From: Pseudodesulfovibrio thermohalotolerans | GTDB lineage: Bacteria; Desulfobacterota; Desulfovibrionia; Desulfovibrionales; Desulfovibrionaceae | Direction: 5' to 3' | Assembly: GCF_021353295.2 (NCBI RefSeq) | Contig: NZ_CP120635.1 | Location: forward strand, 62,001 to 126,000 | Length of the DNA stretch: 64,000 nucleotides | Part shown: piece by piece, positions 1 through 64,000 of the stretch | Numbering within the stretch: position 1 is the first letter of the stretch | Layout of the letters: every line of letters starts with the position of its first letter | Notes under the pieces: model-generated | Told to the model about the DNA's origin: nothing | Seen by the model: only the letters and a program-made list of their open reading frames with translations | Databases searched by the model: none | Program-made: the position numbers and the translations under genes

Positions 1-1
1 G

Positions 2-529
2 CAACTTCCGGACGAAGCCCTGCTGGAAGCCTCGGGCAACGGGGACCGGCAGGCCTTCGGCGAACTCGTCCGACGGCACCAGTCCTGGGCCTGGGGCGTG
101 GCCTATCGTTTCATTGGATCCAGGGACGAGGCCGAAGATATTGTTCAGGCCGCCTTCATCAAGTTGCTTGTCGCGTCGGGCCGCTATCGCCGTACCGCAC
201 GCTTCAAGACGTTCTTCCACGTCATCATATCCCGGCTCTGCCTGGATCATGCCAAAAGGGAGAAGCCCGTACAGGCGGACGACTATCCGGAATTGGCCGA
301 CTCGTCTCCCGGACAGGAGGAGGCGCTGATGACGAGCCAGAACGCGGCCCGCGTGCGCCGGGCATTGGACTCCCTTCCCCCCAGACCTCGCATGGCCGTC
401 GTGCTTCGATACTACGAAGGGCTCGGTTATGATGAAATGGCCGTGGTTCTTGAAACGTCGCGGAAGGGTGTCGAGCGGCTGCTGTCCAGGGGACGCGAGG
501 CGTTGCGGGAGAAACTGGGATCACGCTGA
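2..529 (+). CDS. ECF-type RNA polymerase sigma factor (5' end outside window)
   Basis: The reading frame is open from base 2, so the gene begins before the window; the internal GTG at 98 is not the start. Region 2 (residues FGELVRRHQSWAWGVAYRF then EAEDIVQAAFIKLL) and region 4 (RRALDSLPPRPRMAVVLRYY, then YDEMAVVLETSRKGVERLLSRGREAL) are laid out as in sigma-70 ECF factors. The next gene is a zinc-finger anti-sigma factor, and behind it comes an envelope transport operon. The likely job is to switch on an extracytoplasmic stress regulon including its own operon; that role is inferred from context. Confidence 0.93.
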   Translation, partial: QLPDEALLEASGNGDRQAFGELVRRHQSWAWGVAYRFIGSRDEAEDIVQAAFIKLLVASGRYRRTARFKTFFHVIISRLCLDHAKREKPVQADDYPELADSSPGQEEALMTSQNAARVRRALDSLPPRPRMAVVLRYYEGLGYDEMAVVLETSRKGVERLLSRGREALREKLGSR

Positions 530-596
530 ACTTTTTTCGATCGAAGGCGGGGGTTTTCCGAACTTGGATCGTTTAATAAAAATGAGGTCGACACAC

Positions 597-1070
597 ATGC
601 TTTGCCGAAACTGCCATACACGTCTTTCTGCCTACCTGGACGGTGAACTGTCCGGGCGGGAGCTGTGGGACATGAAACGCCATCTCGACGGTTGCGCGTC
701 CTGCCGCGCCCACCTTGCCGAGTTGGAGGCGTTGGACGCACCGCTTGCCTCTCCGGGCACCCCGGAGATGCCGGGCGACCTGGAATACCGGATCATGGCC
801 CGGGCTTCACGAGAGTATTTCGATGCCCGTGACACGAGCCGCTTCCGGGCGATTGCCCGTAGGTGGCTGGGGCCGACCGCCACGGCATCCGCCTTGGCGA
901 TCGGTCTGCTTCTGGGAGGATTGCTCGGGTGGAACAGCCATGGCGGACCAATTTCGGAACAGTCCACCCTGCGGACGGAAAATGCGGTCTTCGCATCCCT
1001 GAGCGCGGCCCCCGGCGGATCGATCGAGGCCGCGGTGCTGGCCGGATTCGACGGCGGAGGGAGGTTGTAA
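597..1070 (+). CDS. Zinc-finger anti-sigma factor, single-pass membrane protein
   Basis: The N-terminus carries the ZAS zinc motif: CRNC early, then HLDGCASCRAHL (H-x3-C-x2-C). A hydrophobic segment at about residues 95-115 (SALAIGLLLGGLLGW) would anchor it in the inner membrane, with a short periplasmic tail. Such proteins hold the cognate ECF sigma factor inactive until an envelope signal. The ATG at 597 was chosen because GAGG lies 9 bases upstream; an ATG at 582 has no ribosome site. It lies 67 bases behind the sigma gene and 3 bases before the CpxP-like gene. Confidence 0.85.
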   Translation: MLCRNCHTRLSAYLDGELSGRELWDMKRHLDGCASCRAHLAELEALDAPLASPGTPEMPGDLEYRIMARASREYFDARDTSRFRAIARRWLGPTATASALAIGLLLGGLLGWNSHGGPISEQSTLRTENAVFASLSAAPGGSIEAAVLAGFDGGGRL

Positions 1071-1073
1071 TCC

Positions 1074-1571
1074 ATGCATTATCTGAAACGGTCGTTGCTG
1101 GCCTTGTCTGTGGGATTGAACATCGCCTTTGTCCTGTTCTGGGGCATGCAGTATTTTCAAGGACAAGATCCGGCGCCGTCAGGAGCGCCCCGCCGTTCGG
1201 GAGATCAACTTCTTACGGCGCGGTATGAAGGGGTCCAGGTGACTCCCGAACAATGGAAGGCGCTGGAGCCCAACGTGCTGGCCTTCAAGACCAACACCGA
1301 TCGTATTCGCCGGGAAACGGTGCAGTTGCGAGAGCGGGTGCTGGAGTTGCTGGCCGAACCCGTTGCCGATGAAGAGGCGATCCAGGCTATCCAGCAAAGA
1401 ATTCTTTCGAATCAGGGCGGCATGAAAGACGAAGTGCTTCGACTTCTGCTCCGTGAAAAGGACGTGTTGCGGCCGGATCAGTTCTCCGTGCTGATACAGG
1501 CGATTCAGAATTACGGAGGCCGTGGTCCCGGATTTGGTGTAATGACCGGCGGGAAACCGGAACGCAATTAA
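1074..1571 (+). CDS. CpxP/Spy-like periplasmic heavy-metal-resistance family protein
   Basis: A protein of 165 residues. Residues 1-28 form an uncleaved anchor or signal segment (LLALSVGLNIAFVLFWGM). The rest is charged and helical, with repeated Glu/Gln-rich stretches (RRETVQLRERVLELL, IQQRILSNQGGMKDEVLRLL) typical of the metal-resistance/CpxP/Spy fold that binds unfolded proteins or metals in the periplasm. It sits directly behind the anti-sigma gene, so it may act as the periplasmic sensor of this sigma/anti-sigma pair, as CnrX/ZraP-like proteins do. That sensing role is inference. Confidence 0.7.
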   Translation: MHYLKRSLLALSVGLNIAFVLFWGMQYFQGQDPAPSGAPRRSGDQLLTARYEGVQVTPEQWKALEPNVLAFKTNTDRIRRETVQLRERVLELLAEPVADEEAIQAIQQRILSNQGGMKDEVLRLLLREKDVLRPDQFSVLIQAIQNYGGRGPGFGVMTGGKPERN

Positions 1572-1618
1572 CGGCACGACCGGGGGATGCCCCTGAGTCA
1601 TGCGTACAGGAGAAAATC

Positions 1619-2329
1619 ATGTCGCTGATCGAGCTGAACAGCATTTCGAAAAAATACCTGACGGGTCAGGTCGAAACCGAAGCCTTGAAACAGGTTACCG
1701 TGTCCATCGAAAAAGGGAAACTCGTCACGTTCGTGGGACCTTCGGGAAGCGGCAAGACAACGCTGCTCAACATCATCGGTTGCATGGACAAGCCGTCTTC
1801 CGGGGAGGTCCGCGTGACCGACACCAGGGTGGACACCCTGGACAAGAAGGCGGCGGCGAATTTTCGCGGCAAGCATCTCGGTTTCATCTTCCAGTCGTTC
1901 AATCTCATCCCGGTCCTGAGCGTGTATGAGAATATCGAATACCCCTTGCTCATGATCTCCCGGACCCCCGCAGGCGAGCGGCGGGAACGCGTGATGGCCG
2001 TGCTGGAGGCCGTAGGCATGGCCGACCAGAAGGACAAGCGGCCGGACCAGATATCGGGCGGACAGAAACAGCGCGTGGCCGTGGCCCGGGCGCTGGTGAC
2101 CAACCCGGACGTGGTGCTTGCCGATGAACCCACCGCGAACCTCGATCACGACACGGCCCACAAGATAATAGATTTGATGAAAAAGATGCGGGACACCTAC
2201 GGGACCACCTTCGTCTTCTCCACCCACGACCCGCGCATCGTCGAACACGCCGACGTGGTGCACGGCATTGAGGACGGCAGGCTGCTGAACGGAAACCCGC
2301 TGTACCAGGGAGGAAAAGACCATGCGTAA
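1619..2329 (+). CDS. ABC transporter ATP-binding protein, LolD/MacB-like
   Basis: A complete ATPase of 236 residues. Walker A is GPSGSGKTT (about residues 40-48), the Q-loop is FQSFNLIPVLSVYEN, the signature is ISGGQKQRVAVARAL and Walker B is DVVLADEPTANLD. The sequence resembles the LolD/MacB/FtsE group, which powers mechanotransmission rather than substrate passage through the membrane. ACAGGAG precedes the ATG. The end overlaps the permease start by 8 bases, so the two are translationally coupled and form one transporter. Confidence 0.92.
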   Translation: MSLIELNSISKKYLTGQVETEALKQVTVSIEKGKLVTFVGPSGSGKTTLLNIIGCMDKPSSGEVRVTDTRVDTLDKKAAANFRGKHLGFIFQSFNLIPVLSVYENIEYPLLMISRTPAGERRERVMAVLEAVGMADQKDKRPDQISGGQKQRVAVARALVTNPDVVLADEPTANLDHDTAHKIIDLMKKMRDTYGTTFVFSTHDPRIVEHADVVHGIEDGRLLNGNPLYQGGKDHA

Positions 2330-3575
2330 CATATTCAAGATCGCCCTGCGCAACCTTACTCGCTACAAACGGCGTACCGCCCTCACCTCTCTGCTCATCG
2401 TCATCGGCGTGTGCATGGTGGTCATGTTCTCAGGCCTGGCCGGGTCGTTCAAGTCCATGATGATCGGCATCATCACAGATTCAAGCATCGGCCACCTGCA
2501 AATCCATCGAAAGGGGTACTTCTCGTCCATCGACACGATGCCCCTCAACCTGAACATGAAAGGGCCGGCATACCAAAAAATATCGGAAATGCTCGAAGCG
2601 ACACCCGGTGTGACAGCCTATGCGCCCAGACTGAAATTCGGTGCGGTCCTCAGCAATTACATGGAAAGCACCAACGTCAGGCTTTCGGCTGTCGATCCGA
2701 AACGGGAGCTGGCTGTCTGCACGGCCTTGGCTGACAGGATGAAGCAGGGAGCCCCCGGTCCCGGCGAGGGACTGCTCGAAAAGGGCCAGGTCGTGGTTCC
2801 CGAAAAGGTGGCCAAGAGCCTGGGGATGAAGCCCGACGACTCCGTGGTGCTGGTTGCCACCAACAAGGACGGCTCCGTCAACGGCATGGAATTCCAGATT
2901 GCCGGAATCATCGAGGACCTCATGGGACCGGGCGGCAAGGACGCCTACATGCACATCGAAGACGCCCGCAGCCTCCTGCGCACCGAACCGGGCGAAGTCA
3001 CGGAAATCGTGGTCAGGGTGTCCGATTTCAACAAGCTGAAGCCTGTCGCAGCGTCGCTCGCGGCAACGCTCGGGGAGGTCAAGAACAAGAAGGGCCAGCC
3101 CGCCTTCGAACTGCACACCTGGGACAAGCTGTCGCCGTTCTCCAACATCGCAAACATGATTGACCTGATGCTGGTCACGGTGAAGATCGTCATGGTCGCC
3201 ATCGTCCTTATCAGCGTGCTCAACGTGATGCTGATGTCGGTCTTCGAGCGCGTACGGGAAATCGGAACCATTGCCGCCATGGGGACATCCCCCGGAACGA
3301 TCATGTCGCTTTTCGTGGCCGAGGGCGTGCTCCTGGGCGTGCTGGGGACGGCGCTCGGCCTGATTCTGGGCGTGGGCGGTTTGTTGGCCTTCAAGGCGGC
3401 GGGAGTTGCCTTCTCCTTCGGACGGATGGACAACCTGATCGTGCGCCCGGACATCAATCCCGGCGAAATGCTCTTTTTGTCGGCCATCGTCCTGCTCGCC
3501 TCCGCCCTGGCGGCGCTGCAACCCGCGTGGAAGGCGAGCCGGATGGAACCCGTCGATGCGCTCGGGCACGTATAA
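2322..3575 (+). CDS. ABC transporter permease, FtsX/MacB/LolE type
   Basis: 417 residues. One N-terminal membrane segment (TALTSLLIVIGVCMVVMFSGL) is followed by a periplasmic domain of about 230 residues. Three C-terminal membrane segments follow, the first after VTVKIVMVAIVLISVLNVML, with the conserved FERVREIGTIAAMG loop. This is the four-helix MacB_PCD plus FtsX arrangement. With the ATPase in front and a LolA-like protein and an outer-membrane barrel behind, the complex probably moves a lipid, lipoprotein or other amphiphile across the envelope. The substrate is unknown. Confidence 0.9.
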   Translation: MRNIFKIALRNLTRYKRRTALTSLLIVIGVCMVVMFSGLAGSFKSMMIGIITDSSIGHLQIHRKGYFSSIDTMPLNLNMKGPAYQKISEMLEATPGVTAYAPRLKFGAVLSNYMESTNVRLSAVDPKRELAVCTALADRMKQGAPGPGEGLLEKGQVVVPEKVAKSLGMKPDDSVVLVATNKDGSVNGMEFQIAGIIEDLMGPGGKDAYMHIEDARSLLRTEPGEVTEIVVRVSDFNKLKPVAASLAATLGEVKNKKGQPAFELHTWDKLSPFSNIANMIDLMLVTVKIVMVAIVLISVLNVMLMSVFERVREIGTIAAMGTSPGTIMSLFVAEGVLLGVLGTALGLILGVGGLLAFKAAGVAFSFGRMDNLIVRPDINPGEMLFLSAIVLLASALAALQPAWKASRMEPVDALGHV

Positions 3576-3594
3576 CATCATGAGGATACCACAA

Positions 3595-4344
3595 ATGCAT
3601 TACTTGAAATACGTTCTGTCCGTTGCCGCCGTCTGTCTCGTCCTTGCCGGGGGCTGGCCGGCGTCAGCCATGGACGCCGGGGAAGTGCTCCTGGCCGTGG
3701 ACCGCAACCTCGCCCCGGTCAGCTACGAATCCTACCGCAAGCTCATCAACATCGAGCCGGACGGGAGCAAAAGGGAATACGTCCTCTACACCATCAAGAA
3801 AGGCCAGGATATGGTGGCCTCCGTCTTCCTGGAGCCTTCCAGCGACAAGGGACGCGGGACCTTGCGCCTGGGCGACAACATGTGGCTCCACATTCCGAGC
3901 GTGGCCAAGCCGGTCAGGATAACCAGCCTCCAATCGGTAACGGGTGGCATCTTCAACAATGCCGATATCATGCGCCTAGACTACAGCGCCGAATATACGC
4001 CCGAATCCTTGGAGGAAAGCGGTGACGCCTATTTGCTTCGCCTGAAGGCGAAGACCAACGAGGTTGCCTACGACAGGCTGGAGATGCTGGTGGCCAAGGA
4101 CCGGTTGGTTCCGACGGAGATCAAGTGTCTCGCGGCGTCCGGGATGCTGATCAAGACCCTGCATTTCAAGAAGATGACCGATTTCGGCGGCGGGTTCGTC
4201 CGCCCGGCCATTGTCGAGACGGACAGCCCGCTCCACAAGGGGTACCTCTCGGTGATGATCTTCGCCCGGATGAAGGCCAGGGATTTCTCGGATGAAGTCT
4301 TCACCCTCAACTACCTGCCGCGGATTGAAACCCTTCGTCAGTGA
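3595..4344 (+). CDS. LolA-like outer-membrane lipoprotein-sorting family protein
   Basis: 249 residues with a cleavable signal peptide (VLSVAAVCLVLAGGWPASA). The mature part has the LolA-like half-barrel family pattern: short beta-strands and the conserved segment DNMWLHIPSVAKPVRITSLQ. It would act as a periplasmic shuttle for a hydrophobic ligand. The ATG at 3595 was chosen over 3556 and 3580 because GAGG lies 9 bases upstream and it gives a clean signal peptide. It is linked to the ABC pair and the barrel gene, so it is the likely periplasmic link between them. Confidence 0.82.
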   Translation: MHYLKYVLSVAAVCLVLAGGWPASAMDAGEVLLAVDRNLAPVSYESYRKLINIEPDGSKREYVLYTIKKGQDMVASVFLEPSSDKGRGTLRLGDNMWLHIPSVAKPVRITSLQSVTGGIFNNADIMRLDYSAEYTPESLEESGDAYLLRLKAKTNEVAYDRLEMLVAKDRLVPTEIKCLAASGMLIKTLHFKKMTDFGGGFVRPAIVETDSPLHKGYLSVMIFARMKARDFSDEVFTLNYLPRIETLRQ

Positions 4345-5741
4345 TGGCGGGAAACGGAATGACGAAAGCAGGTACATGGCTCGGGCCGTTCTTCTGCATG
4401 GCGCTCATCCTGGCTGCCTCGGCTTCGGCCCTTGCCCAGGATGAGCCCCTGTATGATGCGGATTTTGATATTTCCGCGACGGAAGAAAAGCACTTCGAGT
4501 TCTGGGGGCAGGCCGAGCTTCGGATGTACGAACGTCTTCTGAACAGGGATTCTGCGGTGTACGAGCAACGCTTCTTCGATTCCCCGAAGGACGAACTCCA
4601 GGCGGACCTGCTGTTCCAGCTCAAGCCCGAACTATCCCTGAAGTACGAGACGTTCGGGTTCTATGCCCGCCCGCGCGCCGACGTCGGATGGAGCCAGTTG
4701 CCCCTGTCGGCGGCCAGTGAACCGGACGAACCGTCGGAACGGTTTTTCAAGGACGACAAGCATTGGGCCGGGGAGGTCATGCTTGAGGAAGGCGTGGCCG
4801 CCTGGAGGCCGGACCCGAGATTCACGCTGGAAGCCGGGAAAAAGGTCCTCAAATGGGGCAAGGGATATGCCTGGAACCCCGTGAGCTTCGCCAGCCGTCC
4901 CAAGGACGTGGACGACCCGGACCAGAGCCGCGAGGGCTACGTCATGAGCGTCGCCGACGCCATCTTCAGTTTTGACGGTCCACTGAAGACGTTTGCGTTC
5001 ACTCCGGTAGTTGTTCCCGTATGGGAGCGGGTAAACACGGGGCTGGCCTCGGATGACAGCGTTCTCTACGGGGGGAAGCTCTACTTCCTGCTTTCCGATG
5101 TGGACCTAGACGTCATGGTCATGGCCGGAGACTATTATGATACGTCCCTCGGCTTCGACTTTGCTATGAACCTCACCGACAATTTCGCCATCCACGGCGA
5201 AACGGCGGTCCGGTTGGGCTACGAGAAGACGGTGTTCCACGATGACGGAACCCGCAGCGTTGACAAATACGACGCTTGGAGCTTTCTTCTTGGTGCCCGA
5301 TACCTGACCGAGGACGAAACGACCTATCTCCTTGAATATTACCACAACGGAGAGGGGTACACCGCTTCGCAACTAGAAACCTACTACGACTATGTCCACA
5401 CGGCGTACGACACGTATCAGGCCACGGGGAACGCCGCCGACCTGAATAAAAGCAAAAAGGTATCGTCCGATTACAACCGGAGCAGCGTCGGGCAGGACTA
5501 TCTATATTTCCGCGTGTCCCAAAAAGAACCTTTCGACATCCTCTACCTGAACACGACAGCGACCGTGATCATGAACCTCGGGGATCGAAGCCTCTCCCTC
5601 AACCCCGAAGCGTCCTACATGCTCACGTCCGACATCGAGTTGAGGCCCCGCCTCATCCTGCCGATCGGGGGCTCCGACACCGAGTTCGGCAACAAGCTCA
5701 ACGCAGCCAAGGGCGAACTCCGGTGCGTGTACTATTTTTGA
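4344..5741 (+). CDS. Outer-membrane beta-barrel protein of the ABC/LolA operon
   Basis: About 465 residues. A signal peptide ends at ASASALAQ, and the rest is rich in amphipathic, aromatic-bounded strands, ending in ELRCVYYF with the C-terminal Phe typical of outer-membrane barrels. The segment LEAGKKVLKWGKGYAWNPV resembles porin-like DUF1302-type barrels, but I cannot assign a named family. The start overlaps the previous stop (TGATG). An alternative ATG at 4359 gives a tidier signal peptide. It is probably the outer-membrane end of the transport route. Confidence 0.75.
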   Translation: MAGNGMTKAGTWLGPFFCMALILAASASALAQDEPLYDADFDISATEEKHFEFWGQAELRMYERLLNRDSAVYEQRFFDSPKDELQADLLFQLKPELSLKYETFGFYARPRADVGWSQLPLSAASEPDEPSERFFKDDKHWAGEVMLEEGVAAWRPDPRFTLEAGKKVLKWGKGYAWNPVSFASRPKDVDDPDQSREGYVMSVADAIFSFDGPLKTFAFTPVVVPVWERVNTGLASDDSVLYGGKLYFLLSDVDLDVMVMAGDYYDTSLGFDFAMNLTDNFAIHGETAVRLGYEKTVFHDDGTRSVDKYDAWSFLLGARYLTEDETTYLLEYYHNGEGYTASQLETYYDYVHTAYDTYQATGNAADLNKSKKVSSDYNRSSVGQDYLYFRVSQKEPFDILYLNTTATVIMNLGDRSLSLNPEASYMLTSDIELRPRLILPIGGSDTEFGNKLNAAKGELRCVYYF

Positions 5742-5913
5742 TCCGAACACCGAATTATTGAGCTTGCACCAATTCCCCCCCCGTTTCTCTTTCCGGCAAA
5801 TTTTGCGTGTCACCCAAGTGTCATTTTCAACGGCAACTATGGTTTTTGTGGTGAATATGGCGTTTTCAACCCATTGAAATAACGGAGGTAAGCGACCTTC
5901 CGGTTGATTGTTT
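5742..5913. other. AT-rich non-coding junction DNA left of the tRNA-Glu fragment
   Basis: No credible gene. The stretch is visibly more AT-rich than both neighbours and contains short repeated words (TTTCAAC at two places). It ends exactly where tRNA-Glu sequence begins at 5914. This is what the arm of a phage or island attachment site would look like, but no integrase is adjacent. Confidence 0.4.
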
Positions 5914-5962
5914 ACGGCCTTTCACGCCGTTAACAGGGGTTCAAATCCCCTTGGGGACGCCA
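5914..5962 (+). pseudogene. 3' portion of tRNA-Glu(UUC), from the anticodon stem to CCA
   Basis: Reads anticodon stem-loop with TTC, variable loop, a perfect T-arm (GGGGTTCAAATCCCC) and the acceptor strand TTGGGGACGCCA. No D-arm or 5' acceptor strand precedes it: the sequence left of 5914 is unrelated to tRNA. Bases 5914-5935 are identical to 18613-18634, where the matching 5' portion lies. The native terminator follows at 5972, so this is the original 3' side of a tRNA gene cut by recombination in the anticodon arm. Confidence 0.85.
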
Positions 5963-5971
5963 AGGATACCA

Positions 5972-6008
5972 AAGGCCTTACGCAGATTGCGTAAGGCCTT
6001 TTCCTTTT
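5972..6008 (+). terminator. Rho-independent terminator of tRNA-Glu
   Basis: A perfect 13-bp stem (5972-5984 with 5988-6000, arm AAGGCCTTACGCA) with a 3-base loop, followed by TTCCTTTT. It sits 10 bases after the tRNA CCA end. Confidence 0.85.
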
Positions 6009-6140
6009 CGCGCCTCTTCCCGACCGTCTGTTCCCGCCTCTTCCCGACCGCAACTTCCGGGCCCGCCTCCCGGCCACGCTCCCGCCGCCGAAAGGCGGGT
6101 CATTCCGACACAGCCATTTTCCCTGTTCGGGTCAATAGGG

Positions 6141-6183
6141 AACGGTCCGCGCGGGCTCCCCACCCCGCGTTCCGGACCGTTTT
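6141..6183 (+). terminator. Long hairpin, possible terminator or regulatory fold
   Basis: Arms AACGGTCCG (6141-6149) and CGGACCGTT (6173-6181) pair perfectly. An inner CGCGGG/CCCGCG stem and a three-base bulge follow. Only two Ts come after it, so it may be a terminator insulating the AOR operon or a structural element. Confidence 0.4.
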
Positions 6184-6291
6184 ACCCTGCCCGAAAAATT
6201 CCCTCATTTTTTCCAAATCGGCGATGCTGTAAGGCTAGCATTATGCCCAAATCATGCACGAAATAGCGGGACCCGCGTGTTGCCGCGGAGG

Positions 6292-6307
6292 TGGTCCCGG
6301 AATTGCT
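6292..6307 (+). promoter_or_regulatory. Candidate sigma-54 (-24/-12) promoter of the AOR operon
   Basis: TGGTCCCGGAATTGCT has GG and GC at the 12-base register required by sigma-54, with an intact TTGCT -12 box; the -24 box departs from TGGCACG at three positions. The GTG start of the ferredoxin gene lies about 48 bases downstream. An inverted repeat CGGGACC (6267-6273)/GGTCCCG (6293-6299) spans the region. The operon encodes its own sigma-54 activator (13223-14560), which makes the site plausible. Confidence 0.4.
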
Positions 6308-6354
6308 CAAGGCGTGTTCATGCGGTTCAACGCGAAACACAACAGGAGGTAACT

Positions 6355-7017
6355 GTGAGCACCAACAAGGCAATGGACCATACGGCAACCGAGGAAGCGG
6401 CCGACGCCCGTCCGGCGGTCAAAAAGGAATCGTCACCGTGCAAGGGGAAGGGGATATCGCGGCGCAAGATGCTCGGGTTCCTGGGCGTCCAGGTCGTGGC
6501 TGGAACCCTGGCCGGGGCGGCCATGGCGGCCCCCAAGAATTTCAAGGCGGAACACTACAACCGGGGGATCACGCCGGACCAGCTGCCCAACACGCGCTCC
6601 TGGTTGATCACCGACCCGACCACCTGCGTGGGCTGCCGGACCTGCGAGATCGTCTGCTCCCTGGGGCACGACGACATCTGCCAGCCCGCCCTGTCCCGAA
6701 TCCACACCACCTATGACCCGCAGCACAAGCTGGTCAAGCTGGCGGTCATGCCCGACGTCTGCCGCCAGTGCAACATGGCCGACTGCTACCTGGCCTGCGA
6801 ATACGACGCCCTGACCCTTGATCCGAAGACCGGAGCGCGGGTCATCGATCCCGCCAAGTGCCAGGGGTGCGGCGAATGCTTCGCGGCGTGTCCCTACGAC
6901 ATGATCGTGGAGAACAAGGAGAAGAGCATCTTCTCCAAGTGCGACCTCTGCGGCGGCGACCCCATGTGCGTCAAGTACTGCCCGGCGGACGCCCTGAAGT
7001 TCATCGAACTCGGTTAA
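6355..7017 (+). CDS. Tat-exported [4Fe-4S] polyferredoxin of the AOR locus
   Basis: 220 residues from a GTG start with AGGAGGT four bases upstream. A twin-arginine signal is visible at about residues 34-60 (SRRKMLGFLGVQVVAGTL then AGAAMA). The body has four ferredoxin-type Cys clusters: CVGCRTCEIVC, CRQCNMADCYLAC, CQGCGECFAAC and CDLCGGDPMCVKYC. That is the HycB/DmsB-like electron-transfer subunit pattern. It lies 25 bases before AOR and is presumably its electron partner. The oddity is that AOR itself has no export signal. Confidence 0.88.
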   Translation: MSTNKAMDHTATEEAADARPAVKKESSPCKGKGISRRKMLGFLGVQVVAGTLAGAAMAAPKNFKAEHYNRGITPDQLPNTRSWLITDPTTCVGCRTCEIVCSLGHDDICQPALSRIHTTYDPQHKLVKLAVMPDVCRQCNMADCYLACEYDALTLDPKTGARVIDPAKCQGCGECFAACPYDMIVENKEKSIFSKCDLCGGDPMCVKYCPADALKFIELG

Positions 7018-7042
7018 CCACACAACCCAAGGAGACAGTACA

Positions 7043-9187
7043 ATGTACGGATGGGCTGGAAAGATATTGCGAGTCAACCTGGACGACGGTTCCATAGTCA
7101 AGGAAGATACGTCCAAGTACCTGAATTATACCGGGGGCATCGGTTTCGGCTACAAGGTGGTCTTCGACGAGGCGCCCACGGCGGGTCCTTTTGACCCCGA
7201 GAACCGGATCATCTTCGCGGTGGGGCCGCTGACGGGCTCGCTGGCGCCCTCCACCGGGCGCTCCGAGGTCATCTCCATCTCGCCCCACGTCTACGCGCCC
7301 AAGTCCAAGCGCCCGCTGGTCACCCGTAGCGGTTTCGGAGGCTATTGGGGCGCGGAGCTGAAGTTCGCGGGCTACGACGCGGTGATCGTCCAGGGCAAGG
7401 CCAAGAAGCCGGTCTTCATCAACGTCGTGGACGACGAGGTGACCATCGAGGACGCCTCGGCCATGTGGGGCAAGGACACCTTCGAGACCCAGGACATGAT
7501 CAAGGCCAGGACGGGCGACGAAAAGACCCAGATCGCGGTCATCGGCCCCTCCGGCGAACGGCTGGTGCGCATCTCCCCGATCATACACCGCATCGGCAAC
7601 GCGGCGGGCCAGGGCGGCTTCGGCGCGGTCATGGGGTCCAAGAACCTCAAGGCCATCGCCATCCGGGGCACCAAGGGCGTCAAGGTCGCGGACAAGAAGA
7701 ACCTGATCCAGTACGTCAAGAGCGTGCGCGAGTTCCAGCCGGGCCCCCTAGGCTCCACCCCGCTGTCCACCGGCGCGCTCAGCTGGACTGAGAAGCACGT
7801 GGACCCCAAGGACATCAACAAGCAGGCCCTGCGCTTCGACCAGACCGAGAGCTGCGCCCCCTGGCTGAACAAGTACCACGTCAAGTCCCAGTCCTGCTAT
7901 TCCTGCCCCCAGGGGTGCTACTCCTACATGAACGTGGACGGCATGGGCGGCGGCGCGGTGAGCTGCACCCAGTGGTTCTACTCCTGGCTGGGCAACCGCG
8001 ACAAGGCCACCTTCCTGGCCAACCAACTGGCCAACAAGCTGGGCGTGGACACCTTCGAGATGTTCCCCATGATCCAGTTCGTCTGGTACCTCCAGGACAC
8101 CAAGGTGGGCGGCAAGGACCTGGTGCAGCTCCTCCATGAAAAGAAGCTGGTCAGCGACGAGATCATGGCCGGCCTCGAAAAGGGCCACTACCCGCCCAGG
8201 GGCGACTTCAGCACCGACGGCCTGGAGACCATGATGAACATGATCGCCTACCGTCAGGGCTTCCTGGGCGACGCCCTGGGCGAGGGATTCCGCCGGGCCA
8301 TGGACATCATCGCCGCCAAGTTCGAGTCCATGGGCATGAAGGAAGCCGCGCAGAAGACCATGCACTTCGAAAACATGGAAGGCATCATGGGCGGCGTCGT
8401 GGGCGGCAACGGCGGCTGGGGCATGTCGGCCCACTACGACCCGCGCACCTTCGGCTACTACTGGGCCGTGAACTTCGCGGTGGAGAACCGCGATCCCAAC
8501 CGCCACTCCATGACCAACCTGGTGGAATGGACCGGCCTGACCTTCGAACAGGCCATGCCCGTGGCCATCCGGCACTGGGGCGAGGAGATCGCGGAGAACG
8601 GCCTCAACGACCTGCACCGCAAGCGCGACGTCCCCCTGACCTGGAACGGCGAGAAGTCGGCCAAGGCCAACGCCTACCTGGGCCAGTTCATCCACTACCG
8701 CGGCTGCATCAAGGACAGCATCACGGTCTGCGACTGGGTCTTCCCGATCATGACCAGCGGCCGCAAGGACCGCGACTACACCGGCGACATCAGCGTGGAG
8801 TACAAGCTCTTCGAGCTGGTCACCGGCGAGAAGATGACCCAGAAGACCCTGGACGACAAGGCGGCCCGGATATGGGTCCTGCACCGGCTGCTGACCGCCA
8901 TGGAATGGGGCGGCGGCCGCAAGGTCAACCTGCGCGAGGAGCACGACCAGCTGCCCGACCACTTCTTCGCGCCCGTGGAGACCCGTCTGCTGCCGAGCTA
9001 CCCTCCGGCCGACCCGCCCCATCCCCCGCTGGTCCGGGAGAACTTCGAGGCGGTCAAGAACGAGTACTACAAGCTCATGGAGTGGGACCCCGAGACCGGC
9101 CTGCCCACCCGGAAGCTGATGAAGCGGCTGGGCATGGACGCCGAACTGGCGACCTTCGAGAAGAAGGCGTTCCCGCTCCCGGCGTAG
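7043..9187 (+). CDS. aor: Aldehyde ferredoxin oxidoreductase
   Basis: 714 residues with the AOR family start (YGWAGKILRVNLDDGS) and the pterin-binding N-terminal domain (GFGGYWGAELKFAGYDAVIV). The [4Fe-4S] motif CYSCPQGC lies near residues 285-293 with a fourth Cys near 562 (SITVCDW). The enzyme oxidises aldehydes to acids with ferredoxin using a tungsto- or molybdopterin cofactor. AAGGAG precedes the ATG and no signal peptide is seen, so it is cytoplasmic unless co-exported with the Tat ferredoxin in front. The iron alcohol dehydrogenase downstream could supply aldehyde or remove it. Confidence 0.94.
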   Translation: MYGWAGKILRVNLDDGSIVKEDTSKYLNYTGGIGFGYKVVFDEAPTAGPFDPENRIIFAVGPLTGSLAPSTGRSEVISISPHVYAPKSKRPLVTRSGFGGYWGAELKFAGYDAVIVQGKAKKPVFINVVDDEVTIEDASAMWGKDTFETQDMIKARTGDEKTQIAVIGPSGERLVRISPIIHRIGNAAGQGGFGAVMGSKNLKAIAIRGTKGVKVADKKNLIQYVKSVREFQPGPLGSTPLSTGALSWTEKHVDPKDINKQALRFDQTESCAPWLNKYHVKSQSCYSCPQGCYSYMNVDGMGGGAVSCTQWFYSWLGNRDKATFLANQLANKLGVDTFEMFPMIQFVWYLQDTKVGGKDLVQLLHEKKLVSDEIMAGLEKGHYPPRGDFSTDGLETMMNMIAYRQGFLGDALGEGFRRAMDIIAAKFESMGMKEAAQKTMHFENMEGIMGGVVGGNGGWGMSAHYDPRTFGYYWAVNFAVENRDPNRHSMTNLVEWTGLTFEQAMPVAIRHWGEEIAENGLNDLHRKRDVPLTWNGEKSAKANAYLGQFIHYRGCIKDSITVCDWVFPIMTSGRKDRDYTGDISVEYKLFELVTGEKMTQKTLDDKAARIWVLHRLLTAMEWGGGRKVNLREEHDQLPDHFFAPVETRLLPSYPPADPPHPPLVRENFEAVKNEYYKLMEWDPETGLPTRKLMKRLGMDAELATFEKKAFPLPA

Positions 9188-9232
9188 GGGCAACCGTTCC
9201 TGGTTCACCTCCGTGGCAGGAGCGTTCAACAA

Positions 9233-9269
9233 CCCCGGCCCCCCCACCGTCCTTCCCGGGGGGCCGGGG
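9233..9269 (+). terminator. GC-only 12-bp hairpin between AOR and the radical SAM gene
   Basis: CCCCGGCCCCCC (9233-9244) pairs perfectly with GGGGGGCCGGGG (9258-9269). No T-run follows, so it more likely tunes mRNA processing or partial termination inside the operon than ending it. Confidence 0.4.
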
Positions 9270-9316
9270 CATACCGTCCGGGGCGGACGCGCCCGGGACC
9301 AAACCTAGGAGGATGG

Positions 9317-10714
9317 ATGAAGGCATTGCTCCTGACCCCTCCCGCACCCCGGCTCTGGAACCCGTCCACGGCCGAAGAGGACCTGCTCCCGGCAAAGACC
9401 TGGGTTCCCCTCGGCATCGCCTATCTGACCAGCGCCCTGCGCGCCAACGCCGTTACGACCGTGTTCCGCGACCTGCACGGGGAGACCTGGCCCGAGGTCG
9501 CCGCCCTGCTCGAACGCGAGCAGCCCGACCTGGTGGGCATCAGCTGCTTCACCCTGGGCCGGACCAACGCCGACCGCCTCGCCTCCGAGGCCCGGCGCGT
9601 CCTGCCCCAAGCGCGCATCGTCGTGGGCGGGCCGCACGCCACCTTCTTTCCGGAGCACGTCCTCGCCAACCCCGCCGTGGACGTGGTGGTCCTGGGCGAG
9701 GGCGAGGAGACCATCGTCGAACTGGCGGACTGTTTCGAGCGGGGCGGCGACCTCGCCGAAATCCCCGGCCTGGCCCTGCGCACTGCGGGCGGCGTGCTCC
9801 GCACCCGGGCCAGGGAGCGGTCCACGGACCTGGACGGCCTGGCCTTCCCGGCCTACGACGCCTTTGATCTCGCCGAATACAAGTCCCCCGAGATTCCGCC
9901 GCAATACCGGGACCTCGTCGGGACCCACGTGCTCAGCTCGCGCGGCTGCCCCTTCCACTGCGGCTTCTGCTCCGTGAACCGGTTCTTCGAGGGCCGCTGG
10001 GCCAGGCGCTCGCCGGCCAACGTGGCCGACGAGGTCGAGCGGCTCGTGACGGACCTCGGCGTCGGCCATCTCTACTTTTCCGACGACCTGTTCACCCTGG
10101 ACCGGCAGCGCATCCTCGACCTCTGCCGGGAGATCGCGGAGCGCGGGCTGCGCTTCGCCTGGATGGCCGAGACCCGCGTGGACCTGGTGGACGGGGAGCT
10201 GCTCGCCCGGATGCGCGAGGCCGGATGCTACCGGATCTACTACGGGGTGGAGTCCGGCAGCCCGCGCGTGCTCAAGGCGGCCAACAAAGGGTTCACCGCC
10301 GACCAGGTCCGCGAGGCCTTTGCCCTGACCCACGGGGCGGGGATCGAGCCGTGCTGCTTCCTCATGGTCGGCAACCCCGGCGAGAACCCCGAGACCATCG
10401 AGGAGACCGTGGCGCTCATCCGCGAGATCCGCCCGGCGACCATGCCCATCCTGGGCATCAACACCCTGCTTCCGGCCTCTCCCCAGTACGAGCGGGCCAA
10501 GGCGGCGGGGCTGATCAGCGACGGGTACTGGCTCGGCAAGGACGCGCCGCCCCCGTACACCCTGGAGCACGATGTGGACGATCTGATCCATCTGCAGATG
10601 CTCCTGACCAGGGGCATCGCCCCGCAGGTTTACGAGCAACTGCGCGCCATGGGCTTCGACGAGAAATACTTCCTCATGCGCCGCATGGCCAAGGGGATGG
10701 ACGGCCGGGCGTGA
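9317..10714 (+). CDS. B12-binding-domain radical SAM protein (BchE/P-methylase-like)
   Basis: 465 residues. An N-terminal cobalamin-binding-like Rossmann domain (residues 1-140: GIAYLTSALRAN, VVVGGPHATFFPEHVL, VVLGEGEETIVEL) precedes a radical SAM core with CPFHCGFC near residue 215 (C-x3-C-x2-C). The motif RDLHG stands where the B12 ligand DxHxxG is expected but does not match fully. AGGAGG precedes the ATG. The substrate cannot be told; the position between AOR and the alcohol dehydrogenase suggests a role in the same pathway or in its cofactor. Confidence 0.85.
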   Translation: MKALLLTPPAPRLWNPSTAEEDLLPAKTWVPLGIAYLTSALRANAVTTVFRDLHGETWPEVAALLEREQPDLVGISCFTLGRTNADRLASEARRVLPQARIVVGGPHATFFPEHVLANPAVDVVVLGEGEETIVELADCFERGGDLAEIPGLALRTAGGVLRTRARERSTDLDGLAFPAYDAFDLAEYKSPEIPPQYRDLVGTHVLSSRGCPFHCGFCSVNRFFEGRWARRSPANVADEVERLVTDLGVGHLYFSDDLFTLDRQRILDLCREIAERGLRFAWMAETRVDLVDGELLARMREAGCYRIYYGVESGSPRVLKAANKGFTADQVREAFALTHGAGIEPCCFLMVGNPGENPETIEETVALIREIRPATMPILGINTLLPASPQYERAKAAGLISDGYWLGKDAPPPYTLEHDVDDLIHLQMLLTRGIAPQVYEQLRAMGFDEKYFLMRRMAKGMDGRA

Positions 10715-10784
10715 CGGGCCCAGGGCGGGGCGGCGACCTCTTGCAGACAACCGCCCGGAGAGAAAAGATTTTTTTCGTACCGCC

Positions 10785-10813
10785 TTGATCGCGGATGGGC
10801 AAGGCGCTATACA
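10785..10813 (+). promoter_or_regulatory. Candidate sigma-70 promoter before the alcohol dehydrogenase
   Basis: TTGATC (10785-10790), a 17-base spacer and TATACA (10808-10813). The GTG start lies 20 bases beyond the -10 box with AAGGAA between, so the leader would be very short. It is an internal promoter that could uncouple the dehydrogenase and two-component genes from AOR. Confidence 0.4.
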
Positions 10814-10832
10814 TGAAACAAAAGGAATCACC

Positions 10833-11975
10833 GTGGACATATTCAAAGTCGCCATACCGGAAGTGATCTTCGGACGGGGGAGCCTGCAATACGCCAGCAT
10901 CTGTGCGAAAAGGCTCGGCGCGTCCAAGCTGTTCGTGGTCTCCGACCCCGGCGTGGAGCGCGCGGGCTGGGTGGAGGCGCTCCTCGACATCCTGCGCAAG
11001 GAACAGCTGGACTTCGTCTATTTCAATGACGTGGTTCCCAACCCGCGCGACTTCCAGGTCCACAACGGCGCGGACCTCTACCGCCGCGAAGAGGCGGACG
11101 TGGTCATGGCTCTGGGCGGCGGCAGCCCCATGGACGCGGCCAAGGGCATCGCCCTGATCGTCAGCAACGGGGGCGAGATCGCCGACTACGAGGGGGCCAA
11201 CATGGTCCGCCGCCCCCTGCCGCCCATGGTCTTCATCCCCACCACCATGGGCAGCGAGTCGAACATCTCGCAGTTCACGGTGGTCACCGACGTGGAGCGG
11301 CGGGTGAAGATGACGGTCATCAGCCGGACCCTGGTCCCGAACATCTCCATCACCGACCCGCTGCTGCTCGAAACCCTGAGCCGGGACCAGATCATCCCGC
11401 CCCTGTTCGACTCCCTGGCCCACGCCGTGGAGTCCTACGTCTCGCCCATCGCCAATCCGTTCACCGAGGCCTGGAGCCTCAAGGGGCTGGACCTGCTCAT
11501 CCGACACATCCGCCCCGCCCTGGAGCACCGCAGGCTGGAGGACCTCGAACAGCTGGCCATCGCCGGGACCTCCTCGGGCATGGCCTTCACCAACGCCAGC
11601 GTCGGCCTCGGCCACGCCCTGGCCCACGCCCTGGGCGGCATGCACGACGTGGTCCACGGCACGGCCCACTCCCTGCTCCTGCCCAGCGTCATGCGCTTCA
11701 ACCTCCCGGTATGCGCGCCCAAGATGGCCAAGATCGGCGAGATCATCACCGGCAAGCGGCTCGGAACGGACGAGGCCACGGCCCTGGCGGGCATCGAGGC
11801 CCTGGAGCAGCTGCGGGAGGAGATCGGCATCCCCTGCCGTCTGCGCGAGATCCTGCCGGACCGGACCATGCTGCCCCAGGCGAGCCACAACGCGGTCAAG
11901 GACATCTGCCTGCTGACCAACCCCCGGCAGGCGGACTGGAAGGACATCCTGAACATCTACTACGAGATGTGGTGA
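10833..11975 (+). CDS. Iron-containing (group III) alcohol dehydrogenase
   Basis: 380 residues. It has the family's nucleotide loop (ALGGGSPMDAAKGIAL, about residue 90) and metal ligands in DSLAHAVESY, HALAHALGG and HDVVHGTAHS. It interconverts alcohols and aldehydes with NAD(H). Paired with AOR it gives an alcohol to aldehyde to acid route, or the reverse. The GTG at 10833 was chosen because AAAGGAA is upstream and family members begin near FKVAIPEVIFGRGSL; the longer reading from 10785 would run through the -35 and -10 boxes. Confidence 0.93.
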   Translation: MDIFKVAIPEVIFGRGSLQYASICAKRLGASKLFVVSDPGVERAGWVEALLDILRKEQLDFVYFNDVVPNPRDFQVHNGADLYRREEADVVMALGGGSPMDAAKGIALIVSNGGEIADYEGANMVRRPLPPMVFIPTTMGSESNISQFTVVTDVERRVKMTVISRTLVPNISITDPLLLETLSRDQIIPPLFDSLAHAVESYVSPIANPFTEAWSLKGLDLLIRHIRPALEHRRLEDLEQLAIAGTSSGMAFTNASVGLGHALAHALGGMHDVVHGTAHSLLLPSVMRFNLPVCAPKMAKIGEIITGKRLGTDEATALAGIEALEQLREEIGIPCRLREILPDRTMLPQASHNAVKDICLLTNPRQADWKDILNIYYEMW

Positions 11976-11976
11976 C

Positions 11977-13215
11977 ATGAGCAGGGAAGACGGCAACGGA
12001 GACTCCGGCGTCAGCGCGAGCCTCGACGACATCATCGGCATCGAGTCCATCAAGCTCGGGTTCTTCAAGGAAGTCCAGAAGACCATCAACGAGCTCAAGG
12101 CCTCGAACATCGAGCTCGAACGCAAGCGCCGCGACGTCCAGGACATCCTCAACGGCATCCCCGACGTGGTCGCCGTGGTTTCCCGCGAGTACAAGGTGCT
12201 CTCGGTGAACAGCGCCTTCTACGAGACCTACGGCAGCCGCGACCCCATCGGCCTGCCCTGCTACCGGGTGTTCAAGGGCGCGGACAAGCCGTGCCTGCCC
12301 TGCCCCCTGCTCATGGCCAGGGAGGAGGGCCGCAAGGTCTGCCGCCAGTTGCAGATCATGAACATCGACGGCGAGAACAGGCAGATCGAGTGCTCCGCCG
12401 CGCTCATGCCCGGCACCGGCGACGCGCCGGGCAAGGTCCTGCTCCTGCACCGCGACGTGACCGTGGAGAAGCAGTACCAGGCCAAATATTTCCAGGCCGA
12501 GCGCATGGCCACCGTGGGCGTGCTGGCCGAGGGCGTGGCCCACGAGATCAACAACCCCCTGACCTCCATCCGGGGCTTTGCCGAGGCCTTGTCCGGCCAC
12601 CTGGGCCGGCTGGGCGCCTGCCTCAAGGACGGCGAGCAGTGCAACGACCTGCTCGAAACCTTCGAGGAGTATCTCGACATCGTGCTCCAGGAGTGCAACC
12701 GGTGTTCGGAGATCGTCCAGAACCTCCTCAGCTTCGGCCACCGCGACGTGCGCTCCATGACCATCGTCAACATCAACAACATCATCGTCAACTGCCTGAA
12801 GCTGCTCCAGCCCAGGCTGGCATCCCTGCCGTCCGGGGTCATCGGCCTCTCCCTGTCCGAGGAGGAGCCGTGCCTCATGGGCCATCCGGGCGAGCTGATG
12901 CAGGTGGCGCTCAACCTGATCGTCAACGCCCTGTACGAAGTCCGCGACACGGGCGGCACCATCCGCATCACCACCAGCGTGACAGGGAGCATGATCCAGC
13001 TGCGGGTCTCGGACACGGGCAAGGGGTTCGAGCCCGAGGACGCGGAAAAGCTGTTCCAGCCCTTCTTCACCACCAAGCCCGCCGGCCAGGGCATCGGCAT
13101 CGGCCTGTCCACCTGCTACAACATCATCATGAAGCACGGCGGCGAGATAACCGCCACGAGCGAGCCGGGCAAGGGCGCCGTCTTCGAGGTCATCCTGCCC
13201 CGGCTGGAGGAGTAG
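11977..13215 (+). CDS. PAS-domain sensor histidine kinase
   Basis: 412 residues, no membrane segments, so cytoplasmic. An N-terminal coiled coil (about 25-55) leads to a PAS domain with an unusual Cys cluster (CYRVFKGADKPCLPCPL, near 88-104). A HisKA domain with H-box VAHEINNPLTSIRGF (near 180) and a HATPase_c domain (DTGKGFEPEDAEKLF, GIGIGLSTCYNI) follow. It starts one base after the dehydrogenase stop and is followed 7 bases later by its response regulator. The Cys cluster suggests redox or aldehyde sensing; this is inference. Confidence 0.92.
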   Translation: MSREDGNGDSGVSASLDDIIGIESIKLGFFKEVQKTINELKASNIELERKRRDVQDILNGIPDVVAVVSREYKVLSVNSAFYETYGSRDPIGLPCYRVFKGADKPCLPCPLLMAREEGRKVCRQLQIMNIDGENRQIECSAALMPGTGDAPGKVLLLHRDVTVEKQYQAKYFQAERMATVGVLAEGVAHEINNPLTSIRGFAEALSGHLGRLGACLKDGEQCNDLLETFEEYLDIVLQECNRCSEIVQNLLSFGHRDVRSMTIVNINNIIVNCLKLLQPRLASLPSGVIGLSLSEEEPCLMGHPGELMQVALNLIVNALYEVRDTGGTIRITTSVTGSMIQLRVSDTGKGFEPEDAEKLFQPFFTTKPAGQGIGIGLSTCYNIIMKHGGEITATSEPGKGAVFEVILPRLEE

Positions 13216-13222
13216 CCGCGCC

Positions 13223-14560
13223 ATGACCGCCCCTGAAACCAACCGCATCCTGGTGGTGGACGACGAGCCGTTCATCCGCAAGCTGGCCGAACGAGAACTG
13301 GCCCTGCCCGGCAGGGAGGTGACCACCGCGGCCACGGCGGCGCAGGCCCTGCGTCTGGCCAAGCGGAACGGATTCGACGTGGTCCTGCTGGACGTCCGGC
13401 TGCCCGACGGCAACGGCAACCGGCTCCTGGAGCACTTCCGGGAGACCCTGCCCGACGTCGAGGTCATCATGATCACCGGCTACTCCGAGGTGGACAGCGC
13501 GGTGGAGGCCATGAAGGCCGGGGCCTACGACTACGTGACCAAGCCCTTCTCCCTGGACCGCATGAACCTGCTCATCGACCGCGCCTACCAGCGGCGGCTC
13601 ATGCAGCGGGAGCTGCGCATGAACAAGGGGGGCAAGGCCAGGGCGACGCTCATCGGGACCTCGGCGCCCATGCGCCAGATCGGGTTCCTGGTGGACAAGG
13701 TCGCGCTCACGGACGCGCCGGTGCTGATCACCGGGGAGAGCGGCGTGGGCAAGAACGTGGTCGTCAACGTCCTGCACAGCCGCAGCTCGCGGGCGGAGAT
13801 GCCGCTCATCGTCAAGAACTGCGGCGCGTTCAACAAGGAGCTGCTGCGCAGCGAGCTGTTCGGCTACTGCAAGGGCGCGTTCACCGGGGCCGAAACCTCC
13901 CAGGAGGGCGTTCTGGCCCAGGCGGACAAGGGGACACTGTTCTTCGACGAGGTGGGCGAGCTGCCCCTGGAGGTCCAGGCCATGCTGCTTCGGGTCTTCG
14001 AGTCCCAGACCTACCGCCGCGTGGGCGACCGCGAGGAGCGGTCCGTGGACGTCCGCTTCCTCTTCGCCACCAACCGCGACCTGGCCAGGGAGGTGGAGGA
14101 AGGCCGCTTCCACGAGGCCCTGTACCATCGGCTGAACGTCTTCCGCATCGACATTCCCCCGCTCAGGGAGCGCAAGGAGGACATCCCGCAGCTCATCGAG
14201 CACTTCCTGCAGAACCTCTACCCGGACCGGCCGCCCTACCGGCTGTCCAAGCGCGCCGGGCAGAGCATGATCGCCTACGACTGGCCGGGCAACGTCCGCG
14301 AGCTGCGCAACGTCATCGAGCGGGGCATCATCCTGGCCGAAAACGACCTGATCACCACCAAGTGCCTGCCCTCGGACATCGCCGACTCCCTGGAGCAGGG
14401 CGAACCGCTCGCCGCGCTGCCCACCCTGGAGCAGCAGGAGAAACGGTACATCCTGCGGGTCATGGAGCACGTCGACCAGAACCGCACCCAGGCCGCGCGC
14501 ATCCTCGGCATCGGGCGCAAGACCCTGTACCGCAAGCTGCGCTCCTTCGAGGAATCCTGA
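13223..14560 (+). CDS. Sigma-54-dependent NtrC-type response regulator
   Basis: 445 residues. The receiver has acidic pocket VVDDEPF, phosphoacceptor [13 protein letters not shown] and Lys in YVTKPF. The AAA+ domain has Walker A GESGVGKN, an intact GAFTGAETS loop for sigma-54 contact and Walker [13 protein letters not shown] Fis-type helix-turn-helix ends the protein ([20 protein letters not shown]). It is the partner of the kinase in front and presumably activates the candidate -24/-12 promoter at 6292 and thus its own operon. Confidence 0.94.
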
Positions 14561-14573
14561 TCCGATCCGCCCG

Positions 14574-15611
14574 TTAGCGGGTCTGCAACAGCATCAGCCC
14601 GACCAGGGCGGCCAGCAGCGCGGTCCAGATGAGGGCCGCGCGCAGGGTGGCCTTCTTGGCGCGCTCTTTTTCATACCAGGAAAGGGGACGGATGCCCTGG
14701 GCCAGGAAGGTGACCACGCCCGCCAGGTTCAGGCAGATGACGTTGACCGCGAAGAGCAGCCCCGCGCCGCCCGCCTCCGGGAGCATGGACGCGCCCAGGA
14801 ACAGGCCGCAGGCGATGAGCGGCGGGAGCAGGGACAGGGCGACCATAACCCCCACCAGGGAGGTGGGCACGCCCAGGGTCACGGTGATGATCCCGGCCGC
14901 GCCCGAGACCATGGCCAGGACGATGTCGGAAAATTCGGTCACGCTGCGGCTCATCAGCTCTTCGGACGGGTCGGGCAGGCCGAGCAGCAGCCCGGCTCCG
15001 GCGGACAGCGCGAAGCACAAAACCACGCCCACGGCCAGGGTCTTGATGGACTCCCAGGTGAGCTTCCTGTCCCCCAGGGTGGTGGCCAGGGCCAGCCCCA
15101 CGTTGGGGCCGAGCAGCGGGGCCAGGACCATGGCCCCGATGATGATCGCCACGTTGCCGCGCATGAGGCCGATGATCCCCACCAGCGACGAGAACAGCAC
15201 GAGCATGGCGTAGTGCCGGGAGAGCAGGGTCGTGTCCAGGACGTCGGCATACAACTCCTCGCGGCTGATGCGGCCGTTGCCGTTGCCCTTTGCCTCTTCC
15301 TCCTGGAATTGGTCCCCGCTCTTCTTCGCCTCCTCTTCCTTGGTCAGCGGGTCCAGCCGGGGCAGGGTCGCCTCGGCCGGGTAGACCACGATCCGGTACT
15401 TGTCGGTCCAGGCGAAGAGGTTCTCCAGCTTGTCCAGGACGTCCTCGGTCTCGCGCACGTCCAGGACCACGCGGAAGGACAGGGACTCGCCGTCGTCCAG
15501 GGGGGAACCCCAGAACACGTAGCCCTCGTCGGACTGGCGTTCCTCAAGGGACTTGGCCACCTCCTCCTTGTCCTTGCGGGGGGTGACGATCTCTATGACG
15601 CGCAATGCCAT
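14574..15611 (-). CDS. TIGR00341/DUF389 family membrane protein
   Basis: 345 residues. A soluble N-terminal ferredoxin-like domain (about 1-115, starting RVIEIVTPRKDKEEVAKSL) precedes six or so membrane segments (from HYAMLVLFSSLVGIIGLM to ALIWTALLAALVGLML). DUF389 proteins are widespread and their transport role is not established. The gene converges on the response regulator with 13 bases between the stops, so it is not part of that operon. Confidence 0.85.
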   Translation of the reverse strand: MALRVIEIVTPRKDKEEVAKSLEERQSDEGYVFWGSPLDDGESLSFRVVLDVRETEDVLDKLENLFAWTDKYRIVVYPAEATLPRLDPLTKEEEAKKSGDQFQEEEAKGNGNGRISREELYADVLDTTLLSRHYAMLVLFSSLVGIIGLMRGNVAIIIGAMVLAPLLGPNVGLALATTLGDRKLTWESIKTLAVGVVLCFALSAGAGLLLGLPDPSEELMSRSVTEFSDIVLAMVSGAAGIITVTLGVPTSLVGVMVALSLLPPLIACGLFLGASMLPEAGGAGLLFAVNVICLNLAGVVTFLAQGIRPLSWYEKERAKKATLRAALIWTALLAALVGLMLLQTR

Positions 15612-15716
15612 GCAATACCTCGCAATGGTTGATCCGCGAGGAGTAGCACAAAGGGCGGGGGGAGTACATGCGCCGGTCGGCCCGCCCCCCTTGCGGAGAG
15701 CGGGCCGCCGTCCGCA

Positions 15717-18215
15717 CTAGGAGGAGCCGAGTTCGCCGATCAGGCCGTCCAGCTCCTTGGCGATGGAGGCCAGCTCGTGGCAGGCGCGGGCGGATTCGGC
15801 CATGGCCTCGCTGGTGTTCCTGGAGATGCCGTGCATCTCCTCGGTCGCCTTGGTGATCTGTTCCGAGGCCGAGGACTGCTCCTCGGCGGCGGCGGCGATG
15901 CCCTGGACCTGGAGCACGGAGTCGCGGGAGACCTCCACGATGGCCTGCAGGGAGTCGCCCGCGTCGCGGGCCAGGGAGGTGCAGGTCTCGACCACGCGGG
16001 CCACCTTGTCGGTCTCGCTGACGTTGCGCTGGGCCATGCCCTGGATGGCGCCGATGGCGTTGCCCACCTCGGTGGTGGCGACCATGGTCTTTTCGGCCAG
16101 CTTGCGGACCTCGTCCGCGACCACGGCGAAGCCGCGCCCGGCGTCGCCCGCGCGGGCCGCCTCGATGGCCGCGTTGAGCGCCAGCAGGTTGGTCTGGTCC
16201 GCGATGTCGTTGATCACGGTCATGACCTTGCCGATGCCCTCGGCCTGTTCGCCCAGCTCGCCCATGTTCGCCTTGAGGGTGGAGGCGAGTTCCCGGACCT
16301 CGCCGACGGTGGAGGCCACCTCGACCACCACGTCGCGTCCGGCCTGGGCCTGCTCGGCGTTGTGGGCCGCGTCGTTGGCGTTGCGGGCCACCTCCAACAC
16401 GGTGGAGTTCATCTCGTCCATGGCCGTGGCCGTCTCGGTGGCGCGGGCGCTCTGCTCCTCGGCCCCCTGGCGCGATTCCTCGACGCGGTCAAGGAGCTGG
16501 CCCGAGGCGGTGGTCATGCGCTCCGAGAGCCGACCGGCCCGGTCCGCGACCCGCTGCATCTTGCGCTGGGAATCGAGGATATCGGTCTGGTCCACTACCA
16601 CCTCAAGCGCGCCGACCACGTTCTGGTGCTCGTCGAACAGCGGCGAGGCGTAGCCCTTGATGTCCACGGTGCCCTTGTCCAGGACCCCTCTGGTGGAGCC
16701 CACGGACCGTTTGCGGGTCCGCATGGATTGGGTGCAGACACAGTTCTCCGTGTCGCAGATGTCGGTGTTGAAGACCCCGCTGCACGGCTTGCCGAGCAGC
16801 TCGTGGTCGCTCCTGCCCGCGATCTCCTGGGCGTTCTTGTTCAGGAAGAGCAGCTTGTGGCCCTGGTCCACGGAGAACACCGGGAACGGGAAGGAGTCGA
16901 AGGTCGCGGTATAGGTGTCGGCCACCCGGTTCATGGACCGGATGAGCTGGGCATAGGCCCCCTCGTAGCGCGTGGCGTCGCCGCGCGTCCGGATCACGCC
17001 GCGTCCCACCTCGCGGGCCGTGGCCTCGCAGTCGTCGATGAGCGCGCTCAGGGTCGCCGGGATGCGGCTCACCGAGCGGTGGATGGAGCCGATCTCGTCC
17101 GTGGAGGCCGCCGGCTCGCCCTCGGCCAGGTTGCCGCGCGAGACGTCCTCGGCCAGGGCGCGGATGCGGTCCAGGGGCCGGAACACGGCGTAGCGCAGGA
17201 CCACCATGAGGGTCAGCAGCGGCACCACCACGGCCAAGCCGAAGAGGATCAGGACCAGCACCGAGGCGCTGTCCAGGATGGAGTTCTGCAGGGAAATGTC
17301 GCGGGCCAGGGTGATCACGCCGATGTTCTTGCCCTGGTAGTCCTTGACCGGCAGGTAGGCCACGGCGAAGTCCCCGGTGATGGTCACGTACCGGCCGTCC
17401 TCGGCCTTGCGCAGCATGTCCGCCGTGACCGCGCCGTCGAGCTGCGCGTTCTCCTTGCCCGCCACGCGGACAAAGGCGTCGTCCACCAGCGGGTACTTGG
17501 CCGGGTCCTGGAGATTGGTCGTGGTCGGCAGCAGGGAACTGCTCATGTACAGGGTGTAGTAGCTGCCCGCCTCGTCCTGGAAGAGCTTGAACACGTCGCC
17601 GTAGCTCTTGAGCACCTCCACCGAGCCGAGCCGGTTGCCCGCCGCGTCCTTGACCGCCACCAGGCCGCGGATGGCGAATCCGCCGCGCCCGGGCTCAATG
17701 CCCCGGCGGGGCTGGCCGTCGCGGTTCACGTCGATGACCGTCTTGCGGAAGCTCGAGATGTCGTCCGAGATGTCCACCCACTTGCCGTTTCGCTTGGCCT
17801 GCTTCTCGCGCCACATGCGGGCCAGGCTGCGCGCGTTGGGCAGGTGGAAGTGCAGCTGGAGCTTGTCCCCCAGGGTCTCGCTGTACCCCGCCATGGTGGA
17901 GGCCAGGGCCTGGCGCAGCCCTTCGCGGGCGGACTGCACCACCGGGTCGCTCTCGTCGTTGATGTTCCCCTGGTGGGCCAGGGTGAAGGCCTCGATCACC
18001 GCGGGCATGCGGCTGAACAGGGCCGCCTCCTCCTGGGCGCGGACCGCCGCCTCCTCGGTGTTCTGCTCCAGGGTCCTGGCGGCGTCGCCGACCAGCATCT
18101 CCGCATAGGAGGTCCTCAGCTCGTCGAACTGCCCGCTCAACAGCAGATAGCCGCCGCAGCCGATCAGAAGGACCAGCGGAAGGGTCGGCAACAGGATCTT
18201 AAATTTGATGCTCAT
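15717..18215 (-). CDS. Methyl-accepting chemotaxis protein with periplasmic double-Cache and Cys-rich PAS domains
   Basis: 832 residues: membrane segment 1 ([19 protein letters not shown]), a large periplasmic ligand domain (about 30-310, with [15 protein letters not shown] typical of double Cache), membrane segment 2 ([20 protein letters not shown]), HAMP, then a PAS domain with clustered Cys ([17 protein letters not shown]). The MCP signalling domain follows, with the hairpin tip [20 protein letters not shown] near residue 670. There is no CheR-docking pentapeptide at the C-terminus. GGAGC precedes the ATG. The ligand is unknown; the Cys-PAS could add redox sensing. Confidence 0.93.
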
Positions 18216-18455
18216 ATTCGTGCTCCGATGACCAGGGACACCGGCCCCTCAGACGGGCCCCCGAAATGTATAAAGAAATGACCTCCGGCATGAAAAAACA
18301 GCCGTATCGTAACACGATTCAATAGGAACTCAACACATCGTACACAATTATATTCAATAAGTTCGAACATTCACAAACCCGACAATCCCATCTGGCAAAG
18401 GTTCTCCCTTGGGCCGACTCGCTTGTGAAAAATCGACGTATCTCTTTGGTAACAC

Positions 18456-18502
18456 CCGTGCGCAACCGCCATGGCCGAAAAGGGTTGCGCGGGAGTTTGT
18501 TT
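18456..18502 (+). terminator. Hairpin with T-rich tail in the MCP/tRNA gap
   Basis: GCGCAACC (18460-18467) pairs with GGTTGCGC (18483-18490) around a 15-base loop, and TTTGTTTT follows at 18495. It resembles a Rho-independent terminator for rightward transcription. The rest of 18216-18583 holds the MCP promoter side and no credible gene. Confidence 0.4.
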
Positions 18503-18583
18503 TATGTAAGAAGGCGACCTCCACGGACGGGCAACCCTCCGCGGGAGGCCGCCCCCACCGGGGGAACGCCTTCCGCCCCATGC

Positions 18584-18634
18584 GTCCCCATCGTCTAGCC
18601 TGGTCCAGGACGACGGCCTTTCACGCCGTTAACA
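18584..18634 (+). pseudogene. 5' portion of tRNA-Glu(UUC), from the acceptor strand through the anticodon arm
   Basis: Starts with the acceptor strand GTCCCCA, then the D-arm (TCGTCTAGCCTGG) and anticodon arm with TTC. Past 18634 the sequence departs: AGAATTCAAAGTGG replaces GGGGTTCAAATCCC, so neither the T-arm nor the 3' acceptor strand can form. The last 22 bases (18613-18634) equal 5914-5935. Joining 18584-18634 to 5936-5962 gives a complete tRNA-Glu with CCA in which every stem pairs. Confidence 0.85.
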
Positions 18635-18757
18635 AGAATTCAAAGTGGATCTCATCACTGGTCGACCAGCACGTTTCCATGACCGAGTGCAGCGCGCCGA
18701 CTGTCCGTGAACGTGTTCTCAGCATTCTTGAGCGCAAGCGACAAGGTCTACTGCACC

Positions 18758-18789
18758 TGTGTCAATGATGGAAAATTATCATTGGCACA
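18758..18789. promoter_or_regulatory. 12-bp inverted repeat upstream of the nuclease gene
   Basis: TGTGTCAATGAT (18758-18769) and ATCATTGGCACA (18778-18789) pair with one mismatch around an 8-base AT-rich spacer. It could be a regulator binding site in the element. The remainder of 18635-18884 shows no convincing gene. Confidence 0.35.
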
Positions 18790-18884
18790 GGGTTTGCCCG
18801 CAACAGCGTATCTGTTTGAAACCTTGAGCCAGAGGGCCGGAGGGGATACAAGAGCGCCAAGATCAACTAATCCTTGGGGCCCAC

Positions 18885-19562
18885 ATGGCTAATAGATTTC
18901 TCTCGATCCTACTCCTAATCCTTCTTTTTTTCACCGGCCTGTCTCACGCTTTCATGGGCAAAGTCGTCGGGGTAGCTGATGGCGATACCATCACGGTGTT
19001 GGCCGAAGGGAATACGACCATCAAGGTTCGGCTCTACGGCATCGATGCCCCCGAGAGCAGGCAGGACTTCGGCAACAAAGCCAAGCAGAATCTTACATCG
19101 CTGGTATTCGGTAAGATCGTTGACATGGAGCCCATGGCCCAGGACAGGTACGGTCGGACCGTCGCCCACATCTTCGTTGATGACCAAGACGTGTGTGAAG
19201 CCCTTGTGCGAGCGGGCATGGCCTGGGTTTACCTCATTTACTGCCGAGAAAAGCCCACATGTGACAACTGGCTTATGTTTGAGCAAAAGGTCAGAGTTGC
19301 GGGCGTGGGCCTGTGGGCCAGTCCGTCACCGCAAGCACCTTGGGAGTGGCGACGGGGAGGTGGGGTTAAGGGTGACGCGCTTGCTCCTGCACCCAAATAC
19401 CAAGCCGCCTCGGGCACTGTGTATCATGGAAACATCAGCAGTCACGTTTTTCACCGGCCTGGATGTCGCCACTACGACTGCAAGAACTGCGTTGAAAACT
19501 TCGAGAAGCGCAAGGATGCGATTCGGGCTGGGTACAAACCCTGCCAGATATGCAGCCCCTGA
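18885..19562 (+). CDS. Secreted thermonuclease-family (SNase-like) protein with C-terminal Cys/His domain
   Basis: 225 residues. An N-terminal signal (FLSILLLILLFFTGLSHAF) precedes a staphylococcal-nuclease-like OB fold with catalytic motifs VADGDTITVL, RLYGIDAPESRQ and DRYGRTVAHIF, as in Ca-dependent SNases. The C-terminal 45 residues (HVFHRPGCRHYDCKNC then CQICSP) form a metal-binding-looking domain resembling the Ada-type zinc domain often attached to such nucleases. Codon use is less GC-biased than in flanking genes, in line with transfer. It probably degrades extracellular or periplasmic nucleic acid. Confidence 0.85.
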   Translation: MANRFLSILLLILLFFTGLSHAFMGKVVGVADGDTITVLAEGNTTIKVRLYGIDAPESRQDFGNKAKQNLTSLVFGKIVDMEPMAQDRYGRTVAHIFVDDQDVCEALVRAGMAWVYLIYCREKPTCDNWLMFEQKVRVAGVGLWASPSPQAPWEWRRGGGVKGDALAPAPKYQAASGTVYHGNISSHVFHRPGCRHYDCKNCVENFEKRKDAIRAGYKPCQICSP

Positions 19563-19639
19563 CCCCTAGAGTGGCTTCCTTCATCAGGGCAAGGGCATCA
19601 GGTACAGCATTGTGCGGGGATGAGCATGAAGAAGAAATT

Positions 19640-19852
19640 ATGCAAGACCAACGAACGTCGGCCATGGGATGTGCTCAACTGCTCAAAATCATGCTACCTG
19701 GCAGCGCCCCGTGGAAGCAGGCCAAGATGAAACGCCACGAATTCGAGGCACTCCTCCTTGAGATGCCCGACGGGTTCACGGAATATGTCTCCAAGGAAGC
19801 CGAGGTCGAGAGGCTGCTTGAGGCCGTGTTCGGCAAGGACAGATTGAAGTGA
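19640..19852 (+). CDS. Small hypothetical protein of the element
   Basis: 70 residues from ATG 19640, preceded by GAAGAAGAAA. Not recognised. The sequence is Glu/Lys-rich at the end (EYVSKEAEVERLLEAVFGKD) with no membrane segment or Cys motif. The frame is open from 19550, but that would overlap the nuclease gene. 19853-19977 behind it holds nothing obvious. Confidence 0.4.
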   Translation: MQDQRTSAMGCAQLLKIMLPGSAPWKQAKMKRHEFEALLLEMPDGFTEYVSKEAEVERLLEAVFGKDRLK

Positions 19853-19977
19853 GGAGTGGCGGTTACCATGCGGCAACCTCCTGAATTGCCCAAAGAAGAC
19901 CCAAAAAGCCATTTCCAGCACAGGGCAAGGAGAATTGAACGCCTCAAGGGTCTTTCTGTGGAAAATGTAGCCGGTTT

Positions 19978-21771
19978 TTACAGTTGCTTTGATCGAGTAG
20001 CTATCCACTTTTGCAAGTCCTCAAGATCCCAGTCATAGTGTGTCTGCTCCGGTGGAGCGGGAGTTCCATCTAGCTTAACAAATGGACCACCTGCTACAAT
20101 GGATTCAGGCGGTACGGATTTTTTATAAATGAATCTTTGCCAGACGACCTTTTCATTTACTCTTCGTGGCGGTGGACAGAAACATGCATAATATAGGGTC
20201 CTGTCAGGCATATCTGTATGTTCGCCACCGATTTCAAAAACAGCTACCCGATCTGGGAAAAAAGTAATTTTGCGGACAACCCGTCTCAACTCGGCGGTCA
20301 ACTCCCCGCGAAGTCTTGACGCTTCTTCTTCATCTGCATTTTTCAACTTTTCGGCCAAGGCCGTGATGTTGGACTGCCTTTTTTTGATAGACGGCTTTAC
20401 CTGGCTTTCTGCAAGTCGATCTTCAAGGTCTAGGATTCTTTCCTTACAACCCCTAACGTCCTCGTGCATGTCCCGGATGCGTTGCTCGACTTGCGGGATG
20501 GAGTCGGCCCCGAAAGACTCGACTAGCTTGTCCAAGGTTCTCGTGCTTTCCGCTAGTTCGGCTTGCGCCTTTTTCAGTTCCTCCTGAAGGTCCGGCTTAT
20601 GGATTGTCTTTTCCTCGCCGATGGAGTCCAGGTCGATTTCTCGCAGGAGGCCATCAAGGAGCGCTTGTTCAATCCGGGCATACTGGTGGAATGAGGCGTG
20701 TTCACAGTTCGTCCCGCGACTCCGGCCATCACAAACGAGATATTTGTCTTTGGGACGGGCAGTGCGCAAACGCATGGCACACCCACACAATCCGCAACGA
20801 GCGACTTTCCTGAAAATATTGGTCACAAACCCCTTTTTCCCCTTCCCTCCCGTGTCGGGCTTCAATTTCCTCCGCTTGGAAGCAGCCCTTGCCCTAAGCC
20901 ATGTCTCCTCGTCAATCACCCGGGGCCAGTAGCCATGTACGGGGTCGCCGAACGGAACCCGCTTCCCCCCTTGGCGTTTACCACCAGTGTACGGCTGGTA
21001 TTCACCTAAAACCGATCTTTCATCGACGATTTTGCCAACGTATGAAGCCGACCAACCATTCTTGGAACGGCCCCAAGTCGGAATCTTCTCTTCGTTAAAA
21101 CGCATGGCGATCATGCGTCTTCCGTACCCGGTGATCGTCTCCGCGAACATCCGCTTGATTAACTCAGCCCTTTCCGGGATCAGGATGTATTTGCCCTGGT
21201 CAGCGGAATACTCGACCCACGCCGGATGGAGACCGCCGATCGGGACCCCCCTTTTAGCCAAACGGTGCTTGTTGTCCCACATCGCACCGAGCCGTTCGGA
21301 TTTCCGCTCGGACTCCTCGTTCGCCCTCGCCATGATCCCGAGGCAAATTAGCAGATCACTGAAATTGTCGTTGATGTTCTCGTGAGTGTATGTTTTCCCG
21401 TTTTCAAGAGTATGGATTTTTATGCCCGCGCGGACGATCTCACGGAAAACGTCGAAAGCGTCCAGAACCTTGGCGCGGGAAATTCGGTCCAACGACTCGA
21501 CGACTAGGACCGAACCGCATGGGATTTTGCTTTCGCGAACAAGAGACAGAAACTGTCCCAGCGCCCCTTCGGTGACGTTGGCCGAGGTGTATGCCGAAAC
21601 ACCAAGGTCCCGCAGATCATCATCGAGAACAAGCCCGTTGGCTTTCACGTATCTATGTGTCGCCTCAAGTTGCCTTCGCAAGCTGTCGCCATGAAGCTGT
21701 TTTTTTGACGACATCCTTATATAGCTGTATGCCTTTGTTTTTTTCTTGTTTGATTTTGACATGTCTAGCAT
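19978..21771 (-). CDS. Large serine recombinase (integrase)
   Basis: 597 residues. The resolvase catalytic domain has the nucleophile in YSYIRMSSKKQ (Ser21) and the conserved VLVVESLDRISRA. It is followed by the recombinase domain (GGLHPAWVEYSADQGKY region), a zinc ribbon (CGLCGCAMRLR to GTNCEH, about 325-360) and a coiled coil (about 400-470), as in phiC31/Bxb1-type integrases. No Shine-Dalgarno site is clear; ATG 21771 or 21762 is likely. The start is only about 30 bases from the comM breakpoint, the usual place for an integrase beside its att site. Confidence 0.92.
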   Translation of the reverse strand: MLDMSKSNKKKTKAYSYIRMSSKKQLHGDSLRRQLEATHRYVKANGLVLDDDLRDLGVSAYTSANVTEGALGQFLSLVRESKIPCGSVLVVESLDRISRAKVLDAFDVFREIVRAGIKIHTLENGKTYTHENINDNFSDLLICLGIMARANEESERKSERLGAMWDNKHRLAKRGVPIGGLHPAWVEYSADQGKYILIPERAELIKRMFAETITGYGRRMIAMRFNEEKIPTWGRSKNGWSASYVGKIVDERSVLGEYQPYTGGKRQGGKRVPFGDPVHGYWPRVIDEETWLRARAASKRRKLKPDTGGKGKKGFVTNIFRKVARCGLCGCAMRLRTARPKDKYLVCDGRSRGTNCEHASFHQYARIEQALLDGLLREIDLDSIGEEKTIHKPDLQEELKKAQAELAESTRTLDKLVESFGADSIPQVEQRIRDMHEDVRGCKERILDLEDRLAESQVKPSIKKRQSNITALAEKLKNADEEEASRLRGELTAELRRVVRKITFFPDRVAVFEIGGEHTDMPDRTLYYACFCPPPRRVNEKVVWQRFIYKKSVPPESIVAGGPFVKLDGTPAPPEQTHYDWDLEDLQKWIATRSKQL

Positions 21772-21797
21772 GTTAATATGTTGTCCAAATAAAAACA

Positions 21798-22283
21798 AGT
21801 CCCTGTCCGTGCGGTTACCTGTCCGACGAGACCCACCCGTGCACCTGCACGCCGTTGGCCGTGCAGCGGTATCGGGGCAAGATTTCCGGTCCGCTGCTCG
21901 ATCGCATCGACCTGCACGTGTCCGTGCCCGCCGTGCCCTACGAAAATCTCCGGCAGACCCGCTCCGAAGTGGACTCCGCCACCATGCGCGCGCACATCCT
22001 TTCCGCGCGCAGCATCCAGGCCGAGCGGTACAAAGGCCGACACTTCAGCCTCAACGCCGAACTGGACGGCGCGGCCCTGGAAGAGTTCTGTTCCCTGGGC
22101 GAAGCCGAGCACCGCTTCCTGCGGCAGGCCGTGGAAAGTCTGGGCCTCTCCGCCCGCGCTTATACCCGCGTCCTGCGCATATCCCGGACCATCGCCGATC
22201 TCGCCGAAGACAACGCCATCCGCGCCGAGCACCTGGCCGAGGCCATCAACTACCGAAGCATGGACCGCGAAGGCACGGTTTGA
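21798..22283 (+). pseudogene. comM: comM/yifB C-terminal remnant cut by the integrated element
   Basis: In frame from 21798 the sequence reads SPCPCGYLSDETHPCTC and then RYRGKISGPLLDRIDLHV, the zinc-motif and sensor region of the Mg-chelatase-like ComM/YifB AAA+ protein, through to the natural C-terminus (HLAEAINYRSMDREGTV). The first two thirds, including Walker A and B, are absent; the frame stops upstream at 21774-21776. Family members have NPCPCGY here, so the break lies at or just before that motif. The 5' part is not in the window. Confidence 0.88.
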
Positions 22284-22298
22284 GGGGGCCTCCGGCGG

Positions 22299-22354
22299 CT
22301 GGGGGAAGGGAGGGAAAAACCCTTTGAAAAGGGTTCTTTCCCTCCCTTCCCCCA
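22299..22354. repeat. Long near-perfect inverted repeat (intergenic repeat copy 1)
   Basis: Arms of about 26 bases, built on GGGGGAAGGGAGGGAAA and its complement, close on an AAAGGG/CCCTTT tip. A preceding CCTCCGGCGGC word recurs at the other copies. It lies 16 bases after the comM stop. Confidence 0.7.
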
Positions 22355-22541
22355 GACCCCTATCCCTCCCTTTTCCCAAACTTTTTGTTTGCCTTCGGCA
22401 GGTGTGCAGGAGCGATTTCAAGGTTGTTCCTTATTGGTTCAGCCTTTTTTCGTGTTCGTTGGTAAGAGTTCTTGAAAAATAAAATGCCTTCCTTCCGCGA
22501 AGCGGCGGCAAAAAGTTTAGGAAGGGAAAGGAGATGGGGGG

Positions 22542-22604
22542 TCCGGGGGGAAGAGGAAAGGGAAAGCCCTTTTCAAAGGGTTGCCCTTTCCTCTTCCCCC
22601 CGGC
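22542..22604. repeat. Long near-perfect inverted repeat (intergenic repeat copy 2)
   Basis: Arms CCGGGGGGAAGAGGAAAGGG (22543-22562) and its complement close on the same CCCTTTT/AAAGGG tip as copy 1. They are followed by GCCGCCGGAGGCACC, the complement-related word seen at copy 1 and at 31918-31940. The rest of 22355-22541 is non-coding. Confidence 0.7.
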
Positions 22605-22618
22605 CGCCGGAGGCACCA

Positions 22619-22655
22619 AAAAAAAGGCCCCCCGCACACGCGGGGGGCCTTTTTC
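22619..22655. terminator. Bidirectional Rho-independent terminator
   Basis: AAAAGGCCCCCCGC pairs with GCGGGGGGCCTTTT around a 5-base ACACG/CACAC-type loop, with an A-run on the left and TTTTT on the right. It serves the leftward cluster ending at 22675 and any rightward readthrough from comM. Confidence 0.85.
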
Positions 22656-22674
22656 ATTCGATCATCCGTCGGGA

Positions 22675-23034
22675 CTAGACGCCGGACAGGCGGTTGGCGA
22701 GTTCGGTTCCGTCCTGGGCGGCGGGGTTGGCGGGCAGGGCCATGAGAACCCCGTAGCCTTCGGCCGCCTCGTGGAAATCCTCTTCGCTCATGGAGGTGAC
22801 CACGGCGGTGAGGGTCATGGCCGAGACCATGAGGATTTCGCGGACCAGGTCGAGGGGCTTGTGGTCGGGCAGGTTCTCGTCGATGACCACGAGCGCCGGG
22901 GACTTTGCGGACACCCGTTCCAGGGTCGCGGCTCCGGAGGAAGCCACGTCCACATCCTGTCCGGTCTTGTCGGCCAGGGCCTTGGAGAAGGCGGCCAGCT
23001 CGTCCGGGCGGGTGGTTGCCAGCACGATGGACAT
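22675..23034 (-). CDS. Stand-alone receiver-domain-like protein at the end of the orange-protein-like cluster
   Basis: 119 residues. The pattern is a CheY-like fold: hydrophobic strand MSIVLATTRPDE, then ALVVIDENLPDHKPLDLV with an Asp where the phosphoacceptor would be, and a C-terminal strand. The N-terminal acidic pair of true receivers is replaced by TTRPDE, so phosphorylation is doubtful. ATG 23034 follows the upstream stop by one base (TAACATG), so it is translated with the NifX-like gene. Function unknown. Confidence 0.65.
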   Translation of the reverse strand: MSIVLATTRPDELAAFSKALADKTGQDVDVASSGAATLERVSAKSPALVVIDENLPDHKPLDLVREILMVSAMTLTAVVTSMSEEDFHEAAEGYGVLMALPANPAAQDGTELANRLSGV

Positions 23035-23035
23035 G

Positions 23036-23410
23036 TTAGTGTCCGCCGCCGCAGGTCTGTTCAACAGTGAAGACCGGCAGGGAGTCGTGCAGGAACGCCT
23101 CGACGGCGGCGTGCACGGTGGGTGCGCCGGAGCCGTGGTAGACCTGGATGCCGACCTGGTTGAAGCCCATGAGCGGGCGCATACCCATGCCGCCGGAGAT
23201 GAGGGCCTGGACGTTGTTGTCGGCCAGGTAGTTCACGGGGGCCATGCAGCCGCCCTGCACATGGGGGCAGCTCGGGACCACGGAGACCTCTTTCACTGCG
23301 CCGTCCTCGACGTCGACCAGGGTGTACATGGCGCAATGGCCGAAGTGGGCATCGATGGAGGCGTCCATGCCGCCGGGAGCGGCGGAGGGAATTGCGATAC
23401 GCGTATTCAC
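23036..23410 (-). CDS. NifX/NifB-family (dinitrogenase Fe-Mo cofactor biosynthesis-like) protein, orange-protein type
   Basis: 124 residues with the small MTH1175/NifX fold: MNTRIAIPSAAPGGMDASID, FGHCAMYTLVD and ISGGMGMRPLMGFNQVGI. The C-terminus TCGGGH is Cys/His-bearing, and SCPHVQGGCMAP adds more Cys. In Desulfovibrio this family includes the orange protein, which binds a Mo-Cu-sulfide cluster and is encoded beside two MinD-type ATPases exactly as here. The metal in this protein cannot be told from sequence. Confidence 0.82.
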   Translation of the reverse strand: MNTRIAIPSAAPGGMDASIDAHFGHCAMYTLVDVEDGAVKEVSVVPSCPHVQGGCMAPVNYLADNNVQALISGGMGMRPLMGFNQVGIQVYHGSGAPTVHAAVEAFLHDSLPVFTVEQTCGGGH

Positions 23411-23433
23411 TGTAAAAACTCCTTACAAATAAG

Positions 23434-24312
23434 TTAATTGCATGTATCCAGAAGGGCCAGGACCCCGGCCCAGGACGTCTTGAGGGTTTCGGAAAGCTCC
23501 GGGTTGTCCGTCTCGGTGAGGACCTTGCGATCGAGCATGGCGTCGACCACGGCGCGATCGTGCGGGAACCGTCCGGCCAGGGTGTAGCCCTTGCCGAGAC
23601 TCCACTGTTCGATCTCGTCGGTCATGCCCGGGTTGATGTCCCACTTGTTGACGAGCACGGCCACCTTGGTGCGGAACCTGTCGCACAGTTCGGCCACGCG
23701 CTTGAGGTCATGCAGGCCGGACGGGGTGGGCTCGGTGACGATGACGGCCAGGTCGGTTCCTGCCATGGAGCTGATGACCGGGCAGCCTATGCCGGGCGTG
23801 CCGTCGCAGAGCACCAGGTCGAGGCCTTTTTCCTCGGCGATGGTCCTGGCCTGCTGCTTGAGCAGGGTGACCAGGCGGCCGGAGTTTTCCTCGCCGGGGA
23901 AGAGCTGGGCATGGACCATGGGGCCGAATCGGGTGTCGGAGACATACCATTGTCCGCAGTGCTTTTCCGGGAAGTCGATGGCCTGTTCCGGGCAGAGGGC
24001 CACGCAGACCTTGCACCCTTCGCAGGCCATGGGCGCGACGCGGTAGACGTCGCCCGCCTCGTGCACGGCGTCGAACCGGCACAGTTCGGCGCACTGGCCG
24101 CAGCCGATGCAGCGGGCCGGGTCGATGATCGCCTCGTGGCCGGAGTTGAAGGCGTTTTCGGATTTGAGCTGCGGGTCGAGGAGCAGGTGCAGGTCCGGGG
24201 CGTCCACGTCGAGATCACAGAGAATGGCGTTTTCCGCGAGATGGGCGAACGCTCCGGCAATGGAAGTCTTGCCCGCGCCGCCCTTGCCGCTGATGACCAC
24301 TATTTCGCGCAT
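23434..24312 (-). CDS. MinD/Mrp-type P-loop ATPase with ferredoxin insert
   Basis: 292 residues. Deviant Walker A is SGKGGAGKTS at residue 8, switch region DLDVDAPDLHLLL. A two-[4Fe-4S] insert follows (CIGCGQCAELC and CEGCKVCVALC, about 62-100) and then DGTPGIGCPVISSM. Such paired ATPases assemble or load metal clusters in the orange-protein complex. ATG 24312 (REIVVISGKGG) was chosen; the open frame extends upstream only as an overlap of the next gene. It overlaps the partner ATPase by 13 bases. Confidence 0.88.
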   Translation of the reverse strand: MREIVVISGKGGAGKTSIAGAFAHLAENAILCDLDVDAPDLHLLLDPQLKSENAFNSGHEAIIDPARCIGCGQCAELCRFDAVHEAGDVYRVAPMACEGCKVCVALCPEQAIDFPEKHCGQWYVSDTRFGPMVHAQLFPGEENSGRLVTLLKQQARTIAEEKGLDLVLCDGTPGIGCPVISSMAGTDLAVIVTEPTPSGLHDLKRVAELCDRFRTKVAVLVNKWDINPGMTDEIEQWSLGKGYTLAGRFPHDRAVVDAMLDRKVLTETDNPELSETLKTSWAGVLALLDTCN

Positions 24313-25169
24313 GGTTCGCCTCCCTGGGCTGCCGCAGTGCGCATGTGTTCGCGCAGATCGACGAAGGTTTGTTCCAGTTCCCTGAGCGCGTCCGCGATGA
24401 CCTCGCCTCTGGAGTACGCTTCGGCGATTTCCCGGGAGTAGGGGATTTCGGCCCAGACCGGGATGTTGTTCTCGCGGCAGAAGTCCAGCACGGTGGCGTC
24501 GCCCAGATCGGACCTGTTGATGACCGCGCCCATGGGTTTGTTGAGCGGGGTGAAGGCTTCCCAGGCGAGCTTGAAGTCGTGGAATCCGAAGGGCGTGGGT
24601 TCGGTGACGAGGACGATGCAGTCCGCGTCGGTCACGGCTGCGATGGCCGGGCAGCTCACGCCCGGAGGGGCATCGATGAGGATGTCTCCCTGTTTCTCCA
24701 GTCCAGGGAAGAGGTGGCGGATCTGGCGCATGAGCGGCGGGCTCATGGCCTCGCCCACGCGCAGCCGACCCATGACGAAGTCGTGCCTTCCGGCCGTGCC
24801 CCGGCAGATCTCGCCCAGTTCGCGGCGGCCCGGGAAGAGCGCGCCTTCGGGGCACACGGCCAGGCAGCCGCCGCACCCGTGGCACATCTCCGGAAAGACG
24901 AGCAGGGTGTCGGCCATGACCGTGATGGCTTTGAACTGGCACAGGTCCGCGCAGGCCCGGCATCGGGTGCACTTGGACTCGTCGGCCTCGGGAACCTCGA
25001 TCCAGGCCTTGCGGATGTCGGTCAGCTCGGGCTTGAGGAAGAGGTGGAGATTAGGTTCCTCCACATCGAGGTCCACCAGGGTGGCGGGTCCGTCCCAAAG
25101 GGCGGCCAGGGACGAAGACACCGTGGTCTTGCCCGTGCCGCCCTTGCCGCTGGCGACGGCGTAGATCAC
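24300..25169 (-). CDS. MinD/Mrp-type P-loop ATPase with ferredoxin insert (partner)
   Basis: 289 residues, same architecture as its downstream neighbour: Walker A SGKGGTGKTT, switch DLDVEEPNLHLFL, clusters CTRCRACADLC and CHGCGGCLAVC, then DAPPGVSCPAIAAV. The two are paralogues and probably form a heterodimer. It overlaps the DUF134 fusion gene by 4 bases and the second ATPase by 13, so the four genes are one transcript. Confidence 0.88.
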   Translation of the reverse strand: MIYAVASGKGGTGKTTVSSSLAALWDGPATLVDLDVEEPNLHLFLKPELTDIRKAWIEVPEADESKCTRCRACADLCQFKAITVMADTLLVFPEMCHGCGGCLAVCPEGALFPGRRELGEICRGTAGRHDFVMGRLRVGEAMSPPLMRQIRHLFPGLEKQGDILIDAPPGVSCPAIAAVTDADCIVLVTEPTPFGFHDFKLAWEAFTPLNKPMGAVINRSDLGDATVLDFCRENNIPVWAEIPYSREIAEAYSRGEVIADALRELEQTFVDLREHMRTAAAQGGEPCAK

Positions 25170-26104
25170 TTGTTGCCTCCGGCCTGCGCATTGGGGGAGT
25201 CGGCCATGTTGACCTGGCCCGCCATGTATTTTTCGACCGCTTCGCGCACGGTCATGTTGTCAACGTCCTGGCCGATGCTGATGCCCGCGGCCTGAAGGGC
25301 GGTGAACGCCTTGGGGCCGACGTAGCCGGTCAGCAGAACCTTGGCTCCGGCGTTGGCCACGTTCTCGGCGGCCTGGATGCCCGCACCCTGGGCCATGGCC
25401 TGGGAACCGCCGTTGTCCACGTACTGAACCACGGTCATGGTTTCCGGGTCCACAATGGCGAAGCCGCCCGCCCGTCCGAAACGGGGGTCGACGCGGTCTT
25501 CCAGGGTGGGACCTTCGGTGGTCACTGCTATCTTGTTCATGGTTGCATCCTTGATTTGCTGTTGCGTTCCGGAGCCTGTCGCGGCTCCACGGCCCTGGCC
25601 CGCACCGGGCCCGGTACCCATGCCCTGGCCGCCCATTCCACGGCCCTGGCCCATACCCATTCCACGGCCCATTCCGCGGCCGCGACCGCCCATGCACCTT
25701 CCGCCGCCGCCTGCGCCGCGCGGTCCGGTTCCATCCATTCCTGGCATACTGTCATCTCCAAGTGTTTCGGACTGTTCGTCCCGTGACATTTTGGGGCATT
25801 CCCAGGCTTCTCGTGCAAGGGTGTAGTGGCCGCCCTCTATGCGGATGGCGTGCCCCTCGGCAAGCGCCGTGGCCACAATGCGCCGCGCCGCGCCGAGCAC
25901 TCTGCCGAAAGTGGCCCTGGATACGCCCATGGCCTGCGCGCCCTCCTCCTGGGTCAGCCCTTGGGCGTCGGCCAGCCGAAGCGCCTCCAGCTCTTCCAGG
26001 GTAAGGGTCGCGTTTTGCAATTCGTGCATTGGGATGCCCTGCGGCTTGTAGTATGTCGCTTCGGGCTCCTGTTGCACGGTCCGCCTGATTTTCCGTCTTC
26101 CCAT
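25166..26104 (-). CDS. Fusion of DUF134 DNA-binding domain and NifX-like cofactor domain
   Basis: 312 residues. Residues 1-100 are DUF134 (GRRKIRRTVQQEPEATYYKP, helix-turn-helix LTQEEGAQAMGVSRATFGRVL). Residues about 115-185 are a Gly/Met/Arg-rich linker (repeats of GRGMG). From MNKIAVTTEGPTLEDRVD on it is a NifX/MTH1175 domain ending in a flexible tail. DUF134 and NifX-like proteins are usually separate neighbours. The fusion suggests a regulator that senses the metal cluster handled by the operon. AGGACC precedes the ATG. It is the first gene of the leftward cluster. Confidence 0.85.
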   Translation of the reverse strand: MGRRKIRRTVQQEPEATYYKPQGIPMHELQNATLTLEELEALRLADAQGLTQEEGAQAMGVSRATFGRVLGAARRIVATALAEGHAIRIEGGHYTLAREAWECPKMSRDEQSETLGDDSMPGMDGTGPRGAGGGGRCMGGRGRGMGRGMGMGQGRGMGGQGMGTGPGAGQGRGAATGSGTQQQIKDATMNKIAVTTEGPTLEDRVDPRFGRAGGFAIVDPETMTVVQYVDNGGSQAMAQGAGIQAAENVANAGAKVLLTGYVGPKAFTALQAAGISIGQDVDNMTVREAVEKYMAGQVNMADSPNAQAGGNK

Positions 26105-26137
26105 CGGTCCTCACTCATATGAACAGTTACACAAATG

Positions 26138-26165
26138 AAGATACGCTCGGATATCCGGGAGTCAA
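26138..26165 (-). promoter_or_regulatory. Candidate promoter of the orange-protein-like cluster with palindrome in the spacer
   Basis: On the minus strand TTGACT (26165-26160), a 16-base spacer and TATCTT (26143-26138), giving a leader of about 27 bases before the ATG at 26104. The spacer contains the perfect palindrome CGGATATCCG (26148-26157), well placed for a repressor; the DUF134 product is the obvious candidate. Confidence 0.5.
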
Positions 26166-26181
26166 GGGGAAAAGTGAGCAT

Positions 26182-26781
26182 ATGCCCAAAAAAACACCAA
26201 ACGAGGATAAATCGGGAATGAAGGAAGGGGATTCGGAAGAGAGGGAAGCGGGGGAGGGCAGTTCCAGTCGTCTCGGTGGGGGCAAGACCGGGCATCCCCG
26301 TGGACAAGCGGTTCAAGCGGGTGTATTCACCTGGGTCATGCGAACTCCTGCGGATCGGCTCCGCCATACCATACTCTTCGAGGTCATCGGTCTCGTCACC
26401 TGCACCCCCCTGGCCTCCTGGGCGCTCGGTCGCGACCTGTTGCGCGTGGGCGTCATGTCCATGATAATTTCCCTCACGGCCATGGTCTGCAACTATCTGT
26501 TCAACCTGGCTTTCGATCACGCGCTTGAGCGCTTGGGCCATCCGGTGAATGTGCGTCCGCCCTGGCTGCGCGTTGTGCACGCCGTGCTTTTCGAAGCGAG
26601 CCTCATGCTGCTGACCGTGCCCTTCGTGGCCTGGTGGCTCGATCTTTCCCTGTGGGCTGGGTTCCTCACGGAAATCGGTTTCGCCGTCTTTTTCCTGGTT
26701 TACGCCTATATCTACAACTGGGCATATGACGCGTTTTTCCCCATGCCCGTGGCATCCACAATCGAAACGGCAGGAGACTAG
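26182..26781 (+). CDS. PACE-family (AceI-like) efflux transporter
   Basis: The C-terminal 147 residues, from MRTPADRLRHTILFEVIGL (26338), are two tandem transmembrane-pair domains. Each opens with the R-x-x-H...FE pattern (second: RVVHAVLFEASLMLLTVPF), giving four membrane segments. PACE proteins export biocides such as chlorhexidine or short diamines. ATG 26182 has AGGGG upstream, but the 52 residues before 26338 are low-complexity, charged and atypical, so 26338 may be the true start. The stop is 2 bases before the LysE gene, so the two exporters are co-transcribed. Confidence 0.82.
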   Translation: MPKKTPNEDKSGMKEGDSEEREAGEGSSSRLGGGKTGHPRGQAVQAGVFTWVMRTPADRLRHTILFEVIGLVTCTPLASWALGRDLLRVGVMSMIISLTAMVCNYLFNLAFDHALERLGHPVNVRPPWLRVVHAVLFEASLMLLTVPFVAWWLDLSLWAGFLTEIGFAVFFLVYAYIYNWAYDAFFPMPVASTIETAGD

Positions 26782-26783
26782 CC

Positions 26784-27422
26784 ATGTTCGGCGTCCATGA
26801 CTTCCTTCTTTTCGTCCTTTCCGGTCTGCTCTTGAACATCACCCCGGGCCAGGACGTTTTCTATGTCGTCAGCAGGGGCGCGTCCCATGGCTGGAAAATG
26901 GGTTCGGTGGCCGCTCTTGGAGTGTGCACCGGCTGTTTTGTGCACGTCTTCGCGGCCGCCCTCGGTTTGTCCGCCATCCTCGCAACCTCGGCCATGGCCT
27001 TTACCGTGGTCAAATTCGTGGGCGCGGCCTACCTCATCTGGGTCGGCATCTCCATGTGGCGCAAGAACGGCAGCGGCAACGGCGGGGAAACGGATGAATT
27101 CTTTCGGGTGAAAGCGAGCAAGGTCTACGCCCAGGGGTTCTGGACCAATGCCCTCAATCCCAAGGTCGCCCTGTTCTTCATGGCGTTTCTTCCCCAGTTC
27201 GTGACCGTGGACGCGCCCAACAAGCCGCTTGCCTTTCTTCTGCTCGGCATGGTCTTCACCTGCACCGGCACCCTGGTCAATCTTACCTACGCATGGTCCG
27301 CCGCGCGCGTTTCCGCCAAGCTCGGAAAGAACGGCTCCTTCGGCACCTGGGCCAAGCGGGCCGCCGGCACCTTGTTTGTCGGCCTGGGCATCCGTCTGGC
27401 CATGTCCGATTCCGTGGGCTAG
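26784..27422 (+). CDS. LysE/RhtB-family amino-acid exporter
   Basis: 212 residues with six hydrophobic segments and the family signature in the first loop (LLLNITPGQDVFYVVSRGASHG). Other family motifs are FVGAAYLIWVGISMWR and GFWTNALNPKVALFFMAFLPQFV. It exports amino acids or related small metabolites across the inner membrane. It follows the PACE gene by 2 bases and ends before a good terminator at 27517. Confidence 0.92.
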   Translation: MFGVHDFLLFVLSGLLLNITPGQDVFYVVSRGASHGWKMGSVAALGVCTGCFVHVFAAALGLSAILATSAMAFTVVKFVGAAYLIWVGISMWRKNGSGNGGETDEFFRVKASKVYAQGFWTNALNPKVALFFMAFLPQFVTVDAPNKPLAFLLLGMVFTCTGTLVNLTYAWSAARVSAKLGKNGSFGTWAKRAAGTLFVGLGIRLAMSDSVG

Positions 27423-27516
27423 GACCGTTTTTCGCGGACAGCCTTCCGAGAGCTTCCGGCATGTTCCGCCGGGGCGTCTATTGCCGCTTGCGCATCGCCG
27501 TTCCCGGCGTTTCGTC

Positions 27517-27557
27517 GACCGTCGGTCCCATACAGGGCCCGACGGCGTCTTTTTTTT
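27517..27557 (+). terminator. Rho-independent terminator of the PACE-LysE pair
   Basis: CCGTCGG (27519-27525) pairs with CCGACGG (27539-27545), followed by CGTC and eight Ts. It lies about 95 bases after the LysE stop. 27423-27516 shows nothing else. Confidence 0.7.
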
Positions 27558-27673
27558 ACAGCCATGCGACGACGTTTCCGGTCATATCTGCGCGGTTTGC
27601 GGATCAGCGCCGACCGGCCGCGTGGGGAAGTGGGCATGTCGGCCGGGTAGGGGGTCGCGTTTCCAGAAACGGG

Positions 27674-27708
27674 GAAGCCCCGGTCTCGGGGGCTGAGACC
27701 GGGGCTTC
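27674..27708. terminator. Perfect 14-bp hairpin downstream of the small HTH gene
   Basis: GAAGCCCCGGTCTC (27674-27687) and its exact complement (27695-27708) with a 7-base loop. It sits 43 bases past the minus-strand HTH gene stop. Ts are sparse on either side, so termination efficiency is uncertain. Confidence 0.55.
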
Positions 27709-27750
27709 ATCATCAAGAGGAGGTAAGGCAGGGGTGTGACTATCGGTTAT

Positions 27751-27921
27751 CTAGGCGGGTTCGTAGTAGCACCGCTTGGGCGAGACCACGCTCCCTTCTT
27801 CCTTGAGGACCTTTATGACCTTGGAAATTTCTTTGCTGTCCACATCGAGGGCTTTGGCGACGTCGCCGGGACGAACCGGCTTTCCGGCCTCCCGCATGGC
27901 TTTCAGGACTTTATCTTTCAT
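27751..27921 (-). CDS. 56-residue winged-helix DNA-binding protein
   Basis: Reads MKDKVLKAMREAGKPVRPGD and continues with VAKALDVDSKEISKVIKVLKEEG to a C-terminal RCYYEPA. This is a compact helix-turn-helix with a short wing, like half of a MarR/ArsR-type reader. GGGAGC lies 8 bases before the ATG. The coding sense is clear: Lys/Glu-rich helices with the standard A-x3-D-x3-I-S-x-V-I-x2-L pattern. The partner gene it controls is not evident; it could be a dimeric regulator or nucleoid-type protein. Confidence 0.75.
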   Translation of the reverse strand: MKDKVLKAMREAGKPVRPGDVAKALDVDSKEISKVIKVLKEEGSVVSPKRCYYEPA

Positions 27922-28087
27922 TGGAATGCTCCCGTTGTTGTGATTTGATATTAAGAATCATTCCTGAAACGAGCACTTTTGTCAACAGAAAATAGGAGCG
28001 GTTGCCACGGATTGGACAAAAAAGTTAGGATTGAAGCCAGCCCAGGCCCTTGCCGGGTGTTTTTCGACCTTTCAGCCAAGGAGCACC

Positions 28088-29644
28088 ATGCTCGAATCAC
28101 CCTTCATATCAGGATGGGGAATTCCCATTGGAATCGGCTTGTTGCGATCGAATGCCGGGGCGTGGGCCGAGGCTCGCGGACCGCATTTCGCGGACGCATG
28201 GCGGAAAGGCGTGTTGCGCTTTCGCGGGGCGGCATTGCTGGGGTGCGTCATCTGTCTGATTCTGGCGGTGTGGTCCGTACCGGCCCGGAGCGCCGAACCG
28301 GCGGGGAAGGCCGGGGAGCGGGTGCGCCAGTCGTGGAAGGGAGACCTCTCGCAGATCATGGAAACGCGTCGGCCCATCCGGGTGCTGGTGGTCTACAACC
28401 GGACCAACTTCTTCATGAAGGAAGGGGTGATGCGGGGGCTTGAAGCGGACAAGATGCGCGCCTATGAGGAATATCTGGGCAAATCTTACGGGAAGGATAT
28501 GGTGCGGGTGGTCTTTGTGCCGGTCCCCTTCAACGAGTTGTTTTCGGCCCTGCGGGAGGGCAGGGGCGACATTGCGGCGGCGGCCCTTACCGTGACCGCA
28601 GAGCGGAAAAGGGACGTGGCGTTTGCCGCTCCCTATCGCACCGGGATTCGCGAGATCGTGGTCGGCGGCCCCGGAAGCCGGGAACTGTCCTCGGCCGAGG
28701 CGTTGTCGGGCCTCAAGGTGACGGTGCTGGCGGGGTCGAGTTATGCCGAGCATTTGTCGGACCTGAACGCGCTACTGAAAAAACGGGGAAGCGCGCCGGT
28801 GCGCGTCAGGGAGGCCGACGCCCATCTGGCCACCGAGGACCTGCTGGAGATGGTGGCCGGGGGACTGATCCCGTACACCGTGGCCGACGAATTTCTGGCC
28901 CGGCAGTGGGTGAAGGTCTATCCCGAGCTGCGTCTCAACCCGGACGCGCTGGTCCATTCCAGCGGCGAGCTGGCCTGGGCCGTGCGCAAGGACTGCCCTG
29001 AACTGCGCGAAAGCCTTTCCGGGTTCGCGGCCACCGTGCGGCAGGGAACCCTGCTCGGAAACATGCTTTTCAAGCGGTATTACGGGAGCGGCGAGTTTAT
29101 CGGCGACCCCACGGCCCCGGTGGAGATCGGCAAGCTCAAGCCCATGGCCGATCTGTTTCGCAAGTATGCGGAGATGTACGATTTCGACTGGCTCAAGATT
29201 GCGGCCCTGGCCTACCGGGAGTCGCGTTTCGACATGAGCCTGACGAGCCGGGCCGGGGCGGTGGGCGTCATGCAGATCAAGCCCTCGACCGCGGCCTGGT
29301 CAGTGGTGGGCATCCCGGACGTATCCACCCTGGAGAACAACATCCACGCCGGGGTCAAGTATCTGCGCTATCTGACGGACAACTACTTCGCGGACGCTGC
29401 CCCGGAGGCGAGGATGGATTTCGCTCTGGCCGCCTACAACGCCGGTCCCAACCGGATCACGCAGGTACGCAGGCGGGCAAAGGAAATGGGTCTTGATCCC
29501 AACCGCTGGTTCGGCAACGCCGAGTGGGCCGCCTACGACCTTATCGGCCGGGAGACCACGGCTTACGTGGCCCAGGTCCTTATGTGCTACGTGGCCTACA
29601 AGGGAGCGGAAGAAGTCCTGACAAAGCGGCGCGAAGCCCGGTGA
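28088..29644 (+). CDS. MltF-like membrane-bound lytic transglycosylase
   Basis: 518 residues. After an unusually long N-terminus with a membrane segment (GAALLGCVICLILAVWSVPA, about 50-70) comes a solute-binding-type domain (about 95-325: RPIRVLVVYNRTNFFM, RGDIAAAALTVTAERKRDV). A soluble lytic transglycosylase domain follows with catalytic Glu in AYRESRFD (near 378), VMQIKPSTA and AYNAGPNR. It cleaves peptidoglycan at MurNAc-GlcNAc bonds in the periplasm. AAGGAG precedes ATG 28088; the frame is open further upstream without a ribosome site. Confidence 0.9.
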   Translation: MLESPFISGWGIPIGIGLLRSNAGAWAEARGPHFADAWRKGVLRFRGAALLGCVICLILAVWSVPARSAEPAGKAGERVRQSWKGDLSQIMETRRPIRVLVVYNRTNFFMKEGVMRGLEADKMRAYEEYLGKSYGKDMVRVVFVPVPFNELFSALREGRGDIAAAALTVTAERKRDVAFAAPYRTGIREIVVGGPGSRELSSAEALSGLKVTVLAGSSYAEHLSDLNALLKKRGSAPVRVREADAHLATEDLLEMVAGGLIPYTVADEFLARQWVKVYPELRLNPDALVHSSGELAWAVRKDCPELRESLSGFAATVRQGTLLGNMLFKRYYGSGEFIGDPTAPVEIGKLKPMADLFRKYAEMYDFDWLKIAALAYRESRFDMSLTSRAGAVGVMQIKPSTAAWSVVGIPDVSTLENNIHAGVKYLRYLTDNYFADAAPEARMDFALAAYNAGPNRITQVRRRAKEMGLDPNRWFGNAEWAAYDLIGRETTAYVAQVLMCYVAYKGAEEVLTKRREAR

Positions 29645-29747
29645 CGGGACGCACGACACAAGTCCGGGCGCGTGCGGCGCGTCCGGGCGCATGACCAGAC
29701 CCCGGGCGGCGGACCGTCCGGGAGCGGCGGGCAGTCTCCGAACCCGG

Positions 29748-30008
29748 TTAGTACCTGGGGCGTGGGGCGCGCGGTTTGGCTTCGTTGACCTTCAGGGGTC
29801 GTCCGGACATCTGGTAGCCGTCCAGGGCCTCGATGGCCGCGGCGGCGTCAGCGTCCGACATTTCCACGAATCCGAATCCGCGGAAGCGGCCGGTTTCATG
29901 GTCCTGAATGAGTTTTACGGAAGAAACGGTGCCGTGGGACGCGAACAGGTCGCGCACGTCGTTCTCGGTTGCGCCGAAGGGAATGTTGCCGACATAAATG
30001 CTTTTCAT
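29748..30008 (-). CDS. Small RNA-recognition-motif (RRM) protein
   Basis: 86 residues, one RRM: RNP2 SIYVGNIPFGATENDVRDLF and RNP1 GRFRGFGFVEM, then a short basic tail (KPRAPRPRY). Such proteins resemble the cyanobacterial Rbp cold-induced family and bind mRNA. ATG 30008 follows GGAG at a workable distance; the upstream in-frame extension lacks family similarity. It stands alone, with 348 bases of non-coding DNA (30009-30356) before purD in which I see promoters only in outline. Confidence 0.9.
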   Translation of the reverse strand: MKSIYVGNIPFGATENDVRDLFASHGTVSSVKLIQDHETGRFRGFGFVEMSDADAAAAIEALDGYQMSGRPLKVNEAKPRAPRPRY

Positions 30009-30356
30009 GACAAAGAGGCTCCAACAAAAGTAATTCTGCGAACGGGGAAGGGTTGTGATCGCCGGGTTCCGGACCGTGAGCCCGAAGGGTTGCCGACTGC
30101 TCTTCCCCGCGCCATTTCCGCGTCCCGGACTCACACGGCCAAGCCATTGGGAGTACGGGATTACCTTAGCCATTACGACGAGTTGCAATTTTCGTCAACA
30201 GGGTGAAGCGTTTTTTGTCGACCCGGACCCGTTCCTTTCCCGGAAATCCAATGAGGGCGCGGCATGGCGGGCCGGAACCCGGCGGCCATAGTCCTTGAAA
30301 AATGGCGCGATTTTCCTTACACCGTGAACATCCCGAAAACAGACTGGAGGGGAACG

Positions 30357-31634
30357 ATGAAGATTTTGGTTGTCGGTTCCGGAGGCCGTGAGCACGCCCT
30401 GTGCTGGAAGCTGGCTCAGAACCCGAACGTGGAGACCGTCCTTTGCGCCCCGGGCAACGGCGGCACCGCCCAGGTGGGCGAGAATATAGATGTGAAGGAC
30501 GACGACATTCCGGGCCTGGTGGCTCTGGCCAGGGACAACGAGGTGGACCTCGTTGTGGCCGGACCCGAGCTGCCGCTGGTGCTCGGCCTGGAAAACGCGC
30601 TCAGGCAGGAGGGCATTCCCTGCTTCGGGCCCAACGCCTTTGCCGCCAACCTGGAAGGCTCCAAGGCGTTCTCCAAGAACGTCATGGCCGAGGCGGGCGT
30701 GCCTACCGCGCCCTTCCGCGTGTTCGACGAATATGAGGACGCGGTGGCCTTCATCAAGGAAAAGGGCGCGCCCATCGTGGTCAAGGCCGACGGTCTGGCC
30801 GCAGGCAAGGGCGTGGTCGTGGCCACCTCCGAGGAGGAGGCGCTGGAGGCCCTGGATGAGATGATGGTCAAGAAGGTCTTCGGCTCCGCCGGGGAACGCG
30901 TGGTCATCGAGGAGACCCTCAAGGGAGAGGAAGCCTCCTTCCTTTGCTTCTGCGACGGCGTGAACTACGCCATGCTCCCGTCCAGCCAGGACCACAAGGC
31001 CGCCTTTGACGGCGACACCGGCCCCAACACCGGCGGCATGGGCGCCTATTCTCCAGCCCCCATCCTGCCCAAGGAAAAATACGCCGAGACCGCCGAGCTG
31101 TGCATCAAGCCCATCCTGCGTCATCTGGCCGCCAAGGGGGAGCCGTTCAAGGGCGTGCTTTACGCCGGGCTCATGTACACCGAGAACGGCCCCAGCGTGC
31201 TCGAATACAACGTCCGTTTCGGCGATCCGGAATGCCAGCCCCTGCTGATGCGCCTGGAGACCGATCTGCTTGAGATCATGTTCGCCTGCATCGACGGCAA
31301 GCTCGATCAGGTGGAGGTCCGGTCCACCCCGCAGACCGCCTGCGGCGTGGTCGTGGCCGCCGAGGGCTATCCCGGCTCCTACCCCAAGGGCATGGAGATC
31401 ACCGGCATTGACGAGGCCGACGCCATGGAAGGAGTCAAGGTCTTCCAGGCGGGCACCAGGCTGGAGAACGGCAAGATCGTCACCTCCGGCGGCCGGGTGC
31501 TCTGCGTCACCGCCTTGGGCGACGATCTGGCCGCCGCGCGGGAGAGGGCCTACGAGGCCGTGGCCAAGGTTCACTTCGACAAGAGCTTTTATCGCCGCGA
31601 CATCGCCGACAAGGGCTTGAAACGCGCCGAATAA
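30357..31634 (+). CDS. purD: Phosphoribosylamine-glycine ligase (GAR synthetase)
   Basis: 425 residues, the usual length. N-domain KILVVGSGGREHALCWKL, ATP-grasp elements GKGVVVATSEEEALEAL and DGDTGPNTGGMGAYSP, then VLEYNVRFGDPECQPLL. It makes glycinamide ribonucleotide in step two of purine synthesis. ATG 30357 follows GGAGGGG. purE lies about 320 bases downstream, separated by a hairpin and repeat sequence. Confidence 0.96.
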   Translation: MKILVVGSGGREHALCWKLAQNPNVETVLCAPGNGGTAQVGENIDVKDDDIPGLVALARDNEVDLVVAGPELPLVLGLENALRQEGIPCFGPNAFAANLEGSKAFSKNVMAEAGVPTAPFRVFDEYEDAVAFIKEKGAPIVVKADGLAAGKGVVVATSEEEALEALDEMMVKKVFGSAGERVVIEETLKGEEASFLCFCDGVNYAMLPSSQDHKAAFDGDTGPNTGGMGAYSPAPILPKEKYAETAELCIKPILRHLAAKGEPFKGVLYAGLMYTENGPSVLEYNVRFGDPECQPLLMRLETDLLEIMFACIDGKLDQVEVRSTPQTACGVVVAAEGYPGSYPKGMEITGIDEADAMEGVKVFQAGTRLENGKIVTSGGRVLCVTALGDDLAAARERAYEAVAKVHFDKSFYRRDIADKGLKRAE

Positions 31635-31646
31635 TCTGGAAGAAAG

Positions 31647-31682
31647 GCAAGGGGGAAACTTTTTCGAAGGTTTCCCCCTTGC
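31647..31682 (+). terminator. 13-bp hairpin after purD (repeat family)
   Basis: GCAAGGGGGAAAC (31647-31659) and its exact complement (31670-31682) with loop TTTTTCGAAG. There is no T-run after it. The GGGGGAAA arms and TTCGAAGG tip resemble the inverted repeats at 22299 and 22542. Confidence 0.5.
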
Positions 31683-31955
31683 ACTCTCCCCCTCATGACT
31701 ATTGGCGTTGCGTCGCCGGGAGGGGGGCCGGGAAGCGGATGCCCGGCAAGACGGCGCAGGGGCGCAAGCCTCTCCGGCAACTGTTTCTGCACAAACGATT
31801 TTCCGGCCTTTTCCATTCTTGCCGATCGCGTTGAGCCGTTTTCGGAAAGAATGGAAATGGGATTCGGCGGAAGGGAAGAGGGAAGTTCTTTTTCGGAGGA
31901 TTTCCCGCGTTCCGTTTTCCTCCGGCGGCCGGAGGCACCTACAAAGGAGCATACG
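31683..31955. repeat. Purine intergenic region with degenerate repeat
   Basis: Non-coding. It contains CCATTCTT/AAGAATGG inverted arms around 31814-31857 and a degenerate copy of the GGAAGGGAAGAGGGAA repeat at about 31870-31915, ending in CCTCCGGCGGCCGGAGGCACC (31920-31939). It then gives the AAAGGAGC ribosome site of purE. No riboswitch was recognised. Confidence 0.45.
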
Positions 31956-32438
31956 ATGCCGCAGGTAGTTATTTTCATGGGGTCCATTTCGGATGAGGAA
32001 AAGATGCGTCCGTGCTCGGACCTGCTCAAGGAGCTCGGTGTTGACCACGTGTTCACGGTTTCCTCGGCTCACCGCACGCCGGAGCGCACCGCCAGGCTGG
32101 TGGAGGAGTTCGAGGCCGACGGAGCGCAGGTGTTCATCTGCGCGGCGGGGCTGGCCGCGCATCTTGCCGGCGCGGTAGCGGCCAAGACCACCCGGCCGGT
32201 GCTGGGCGTGCCGCTGTCGGCCTCGGCGCTGGGCGGCATGGACGCGCTGTTGGCCACGGTGCAGATGCCTCCGGGCTTCCCCGTGGCCACCCTGGCCCTG
32301 GACAAGGTGGGCGCCAAGAACGCGGCCTGGCTGGCGGCGCAGATTCTGGCCCTGCATGACGAAGATCTGGCCGGAAAGATCAGGGCCGCCCGCGACGGGT
32401 TCAGGGAATCCGTGGAAAAGGCGGCGGCGTCCCTGTAG
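31956..32438 (+). CDS. purE: 5-(carboxyamino)imidazole ribonucleotide mutase
   Basis: 160 residues. PurE signatures are [50 protein letters not shown] and [22 protein letters not shown]. It moves CO2 from N5 to C4 of carboxyaminoimidazole ribonucleotide in purine synthesis. AAAGGAGC lies before ATG 31956; the longer open frame is repeat DNA. The residue [12 protein letters not shown] fits class I PurE, although no purK is seen in the window. Confidence 0.95.
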
Positions 32439-32590
32439 CCGGTTTTAGGACCTTTCGCCGGAGCGGCAATGCGGCGCGCCGGACGAACCTCGCGGCCGGG
32501 CCGTGCGGTTCGCCCGGCGTCCGCGCGTTTGAGATTGGCGGACGTCTTGCCCGGCACAGGGCTTTCACGTAATGATCCGGGACAGGCATC

Positions 32591-33115
32591 ATGACGATAT
32601 CCAAGAATCAGCACAGCGCCGAAGGGGTGCCGGAATACAGGTCCGGCAAGGCCTCCAGACGGTTTCTCCGAAACCTGGTCTGGGTGCTTGTCATCGGCGG
32701 CCTGTTCCTGGGCGGCCAGGGGGTGCGCTATTGCCTGCACTACGCCCAGCTTGAGCGGATTCGCGAGGAGACCGACAAGCTCTACAGGTCCGTGCTCGGC
32801 CCGGACATTGGCGGTTCGCCTTTCGGACGGTTGCAGTTCGAGCACGGCAAGCTGCTGGCGTCCCGGCGCATCGGCCTGGACCCGTTGTCCGTGCTGGCTT
32901 CCTTGAGCCAGCCCGCGAGCGAGGGAGTCCGCGTCGACGCGGTGGACCTGACCGGCGCGCGGGGCCGGGTACGCGGCTTTTACAGCGGCGACGAGGCCGG
33001 GTTCATGCAGTACGTGGAGAAGTTGTCCGACGACGACCGATACCTTTTTTCCGTATACAAGATAGTCGAGCTGGGCGGGGGCGTGTCCTTCAGCCTGAGC
33101 GTGGAGTCCAAGTAG
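32591..33115 (+). CDS. GspL C-terminal-like inner-membrane protein
   Basis: 174 residues. A short cytoplasmic part, one membrane segment ([17 protein letters not shown], about 30-46), then a periplasmic ferredoxin-like domain with [43 protein letters not shown] and [14 protein letters not shown]. This matches the periplasmic half of type II secretion GspL without its cytoplasmic actin-like half. It is followed at 1 base by a GspM-like and then a GspN-like gene. Homology is inferred from pattern and order. Confidence 0.6.
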
Positions 33116-33116
33116 C

Positions 33117-33614
33117 ATGGCCCGGAAACGCGCGACATACCCCTGGAGCGGATGGCCGCCCGCTTCGCAGGAGCGGCTGTTCAAGTACGCCCTGTTTTTT
33201 GTGGCCGGGGCGTTCTTCGCGGTCTTTGTGGGGGCGAACCTGTTCACCGGTGCGCTCGGTCAGCAGATCGAGGCCCAGAAGACGCAGTACGGGCTGGTGG
33301 TGCCGCTGGTGCGGGAGATCAACATCCTGCGGGCCGCGCAGGGGGATTTGGTCCGGCAATCGCCCGAGAACGCGGTTCGGCGCATTCTCGACGACCGTTC
33401 CCTGAACGACTACGCACGGTCCGTCGAGTCCTTGCGGTTTGCGGAGGATCAGGAAGGCGTGCGGGTGGTTCTGGAAGGCCTTACCGTCATAATGCTTACT
33501 GATTTTCTGCAGGACGTGCGCGACAGGGCTGGTCTCCAGACGCCCGAGTTCAAGTTGACCCGCAACCTCGGGGAGCCCCGCCTGGCGGACGTGCTCCTCG
33601 TGCTGGCGAGGTAG
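33117..33614 (+). CDS. GspM-like inner-membrane protein
   Basis: 165 residues. One N-terminal membrane segment ([20 protein letters not shown]), then a coiled linker ([29 protein letters not shown]) and a small ferredoxin-like domain. Topology and position between GspL-like and GspN-like genes identify it as the M component. It would clamp the L protein in a secretion or pilus platform. Confidence 0.55.
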
Positions 33615-33618
33615 GGCC

Positions 33619-34365
33619 ATGGCCGCGTCCCATTCCAGACACTCTTCCCTGCCTGGCCGCATCCTGGCCCGTCTGGTGCTGATGGGCATCGGCTTCGTCC
33701 TCGGGGTGGCCCTGTTCATGCCCTGGGACAAGGTCTGGGCTTCTGCTCTGACCCGCCTGGACGCGAACATGACGGCCGTGGGACTGACCTGGAGCTCCAT
33801 TGACCGCGACGGGCCGTTCGGTTTCCGCGTGCGCGATTTCAAGATTTCCGCGGCCCAGACCCCCGGCAGGCTCCATTTCGAGCACGCCTATGTGACGGTG
33901 GGATTTTCGCCCCTGGCCAGGGTCAGGCTCGACACCGGCGGCTCGCAGTGTCACCTGGAGCTGTTCTCCAACGGGGTATTTGACTTCGAAGGGGACCTGG
34001 ACCTGACCTATCTGCTCGGCAACAGCGACCTGAAAGGGGTGGTGCACGCCTCGGGCAGCCTGTTCCTGCCCGAAGGGGCGCGGCTGCCCAGAAAGGGCTG
34101 GATGGACGTGCGGTCGGCGCAACTGGTCCTGCCCGGCGGCAAGCTCGTCGAGGACCTGGCGTTCACCGCTGAAATCAGGAACGGAAACATGGACGTGCGC
34201 GACTTTTCCATGCGCCTGCCCCTGAACTACAAGTCTTCGGGCACGGCCGTCATCGACCCGGACGACTTTTTCCGAACCAGGTTCGATCTCAAGGGAGACA
34301 TGATCGTGGGCCGGAAGACCTTTCCCTACGAAATGCGCGGCACTCTGAGCGACGCCATTTGGTAG
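33619..34365 (+). CDS. Type II secretion GspN-like protein
   Basis: 248 residues. An N-terminal anchor (LARLVLMGIGFVLGVALFMPW) precedes a beta-rich AsmA/GspN-like domain with WSSIDRDGPFGFRVRDFKIS and RVRLDTGGSQCHLELFSNGVFDFEGDLDL. GspN is the least conserved T2SS part. It lies 4 bases after the M-like gene; no GspC-K or secretin gene is in the window. Confidence 0.65.
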   Translation: MAASHSRHSSLPGRILARLVLMGIGFVLGVALFMPWDKVWASALTRLDANMTAVGLTWSSIDRDGPFGFRVRDFKISAAQTPGRLHFEHAYVTVGFSPLARVRLDTGGSQCHLELFSNGVFDFEGDLDLTYLLGNSDLKGVVHASGSLFLPEGARLPRKGWMDVRSAQLVLPGGKLVEDLAFTAEIRNGNMDVRDFSMRLPLNYKSSGTAVIDPDDFFRTRFDLKGDMIVGRKTFPYEMRGTLSDAIW

Positions 34366-34407
34366 GCCCTTGTTTTCAAAACGCAAATCGTCTGCTAGAG
34401 CAATCCC

Positions 34408-35007
34408 ATGAAGATAGCCGTCATCCATGAAGACGCCGCAACCCTGCTGGCCGGTTGCGGGACGTTGCTGGCGTCCATGGCCGCCCTTGGGCATGAGGTC
34501 AACGCCGTGGCCCCGGCCGGAGAGCCGGACGTCGCCGACGGTTTCGAGTCGCTGGGCGCGGAATACGCCATGTACCCCCTCGTCCCGAACGGTCTGACGC
34601 CCGTGAGCGACATCGGCACGCTGCTTCACCTCAAGCAGGTTTTGTTTCGCATCCGGCCCGATCTGGTCCTGTCCGCAGGGCTCAAGCCCATGGTTTACGG
34701 CCCCCTGGCCGCGCGCATGGTCTGGGTGGGCGAAACGAAGAAGGTCTTCACCCTGGCGGACGAACCCGGAGCCGCTCTTGATGGCGGCGGGCTCCGGGGA
34801 CGGTTGTTTGCCGCTCTGGCCAAACCCATGTTCCGGGCCGGGTTCCGCTCCTGCGACGGGATATGTTTCCGGTCTGCCCGGGCCGAGTCGTTTTACCGAG
34901 GTCTAGACGTGCTTCAGCCGGACGCTCGTACCGTGGTCGTAGACCGAGACGGCCCGGAAATGGACCGCGCCGTGCTCGACTTCATGGGCCTGACAGCGAC
35001 CGATTGA
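34408..35007 (+). CDS. Stand-alone N-terminal glycosyltransferase-4-like domain
   Basis: 199 residues covering only the first Rossmann half of a GT-B enzyme: KIAVIHEDAATLLAG, LASMAALGHEVNAVAP, LHLKQVLFRIRPDLVLSAGLKP and PMFRAGFRSCDGICFRS. The nucleotide-sugar-binding C-terminal half is missing and no remnant follows before the UspA gene. Either a truncated glycosyltransferase or a partner subunit like Alg14. Function unknown. Confidence 0.6.
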   Translation: MKIAVIHEDAATLLAGCGTLLASMAALGHEVNAVAPAGEPDVADGFESLGAEYAMYPLVPNGLTPVSDIGTLLHLKQVLFRIRPDLVLSAGLKPMVYGPLAARMVWVGETKKVFTLADEPGAALDGGGLRGRLFAALAKPMFRAGFRSCDGICFRSARAESFYRGLDVLQPDARTVVVDRDGPEMDRAVLDFMGLTATD

Positions 35008-35107
35008 TTGTACAATCGTGTTGGCAGCGTCTTGCTCCATAGTGTAGGCTTGGGACGCGTTCTTCGTTGAAGGCGCGCCTGAACGCCAAACGCAAAGGAG
35101 CGGACTT

Positions 35108-35527
35108 ATGAACATTTCTCGAATTCTTCTTCCTGTCGACGGGTCGCGGTTGTCCGATGCGGCCGCCGATATGGCCATCGACCTGGCCGGAAGCGAGGGA
35201 ACCGTCTTCCTGCTTAACGTGCGCCGGACCGTGCCCACGGCCCTTGGCCAGCCCAACGCCAATGAACTGCTCGAATATCTCAATCGGAACGCCGAGGAGA
35301 TCATGGCCCACTACCGGGCCAAGCTGTCCAACGCCAAGGTGGATTTTCAGGAGTTGATCGTGGGCGGGGACGTGGCCGACGTCATCGCCAACGTGGCCGA
35401 CAACGAACGGTGCGACATCATCGTCATCGGCTCCAAGGGCAAGTCCGATCTGGAGGGCCTGTTTCTCGGCTCCGTTACCCACAAGGTGCTTCAGGTCACG
35501 TCCAAGCCCGTGCTGGTGGTGAAGTAG
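35108..35527 (+). CDS. Universal stress protein, UspA family
   Basis: 139 residues with the family frame ISRILLPVDGSRLSDAAADMAIDLA at the start, IVGGDVADVIANVAD in the middle and the nucleotide-loop VIGSKGKSDLEGLFLGSVTHKVL near the end (G-x2-G-x9-G-S). It probably binds ATP and acts in general stress survival. AAAGGAGCGG precedes the ATG. Confidence 0.93.
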   Translation: MNISRILLPVDGSRLSDAAADMAIDLAGSEGTVFLLNVRRTVPTALGQPNANELLEYLNRNAEEIMAHYRAKLSNAKVDFQELIVGGDVADVIANVADNERCDIIVIGSKGKSDLEGLFLGSVTHKVLQVTSKPVLVVK

Positions 35528-35560
35528 TCCGGCGGGCATTCCCGCACGGACTTCAAGGAC

Positions 35561-36376
35561 ATGCCGACCATGAAGAGGAAACCCCGTTTTCGGGCGCGTT
35601 GCCTGACCTGCCTTTTGGCCTGCTGCCTGCTCGTTCCGCTTTTCGCGCCGCGTCCGGCGGCCGGGGTGGAGCGCGTGGTCGCGGTCGCGGACGGCTGGAT
35701 GCCGTACAGCGGCACGCCGAATTCCGACCGGGAGGGCTATGCCGTGGAGGTCCTGCGCTCCGTGCTCGAAGAGCGGGGTTTCAGCGTGGAGTACCGCGAG
35801 CTGCCCTGGAAGCGGGCCATGCAGGAAGTGCTGTCGGGGCAGGCGGATATTCTCGTCTGCGCGACCCGGGACAAGATGCCCGCCCTCGTATATCCCGGTA
35901 CCCCTCTGGGGCGGAGCGATTTGTGTTTCTTCGCCCTGGACCGGCACTGGCGGTTCGCCGGTCCCGGCTCCCTGGCCGATGTGGTCACCGGATTTGTCCA
36001 GGGCTATAATTATCCGCACTGGTTCGTTGAGGACATGGAGCGCCACCCCGGCCGGTTCCACGCCCTGCACGGCGGGGACGCCTTCGCCCGAATGCTGGCC
36101 ATGCTCGCCGAGGGCCGAGTCCAGGCCATTCCCGGCTGTAGTGCCGTGGTTGATTATTACGCCCGTCAGGCTGGGCTCGAAGGCAAGGTGTTCATGGCGG
36201 GGTGCAGCGGAGACGGCTGCCATGAACTGTATTTCGGCCTGTCTCCGGCCAATCGCCCCCGGTCCACGCTCCTGGCTGCCATTCTGGACGAGGGGATGCA
36301 CGTCCTGCGCACCACCGGCAGACTCGATCACCTGCTCGTCAAATACGGTCTCAAGGACCCGGTCAAGGTTCACTGA
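35561..36376 (+). CDS. Periplasmic solute-binding (SBP_bac_3-type) protein
   Basis: About 271 residues. An N-terminal signal (CLTCLLACCLLVPLFAPRPAAG) is followed by a type-3 solute-binding fold: GYAVEVLRSVLEERGFSVEYRELPWKRAMQEVLSGQADI is the standard lobe-1 pattern, and FGLSPANRPRSTLLAAILDEGM belongs to the C-terminal lobe. No permease or ATPase is near, so it may serve sensing or a distant transporter. Start at 35561 or 35570; both follow AAGGAC. Confidence 0.82.
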   Translation: MPTMKRKPRFRARCLTCLLACCLLVPLFAPRPAAGVERVVAVADGWMPYSGTPNSDREGYAVEVLRSVLEERGFSVEYRELPWKRAMQEVLSGQADILVCATRDKMPALVYPGTPLGRSDLCFFALDRHWRFAGPGSLADVVTGFVQGYNYPHWFVEDMERHPGRFHALHGGDAFARMLAMLAEGRVQAIPGCSAVVDYYARQAGLEGKVFMAGCSGDGCHELYFGLSPANRPRSTLLAAILDEGMHVLRTTGRLDHLLVKYGLKDPVKVH

Positions 36377-36497
36377 CCGCCGCAGCACGCCATGCCCGCC
36401 GCCTGTCAGAACAGTTATTCATCAGTTTTCCCCTATGGGTGAAGAATCTTTCACTGACCGCTTGTCCTGAGATGGGGCTTTTGAATCCTTTCTGGAA

Positions 36498-36530
36498 CAC
36501 AAAAAAACCCGCATCCGAAGATGCGGGTTT
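36498..36530 (-). terminator. Rho-independent terminator of the PEP-CTERM gene
   Basis: AAACCCGCATC/GATGCGGGTTT with a CGAA loop; on the minus strand the stem is followed by a run of Ts (36498-36506). It lies 22 bases past the PEP-CTERM stop. Confidence 0.88.
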
Positions 36531-36551
36531 GTCGTTGGTGTCCGGTTGGCC

Positions 36552-37430
36552 TTACCGACGCATGCGGCGGCTCACAAAGGCCAGGCCGACGAGACCGAGG
36601 CCAAGGATGGCAAAGGTGGACGGCTCCGGAGTGGGAACGGGGCCGTTGGAGACAACGGTCAGCTCGGAGCTGGCATAGGTGGTAGCGTCTTCCACGGTGG
36701 TCCAGCCAAAGAGGTTGAAATCCGGATCGGCGACCCAGCCGTTCTCATAGGCCCAGAACAGGAAAGTCTCGTAAGTTACTTCCCCATAGCCCATGTCTTC
36801 AAGAGTTTGCAGCACGGTAGAGCCGTTGTAATCCATTCCCGCCAGGCTCTCCATGTCGAGCAGGCCGAGGCCGCTCGTGAAAGCGAAGGTGTAATCGTAC
36901 CCCATGTAGGTAAAGTCCTCAACGGAGGCTTCGGGGTTGACCAGAACAAACACATCGTTGTTGAGCGCAGGGTTGAAGGGGTGGCTGTTGTCGGTTTCAA
37001 AAAACATGAATTCGAGAACAGTGTCGAAGGAGGCCGTGGCACCGGTGACAGGGTCGATCCCCTGCAACGTCAGGTTGGCGGCCATTATGCCGCCTTGAAG
37101 GAAGTAATCTCCGCGAATGGACCTGTTGTCATGATACATGTGGTCTTCGATTTCGACGGTGGCACCGGTGTTCAACGTGCCAGTCTTGGTGATGAAGCCG
37201 ATGGAGCTTTGGTCCTGATCGCCCCAGCTCAAGGAGTTCACGACTTCTCCCGATCCGTTGGTAAAACTGTTGGGGGTGAGACCGTTCTGGGTTCCTTCCT
37301 GGTTCCAGTAATCATAAAATTCGTAGGAAATCGTGTATTCCCACTGGGTAATCTGGGCGGCGGAAGCCGGATTTGCACAAAGTATGGCCAGGCATAAAGC
37401 TATGAAAATCTTGAAGGGAGTGGTTGTCAT
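36552..37430 (-). CDS. PEP-CTERM sorting-domain protein
   Basis: 292 residues. Signal peptide FKIFIALCLAILCANPASAA; an acidic, Asn/Asp/Tyr-rich beta-type body; and a C-terminal PEP-CTERM tag: PTPEPSTFAILGLGLVGLAF then RRMRR. Exosortase cuts such tags and passes the protein to the surface, usually in exopolysaccharide producers. AGGAGAAC lies 7 bases before ATG 37430. It has its own terminator and stands alone; no exosortase gene is in the window. Confidence 0.85.
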   Translation of the reverse strand: MTTTPFKIFIALCLAILCANPASAAQITQWEYTISYEFYDYWNQEGTQNGLTPNSFTNGSGEVVNSLSWGDQDQSSIGFITKTGTLNTGATVEIEDHMYHDNRSIRGDYFLQGGIMAANLTLQGIDPVTGATASFDTVLEFMFFETDNSHPFNPALNNDVFVLVNPEASVEDFTYMGYDYTFAFTSGLGLLDMESLAGMDYNGSTVLQTLEDMGYGEVTYETFLFWAYENGWVADPDFNLFGWTTVEDATTYASSELTVVSNGPVPTPEPSTFAILGLGLVGLAFVSRRMRR

Positions 37431-37839
37431 TGCGAGTTCTCCTGCATGTTTTTGCATTGTCGTTGCACAAGACATACCAGAAGTTAACACGCTGAAATAT
37501 AAGCTTTTATTATCTTACAAAAGTGAAGGAAAGATATTTTGTGTAAATATTATCGACATGTTGCGTCTTTTTTTTACACTTTTCAGTTAACGCAAGCGAG
37601 GGCCCGGGCCCAACGTATTCCCCGCACCCCCCCCTTTTCGCCTCGGTTTTAACGACCCGGCCCAGTCTTTTTTGCGCCGGAAACGATTATCGGGACATTT
37701 CTGTTGATGGCGGACCGAAAAAATGGGTAAACATCTACCCATATCATTGTGCAAAGCACCGGCATTGCCGTTTCGGCCGAAGGCCGCGCACAGCGGCGCG
37801 AACGGCCTGTTGCTCCAACATTCAAACCGGAGGAGTCTT
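37431..37839. other. AT-rich divergent promoter region between PEP-CTERM gene and glnA
   Basis: Bases 37440-37590 are markedly AT-rich and must hold the leftward PEP-CTERM promoter; 37600-37839 holds the glnA leader with GGAGGAG just before its ATG. I see no convincing gene, and no clean -24/-12 or NtrC site. Confidence 0.4.
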
Positions 37840-39183
37840 ATGAGTATCCCTGTTTTCAATTGCAAAAACGCAGACGACGTGATGAAGGCGGTCAAGGATT
37901 ACAACGTCAGCTTCATCCAGTACTGGTTCGTGGATATCCTCGGCACCCTGAAGAGCTTCCAGATCACCCCCAACGAGCTTGAAGCCTCCTTCGAGGAGGG
38001 CATGGGCTTTGACGGTTCGTCCATCCTCGGCTTCTGCCGCATCGACGAATCCGACATGGTGGCCATGCCCGATCCGACCACGTTCCAGATCTGCTCCTGG
38101 CGGCCCGCCGAAAAACCCGTGGCCCGCATGTTCTGCGACGTGGTCAATCCCGACGGCACCCCGTTCGAGGCCGATTCCCGCTACGTGCTCAAGAAGGTCA
38201 TGGCCCAGGCCGCCGAGAAGGGCTACACCTTCTACGTCGGACCCGAGCTTGAATTCTTCCTCTTTGCCGACGATCAGGACACTGAGACTCTGGATTCGGG
38301 CGGATACTTCGACGCGCCGCCGCTTGATCTCGGCAACAACATTCGCCGCGACATCATCTTTGCCCTGGACGCCATGGGCATTCAGGTCGAGTACTCCCAC
38401 CACGAGGTGGCTCCGTCCCAGCACGAGATCGACCTGCGCTATCAGGAAGGCATGAAAATGGCCGACACGGCCATGACCTACCGCGTGGTGGTCAAGGAGA
38501 TCGCCCGCAAGTTCGGCTGTTACGCCACCTTCATGCCCAAGCCCGTCTTTGGCGAGAACGGCTCCGGGATGCACGTCCACCAGTCGCTCTTCAAGAACGG
38601 CCGCAACGTCTTCTACGACGCCAACGACGAATATCATCTGTCCGCCGAGGGCAAGTCCTACATCGCGGGCATTCTCAAGCACGCCCCCGAATTCGTCTGT
38701 GTCACCAACCAGTGGGTCAACTCCTACAAGCGGCTTGTGCCCGGCTACGAAGCCCCGGTCTACATCGCCTGGGCGCGGCGCAACCGTTCGGCCCTGGTCC
38801 GCGTGCCCATGTACAAGCCCGGCAAGGAGAACGCCACCCGCATGGAGCTGCGCTGCCCCGATCCGGCCGCCAACCCGTATCTCTGCTTCGCCGTCCAGTT
38901 GGCTTCTGGCCTCAAGGGCATTGAGGAGAACTACAACTTGGCCGATCCGGTTGAAGAGGACATCTTCGCCATGAACGACCGCCAGCTCAAGCGCAACCGG
39001 ATCAAGGCCCTGCCCGGCTCCCTGTACGAGGCGGCCATGAACTTGCAAAAGTCCAGCTTGATGAAGGAAATCCTCGGCGAACATCTGCATTCCGCCCTGG
39101 TCGAGAACAAGCTCGCCGAATGGGACGAATACCGTACCCAGGTCACCGAGTTCGAACTCGACAAGTATCTGCCGATCCTGTAG
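37840..39183 (+). CDS. glnA: Glutamine synthetase, type I alpha-like
   Basis: 447 residues. Motifs are MGFDGSSILGF, the ATP-site NGSGMHVHQSLF, and KPGKENATRMELRCPDP. It makes glutamine from glutamate, ammonia and ATP. The C-terminal region (EEDIFAMNDRQLKRNRIKALPGSL) lacks the NLYDLPP-type adenylylation tyrosine of beta-type GlnA, and the 25-residue beta insertion is not evident, so control should be by feedback rather than adenylylation. ATG 37840 follows GGAGGAG; the upstream in-frame 39 codons look non-coding. Confidence 0.95.
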   Translation: MSIPVFNCKNADDVMKAVKDYNVSFIQYWFVDILGTLKSFQITPNELEASFEEGMGFDGSSILGFCRIDESDMVAMPDPTTFQICSWRPAEKPVARMFCDVVNPDGTPFEADSRYVLKKVMAQAAEKGYTFYVGPELEFFLFADDQDTETLDSGGYFDAPPLDLGNNIRRDIIFALDAMGIQVEYSHHEVAPSQHEIDLRYQEGMKMADTAMTYRVVVKEIARKFGCYATFMPKPVFGENGSGMHVHQSLFKNGRNVFYDANDEYHLSAEGKSYIAGILKHAPEFVCVTNQWVNSYKRLVPGYEAPVYIAWARRNRSALVRVPMYKPGKENATRMELRCPDPAANPYLCFAVQLASGLKGIEENYNLADPVEEDIFAMNDRQLKRNRIKALPGSLYEAAMNLQKSSLMKEILGEHLHSALVENKLAEWDEYRTQVTEFELDKYLPIL

Positions 39184-39203
39184 CCCGGCGTTTATCGACA
39201 ATC

Positions 39204-39239
39204 AAAACCCCCGTCGGCCATGTGCCGACGGGGGTTTTT
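39204..39239 (+). terminator. Rho-independent terminator of glnA (bidirectional)
   Basis: ACCCCCGTCGGC (39207-39218) pairs with GCCGACGGGGGT (39224-39235) and TTTT follows; AAAA precedes the stem, so it may also end the leftward thioredoxin-like gene. Confidence 0.88.
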
Positions 39240-39320
39240 GATTTTACGGGGCCGTCCCCTGTTCCCGCTCTTTTCCCGTATGCTGGCGGGCTCTTCACCG
39301 GGGAGCGCGGCGGGACGGCG

Positions 39321-39551
39321 TTATTTCAACCAGTCGAGGACCTCTTTCTTGGACGGGGCTTTGCCCACCACCTTGACCTGTCCGTCGATGACCACGGCGG
39401 GGGTGGAGAAAATGCCGTACTTGGCGATTTCCTGGAAATCCTTGACCTTTTCAATCTCGGCGGCAACGCCTGCCTCGGCAACGGCTTCGCGCACGGTCTT
39501 TTCAGCCTGTTCGCATTTGGGGCAGCCGGGGCCCATGACCAGAATCTTCAT
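39321..39551 (-). CDS. Small thioredoxin-fold (redox-active disulfide) protein
   Basis: 76 residues of the MTH895/TM0996 family: active site GPGCPKCEQAEKTVREAV (CxxC) and cis-Pro loop STPAVVIDG. It probably works with the permease encoded 21 bases upstream in handling thiol-reactive metal(loid)s or reducing the transported species. This gene pair is commonly found next to ArsR regulators. Confidence 0.88.
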   Translation of the reverse strand: MKILVMGPGCPKCEQAEKTVREAVAEAGVAAEIEKVKDFQEIAKYGIFSTPAVVIDGQVKVVGKAPSKKEVLDWLK

Positions 39552-39572
39552 ATCTTTCTCCTGTTGTATCGG

Positions 39573-40676
39573 TTAGATGACGGCGTTGAAAAGATAGCCC
39601 ACGATCAGGATGCCGCTGCCCACCACGGCGATGAAGGCCGCGATGAGGCGGGGCTTCAGGACCTTGCGCAGGATGACCATCTCCGGGAAGGAGAGGGCGA
39701 TGACGGACATCATGAAGGCGAGGGTGGTGCCGAGGGCCGCACCCTTGCCGAGCAGGGCTTCGACCACCGGGATGATTCCGGCGGCGTTGGTGTACATGGG
39801 AATGCCCAGCAGCACGGAGAGAGGCACGGACCACCATGCCTCGCTGCCCATGATTCCGGCGAGCTGCCCCTCAGGCACGTAGCCGTGGATGAGCGCGCCC
39901 GCCGCGATGCCCAGCACCACGAACTTCCAGACCCGGCCGACAATGTCGCGCACGGAATCCAGGGCGTAGGCGAAGCGGTCCTTCCAGGTCATGGACGGGG
40001 TGTCGGCGGCCTCGCCGGCGCGGATCTCCCGGACCCAGTCTTCCACATAGGGTTCGAGGCGCATCCGGCCCATGACCCAGCCCGCGACCACGGCGATGGT
40101 GATGCCGGTGACGAAGTACAGGGCCGCGACCTTCCAACCGAGCAGCCCGTAGAGCAGGACCAGGGCTATCTCGTTGACCATGGGCGCGGCGATGAGGAAG
40201 GAGAAGGTGACGCCCAGCGGGATACCGGCCGTCATGAACCCGATGAACAGGGGAACGGCGGAGCAGGAACAGAACGGCGTGACCACGCCGAGCAGCGCGG
40301 CCAGGACGTTGCCTGCGGATTCCCGTTTTCCGGCAAGGAAAGCGCGGGTCCAGTTGACGGTGACGAACGAGCGCAGGATGCCCACGCCGTAGACCACCAG
40401 CAGCAGGAGCATCAGCACCTTGGGCGTGTCGTAGACGAAGAACTGCACGGCCGCGCCCAGGTGGCTCGCCGGGTCCATCCCGAGCAGGGAGAAGGCGAAC
40501 CACTCGGAAAAGGGGAGCAGTTGCCGGTAGAGGACGTACCAGGCGGCCAAGGCCAGGATTTGCACGAGCAGAATGCGGCCGATTCCGCCTTTGTCCTTGG
40601 GCGAGTCGGCCTCGGGCTCGGCCTTGGCGGCGCCGCATCCGCAGGCGCAGGAAATGTTGTTCGATTGTTTCGACAT
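39573..40676 (-). CDS. DUF318/ArsP-like permease
   Basis: 367 residues with at least eight membrane segments. An N-terminal Cys-rich stretch (ISCACGCGAAKAE) sits in the cytoplasm. The family signature NVLAALLGVVTPFCSCSAVPLFIGF lies near residues 118-142 and AAPMVNEIALVLLYG follows. ArsP relatives export organoarsenicals; others in the family have unknown substrates. The CSCS pair and N-terminal Cys cluster suggest thiophilic metal binding. It is controlled by the neighbouring ArsR-type regulator through an operator overlapping its leader. Confidence 0.88.
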   Translation of the reverse strand: MSKQSNNISCACGCGAAKAEPEADSPKDKGGIGRILLVQILALAAWYVLYRQLLPFSEWFAFSLLGMDPASHLGAAVQFFVYDTPKVLMLLLLVVYGVGILRSFVTVNWTRAFLAGKRESAGNVLAALLGVVTPFCSCSAVPLFIGFMTAGIPLGVTFSFLIAAPMVNEIALVLLYGLLGWKVAALYFVTGITIAVVAGWVMGRMRLEPYVEDWVREIRAGEAADTPSMTWKDRFAYALDSVRDIVGRVWKFVVLGIAAGALIHGYVPEGQLAGIMGSEAWWSVPLSVLLGIPMYTNAAGIIPVVEALLGKGAALGTTLAFMMSVIALSFPEMVILRKVLKPRLIAAFIAVVGSGILIVGYLFNAVI

Positions 40677-40685
40677 CGTAACCTT

Positions 40686-40707
40686 CTCTTGGCTAAATCG
40701 CCAAATG
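40686..40707 (-). promoter_or_regulatory. ArsR-type operator in front of the permease gene
   Basis: On the minus strand CATTTGG, 8 bases, CCAAGAG. This is the same half-site and spacing as the palindrome at 41146-41167 before the regulator gene. It lies 10 bases upstream of the permease ATG. Confidence 0.65.
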
Positions 40708-40825
40708 TTGTTTCAAAAAAAATCACCCGGCCCCGGGGGCGGCCGGAATGGGATGAATCCTCATTCCGGGGGCGAGATCATCCGACAATTCAACCGAAAT
40801 AGTGCGTTGGCTCCTTCCTTGCCAG

Positions 40826-41128
40826 CTACTTGTCGGCGTTGAGCACCGACTCGATGCAATGGAAGAAATTGAGGACACAGGGAACGCGAAGGCGGTAATA
40901 GATGTGCTTGCCGCGCCGCTCGTCTTCCACGATGCCAACCTTTTTCAACACGGCGAGGTGCTTGGACACGGTGGACATGTCCGCCCCGACCAGCTCGCGC
41001 AGGTCGCAGACGCAGCGCGCTCCGCGCGACAGCTCGTCTATCATCATCAGCCTTGACGGGTGCGCCATGGCCTTGACCACTTTGGCCCGCGCCTCGAAGC
41101 AGTCGGCGGGCATAATTTCCTTGGGCAT
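40826..41128 (-). CDS. ArsR/SmtB-family transcriptional regulator
   Basis: 100 residues. A winged helix with MAHPSRLMMIDELSRGARCVCDLRELVGADMSTVSKHLAVLKKVGIVEDERRGKHIYYRL; the ELxCVCDL-like segment (RCVCDL) holds the ArsR-type Cys pair, and another Cys pair (PCVLNFFHC) is near the end. It likely represses the permease/thioredoxin operon until metal(loid) binds. GGAGGAACG precedes ATG 41128. An operator lies directly upstream, so it is probably autoregulated. Confidence 0.92.
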   Translation of the reverse strand: MPKEIMPADCFEARAKVVKAMAHPSRLMMIDELSRGARCVCDLRELVGADMSTVSKHLAVLKKVGIVEDERRGKHIYYRLRVPCVLNFFHCIESVLNADK

Positions 41129-41145
41129 CGTTCCTCCACGGTCTA

Positions 41146-41167
41146 CATTTGGTAATATAGCCAAATG
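41146..41167 (-). promoter_or_regulatory. ArsR-type operator in front of the regulator gene
   Basis: Perfect 7-bp arms CATTTGG (41146-41152) and CCAAATG (41161-41167) with an 8-base AT-rich spacer, 17 bases upstream of the regulator ATG. Confidence 0.7.
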
Positions 41168-41213
41168 ATCGGCCGCGTCAAGGGGCGTTGCGCAGGGTTG
41201 CGAAAAAAAGGGA

Positions 41214-41657
41214 TCAGTCGCGGGGGGCGATGGAGGCCTTGCCGTGGCTGAAGACCAGGCGGTACGGCTCGTTGCGGATGACGTGGTCCAGCTCGACGTT
41301 CATGGGCGTGAAGCTGGTGATGGCCCCGCCGTTGGTGGTCACGGTGACGAAGACCTTCTGGCCGGGCCTGGGGTTGAAGTAGATCATGCCCTCGCCCCGT
41401 TTCTGCCAGCGGCTTTCCAGGGTCTTGCATCCGCCCGTGAAGGTCTTGGGGATGAAGGGGGTGACCGCGTAGACGGTCTTGAAGGTCACGCTTTTGAGGG
41501 TGCCGTCGGCGTTGTTGCCGACCACCTGGATTTTGCTCACGGTGGCGATGGCCTTGACCTCGGACTCGCGGGCCATCATGGCGAGGTAGTCGGTTTCGGC
41601 CCGTGCGGGGACGGCGGCGAGAAGAAACAATATGAAAAAGAGGGTGCGGAGCTTCAT
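41214..41657 (-). CDS. Secreted hypothetical protein
   Basis: 147 residues with a signal peptide (LRTLFFILFLLAAVPARA) and a beta-rich body (VKAIATVSKIQVVGNNADG, FNPRPGQKVFVTVTTNGGAIT). Not recognised. The open frame runs on upstream for hundreds of codons, but that is antisense to slipin and NfeD; ATG 41657 gives the signal peptide. 41658-41859 in front holds nothing clear. Confidence 0.65.
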   Translation of the reverse strand: MKLRTLFFILFLLAAVPARAETDYLAMMARESEVKAIATVSKIQVVGNNADGTLKSVTFKTVYAVTPFIPKTFTGGCKTLESRWQKRGEGMIYFNPRPGQKVFVTVTTNGGAITSFTPMNVELDHVIRNEPYRLVFSHGKASIAPRD

Positions 41658-41859
41658 GGTCGTTGGTTGTCGAAATGTTGAGCGGCTGAAACGGAGGCAC
41701 CGTAGCCCAGATGGCGCACAGGCGCAACAATGTGCAAGACGTCGATGCGCAGGGTGAAGAAAGCTGTTCGAGCGTCCGCCGCTCCCCGGCAGGCCAAGGC
41801 AGGCCCGTATCGACAAGTCCGGTCTAATCCGGTACTTTTGAGGTGATCTGGGAGGTCCC

Positions 41860-42318
41860 ATGGAATATTTCGACTCAGTGGAAAACGTGCAGTGGCTCAT
41901 CTGGTTGGGCGTGGGCGTGTTTTTTCTCATCGCCGAACTGGTGGTGCCCGCCTTTATTGTGGTGTTCCTGGGGGTGGGCGCGCTCTTCGCCGGAGCGACG
42001 GCCTTTTTCGGGGCCTCTGTTCCGACCCAGCTCGTGGTTTTCGGCGTCTCCTCCGTGGTCCTGATTCTCCTGTTCCGGAAGGTCATGGCCAAGACTTTTT
42101 CGGGCGCCAGGGCCGAGGACGAGCGGGAACGGAACATCATCGGCGCCGTGGCGGAAGTGGTTGAAGCCATTCGTCCGCCCCAATCCGGCAGAATAAAATT
42201 CCAGGGCTCCTTCTGGAGCGCCCGGAGCAGTGAACCCGTGGAGCCGGGCTCCATGGTCCGTATCGTCGAACGCGACGAAAATGACGTGAACGCCTTCGTG
42301 GTGGAAAAGGAGCAGTAA
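41860..42318 (+). CDS. NfeD-family membrane protein
   Basis: 152 residues. Membrane segments (LIWLGVGVFFLIAELVVPAFIVVFLGVGALFAG and QLVVFGVSSVVLILLF) precede a C-terminal OB-fold (GRIKFQGSFWSARSSEPVEPGSMVRIV). NfeD proteins pair with slipin/stomatin proteins, encoded here 2 bases downstream, to organise membrane microdomains or control membrane proteolysis. Confidence 0.92.
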   Translation: MEYFDSVENVQWLIWLGVGVFFLIAELVVPAFIVVFLGVGALFAGATAFFGASVPTQLVVFGVSSVVLILLFRKVMAKTFSGARAEDERERNIIGAVAEVVEAIRPPQSGRIKFQGSFWSARSSEPVEPGSMVRIVERDENDVNAFVVEKEQ

Positions 42319-42320
42319 AT

Positions 42321-43304
42321 ATGGACCCCGCAACCATGACATCCCTTGTCACGGCCCTTGTATTCGTCCTTGTGGTAATAGTCCTGATTATCAAGACGGC
42401 TGTGGTCGTGCCGCAAAAAAGCCAGTTCGTCGTCGAGCGGCTTGGCAAATACGCCAAGACCATCGGCGCGGGGCTGCACATTCTCATTCCGTTCATCGAC
42501 CGCATCGCCTACAAGCGATCCCTCAAGGAAGAGGTCATGGACGTTCCGGCCCAGACCTGCATCACCCGCGACAACGTGTCGGTGACCATCGACGGCGTGC
42601 TGTACATCCGCGTCATCGACTCCAAGATGTCCGCCTACGGCATCGAAAATTACTACATCGCCGCGTCCCAACTCGCCCAGACCTCCTTGCGTTCCGCCAT
42701 CGGCAAGATCGATCTGGACAAGACCTTCGAGGAGCGCGAGTCCATCAACGCCTCCGTGGTCCAGGCCGTGGATGAGGCGGCCCAGGAGTGGGGCATCAAG
42801 GTCATGCGCTACGAGATCAAGGATATCACCCCTCCGAGCACGGTCATGGCCGCAATGGAGCAGCAGATGAAGGCCGAGCGTGAGAAGCGCGCCGAGATCG
42901 CCATCTCCGAAGGCGACCGCCAGTCCCGCATCAACCGATCCGAAGGTATGCGCCAGGAGGCGATTCAGATATCCGAGGGCGAAAAGCAGAAGCGCATCAA
43001 CGAAGCCCAGGGCCGGGCCCAGGAAATCATCCTCGTGGCCGACGCCACTGCCGAAGGCATCCGCAAGGTCGCCGAGGCCGTCAACCTGCCCGGCGGCGCG
43101 GAGGCCATGAACCTCAAGGTCGCGCAACAGTACATCGAGGAGTTCGGCAAGCTCGCCAAGACCAACAACACCATGATTATCCCCGCCGATCTCGCGGGCG
43201 CGGGCGGCATGGTCGCCACTGCCACGGAAATCATCAGCACCGCCATGCGCCGGGGCAAGGCTGCGGCCGCGCCCCTGGTTCCGGGCGCGCCCAAGGCCGA
43301 ATAG
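42321..43304 (+). CDS. SPFH/Band-7 slipin-type protein (QmcA-like)
   Basis: 327 residues. One N-terminal membrane segment (LVTALVFVLVVIVLIIKTAVVV), SPFH domain (QFVVERLGKYAKTIGAGLHILIPFID, DNVSVTIDGVLYIRV), then a long Glu/Arg-rich coiled coil (MKAEREKRAEIAISEGDRQS) and an Ala-rich tail. It forms oligomeric membrane scaffolds with NfeD. A terminator at 43327 follows. Confidence 0.93.
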   Translation: MDPATMTSLVTALVFVLVVIVLIIKTAVVVPQKSQFVVERLGKYAKTIGAGLHILIPFIDRIAYKRSLKEEVMDVPAQTCITRDNVSVTIDGVLYIRVIDSKMSAYGIENYYIAASQLAQTSLRSAIGKIDLDKTFEERESINASVVQAVDEAAQEWGIKVMRYEIKDITPPSTVMAAMEQQMKAEREKRAEIAISEGDRQSRINRSEGMRQEAIQISEGEKQKRINEAQGRAQEIILVADATAEGIRKVAEAVNLPGGAEAMNLKVAQQYIEEFGKLAKTNNTMIIPADLAGAGGMVATATEIISTAMRRGKAAAAPLVPGAPKAE

Positions 43305-43326
43305 CGGTTCGGGCGAAGAAGTTGCG

Positions 43327-43361
43327 ACGGCCCCGTTCGGAAGACCGAGCGGGGCCGTTTT
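43327..43361 (+). terminator. Terminator of the NfeD-slipin operon
   Basis: ACGGCCCCG (43327-43335) pairs with CGGGGCCGT (43350-43358) followed by TTT; it lies 22 bases after the slipin stop. Confidence 0.7.
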
Positions 43362-43405
43362 GCGTTCCGGGAACGGTCCGGCGGTTTTGGGTGCCGAAGT
43401 CCGGC

Positions 43406-44626
43406 TCAGCCAAGCTCCATGGCCTGGCCCGCATCCAGCGGGGCGATGCCGAGGTGGCGGGCCACGGTCTGGCCCACGTCGGCGAAGGAAGTTCGCAGGC
43501 CCGCCGAGCCGGGCAGGACGGCCGGGCCGAACAGCAGCGCGGGCACGCACTCGCGGGTATGGTCGGTGCCTTTCCAGGTGGGGTCGCAGCCGTGGTCGGC
43601 AGTGACGACTGCCAAATCCCCGGCCCTGAGCCTGGGCAGAAATCCGGCAAGGCGGGCATCGATTCGTTCCAGCGCGGCGGCGTATCCGGCGGTGTCGCGG
43701 CGGTGTCCCCATTCGGAGTCGAATTCCACGAAATTGGCGAAGGTCAGGGAACCGTCGGGCGCGTGGGCGGCCTCGGCCTCGACCAGGTCGAACAGCGCGC
43801 CGGAATCCGGTCCCTTGACCGCCCGTGTGATGCCCCGGTGGGCGAAAATGTCGGCGATCTTGCCAACGGAGACGACTTCGCGTCCGGCGTCCTTGAGGCG
43901 GTCCAGCAGGGTCTCGCCCGGCGGCTCCAGCGAGTAGTCGCGCCGGTTGGCCGTGCGGGTGAACCGGCCGGGAACGCCGACGAAGGGGCGGGCGATGACC
44001 CGGCCTATGTTGTAGCCGTCGAGCAGGGCGCGGACGAGCTCGCACAATTCGAGGAGCCGGTCCAGGCCGAAGGTTTCCTCATGGGCCGCGATCTGGAAGA
44101 CTGAGTCGGCCGAGGTGTAGCAGATGGGCTTGCCGCTTTCCATGTGTTCGCCCCCCAGCTTTGCGAGGATTTCCGTGCCCGAGGCCGCGCAGTTGCCGAG
44201 GATGCCGGGCAGGCCTCCCCGTTGGATGATGGAGTCGGTCAGCTCCTTGGGAAAGCTCGGGTATTCCGGCGGAAACACCCCCCATTCAAAGGTCACGGGT
44301 GCCCCGGCCAGCTCCCAGTGTCCGCTCGGGGTGTCCTTGCCGAGGCTGACCTCGCGGGCCGCCGCGAACCGGCCGCGAAGCACGGTCGGATTCAGGCCGG
44401 GCGGCACCTTTCCTGTGACCAGCTCGGCGGCCAGACCCAGTCCGAGGGAGGTCATGCAGGGCAGGGAGAGCGGGCCCCTGCGCACGCCTTGCCGGTCCGC
44501 ATCGCCACGCGCGCAGGCTTCGGCGATGTGGCCGAGGGTGTCGGCCCCGGCGTCGCCGTAGCGGTCAGCGTCCGGGGCCGCGCCTATGCCCAGGGAGTCC
44601 AGGACCAGGATGAACGCGCGGGGCAT
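43406..44626 (-). CDS. deoB: Phosphopentomutase
   Basis: 406 residues. Alkaline-phosphatase-superfamily metal site: [20 protein letters not shown] at the N-terminus and [20 protein letters not shown] near 325-345; the cap domain has [11 protein letters not shown]. It interconverts ribose/deoxyribose 1- and 5-phosphate. The start (44626) overlaps the deoA stop by one base. It is the last gene of the nucleoside salvage operon. Confidence 0.96.
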
Positions 44627-45972
44627 CAGGACGCTTCCTTCGCGGTTTCGGCGGTGATCCGTTCGCGGACCACCGGCCTGTCCGGCGGACGCCGCTCCCC
44701 GATGGATATCGCCGCCCGGATGCGGTCGGCGGCCATGCGCGCGGTCTCCCCGTCGCGGGCGTGGACCACGCACAGGGGGGTGTCGGGTTCGACCCGGCCG
44801 CCGATCCGGATGAAACGGGTCATGCCCGCGCCGTGGTCTATGGACTGGTCGGCCCTGGTCCGGCCGCCGCCCATGGCCACCAGGGCCATGCCCACGGCGC
44901 GGCAGTCCATGGCGGCGACAAAACCCTCCCTTTCGGCCAACACGGGCATTTCCACGGGCGCGACGTCGAGATATGCGTCCGCCCGTTCCACGAAATCCTT
45001 TGGCCCGCCCAGTCCGGCGACCATGCGCCCGAACCGTTCGGCCGCAGTGCCGGAAGCCAGGGCGTCTTCCATTTTGCGCGCCGCCTCGGCCATGTCGCGG
45101 GCCGCACCCTCCATGACCAGCATTTCGCCGGTGCAGGCCAGAACGACTTCGGCCAGCCGCGGCTCCCTCGACGCGCTGGTCAGGAACTCCACGGCCTCGC
45201 GGACTTCCACTGCGTTGCCCACGCTGTGCCCCAGCACCTCGTTCATGTCCGTGAGCAGGGCGGTGGTCGGTACGCCCGCGCCTTCGGCCACGGTGACGAT
45301 GGACCGGGCCAGCTCGCGCGCGTCGTCGTATTCCCGCATGAACGCGCCGGAGCCGAATTTCACATCCATGACCAGCCCGCCCAGTCCGGCGGCCAGTTTC
45401 TTGGACAGGATGGAGGCGGTGATGAGATCGATGGATTCCACGGTGGCGGTCACGTCGCGCACCGCATAGAGCCGCCGGTCGGCCGGGGCCAGGTCCACGG
45501 TCTGGCCGATGATGGCGCATCCCGCCTCCCTGACCACCTTGGCGAACCGTTCCAGGCCCGGCGCGGTGTCGTAGCCGGGGATGGCGTCGAACTTGTCCAG
45601 CGTGCCGCCCGTATGCCCCAGGCCGCGCCCGGAGATCATGGGCACGAACAGTCCGCACGCCGCGGCCAGCGGCCCGAGGACGAGGCTGACCTTGTCGCCA
45701 ACGCCGCCCGTGGAGTGCTTGTCCGCCACGCCGCGCCCGATGCCGAGGGACGGCCAGTCGAGCACCCGGCCCGAGTCGCGCATGGCCTCGGTCAGGTCGA
45801 CGCGCTCGCCGAGGGTCATGCCCCGGAAATAGACGGCCATGGCGAACGCGGCCACCTGGCCTTCGCTGACCGAGCCGTCCGTGATGCCGCGCACCATGGC
45901 CCGGGTTTCGGCCCTGTTCAGCTCCAGCCCGTCGCGTTTTTTGCGAATCGTTTCCTGCGGTATGAACATCAT
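44626..45972 (-). CDS. deoA: Thymidine/pyrimidine-nucleoside phosphorylase
   Basis: 448 residues. Phosphate loop [40 protein letters not shown] and [22 protein letters not shown] are the family signatures. It splits pyrimidine nucleosides to base and (deoxy)ribose-1-phosphate, which deoB and deoC then process. Whether thymidine-specific or broad cannot be told. Start at the double ATG 45972/45969. Confidence 0.94.
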
Positions 45973-46043
45973 GTGACGTTTCCTGCCCTTTTTCCGGTCT
46001 CGCGCAGAGAGGCCCGGAAGGAAGGGCGTTTCATTCGGTCCGG

Positions 46044-46832
46044 TTAGAGGCCGAGGTGTTTTTTCACATCGTCGAGAAGGCTGCTCGCGCCGAAGCGGAG
46101 GGTTTGCGGGGTGGCCCATCCTTGGCCCAGGATGCGGTCGGCGAGAAAGAGGTGGCCCGCCGCCTGGTCCGCAGTCTTGAGGCCGCCGGACGGCTTGAAG
46201 CCGAGGGGCCGCTTGACCTTCGGTTCCATCTCGCGGATGGCCGACAGCATGACCGCCGCCGCCTCCAGGGTCGCCCCGCCCGGCACCTTGCCCGTGGACG
46301 TCTTGATGAAATCCGCTCCCGCCTCGATGGCGTCCCGGCTGGCCTCGCCGATGATTTTGGGCGACTGGAGCTGGCTCGTCTCCAGAATGACCTTGAGCAG
46401 GACCGTCTCGCCGCAGACCTCGCGGACCTGGTGGAGCAGGGCTATGGCCTGGTCGCGGTGGCCCGCCTTGTATCGTTTGTAGGGCAGGACCACGTCCACT
46501 TCCTGCACTCCGGCGGCCACCTGGGCCCTGGCCTCGGCCACGGCTTTCACCGCATCGGGCAGGCCGTGGGGGAAGTTGCAGACCGTGGCCACGCGCACCC
46601 CGGTTCCGGCCAGTTCGCGCAGGGCCAGCGGCACGAACTTGTCGTACACGCAGACCGCTGCCACATGCCCCTTTGGCGTGACCGCCCGCGCGCACAGGGC
46701 GCGAATCTTCTCGTCGGTGTCGTCCTCCCCAAGGGAGGTAAGGTCCATGGAAGCCAGAATGCGCAGGGCGCACGTTTCGTCGGCCCGGGCCTTTTCGGCC
46801 TCGGCCACCAGTATTTTCAAATCGTCGTTCAT
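46044..46832 (-). CDS. deoC: Deoxyribose-phosphate aldolase
   Basis: 262 residues, the E. coli-type length. Schiff-base Lys in GADFIKTSTGKVPGGATLEA, with proton-relay Lys in RPLGFKPSGGLKT, and LVAEVDVVLPYKRY-like EVDVVLPYKRYKAG. It cleaves deoxyribose-5-phosphate into glyceraldehyde-3-phosphate and acetaldehyde; the acetaldehyde could feed the AOR/ADH enzymes. It overlaps cdd by 4 bases. Confidence 0.95.
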   Translation of the reverse strand: MNDDLKILVAEAEKARADETCALRILASMDLTSLGEDDTDEKIRALCARAVTPKGHVAAVCVYDKFVPLALRELAGTGVRVATVCNFPHGLPDAVKAVAEARAQVAAGVQEVDVVLPYKRYKAGHRDQAIALLHQVREVCGETVLLKVILETSQLQSPKIIGEASRDAIEAGADFIKTSTGKVPGGATLEAAAVMLSAIREMEPKVKRPLGFKPSGGLKTADQAAGHLFLADRILGQGWATPQTLRFGASSLLDDVKKHLGL

Positions 46833-47239
46833 CGTTTTCGCGGGTTGAGGTTGTGCGGCCCGAAGGATTCGGGTAGCAGTTCGTCCATGGTCATGGTCAG
46901 CAGCGGACCGCGTTCGTTGCAGGCGCGGACGATCGTGTCCGGCCCGGCGAACTCCCGGATGCGCTGTCGGCAACCGCCGCATGGGGTGCAGGGTTCGTCC
47001 GAGGGGCCGACCACCACCAGTTCGCGGATCACGCCGCCCCCGGCCAGCACCATGGCCGAGATGGCCGACTGCTCGGCGCAGCAGCCCAGCGGGTAGGCCG
47101 CGTTTTCCACGTTGCAGCCGGAGAACGTCCGTCCCTGGTCCGTGACCAGGGCGGCGCCCACCGGATGGCCGGAGTAGGGCGCATAGGCGTTGTCGCGGGC
47201 CTCAATCGCCAGCCGTATGAGTTCATCGGTTCGGGTCAT
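46829..47239 (-). CDS. cdd: Cytidine deaminase
   Basis: 136 residues, tetrameric type. Zinc/catalytic motifs GCNVENAAYPLGCCAEQSAI (C-A-E) and PCGGCRQRIREF. It converts (deoxy)cytidine to (deoxy)uridine, feeding the phosphorylase encoded two genes downstream. Confidence 0.96.
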   Translation of the reverse strand: MTRTDELIRLAIEARDNAYAPYSGHPVGAALVTDQGRTFSGCNVENAAYPLGCCAEQSAISAMVLAGGGVIRELVVVGPSDEPCTPCGGCRQRIREFAGPDTIVRACNERGPLLTMTMDELLPESFGPHNLNPRKR

Positions 47240-47371
47240 TCAACGCCTCCTTCACGCAGGGTATGCCGTCCGCTTCCGTTCGTCTCCCCGTCCGTGGAAA
47301 TGGTCCGCCGGATCACGGCCGCGATGTCGGGCGGCAAGATGATCCGGGCCGGGGGTGTCCGAAACGATCGG

Positions 47372-48364
47372 TTATTTGTCCATGGTTTCGACGTAGTCGG
47401 CAACCTTGAGTCTGCCCGCGACGATGTCCGCCTTGGCCCGGGCCACGCGGTCCCGCATCTCCGGGGAGATCAGAGCCTCGTTGTACTTGTCGATCGCGTA
47501 GTCCACGCCGCCCTGGGCCAGGCCGAGGACTTTCAGGCCGGGTTTCCATTCGCCGTTCAGCGCGTCGCGCATGGTTTGGAGCACGGCCAGGTCCACGCGC
47601 TTGACCATGGAAGTCAGCACGCTGCCGGGGTGGATGTGGTTCTGGTTGGAGTCCACGCCGATGGAGAATTTCTTCATGTCGGCCGCTGCCTGGAGTACGC
47701 CCAGGCCGGACCCGCCCGCAGCGGTGAAGATGACGTCCGCGCCCCGTTTGAATTGGGAGCGGGCCAGCTCGCCCGCCTTGATGGGGTCGCCCCAGGCGTC
47801 CGGGGTGGTCCCGGTCATGTCTTCGAAAATCACGATCCTTTTGTTCACGTACCGCGCGCCCTCCCTGTAGCCGAGGGCAAATCTGCGGATAAGCGGCATG
47901 TCCATGCCGCCCACAAAGCCGATCTTGCCGGTCCGGGATTTCATGGCCGCCACCATGCCCACCAGGAACGCCCCTTCGTTCTCCTTGAAGACAACGGACT
48001 GCACATTGGGCTTGTCCACCACCGAGTCGATGATGACGAATTTGGTGTCCGGGAATTCCGGGGCGACCTTTTTCAGCGCCGGGGCAAAGGGGGAACCCAT
48101 CACCACGATCAGGTCGCAGCCTTTGGCCGCGAACCTGCGCAGGGCCAGCTCGTACTGGGACTCGTCGATCGGCTCATAGTCGCGATACCCGATGCCGGTC
48201 TCCCGCGAAAATTCATCGGCTCCCATCCGCGCGGACTGATTGAAGGCGTTGTCGAATTTCCCGCCCAGGTCGTAGATGACCGCAGGGTTGAGGGCCAGCG
48301 CGCCGCTTGCGGACAGCGTCAAGGTCAGGATGACCAGGGCTTGCATCGTCAATGTGCGGAACAT
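47372..48364 (-). CDS. BMP-family nucleoside-binding ABC transporter protein
   Basis: 330 residues with signal peptide (ALVILTLTLSASGALA) and the PnrA/Med/BMP fold: VIYDLGGKFDNAFNQSARMG, KGCDLIVVMGSPFAPALKKVA, KIGFVGGMDMPLIRRFALGY and VDSNQNHIHPGSVLTSMVKR. BMP proteins bind purine or pyrimidine nucleosides. GGAGG precedes ATG 48364. It heads the salvage genes, but its permeases and ATPase are not in the window. Confidence 0.9.
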   Translation of the reverse strand: MFRTLTMQALVILTLTLSASGALALNPAVIYDLGGKFDNAFNQSARMGADEFSRETGIGYRDYEPIDESQYELALRRFAAKGCDLIVVMGSPFAPALKKVAPEFPDTKFVIIDSVVDKPNVQSVVFKENEGAFLVGMVAAMKSRTGKIGFVGGMDMPLIRRFALGYREGARYVNKRIVIFEDMTGTTPDAWGDPIKAGELARSQFKRGADVIFTAAGGSGLGVLQAAADMKKFSIGVDSNQNHIHPGSVLTSMVKRVDLAVLQTMRDALNGEWKPGLKVLGLAQGGVDYAIDKYNEALISPEMRDRVARAKADIVAGRLKVADYVETMDK

Positions 48365-48529
48365 GCTTGCCTCCAAACGGTTTTTCGGGAAAATCCTCTT
48401 TCCCCGCAACGGCGGCGGGGCGGAATGCGACAATACGTCATCGCGGCCGGGACGCCAACCCGAAGATGATCGTCAGGGGCGAGACCGCCGCCGTTCCCGG
48501 CCCGGCCGGGGAGGGAGCGGCCAGGGGCC

Positions 48530-48569
48530 GAAAGAAAAGCGCGTCCCGCGAGGCTGTTTCGCGGGACGC
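48530..48569 (-). terminator. Rho-independent terminator of the DUF4412-like gene
   Basis: GCGTCCCGCGA (48541-48551) pairs with TCGCGGGACGC (48559-48569); on the minus strand TTTTCTTTC follows at 48537-48529. It sits 25 bases after the stop. The rest of 48365-48529 is the BMP gene promoter side with no gene. Confidence 0.8.
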
Positions 48570-48593
48570 GGTATTTCCATATTCGAGCCGGGG

Positions 48594-49382
48594 TTAGTTG
48601 AAGATGTCGCTGATGGCGTTGCGGATGCTGCTCTTGATCTCGTCCTTGGTGGAGTCCTTGGCGTCCTGGCCGATCTCCTTGGCGTCGTCGCCGAGGCCCA
48701 TGTCGTCGTCCTGCTGCGTGGGCTGCTGCATTTGGACCATATGGGCATTCTTGGGCAGCTTGTAGTAAGAGGCGTCGAGGTTTTTTTTGGAAAGTCTGGC
48801 AAGGCGCATCTCGTTGCCGTAGCGGAGGATGCCGCCGTAGCCCATCTTCTTCGCCTCATTCAGGGAATCCTGGAAGGATTGGCCCATGGACTGGGTCAGC
48901 GCTTCGGACATGGCCATCCATGCCTCGGTGAGCTTCTTGATGTCGGCATGAGAGGACATGACCATCTCGTCGCGGCGGAAGACCTTGCCGTTTTCGAAGA
49001 TCACGGCGTTGTAGACCGTGCCCTTGTACCCGGCCACGGTTTCGGTCTTGCCGGTCTTTTCGTAGCGCACTTCGTAGTCCGGATCGGAGTCGCCTCCGCC
49101 GAACATGGAGGTCATGCCTCCGGACATGCCTGCGGACATGGCGCCGAGGTCGTATACTTGGCACTGGCCTTCCTCGCAGTTAACGGAATAGACCTTGCCG
49201 TCGGCGAGCAGGGTATAGCTCGTGGGCGAGCTGTCCATGCGGACGTGCTTGGCGTCCCTGGCGCAGATGGTGACCATGGCCCCGTCGGTATAGGTGTAGG
49301 TGGCGACGATGTCGGACGCGGCCAGCGCGGCGGCCGGCATCGCCAGGACAAGACAGAGTAGAAGGACAAGCCTGCGCATCAT
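48594..49382 (-). CDS. Secreted DUF4412-like hypothetical protein
   Basis: 262 residues. Signal peptide (LVLLLCLVLAMPAAALA), a beta-rich part (IVATYTYTDGAMVTICARDAKH, KVYSVNCEEGQCQVYDL) resembling DUF4412/periplasmic LolA-like sensors, a Met/Gly-rich loop (MSAGMSGGMTSMFGGGDSD) and an acidic C-terminal tail. Function unknown. GAGGAGTGAAA precedes ATG 49382. Confidence 0.7.
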   Translation of the reverse strand: MMRRLVLLLCLVLAMPAAALAASDIVATYTYTDGAMVTICARDAKHVRMDSSPTSYTLLADGKVYSVNCEEGQCQVYDLGAMSAGMSGGMTSMFGGGDSDPDYEVRYEKTGKTETVAGYKGTVYNAVIFENGKVFRRDEMVMSSHADIKKLTEAWMAMSEALTQSMGQSFQDSLNEAKKMGYGGILRYGNEMRLARLSKKNLDASYYKLPKNAHMVQMQQPTQQDDDMGLGDDAKEIGQDAKDSTKDEIKSSIRNAISDIFN

Positions 49383-49599
49383 TTTCACTCCTCGCATTTC
49401 CCCGAAGTTGTTTTCGCTCCCGCACGGCACATTGCCGTTCATAGGAAACTACTAAACATAGATGAGGAATTGTTTCAATCCAGAGGGATTCCCCGGCCTT
49501 GGGCGTTGGCGGTGCGGGGCCCGGCTTCGACGGAACCGGCAGGGCGGCGGGCACGAACCTCCCCATGTCCCGCATAGCCAGGACGGCGTTTGGCAATGG

Positions 49600-49638
49600 A
49601 AAAAGAAAAAGGCCTTCACCCGTTCAGGTGAAAGCCTT
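49600..49638 (-). terminator. Terminator of tRNA-Phe
   Basis: On the minus strand AAGGCTTTCACC and GGGTGAAGGCCTT form a stem with one mismatch, followed by TTTTTCTTTTT. It lies 11 bases after the tRNA 3' end. Confidence 0.75.
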
Positions 49639-49649
49639 TGATTCCGAAG

Positions 49650-49725
49650 TGGTGCTCGGGGACAGAATTGAACTGCCGACACGGGGATTTTCAGTCCCCT
49701 GCTCTACCGACTGAGCTACCCGAGC
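49650..49725 (-). tRNA. tRNA-Phe(GAA)
   Basis: On the minus strand the acceptor GCTCGGG pairs with CCCGAGC before A-CCA. The D-arm is AGCTCAGTCGGTAGAGCA, the anticodon arm GGGGACTGAAAATCCCC carries GAA, and the T-arm is CAGTTCAATTCTG. The CCA end is encoded. All four stems form. Confidence 0.97.
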
Positions 49726-49790
49726 AACCGGTCGAGAAGTGGGATTTACCGAAATGGCCGACGGTTGGCAAGTCCTTTTTTCAGTATATT

Positions 49791-51545
49791 TCAGCTCTCT
49801 TCTTCCGGGGCCGCGCCCATTTCCAGGATGCGGGCCGCGTAGGCTCGGCGCAGGGCCTCCATATAGTCCACGTCAACCGGGCCTTTCCAGGTGGTTATCT
49901 CGGTGTATCGCTTGGGAATTTTGGCCTCGTCAGGGCGGTAGCCCATCTGTAGCCGCAGACGCCAGCGCATCCGCTGAACCCGCTTGCCGATGTCGTCCAG
50001 GGAGCCGTTCAGCTCGCCGTAGCCGATGGAGGCCAGGGCTTCGGCCAGCAGGTCCTCCTTGTACACGCCCCGCGAGAACATACAGCCGACCATGCAGTTG
50101 AGCACGATCCGCTCCCGGCCGTCCTTGAGCAGGAATCCCAGGGCCTTGTCCGCGTCCTTCTCATCGTGCTTCTGGTCGTAGGCGTAGCCGCCCGCGTCCA
50201 GGTGGGAGTGGCGGAAGCCCAGCCCCTCGGCCACGAAAAACACCTCGCCCGTGGCGTAGCCCGCCATCTCCTGGCCCAGGACGCAGGCGAAGTCCTCGCC
50301 GCCGTATTCCCGGGCGCATTTCATGGTGCCTTGAGCCAGCAGCCGATAGAAGTCGTTGTCCGGGCGGCCGAGATGCTCCACGGCCCGCATGTATGTCTCG
50401 GAGTCGCCCCACTTGAGCGGTTCCAGGGTTTCCTTCTCGGTGATGACGCCTTTTTCCAGCGCCTCCGTGGCCCAGGCCAGGGCCACGCCCGCCGACATGC
50501 AGTCCAGCCCCTCCTTCTCGATGACGTCCAGGATGCGAAGGACTTCGGAGGCGTCGGTCACTTCGAGCATCCCGCCGCAGGAAAAGATGGGCTCGTAGTC
50601 ATAGCCCACCTGGCGGTAGAGATATTGGTTGTTAGTCTGGAACTGCTCGCGCACGAAGCCCACGTGGATGCAGCCGACCGGGCAGCCCGCGCACGCCGCG
50701 TTGCGCAGCAGAGTGTCGTCCGCAAAGGTCTCGCCCGAAATCTTGACGGCGTCCGGGCTTGATGTCTGTTGCAGGTTCTTCCACGGCAGGGATTGGAGCG
50801 CGTTGAGCGGGTTGATGTTCACCGCCGTGCCCAGGCCGTGGTACTTGGCCATCATTTCGGTGGTGGTCAGTTGCTCGTAGATGTGCTTGTAGAGCTTGGG
50901 GTACGCCTTGCCTTCGGGCAGGGGGAAGCCCCGGTCGCCCAGGATGCAGATGGCCTTCAGGTTCTTGACGCCCATGGCCGTGCCGCCGCCCATGCGGCCG
51001 AAGTGGCGGAAGGTGTCCACGTTGATGCAGGCGTAGGCGGAAAGGTTTTCCCCTGCCGGGCCGATGCGCATGATGGAGCGGCGTCCCGAGCCGGGAAATA
51101 TCTTGCGCAGCACGCGGCCGGTCTGGAGGGCGTCGAAGCCCCGCAGGTATTCCACGTCGCGGGTCTCCACCCGCCGCGAGCCCACGCAAAGGGCGGTCAG
51201 CCGCTCGGCCCGGCCGATGACGACAAGGGCGTCCAGGTCGGCGAAGCGCAGGGACAGGGCGGATTTCCCGCCCGCGTAGCTCTCGGTGTACTGGTTGTGG
51301 TAGGGCGAGCGGAAGGCGCAGCAGGTCTTGCTCATGAGCGGGAAATAGCCGGTCAGCGGGCCGATGGTGAAGATCAGGGGCTGCTCGGGGTCGTCCCAGT
51401 CGCGGTCGATGAAGCCGTATATTTCGAACAGCCGGGCGGCCAGGCCGGAGCCGCCCAGGAATTCGTCTCGGCCGGGGATGTTTTCGATGTTGGTTCTGCC
51501 CGTGGTCAGGTTGACCACCATGACGCGGAAGAAGTCCCTAATCAT
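49791..51545 (-). CDS. Second aldehyde ferredoxin oxidoreductase-family protein
   Basis: 584 residues, shorter than the AOR at 7043. Start FFRVMVVNLTTGRTNIENIPGRD, pterin domain SYAGGKSALSLRFADLDALVVIG, CAGCPVGC near 283 and a fourth Cys in NCMVGCMFSRG near 482. The family includes tungsten or molybdenum aldehyde oxidases with varied substrates; this one groups by length with the short AOR-like (YdhV/WOR) branch. It overlaps its ferredoxin gene by 8 bases. Confidence 0.9.
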   Translation of the reverse strand: MIRDFFRVMVVNLTTGRTNIENIPGRDEFLGGSGLAARLFEIYGFIDRDWDDPEQPLIFTIGPLTGYFPLMSKTCCAFRSPYHNQYTESYAGGKSALSLRFADLDALVVIGRAERLTALCVGSRRVETRDVEYLRGFDALQTGRVLRKIFPGSGRRSIMRIGPAGENLSAYACINVDTFRHFGRMGGGTAMGVKNLKAICILGDRGFPLPEGKAYPKLYKHIYEQLTTTEMMAKYHGLGTAVNINPLNALQSLPWKNLQQTSSPDAVKISGETFADDTLLRNAACAGCPVGCIHVGFVREQFQTNNQYLYRQVGYDYEPIFSCGGMLEVTDASEVLRILDVIEKEGLDCMSAGVALAWATEALEKGVITEKETLEPLKWGDSETYMRAVEHLGRPDNDFYRLLAQGTMKCAREYGGEDFACVLGQEMAGYATGEVFFVAEGLGFRHSHLDAGGYAYDQKHDEKDADKALGFLLKDGRERIVLNCMVGCMFSRGVYKEDLLAEALASIGYGELNGSLDDIGKRVQRMRWRLRLQMGYRPDEAKIPKRYTEITTWKGPVDVDYMEALRRAYAARILEMGAAPEEES

Positions 51546-51972
51546 CGTTTCCCTCCTCCTTCGCCGACGTGCGCGGCAGCTCGACCATTTCGAGACAGTC
51601 GTGAGGGCAATAGGCCACGCACTGGCCGCAGTGGATGCAGACGTACGGGTTGACCTGGTGGTCCAGGAAGATGGCGTCGACCGGGCACGCTTCGGCGCAC
51701 TGGCCGCAGCGGATGCACAGGTCCTTTTTCTGGATCACGCCGCCGTCCCTGCGTTGGGAAAGCGAGCCCGTCGGGCAGGCCGCCGCGCAGGGGGCGGGGC
51801 GGCAGGCCAGGCAGACGCGCGCCTCGAAGCCCGTGGTCAGGCCGCCCGAGGACGAAATGCGGATACCCGCCTTGTTCCAGGAAAGGACCTTGTGGACCTG
51901 CCTCGCGCAGGCCAGCGAACAGGAATGGCAGCCGATGCATCGTTCCATGCGGGCTGCTCTGAGAGCTTTCAT
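51538..51972 (-). CDS. Four-cluster [4Fe-4S] ferredoxin partner of the second AOR
   Basis: 144 residues, four clusters: CIGCHSCSLAC, CLACRPAPCAAACP, CIRCGQCAEACP and CIHCGQCVAYCP. No signal peptide, so cytoplasmic, unlike the Tat-exported partner at 6355. ATG 51972 has GGAGGC seven bases upstream. It presumably shuttles electrons from the oxidoreductase it overlaps. Confidence 0.9.
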   Translation of the reverse strand: MKALRAARMERCIGCHSCSLACARQVHKVLSWNKAGIRISSSGGLTTGFEARVCLACRPAPCAAACPTGSLSQRRDGGVIQKKDLCIRCGQCAEACPVDAIFLDHQVNPYVCIHCGQCVAYCPHDCLEMVELPRTSAKEEGNDD

Positions 51973-52007
51973 CGTCATGCCTCCGGGCGGGGAAAGTCGG
52001 GTTGGGA

Positions 52008-53630
52008 TCACTCCGTGGTTTGCAGAATATCCTGTTTGAGCGCCCACAGAATATGATTTTCGATTCGGCCGGAATCCATGTGGGGCGTCGCCTCTGAAGC
52101 CTTGCGTATCAGGGTTGCGCTGTCAACCGGCTTGCGGGCGAAAAAGGCCAGCCTGCGGATCGTCTCCAGGTCTATGGCGTCCTTCAGCCCCGCATACACG
52201 TTGGGGAAATCACGGTTTCGGTAAAATGCCTCGCCCGTGCGCCCGATGACCAGTCTCACGCCTCCCTCCAGGGTGCGCGTGGGGTAGTGGGCGAAGAGGC
52301 GGCCGTATTCGGGGGCCAGGGGGTGGGCCAGATCGCGCAGGGGCGCGACGTCGACCGGTTCAGTCCACAAGTCGTCCCACAGGGCCGTGTATCGGGCGAT
52401 GACGACAGGCCAGTCAAACAGGCGGCGCACCCGTTCACGCCCTGCTATTCCCATGGAACGCCTTAGCTCCGGGTCGCGGATGAGTCGGTTCAGCGCGTCG
52501 GCCAGGGCCGGAACGTCCACCGCCGTGGCCTGGGCCAGGGCCAGGTGGTAGTGGTTGTCGAAGGTGAGCGGTGCGGCCAGGTCCACGTCCGGGGTCAGCC
52601 CCGGTCCCATGGTCGGGATGAGCAGGCCGGTCACGCCGTGCTCCACGATGTCCCGGTAGCCGTCATAGTCGGAGGCCGCCACAGGCAGGCCGAAGGCTCC
52701 GGCCTCCACCAGAGTGATGCCGAAGGTCTCCTGCGGGTTGTCCGCGATGGATACGAAGATGTCCGCCTTGCGGAACAACTCCCGCTTGCGCGCCTCGCCG
52801 GGCCGGAGCACCACGCTCGTCGGGATGCCCGCGTTGGCGGCCAGGTTGGTCAGGGTGTCGAGGACATGGGTTTCCCGCTCGGCCCATCCCGCCAGGATCA
52901 GCTCCACGGATTGCGGGTCCAGCCCGTCTCCCACAAGGCGGTGCAGGGCGCGCACGAGCGGCACCAGGTCCATTTTGGAGTGGTGGGATATCCGCCCGAA
53001 GACCAGGATGCGCACCGGCCCCTCTTTCGGCCCGTCGCCCGGGGAGCAGTCCTCGGCGTCCACGCCCAGCGGGATGCGGGAGAGCGTCGGGCCGGGGTGC
53101 GTGGTCTCGTCGATGCCGAACCCCTCGCGCAACTGGCGGAAGAAGCCTTCCACGACCCGTTTACCCGCCTCGGAAGTGCAGACGATGGCGTCGCGGCGGG
53201 TGGCCCCGGGCCACAGGTGTTGCAGGAACGCCTTGGGATAGCCCGCGTAGCTCAACGAGTGGATGGGGCCGGTGATGGGGAATATCCGTTCGCTCAGCCG
53301 GTTGCGCATCCGCGCAAGGAACGGCTGGCTCGTGATGCAGTCCGACAGGTGAAAACAGTGGTAATGCGTACTTTCCAGCCTGCCGGGCAACTCGTCCCGG
53401 AGCATGAGCCGCACACGCGCGCTCTCCAGCAAACCGGGCGTGGTGGCTTCCAGGTGCTTTTTCAGCGGAGCCAGGGCGCGTTCGCCAGGCAGGAAGAAAT
53501 GGTACTCGTCATAGGGATCGGCCCGGAGCAGGGCGTCCAGAAAGGCCGTGTTGGCCACGGTCCGGCCCAGGATCGGGCCGCCCTCGAAAAAGGGGTCGAG
53601 CGTTCCCCATATGCGTTTTGTTCCTGTCAT
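52008..53630 (-). CDS. GT4-family glycosyltransferase
   Basis: 540 residues. Both GT-B halves are present: an acceptor part with GPILGRTVANTAFLDALL and a donor part with RILVFGRISHHSKMDLVPLV, then the E-x7-E motif region NPQETFGITLVEAGAFGLPVAAS. A C-terminal extension of about 130 residues is not typical. The acceptor and sugar are unknown. ATG 53630; the longer frame upstream has no family similarity. Confidence 0.85.
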   Translation of the reverse strand: MTGTKRIWGTLDPFFEGGPILGRTVANTAFLDALLRADPYDEYHFFLPGERALAPLKKHLEATTPGLLESARVRLMLRDELPGRLESTHYHCFHLSDCITSQPFLARMRNRLSERIFPITGPIHSLSYAGYPKAFLQHLWPGATRRDAIVCTSEAGKRVVEGFFRQLREGFGIDETTHPGPTLSRIPLGVDAEDCSPGDGPKEGPVRILVFGRISHHSKMDLVPLVRALHRLVGDGLDPQSVELILAGWAERETHVLDTLTNLAANAGIPTSVVLRPGEARKRELFRKADIFVSIADNPQETFGITLVEAGAFGLPVAASDYDGYRDIVEHGVTGLLIPTMGPGLTPDVDLAAPLTFDNHYHLALAQATAVDVPALADALNRLIRDPELRRSMGIAGRERVRRLFDWPVVIARYTALWDDLWTEPVDVAPLRDLAHPLAPEYGRLFAHYPTRTLEGGVRLVIGRTGEAFYRNRDFPNVYAGLKDAIDLETIRRLAFFARKPVDSATLIRKASEATPHMDSGRIENHILWALKQDILQTTE

Positions 53631-53880
53631 ATCTAGGTCAAAACCGTTCCCGGAAGGTTTGTCAATGGCCGGTCGCGTCCTTTGGCGGGCAGACTTTTCC
53701 GTCCAAATTCCGGCCCTTGGCAAAGTCCTGTAAATTTTAAGCTGTTATATCGTGTAGTTGTATTGCATGGCGGATACCTTTTCCTTTTCGACACGCGGCA
53801 TGGCCCCGTTTTTGCTCAAACTTTTTGGCGGTGGAAAAAATCGCCAAAGTTTTGACGTCGTAAAGGAGCGTGATGCAGAC

Positions 53881-55377
53881 ATGCCTAGACAGTCCATGAA
53901 GCGCGGCAGACGGCCGGAACTCATGTGGGGCCTCGGGCTTCCCGAGTCGGTCGTCCGGCAGATCGAGGAGGGCGTGGGGCCCGGCTTTCACGTGCGCAAT
54001 TTCGCGGACGGGGCCTATCCCGTGGCCCGCGAGCTGGAGCAGGAGGAAAAGCCCTCGGCGGCCTGGATTCCCTGGTCCGTCTGGTCCGGCTTTCCCGAGG
54101 CCCGCAGGCAGGAGTATCGTGACCAGGACGAGACCCAGCGCATTCTCATCCGCGACAACGGGGCGGAGCTTGAGATGGACGAGGTCCTGGCCGAAGGGTT
54201 TCTTACCGTGGTGGACCTGCCCCTGACCCGGCCCAAGGTCCAGGACGTCATGTTTCGCGCGCGCGAGGTCAAGAGCCTCTATTCCGATATTTACCGGATG
54301 ACCGAGGAGATCATGCTTGAGCGCGAGCTTTTGGCCCGCAAGACCGACCAGCTCATGTTCCTCAACAAGCTCATGGCCTCGGCCACTGAAAGCCTTGAGG
54401 CGGGCACCATCCTGGCCAACGCCAAGGAATCCCTCGGTCTGATCCTGCCCGTGAAGATGCTCCACGCCGCCTTTTGGAGCGTCGGCGCGAACGAGGCCGC
54501 CGACGTGGAAATATTTCTCAACGGGAAAATGGCTCCGGCTGTGGAATCCGCCTGGATCGAGCAGATCATGGCCTCTGTCGGCTCCACGGGGGCGGGCGCG
54601 GTCAACGGCTTCCAGGTCTCCCATGTGGACCCGGCCCGCAGGCCCGAGTATTCGCTGGCTCCCGACCAGGGCAGGCTCGTGACCATGCCGCTCGCCGCCG
54701 GGCACCAGACCTTTGGTTGCCTCGCCCTGCTCTGTGAATCCGGCTACCGGCTCGGCAAGGACCAGGTCGAGACCCTGCGCTCCGCCGTCAACCACATCGG
54801 GCTCGCCCTGCGCAACGCGCTGGCCTTCAAGGAGGTCAAGCTCAAGGCCGACCGCGACGGCCTGACCCGGCTCTATAACCGCCGCTCCTTTGACGAGCGG
54901 CTGGTCTACGAGATCAAGCGCCGCTCGCGTTATCATCATGATCTTTCGCTGCTCATGGTCGACCTCGATCATTTCAAGGTCGTCAACGACACCTACGGCC
55001 ACAAGGCCGGGGACATGGTCCTGCGCAAGGTCGGCGAAATTCTGTCCACCGAGTTCCGCACGACCGACCTCGCGGCCCGCTACGGCGGCGAGGAGTTCGT
55101 CGTTCTGCTTCCCCATACCAGCGAGGAGTGCGCCTGGAAGCTCGCCGAGCGCGTGCGCGCCGCCATCGAGAACTGTTCCTTCCGCTTCGAGGGCAGGGAC
55201 TTCGCCATTACCGCCTCCATCGGCGTCGCTTCCGTGGAAGGCGTTTCCCTTTCCTCCACGGACGACGACCTCGTCCTCAAGGCCGACAAAGCCCTGTATC
55301 AGGCCAAGAACAACGGCCGGAACATGGTCGTCGTCTCCGGGCACAAGCAGCCGGCCGCCCGCAACGCCGTCCAGTAG
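53881..55377 (+). CDS. Diguanylate cyclase (GGDEF) with N-terminal unknown and GAF-like domains
   Basis: About 498 residues. The N-terminal 180 residues are unrecognised; 185-335 look GAF-like (EAGTILANAKESLGLILPVKMLHAAFWSV). The GGDEF domain follows (KADRDGLTRLYNRRSF, LMVDLDHFKVVNDTYGHKAGD) with an intact catalytic YGGEEF near residue 400. It makes cyclic di-GMP. No RxxD inhibitory site stands five residues before GGEEF. ATG 53881 has AAAGGAG rather far upstream (about 13 bases), so the exact start is uncertain. Confidence 0.9.
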   Translation: MPRQSMKRGRRPELMWGLGLPESVVRQIEEGVGPGFHVRNFADGAYPVARELEQEEKPSAAWIPWSVWSGFPEARRQEYRDQDETQRILIRDNGAELEMDEVLAEGFLTVVDLPLTRPKVQDVMFRAREVKSLYSDIYRMTEEIMLERELLARKTDQLMFLNKLMASATESLEAGTILANAKESLGLILPVKMLHAAFWSVGANEAADVEIFLNGKMAPAVESAWIEQIMASVGSTGAGAVNGFQVSHVDPARRPEYSLAPDQGRLVTMPLAAGHQTFGCLALLCESGYRLGKDQVETLRSAVNHIGLALRNALAFKEVKLKADRDGLTRLYNRRSFDERLVYEIKRRSRYHHDLSLLMVDLDHFKVVNDTYGHKAGDMVLRKVGEILSTEFRTTDLAARYGGEEFVVLLPHTSEECAWKLAERVRAAIENCSFRFEGRDFAITASIGVASVEGVSLSSTDDDLVLKADKALYQAKNNGRNMVVVSGHKQPAARNAVQ

Positions 55378-55400
55378 GACGGCCCCATAACGCCATGACG

Positions 55401-55434
55401 GCCCCGCCCGGAGTTTTTCCGGGCGGGGCTTTTT
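55401..55434 (+). terminator. Rho-independent terminator of the diguanylate cyclase gene
   Basis: GCCCCGCCCGG (55401-55411) pairs with CCGGGCGGGGC (55419-55429), followed by TTTTT. 55435-55608 holds the promoter region of the phage-like module and no gene. Confidence 0.9.
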
Positions 55435-55608
55435 CGTTGTTTGCCGCCGAAGAGGGGGAGTATGGCGCGGCCGCGATCCCCGTCCCCTGTCAAGTTGATT
55501 TTTTATACCTCTCAAGCGCTTTTCCCATACATTCGCCGACATTCCGAGGGTGCCGAAAAAAACGGACCTATACTCCTCCCAAACACTTCAACAGGAGGAT
55601 TTATCGTC

Positions 55609-55899
55609 ATGGGAGGAACCGTAAGTTTGATCGGAAGCATCCTGGGAGGGCTGAACAGCCTGGGGGGAAGCGACAGTTCCGACAGTTCGGACCAGTTGGA
55701 AGAGGAGCGTCGGGCGCGGGAGCGCGAGCAGCAGCAAAAGGAGGCCGATGAGCGTCGCCGCGACCGGGAAAAGATTCTGGAGGCGCGGGAGCTGGAGTCC
55801 CGGCGCAAGTCGGAGAGTTCGCTTTCCCTCGGCTCAGCGTCGTTGGCGGACGATCCCGAGGTGTCCGCAAAGACGCTGAAGACCAAGTTGGGGGAGTAG
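55609..55899 (+). CDS. Small phage-module protein, Ser-rich and coiled-coil
   Basis: 96 residues. Start GTVSLIGSILGGLNSLGG, then DSSDSSDQ, then a charged helix (LEEERRAREREQQQKEADER). Function not recognised. Similar small genes precede the portal gene in podovirus head clusters (Bbp20 position). AGGAGG lies 9 bases before ATG 55609; the portal gene starts one base after its stop. Confidence 0.65.
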   Translation: MGGTVSLIGSILGGLNSLGGSDSSDSSDQLEEERRAREREQQQKEADERRRDREKILEARELESRRKSESSLSLGSASLADDPEVSAKTLKTKLGE

Positions 55900-55900
55900 C

Positions 55901-57631
55901 ATGGACAGAACAGAACTGGCCCGTTCCCTGCTGAAACGCTTCTCCGGCCTGGAGGAGGCCCGCCGTCCGTGGACCGGTGCTTGGCAGGAACTGTCGGAAT
56001 ACATGCTGCCCCGCAAGAACAGCTTTGTCCCGTCCGGGTCGGGCGCGGCGTGGCAGGGGCGGGCGGGGGACGAGCGCATCTTCGATTCCACGCCCATGCA
56101 CGCCCTTGAGCTGCTGGCCTCGTCCCTGGGCGGGCTGCTGACCAACCCTTCGCTGCCCTGGTTCGACATCTCGGTGAAGGACCGGGAAACGGGCGATGCG
56201 GACGAGGTCCGTGCCTTCATGCAGGAGTCCCGTGAACGGATGGTGGCCTTGTTCAACAGCGAGGACACCGGATTCCAGGCGCACGTGCATGAGCTGTATC
56301 TGGATGTGGCCCTGCTCGGCACGGCGGTGATGTACGTGGAGGCGGACCCGACAACCGTGGTCCGTTTTTCGTCCAGGCCGCTCGGCGAGGTCTTCGTGGC
56401 CGAGTCGGCGCGCGGCCAGGTGGATACCGTGTACCGCCGCTACGAGCTTACGGCCCGGCAGGCGGTCCAGGAATGGGGCGCGGCCTGCTCGGACGAGACG
56501 CTGCGCAAGGGCGAGGACCGGCCCGAGGAGCCCGTGGAGATCCTGCACGCGGTCTTCCCGAGGATGGACCGCGATCCGGCAGGATTCGGCTCGGCCCATT
56601 TCCCCTATGCCAGCGTGTATTTGGAGGTGAAGGGCAGTCATGTGCTGGAGGAGAGCGGTTATCTGGAGATGCCGTACATGGTCCCGCGTTGGGCCAAGGC
56701 CGCCGGCGAGACCTACGGCCGGGGACCGGGACAGACGGCCTTGTCCGACACCAGGGTTCTCAACGCCATGGCCCGGACCGCGCTCATGGCCGCGGAAAAG
56801 ATGTCTGATCCGCCGCTCATGGTTCCGGACGACGGCTTTCTCGGTCCGGTGCGTTCGGGGCCGGGCGGGCTGTCCTATTACCGGGCCGGGTCCACGGACC
56901 GCATCGAGGCGCTGCCCGTGAACGTGGACCTGCGGGCCGCCGAGGAGATGATGAACGGCCGCCGGGAGTCCATCCGCCGCATATTCCTGTCGGATCAGAT
57001 AGCCCCGGAAGGCCCGGCGGTCACGGCCACTGAGGCCGTTATCCGCCAGGCGGAGAAGATGCGCGTGCTCGGCCCGGTGCTGGGCAGGCTTCAAACCGAG
57101 TTCCTCAGTCCGCTGATCCGGCGGGTCTTCCGCGTCATGTTGCGCGCCGGGGCTCTGCCGCCTTTCCCCGAGGGGCTGTCCCCGAACGATCTTGAAGTCC
57201 GCTACACCTCGCCCGTAACCCGTGCCCAGAAGCAGTACGAGGCCCAGGGCCTTTCCCAGGTCATGGAATACCTCGCCCCGCTCGTGGGCGGACAGGACGC
57301 CTTCGGCATCATGGACAACTTCGACACGGACCGGGTGGCCCGGCACGTCGCCGAGTTGTTCAACACCCCTTCCGACTACCTCAAGTCCGAGGAGCGCGTG
57401 ACCGAGGGGCGGGCGCAGAAAGGCCAGGCCGCGAGTTCGGCCCGGCTCGCGGCCACCGTGGCCGATGTCGCGGCCATCGCCAAGACGCTGTCCGAGGTTC
57501 GCATGGACCATCCCAGCATCCTGACCGGGGTGTGGTCCCTGCTCACGGGCTCGGCCGGTGCAGGGGTTCCGCCTACAGCCGAATCCGGGGCCGAGTCCGG
57601 TCCCGTGGAGCAGGAGGTCCCCCATGCCTGA
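55901..57631 (+). CDS. Phage portal (head-tail connector) protein, podovirus type
   Basis: 576 residues, the size of T7/BPP-1-type connectors. The N-terminus (ARSLLKRFSGLEEARRPWTGAWQELSEYMLPRK) and central block (MPYMVPRWAKAAGETYGRGPG, then ALMAAEKMSDPPLMVPDDGF) match the head-to-tail connecting family. It forms the dodecameric DNA portal of a podovirus head. It is intact, uses host-like codons, and overlaps the next gene by 8 bases. Confidence 0.88.
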   Translation: MDRTELARSLLKRFSGLEEARRPWTGAWQELSEYMLPRKNSFVPSGSGAAWQGRAGDERIFDSTPMHALELLASSLGGLLTNPSLPWFDISVKDRETGDADEVRAFMQESRERMVALFNSEDTGFQAHVHELYLDVALLGTAVMYVEADPTTVVRFSSRPLGEVFVAESARGQVDTVYRRYELTARQAVQEWGAACSDETLRKGEDRPEEPVEILHAVFPRMDRDPAGFGSAHFPYASVYLEVKGSHVLEESGYLEMPYMVPRWAKAAGETYGRGPGQTALSDTRVLNAMARTALMAAEKMSDPPLMVPDDGFLGPVRSGPGGLSYYRAGSTDRIEALPVNVDLRAAEEMMNGRRESIRRIFLSDQIAPEGPAVTATEAVIRQAEKMRVLGPVLGRLQTEFLSPLIRRVFRVMLRAGALPPFPEGLSPNDLEVRYTSPVTRAQKQYEAQGLSQVMEYLAPLVGGQDAFGIMDNFDTDRVARHVAELFNTPSDYLKSEERVTEGRAQKGQAASSARLAATVADVAAIAKTLSEVRMDHPSILTGVWSLLTGSAGAGVPPTAESGAESGPVEQEVPHA

Positions 57632-57854
57632 GGTCAGCCCGCTTGAGCTGCACCGGGCCTACAGGCGGCTTTTCGATTCCGCCGACGGGCGCGTGGTCAT
57701 GACCGATCTGGAGCGGCGCGGCTGCTTCATGCGGCCCACCTATTCCACGGACCGGGGACGGACCGAATTCAACGAAGGCCGCAGGTCGTTGGTCCTGCAC
57801 ATGAAGCACATGCTTGAACCCGAAAACTTCATCGAGAAGGAGAACAACCGATGA
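57624..57854 (+). CDS. Bbp19-like phage protein
   Basis: 76 residues: LHRAYRRLFDSADGRVVMTDLERRGCFMRPTY followed by a helical end with HMKHMLEPENF. This matches the small Bbp19-type protein found beside podovirus portal genes; role unknown. ATG 57624 has GGAGG upstream; ends overlap both neighbours. Confidence 0.75.
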   Translation: MPEVSPLELHRAYRRLFDSADGRVVMTDLERRGCFMRPTYSTDRGRTEFNEGRRSLVLHMKHMLEPENFIEKENNR

Positions 57855-58687
57855 TCGAAAAGAACGTGAAGAAATGGCAGATGACCCTGCCCGAGGAATG
57901 GACCGTCCACCAGATGGGCGAGGACGGGGTCGAGACGGATATCCCTCTGCGCGACCACCCGGCACTCGCCAAATACGCCACCAAGGACGAGGCCGTTAAG
58001 GCTCTGGTCCATGCCCAGCGTATGCTCGGCAAGACCCCGGAAGGGTACGTGCGCGTGCCCGGCGAAGAGGATTCCCCCGAGGACCGGGCCGCCTTCTACG
58101 GGGCGTTGGGCAGGCCGGACAAGCCGGACGGCTACGAACTGCCGGACATGGAGCTGCCCGACGGCTTCGAGCTGCGCAAGGACCTTGTCGGCGGCCTGCG
58201 GGAGAAGGCCTTCGAGCTGGGGCTGACCCCCGGGCAGGTGACCGGGCTGTACCAATGGTTTCTGCCCCTGGTTCTGGACACCCACCACGCCATGGAGGCC
58301 GAGGCGGCCAAACTGCGCGAATCCGAGTTGCAGTCCCTGCGCAACGTGCACCGGGGGGACACTCCTTCCCTGCTCGATTCTGCCCTGCGCGCGGCCGAGG
58401 CCGTGGGCGGCGAGGAGTTGCTGGCCGCTTTGGACGCCACGGGCGCGGGCAATCGGGCGGCGGTCATCAGCGCTTTCGCCAAGATCGCGCCTTTGGTCCT
58501 GGAGAGCGGCCTGCGCGGTTCGGCCCGAGGCTGGGGCGAGGATCTGAGCATCGAGCGGCTGCGCGAGATGATGCAGGACCCGCGCTACAAGGACCCTGCC
58601 AAGCGTGACACCTCCTTCGTCAAAAAGGTGAACCAGGGCTTCGAGTTGCTGTACCCCGGCGACTACGTGCCGGGCAACAGGGTATAG
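57851..58687 (+). CDS. Phage scaffold/capsid-assembly-like protein
   Basis: 278 residues, acidic and helical. RPDKPDGYELPDMELPDGFEL is the pattern seen in T7-like capsid assembly (scaffold) proteins, followed by helices (ALRAAEAVGGEELLAALDATGAGNRAAVISAFAKIA). It would shape the prohead. No capsid, terminase, tail or lysis gene follows; the next genes are on the opposite strand. Confidence 0.7.
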   Translation: MIEKNVKKWQMTLPEEWTVHQMGEDGVETDIPLRDHPALAKYATKDEAVKALVHAQRMLGKTPEGYVRVPGEEDSPEDRAAFYGALGRPDKPDGYELPDMELPDGFELRKDLVGGLREKAFELGLTPGQVTGLYQWFLPLVLDTHHAMEAEAAKLRESELQSLRNVHRGDTPSLLDSALRAAEAVGGEELLAALDATGAGNRAAVISAFAKIAPLVLESGLRGSARGWGEDLSIERLREMMQDPRYKDPAKRDTSFVKKVNQGFELLYPGDYVPGNRV

Positions 58688-58804
58688 GCGCGGCGGGCGA
58701 TTCCCGATCGCGATGTGCTATAAAAATGACGGGCCGGGGGCTGTATGCCTCCGGCCCGGAAATATGGGAACTGTCGGAAAATGATCCGGTTCGGCCCCGC
58801 TGGA

Positions 58805-59020
58805 TTATGTGTCCTTTTCGGCGGCCGTTTCCAGGTCGCGGAGCAGGGCGTCGAGGTCCAGCCCGTAGCGGGCCGCGGCTTTGGCCACGGTGTCGAACAG
58901 GGCCTGGCAGAGAAGGCATTCGCCCGCCTGTTCGTCGCGGGAGTGAAAGACCGCATCAGTGGAAGGATGATGCTGGACCACGTCCAGAAGGGTCATGTCC
59001 GGGGTTATGCGGCGGGTCAC
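58805..59020 (-). CDS. DUF1858-domain protein
   Basis: 71 residues: ITPDMTLLDVVQHHPSTDAVFHSRDEQAGECLLCQALFDTVAKAA. DUF1858 domains have an N-terminal ITxDMTx3V pattern and a CxxC and occur with hybrid-cluster and sulfur/selenium-carrier genes. Its start overlaps the kinase stop (ATGA), so it is the last gene of the yedE operon. Confidence 0.82.
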   Translation of the reverse strand: MTRRITPDMTLLDVVQHHPSTDAVFHSRDEQAGECLLCQALFDTVAKAAARYGLDLDALLRDLETAAEKDT

Positions 59021-59880
59021 GGGAGTTCCTCCATGACGCGCTTGAGAGCGTTCGGGATGTGCGGGACCAGCTCCCCGATCTGGGAGGCCGGAGTGGGGCG
59101 GGCCGCTTCGCCCGCGTACCGATTGGCCTGGGCCGCCATCTGCGCGGCCTTGGGCGCGGGCAGACCGTATTCCATCAGGGCGCAGGCCATGCCCGTGACC
59201 GTGTCGCCCGTGCCGCCCATGGCCTCCATGGCCTCTACGGACGGGCCGGTGATTTCCGCCAGGACGCCGGTGCGGTCCGCGATCCGGTCCGTGCTTCCCT
59301 TGACCAGCAGGCAGGTCGCCGCGTTGTCGTGTTCGTAGGCGCGCCGGATCAGCTCGGGTGCGCGATTCTCGTCTTGAAGGATGAAGCCGCGCGTGTAGAA
59401 CGGGTGCGGAGCCGTCTCGTCCGCGAGAAATGCCAATTCCCCGGCGTCCGGGGTGAACAGGGCGTATTCACCGGCCATGCCGCTCATCTTGGCCGCGTAC
59501 ATGAATCCGGCGTCGGCCACGAGGGCGGGCGGCCCGGCCATGGCCTGGGCGGCCATGAGCACCTTGTTGTGCCAGTCCACGTCGGGCTGGAGATAGTGAA
59601 AGGCCAGGGTGGTGCAGGTCCGCGAGGGCAGGACCTCGGTCAGGTGGCGGTAGAGCTCCCGGCTTCCCCGGCCGAGTCCTTCGTCCCCCACCAGCATGGC
59701 GTGGGGCGGCTCAATGCCGAGGAAGGCGCAGGCCGAGGCCGCGGCGGCCAGCAGTGCGGGCGTGCCCCGGTCGGGCGGCAGGGCGCGGTCGCCCACCGAG
59801 AGCGAGCCGTCGGCCAGGATGGCGGACGCGTCCAGCACGGGTACGGCCGGATCAGGCACTGTGCCGACTATTATGAGCAT
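59017..59880 (-). CDS. NAD(P)H-hydrate dehydratase-like (YjeF C-terminal/ribokinase fold) kinase
   Basis: 287 residues. Ribokinase-like fold with VADAGFMYAAKMSG, LFTPDAGELAFLAD and the ATP-site EAMGGTGDTVTGMACALMEYG. NAXD-type enzymes repair damaged NAD(P)H; the catalytic GTGD-equivalent is intact. Its place in a Se/S-carrier operon suggests another phosphoryl-transfer role. Start 59880 overlaps the DUF3343 stop region by 10 bases. Confidence 0.7.
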   Translation of the reverse strand: MLIIVGTVPDPAVPVLDASAILADGSLSVGDRALPPDRGTPALLAAAASACAFLGIEPPHAMLVGDEGLGRGSRELYRHLTEVLPSRTCTTLAFHYLQPDVDWHNKVLMAAQAMAGPPALVADAGFMYAAKMSGMAGEYALFTPDAGELAFLADETAPHPFYTRGFILQDENRAPELIRRAYEHDNAATCLLVKGSTDRIADRTGVLAEITGPSVEAMEAMGGTGDTVTGMACALMEYGLPAPKAAQMAAQANRYAGEAARPTPASQIGELVPHIPNALKRVMEELP

Positions 59881-60419
59881 AGGCGCAGCATCTCCGCGTG
59901 TGCCAGCTCCAGGGCGTAGCCGCAAAGGGTGTGGCCGATCTCCCTGGGGGCCGGGGCATTGTCCAGGGTGCGGCCGATGAGTCGGGCCGCGATGTACGGC
60001 ACGTCGGGGCAGCCGCCGCCGGACACGTTGACGATGGTTCGGGTGGATTTCTCCACGGTAAGTTTCATGTTGGCGGCGCGAACCATGAGGTGGTCGCCGA
60101 AATCCTTGATCTGGAACAGGTCCACAGGGGCGAGCAGCGGCCCGGTCACGGGCACGGTCTCCAGCGGTTCGGTCCCGGCCTCGGCCAGGGTGCGCAGGAT
60201 GTCGAGCTTCTCCATGAGCGGGAACTCCACCACCAGGTCGCACCCCTTCTGAATCTCCGGGGGCGGACCCATGACGCGGATTTCCCGGCCCGACTCCTTG
60301 AGCAGCTTTTCGGCCCGGATGACTTCGCTGGTGTGCTCGAAAACGAGCAGGCCCCGGTCCGCGCGCGATTGGCGGCGCGGACCGGAACTCTTTTTCCTGA
60401 ACAGATCGGTCAGGGCCAA
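59871..60419 (-). CDS. DUF3343 putative Se/S-carrier protein
   Basis: 182 residues. Residues about 20-95 are the DUF3343 domain (RGLLVFEHTSEVIRAEKLLKESGREIRVMGPPPEI), a small domain that pairs with TusA-like proteins and is thought to carry selenium or sulfur. The C-terminal 90 residues (VNVSGGGCPDVPYIAARLIG) are of unknown type. It probably starts at TTG 60419, 2 bases after the tusA-like stop, with GGGAG six bases upstream; no in-frame ATG fits. Confidence 0.75.
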   Translation of the reverse strand: MALTDLFRKKSSGPRRQSRADRGLLVFEHTSEVIRAEKLLKESGREIRVMGPPPEIQKGCDLVVEFPLMEKLDILRTLAEAGTEPLETVPVTGPLLAPVDLFQIKDFGDHLMVRAANMKLTVEKSTRTIVNVSGGGCPDVPYIAARLIGRTLDNAPAPREIGHTLCGYALELAHAEMLRLCS

Positions 60420-60421
60420 AT

Positions 60422-60640
60422 CTAGCTCCCGAGCAGTTTGAGGCGGTATTCGCCGCCGTCCTCGGTGATGGATTCAACCTTCCAGCCCTTGCCCTGAGCG
60501 GCGCGGGCCACGTTTTCCTTGGAAGCCTCGGTGTCCACCAGGACTTCGAGTTCGCCGGAGCCCATGGCCGCTATCTTGGCCAAGGTATCCAGTACCGGCT
60601 GGGGGCAGGAGAGGCCCCGTGCGTCGACTATTTCACTCAT
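60422..60640 (-). CDS. TusA-like sulfur/selenium carrier
   Basis: 72 residues: VDARGLSCPQPVLDTLAKI with the persulfide Cys in SCPQP, then the beta-alpha pattern of SirA/TusA/YedF-N. It hands on sulfane sulfur or selenium. It lies 9 bases after yedE and directly before DUF3343, as in seleno-YedE/YedF gene sets. Confidence 0.9.
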   Translation of the reverse strand: MSEIVDARGLSCPQPVLDTLAKIAAMGSGELEVLVDTEASKENVARAAQGKGWKVESITEDGGEYRLKLLGS

Positions 60641-60649
60641 GATATCCCC

Positions 60650-61735
60650 CTATGCAGCTTTTTTGCGCATGGTGAAACCGATGAACAGGCAGACGGCCAG
60701 GCCGATGAACACGGCGGCGATGCCGTGCGGGCCCACGCCCTTGGGCGAGCTGGCCAGACCGAAGTTGTGGGCGAAACCGGCGCCCACGATCATGCCGAGC
60801 ACGAACACGGCGGCGTCGCCGTCGCCCTCACCCGCCATGAACAGTTGTCTGCCGGGGCAGCCGCCGGCAAGGGCGAAGCACAGGCCCGCGAGGACCATGC
60901 CCATGAAGTTCCACAATCCCTGGGTGTGGGCCACGGGCTGGCCCGCAAAGCCCATGTGGAACTGGCCGAGGACCAGGTTGACCGCGAAGGCCGCCGCGAG
61001 CAGGGCCACGACGCCCAAGAGCAGGTGAACCTGTTTGAAGAGGATCAGATCGCGGAAGGCGCCCATGGTGCAGAACCGGCTGCGCTGAGCCAGTATGCCC
61101 ACCAGCAGGCCGACTGCCAGAGAGATGATCAGGGGCGCGTGCATGGCCCCGGGACCCTTGAGGCTGTAGAAGAGAACCCCGGATTTGGGCTCACCGGAAA
61201 CCTGCGGGTAGAGGAACATCAGGACAAGAAAACCGGCCATGACGAGGGGCATTATCAGCCCCACGGAGGCGTAGGTCTTTTGGCTGCGGCCCAGGTTGTA
61301 TCCCTGACGGAAGAACAGAGTGCCGATGCCGATGCCGACAATGAGCCCGGCCAGACCGAGAAGCGCGTTCAGATCGCCGCCCGCCAGCCGCAGGATGGCG
61401 CGCCACGGGCAGCCCAGGAAGACCAGGGCTCCGATCATGGCGAACACACCGAGGATGAAGCGGACGATGGGCGCGGAACCGGCCCTGGGCCGGAAGTCTT
61501 TGCCCACAAGGGCCGCGCCCAGAGAGCCGAGCACGAAGCCGATGATTTCCGGACGCATGTACTGGACCACGCCCGCCCTGTGCAGCCCCACGGCTCCGGC
61601 GATGTCGCGCTCAAAGCAGGCCACGCAGATGCCCATGTTCCCCGGGTTGCCCAGGTATTGCAGCAGCGCGGCAAGAGCGCCGATTACGAGCCCGACGGAA
61701 ATGATGCCTTTCCGCGAGGCAAAAAAGTTGGTCAT
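60650..61735 (-). CDS. yedE: YedE/YeeE-family transporter, seleno-YedE type
   Basis: 361 residues with about nine membrane segments and the double Cys motifs of the family: GNMGICVACFERDIAGA, FLGCPWRAILRLAGGD, RSRFCTMGAFRDLILF and LAGGCPGRQLFMAGEGDGDA. YeeE relatives import thiosulfate; this long version with TusA/DUF3343 neighbours is the proposed selenium importer. GGAGGAGG precedes ATG 61735. Confidence 0.9.
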   Translation of the reverse strand: MTNFFASRKGIISVGLVIGALAALLQYLGNPGNMGICVACFERDIAGAVGLHRAGVVQYMRPEIIGFVLGSLGAALVGKDFRPRAGSAPIVRFILGVFAMIGALVFLGCPWRAILRLAGGDLNALLGLAGLIVGIGIGTLFFRQGYNLGRSQKTYASVGLIMPLVMAGFLVLMFLYPQVSGEPKSGVLFYSLKGPGAMHAPLIISLAVGLLVGILAQRSRFCTMGAFRDLILFKQVHLLLGVVALLAAAFAVNLVLGQFHMGFAGQPVAHTQGLWNFMGMVLAGLCFALAGGCPGRQLFMAGEGDGDAAVFVLGMIVGAGFAHNFGLASSPKGVGPHGIAAVFIGLAVCLFIGFTMRKKAA

Positions 61736-61812
61736 ACCTCCTCCTTGCGTAATGTAAACAAAAAAAGCCCCCCAATTTCGACATGAAACATAGAGGAATA
61801 CTACGACTTGAA

Positions 61813-61842
61813 CCAATTCTTTCTATGTGTGTAAAGAATTGG
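61813..61842. promoter_or_regulatory. Perfect 10-bp inverted repeat upstream of yedE
   Basis: CCAATTCTTT (61813-61822) and AAAGAATTGG (61833-61842) with a 10-base spacer, in the AT-rich 160-base gap 78 bases upstream of the yedE start. It looks like a dimeric regulator site; no T-run supports a terminator. Confidence 0.5.
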
Positions 61843-61895
61843 AGCTATAGATTTTATGGATAGTTGACAGGAGGAAGGACGGCGGAGGGGCTCGA

Positions 61896-62843
61896 TCAGG
61901 GAGCCGCGCGTTCGATGTCGGACAGGGTCCGACGGAAGGTCTCGATCTGCGGCCCGCCCAGGGAGACGGCCTTGCGCGCGGCTTTGAGAGCCTCGTCGCG
62001 GCGGCCGAGTTCGTTGAGGACAAAGGCCAGGTTGTTGAAGGCGATGCCGCTGTCGGGCCTGGCTTCGGCGGCCCGGCGAAAGGCTTCGGCCGAGCCCTTG
62101 GCGTCACCTCCGGCGTAGCGGGTGTTGCCCAGTCCGATCCAGGCGTCGTGGCTGTTCGGCCAGCGGATCGCGGCCGAGGCATAGGCTTCCCTTGCGGCGG
62201 CGGGCTGTCCGGCCCGCTCCAGGCCCACGGCCCCTTCGAGCCACGGCTTTTCCTCGGCCACGGTGGGCAGGCGGGAAGGCGGCAGAACGAGCAGCCCCCA
62301 GAAGTCCGGCCCCCAGGTGTTCTCGAAGACCCTCCAGGGGGTGCGTTTCATCCGCGTCGGCCCGGAGTTGAGGATTACCTCGCCGGTTTCCCGGTCCAGG
62401 CCCACGACCACGGCGTAGTGCCAGACCGGATACCAGGAAAGGCCGAGATTCTGCAGCACGACCACCGGGACGCCTTCGGCGATTTCGGCGGAAAGGCTGT
62501 CCGCGCCATGGATGACGTAGGCCATGCGTCCGCGGCGTCGGGCGGCGGTAATCATGTCGGGCTGGATGCTGCCCTTGCGCGACGGTGTGTAGACCTGGGA
62601 AGTCAGCTCGTCGGGAAGTACGGGCAGGCCGCTCCAGGTCATGGCCATGGCCAGGGCGGCAGGGCCGCACTGGTATTCCTCCTGGGCATAGAAGGGCACG
62701 CCGTGGACGCGGTTCAGGGGGTCGCCAGAGGGCGAGGGAGGCATGACGCCTCCGTAGAGGCTGCATCCCGCTGCCAGGGCAAGGAGCAGCAATGCGAGAC
62801 AGGCGGCGGCCTTTTGGCCGCCGCCCGAAATCTGGTCAGGCAT
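61896..62843 (-). CDS. PA2778-family C39-like cysteine peptidase lipoprotein with TPRs
   Basis: 315 residues. Lipobox LALAAGC near residue 26; C39-like peptidase domain with catalytic Cys in YQCGPAALAMAMTWSG, His in PVWHYAVVVGLD and the following ILNSGP; then TPR repeats from about residue 220 (AREAYASAAIRWPNSHDAWIGLG, SGIAFNNLAFVLNELGRRDEA). It is outer-membrane or periplasm anchored. The PA2779-type gene is 9 bases upstream, the standard pairing. Substrate unknown. Confidence 0.88.
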   Translation of the reverse strand: MPDQISGGGQKAAACLALLLLALAAGCSLYGGVMPPSPSGDPLNRVHGVPFYAQEEYQCGPAALAMAMTWSGLPVLPDELTSQVYTPSRKGSIQPDMITAARRRGRMAYVIHGADSLSAEIAEGVPVVVLQNLGLSWYPVWHYAVVVGLDRETGEVILNSGPTRMKRTPWRVFENTWGPDFWGLLVLPPSRLPTVAEEKPWLEGAVGLERAGQPAAAREAYASAAIRWPNSHDAWIGLGNTRYAGGDAKGSAEAFRRAAEARPDSGIAFNNLAFVLNELGRRDEALKAARKAVSLGGPQIETFRRTLSDIERAAP

Positions 62844-62852
62844 GGGGACGGG

Positions 62853-63254
62853 CTAGTTCGCCTTTTTCACGAATGGGAAGACGTCCGTGGCCCCGGTCAT
62901 GTCGGTGATGAGCAGGATGATGAAGACCAGGACCGCCGCGCCGATCAGAACGCCGAAGAATCCGCCGCCTGCGGGCATGTCGCCCACCTGTTCCACGATG
63001 CGGTTGATCTCGGCGTCGGACAGGGCGTCAACGCGCTGTTCGACCTCGGCAACGGTCAATCCCTTGTTCTCCAGGATGCGCCGCACGTCGTCACGCTGCA
63101 ACTGCGCCTTGACGAAAGCTCGATTTTCCACGTTGTGGGTGGCCGACATGGATGCCTCGGTGGAGACGAGTCCCGCTCTGGCCGAGGCAACGTTCAAGGT
63201 GAGCAAGCAAAGAACTACCGTCAAACAGACTAATGATTTGAATTTACAGCGCAT
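62853..63254 (-). CDS. PA2779-family membrane protein
   Basis: 133 residues. Signal peptide (LVCLTVVLCLLTLNVASARA), a helical region (LQRDDVRRILENKGLTVAEVEQRVDALSD) and a C-terminal membrane segment (GGFFGVLIGAAVLVFIILLITDM). It always accompanies the PA2778 peptidase and may be its substrate or inhibitor. AGGGACAC precedes the ATG. Confidence 0.85.
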   Translation of the reverse strand: MRCKFKSLVCLTVVLCLLTLNVASARAGLVSTEASMSATHNVENRAFVKAQLQRDDVRRILENKGLTVAEVEQRVDALSDAEINRIVEQVGDMPAGGGFFGVLIGAAVLVFIILLITDMTGATDVFPFVKKAN

Positions 63255-63395
63255 TTATTGTGTCCCTCCAGATTTTGACATGTCAACGCCTAGTAATAAT
63301 ATAGCTCAAGAGGGGAACCTTGGCAAACGGAAGCTGGTCGGCATCGGGCCACGCCGCTCTTGACACCGCTTGCCGATCTCCTGCAAGGAACGGCC

Positions 63396-64000
63396 ATGCA
63401 CAATCTTATAGAGCTGAACAAGAACGATCTTGAGGCCTTTGTGGCTGAGGACCTGAAGGAGCCGCGCTACCGGGCGGAACAGATATGGCAGTGGCTGTGG
63501 CAGAAACGCGTGCGCGACGTGGAAGCCATGACCAACCTGTCCAAGCCTCTCCGCGAGAAGCTCGCCTCTTTGGCGGTCATTGCCTGGCCCGAGATAGCCA
63601 GGGTGGCCGAGAGCAGCGACGGGACCATCAAATTTCTGCTCAGGCTCGGCGACGGCAAGCTCATTGAGACCGTGCTCATCCCCATGCAGGACCGCTACTC
63701 CCAGTGTCTGTCCACGCAGGTGGGCTGCGCCATGGCCTGCACCTTCTGCAACACCGGGCAGCTCGGCTTCGAGCGCAACCTGACCTACGGCGAGATCATG
63801 GGTCAGATCCTGGTGGGCCGCCAGTACCTTGAGGACCAGGGGATGAACCCTCTCAAAAATCTCGTGTTCATGGGCATGGGCGAGCCCCTGCTCAACCTGG
63901 ACACCCTCATCAGGGTTCTGACCGACCTGCCGTGCGAGCGTGGGCTGTCCCTGTCCTGGCGGCGGTCCATGGTTTCCACCGTGGGCTTTCCCGACAAGCT
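63396..64000 (+). CDS. rlmN: 23S rRNA (adenine(2503)-C2)-methyltransferase, 3' end outside window
   Basis: 201 residues are visible from ATG 63396 (CAAGGAACGG upstream). N-terminal HhH-like part (NDLEAFVAEDLKEPRYRAEQIWQWLW), YSQCLSTQVGCAMACTFC with the radical SAM C-x3-C-x2-C, and NLVFMGMGEPLLNLD. It methylates A2503 of 23S rRNA and A37 of some tRNAs. The frame runs open off the window. Confidence 0.96.
   Translation, partial: MHNLIELNKNDLEAFVAEDLKEPRYRAEQIWQWLWQKRVRDVEAMTNLSKPLREKLASLAVIAWPEIARVAESSDGTIKFLLRLGDGKLIETVLIPMQDRYSQCLSTQVGCAMACTFCNTGQLGFERNLTYGEIMGQILVGRQYLEDQGMNPLKNLVFMGMGEPLLNLDTLIRVLTDLPCERGLSLSWRRSMVSTVGFPDK

Follow-up and report, generated by a model that had tools for sequence, protein, structure and literature searches.

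A block ending in two tRNA-Glu halves lies within a serine-recombinase element that splits comM in Pseudodesulfovibrio thermohalotolerans

Most cases of accretion and gene capture by mobile elements at tRNA genes have been inferred from remnants in tandem. In the account of CIMEs given in PMC5704250, a segment without a recombinase is flanked by att cores and joined to a related element. The Islander study gives 2083 anticodon-centred sites among 3919 islands (PMC4383910). Related bodies of streptococcal ICEs are described as combining with either tyrosine or serine integration modules (PMC4701971), and some Dehalococcoides ssrA islands are described as having no integration module and were proposed to be cis-mobilizable (PMC3146451). 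Here, a locus of P. thermohalotolerans is compared with these systems.

The window, the whole 64-kb stretch of DNA that was analysed, represents positions 62001-126000 of the single-contig 3.89-Mb genome. The 22-mer ACGGCCTTTCACGCCGTTAACA occurs in it twice and encloses a block of 12.7 kb; no chance match to this core with three or fewer mismatches was obtained in 100 dinucleotide shuffles. Both copies are identical to the cores of the tRNA-Glu element of the same genome. The following features were read from the sequence and, for the tRNA halves, from the rejoined tRNA:

5914-5935, plus strand: left copy of the 22-bp core (anticodon arm)
5936-5962, plus strand: 3' half of tRNA-Glu(UUC) with CCA, then a hairpin terminator
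18584-18612, plus strand: 5' half of tRNA-Glu(UUC)
18613-18634, plus strand: right copy of the 22-bp core

The original prediction had described a tRNA-Glu gene split at this shared core, with the 3' half at the left edge of the block and the 5' half at the right, and this description was borne out. ARAGORN detected no tRNA-Glu in the window as it stands and recognized an intact 78-nt tRNA-Glu(UUC) when position 18634 was joined to 5936. A count of the intact tRNA-Glu(UUC) genes elsewhere in the genome, which had been called for, gave two (C1:3090504 and C1:3107735), and the genome is therefore independent of the split one; tRNA-Glu(CUC) is encoded at C1:3566502. A permuted or trans-spliced tRNA was considered and rejected in view of these two intact genes and of a block-free element without tRNA halves in genome G012, described below.

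By sequence comparison, the two flanks of the block are one 18.5-kb large-serine-recombinase element that splits comM. Its parts are as follows:

1-5913 and on to C1:52572 (9.4 kb left of the window), strand not given: left part of the comM element; aligned to G012 over 15,365 bp, core included, without gaps and with 5 SNPs
18635-21804, strand not given: right part of the comM element; 1 SNP against G012 in 3,192 bp including the core
18885-19562, plus strand: staphylococcal-nuclease-like protein (SNase 8e-23)
19978-21798, minus strand: large serine recombinase with Resolvase, Recombinase and zinc-ribbon domains
21800-22283, plus strand: C-terminal part of comM (sequence), continuing the comM of relatives
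L008 9520-10578: N-terminal part of comM, ending 9.4 kb left of the window
21800-21804 and L008 10572-10576, plus strand: TCCCT common to both comM junctions (sequence)

The comM junctions are 31.2 kb apart, of which the block makes up 12.7 kb. No tyrosine integrase had been visible in the original prediction; a large serine recombinase does lie near the block, and its gene adjoins the C-terminal part of comM. The best NCBIfam match of this protein is CcrB, far under the CcrB cut-off, and its three domains place it among the large serine recombinases. The element also has the expected short identity of its ends (TCCCT) in an interrupted gene that is intact in relatives. A comM match was found in 34 of the 36 genus genomes at the limit set; the open frame exceeds 500 aa in 27 of these 34 and is shorter in the other seven. 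Three short-frame genomes (this one, G012 and G011) have a serine-recombinase element inside comM, and four (G001, G008, G009 and G030) stood outside the element comparison. The element of G011 is a third, more distant one (83%), and its two comM parts are 1.9 Mb apart.

A tyrosine-recombinase-like protein (PF12835, 38 bits, L008 10773-11732) is also encoded within the comM element. Protein family scans covered selected ORFs, and none of the 18 comM-element proteins scanned matched relaxase or type IV secretion families of Pfam. The serine recombinase region had no match in the plasmid collection and no confirmed relative among viral contigs, and L008 10000-14000 had no match in Rfam. From one set of 12 loci, three (L083, L084 and L087) were compared. 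No case that matches this pairing of comM with a serine recombinase was found in open-licence papers. The word comM also occurs in literature on resistance islands of Acinetobacter baumannii.

An empty site in which position 5913, the core and position 18635 follow each other had been predicted, and it was found in G012, which is a different species of the genus. There comM is interrupted by the same element, but the block is absent; the outer join lies on G012:C4 with 3 differences in 272 bases, and the junction reads TTGATTGTTT-core-AGAATTC. The two element copies are equal in length and differ by 6 SNPs in 18,535 bp, while the comM N-terminal parts of the two genomes are 86% identical, and therefore the element moved between species recently. 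In this alignment the block is a single-point difference between the two copies, and its insertion can be placed with near base precision. The original prediction had offered three explanations of the locus. One of them, two related elements that entered two tRNA-Glu genes flanking the block, is excluded at comM by the contiguous flanks in G012. Another, an assembly join, appears very unlikely as the origin of the block junctions because the block-free site exists in a separate genome; the joins were read from the assembly and are backed by this empty site.

The SNPs that separate the two copies are unevenly placed:

5864, 5885 and 5894 (5864-5894), strand not given: SNP cluster against G012, comprising 3 of the 6 SNPs of the whole element

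All three lie no more than 50 bp to the left of the left core; for evenly distributed SNPs, the probability that at least three of six lie in the last 72 bp is about 1e-6. Element ends in G017, G033 and G002 (L156, L157, L159, L166 and L170) have the same letters as the P. thermohalotolerans arm at the three positions, and the G017 end L156 is identical to this arm from 5864 through 5913. The three letters occur together in none of the other three arms of the P. thermohalotolerans genome. From the sharing of these three letters with other element ends, on which the argument rests, it follows that the arm end, the core and the 3' half probably entered together. They would then probably have come from a chromosome with an element already in tRNA-Glu1, by a homologous left crossover within the arm.

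The SNP cluster also bears on the remaining explanation, in which the block excised as a circle between two tRNA-Glu genes and integrated into the att site of a resident element. Much of this holds: a single resident element with an att-like site makes up both flanks, the block terminates in tRNA-Glu halves that join to an intact tRNA-Glu, and the empty site exists. The resident element is located in comM beside a serine recombinase, however, and not in a tRNA-Glu gene. Moreover, a circle that formed between two tRNA-Glu cores and entered by core exchange alone would consist of the block without the left arm and leave the three arm SNPs unexplained, and we regard this version as improbable.

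Comparison of element ends within the genus suggested where the att-like site comes from:

5806-5913, plus strand: left arm, a conserved element end; arm plus core are found at 27 similar places, spread over 11 of the 36 genus genomes

This conserved end comprises the 108 bp left of the core and the core itself, and 27 places were aligned (rows L173 and L171 are one place). Thirteen of the 27 run into a tRNA-Glu 3' half and one (L172) into a degenerate 3' half; the other 13 do neither. A tRNA-Glu 3' half after arm and core is what the displaced end of a tRNA island usually looks like. The 11.5-kb tRNA-Glu1 element of the same genome is such an island, with the intact tRNA-Glu1 at one end, the displaced 3' half (C1:3101999) at the other and a PF00589 tyrosine integrase between them. 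In G033, the body of the comM element (89% over 15.3 kb) starts 1.7 kb after an intact tRNA-Glu2 and ends with arm, core and 3' half, and is therefore a tRNA-Glu island in that genome. In the favoured reading, the comM element keeps an old tRNA-Glu att site, consisting of the left arm and the anticodon-arm core; comparison with G033 suggests that the integration module of the element has been replaced.

A tRNA-Leu-like 3' end is found some 140-200 bp past the core in five of the 13 non-Glu ends (L015, L161, L163, L167 and L175), and an intact tRNA-Leu(CAG) with the same 3' end lies 33 kb before L015 in the P. thermohalotolerans genome. We read these ends as probable att sites that remained when the target changed. 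The right side of the comM element matched that of L175 (G033) in register at 24/29, which beats 300 shuffles. This was the only one of seven other non-Glu ends to do so; L161 (34 against a shuffle maximum of 39) and five others did not rise above the shuffles. The similar right side of L175, which has no tRNA-Glu half after its core, speaks against a reversed order of events, in which the block-bearing element came first and recombination between the cores removed the block in G012. The copies are near-identical, so that divergence gives no direction, but the right junction presupposes an earlier core-AGAATTC site and a deletion between cores would leave the arm letters unchanged. This reversed order is therefore considered highly improbable.

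The genes of the block are the following:

6082-14573, plus strand: AOR cassette, 95.1% identical to G032 over 8,503 aligned positions; its edges are the edges of the match
6277-7017, plus strand: 4Fe-4S ferredoxin-like protein (Pfam Fer4 families)
7043-9187, plus strand: aldehyde ferredoxin oxidoreductase, 714 aa (AFOR_N 8e-65, AFOR_C 2e-36)
9317-10714, plus strand: B12-binding radical SAM protein (Pfam)
10785-11975, plus strand: iron-containing alcohol dehydrogenase (Pfam)
11977-13215, plus strand: PAS sensor histidine kinase (Pfam)
13223-14560, plus strand: sigma-54-dependent response regulator (Pfam)
14574-15611, minus strand: DUF389 membrane protein (Pfam)
15717-18215, minus strand: methyl-accepting chemotaxis protein (MCP), 832 aa (Pfam); sister to G032 in the MCP tree

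The whole block had been taken for an AOR metabolic module with its own two-component system. Such a system is present as the gene pair at 11977-14560, but the right third of the block, with the genes for DUF389 and the MCP, is a native chromosomal interval and not part of an AOR regulatory module. None of the eight block proteins scanned matched Pfam families of recombinases or transfer genes. That the cassette brought AOR as a new function was also considered; this is unsupported, as five AFOR_C loci are present in the genome. Open-licence papers on AOR islands and a tungstate regulator held no match to this case.

Judged by sequence, the block resembles the chromosomal interval tRNA-Glu1-DUF389-MCP-tRNA-Glu2 with an AOR operon in addition. 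In G007 the order is tRNA-Gln, tRNA-Glu1, DUF389, MCP, tRNA-Glu2 and tRNA-SeC, with no element between. A relative of this kind, free of elements and with two intact tRNA-Glu genes, had been named as evidence against a mobile block, but G007 shows this arrangement at the native DUF389-MCP locus, which P. thermohalotolerans also keeps elsewhere in its genome. Close MCP genes numbered eight (the native copy of this genome and those of G002, G007, G012, G017, G027, G032 and G033); an intact tRNA-Glu follows the MCP gene in seven of the eight fetched stretches, with G002 as the exception, and an intact tRNA-Glu1 was seen before it in five. From DUF389 through the MCP gene to the 5' half, the block is 92.6% identical to G032 over 4.1 kb. 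Its MCP gene is 94.9% identical to that of G032 and 76% to the native copy, and the native locus was on these values rejected as the source of the MCP part. The MCP tree, of 12 rows, pairs the block with G032 (100/100) and the native copy with G007 (99/99) as sisters. For the DNA of the comM N-terminal part, the genome is nearest to G007 (90%), versus 84% for G032.

The AOR cassette of G032 lies about 1 Mb from tRNA-Glu2. A tRNA-Glu half beside an AOR cassette occurs in no sampled genome, and no tRNA-Glu stands beside AOR in the AOR stretches fetched; the donor arrangement is therefore a reconstruction. The donor would have been an unsampled G032-like lineage, or the cassette would have been added separately. 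Beyond the AOR operon, G002 and G022 share no flanks with G032 save regulator-gene matches, and a G033 stretch shares 4.3 kb at 71% with a G032 region 4 kb before the operon.

Taken together, these comparisons make it rather probable, in our view, that the old tRNA-Glu att site of the comM element took in 12.7 kb of a G032-like chromosome. The captured span would comprise the displaced tRNA-Glu 3' half (from the tRNA-Glu1 element), the AOR cassette, DUF389, the MCP gene and the 5' half of tRNA-Glu2. Core exchange, helped by a tyrosine integrase, would first integrate a comM-type element into tRNA-Glu2; its left arm would then recombine homologously with that of the tRNA-Glu1 element to yield a circle holding both elements, and the serine recombinase would place this composite into comM. 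The left crossover would thus be a homologous one between element ends and the right one would fall in the anticodon core, in an att site that has fallen out of use in the element. As a circle, the composite would be marked by AACAAGTCCCT joined to AATTATATTTTC, with comM restored. We infer the order of the steps and the acting enzymes; it is observed that the flanks form one element, that G012 has the empty site, that the tRNA is split, that the block is closer to G032 than to the native copy, and that SNPs cluster left of the core.

This path is favoured because the G012 element lacks the block and has a junction that is exactly arm-core-AGAATTC, because comM is split with TCCCT at both joins, and because the native interval is found in relatives, clean in G007. 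Further reasons are the MCP tree, the element body at tRNA-Glu2 in G033, the PF00589 tyrosine integrase gene in the tRNA-Glu1 element of the genome itself, and the clustering of half of the SNPs left of the core with the letters of G017, G033 and G002. Several points count against this path: the AOR cassette lies far from tRNA-Glu2 in G032, the SNP cluster consists of three letters, and the right side of the old att site is without the usual tRNA 3' half, so that use of this site by an integrase is only putative. As the comM element has its own PF12835 protein, moreover, the integrase need not have come in trans. The main rival is the uptake of a linear G032-like fragment into an element already in comM, with homologous exchange in the left arm and crossing over at short identity in the 22-bp core. 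A single event in the recipient would suffice, about 130 bp of arm homology is available on the left and the 22-bp core on the right, and the SNP cluster fits equally well. The right crossover would, however, have fallen by luck on the very anticodon core used by tRNA-Glu elements, and we consider linear uptake rather unlikely. The path through a composite circle is favoured, although the sequence does not decide between the two.

The block is similar to a CIME as described in PMC5704250, having no recombinase or transfer genes of its own (eight proteins) and related att cores on both sides, and being linked, at an att site of the tRNA type, to a related element. A CIME, however, is there a decayed ICE or IME, whereas native chromosomal genes are present in the block, whose ends are two tRNA-Glu halves. 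It is not a plain CIME because its right third, DUF389-MCP, is a chromosomal interval between two tRNA-Glu genes; its carrier, furthermore, is now in comM beside a serine recombinase. The core in the anticodon arm and the displaced 3' fragment are shared with the tRNA islands of Islander (PMC4383910), but here the tRNA is not restored at the locus and the halves face outward from a block inside another element. As in ICEs with exchanged integration modules, related bodies occur with tyrosine or serine integrases (PMC4701971); in contrast to the ICEs of that account, the comM element retained its old att site, which took in foreign DNA. The Dehalococcoides ssrA islands likewise carry metabolic genes of an anaerobe on serine-recombinase islands (PMC3146451), but these are described as tandem at the tmRNA gene, whereas here the insertion is into a disused att site.

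By analogy, the case would work like known accretion with gene capture, but at an att site now disused by its carrier. Sequences are at hand for the carrier without its insert, for the tRNA-flanked interval in its native form, for a close relative of the donor sequences and for the product, and one junction bears a trace of homologous exchange between element ends. The case also offers a route for chromosomal genes beside tRNA genes into an element that now resides in a protein gene. We tentatively suggest, as a possibility short of an even chance, that in this genus old att sites, disused after a change of integrase, serve as landing pads inside mobile elements, through which elements with another recombinase carry tRNA-to-tRNA chromosomal intervals between species. 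If so, the composite would be mobile at two levels, as a whole by the serine recombinase and for the block by a tRNA-Glu integrase, and the circle of the block would carry an intact tRNA-Glu gene.

The arm-core-tRNA-Glu 3' half-IS110 unit of the native locus (L010 10885-12506) is found again in this genome as a 98.6% copy at L011 4062-5680 (C1:2534062-2535680). tRNA-Leu 3' ends lie on both sides of this copy, its core is 3 bases short, and it perhaps represents a second capture event. A further related element was observed 3' of tRNA-Glu(CUC), running from L019 6502 to about L020 3951 (C1:3566502-3583951). It contains 3.0 kb of the comM-element body as an 85% copy, and its end and 3' half are diverged. 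In the genus relative G011, the comM parts and element ends were located at C1 3878447 and 1954782, separated by 1.9 Mb, as if its element had been split by rearrangement.

Two further features were recorded in and near the comM element:
L008 11840-12540, element body: extended non-coding region that is conserved and contains GC-rich palindromes
window 22285-22617, 3' of comM: GC-rich inverted repeats
An Rfam search of L008 10000-14000, which covers the non-coding region, returned no match. Copies similar to the inverted repeats are present at other loci of the genus.

The genome contains five AFOR_C loci in total, the block's own included, and a second AFOR family gene lies within the window. 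This gene and a comM-element gene left of the window are:
window 49791-51545, minus strand: AFOR family gene
L008 13918-15036, minus strand: one protein joining an Xer-like (PF00589) part to TOBE/Mop molybdate-tungstate binding domains
The latter is adjoined by TauE-like transporters, and its make-up is presumably that of TunR, a tungstate regulator of Desulfovibrio. Because AOR enzymes use tungsten, the Xer-like/TOBE/Mop protein of the comM element may be linked to AOR.
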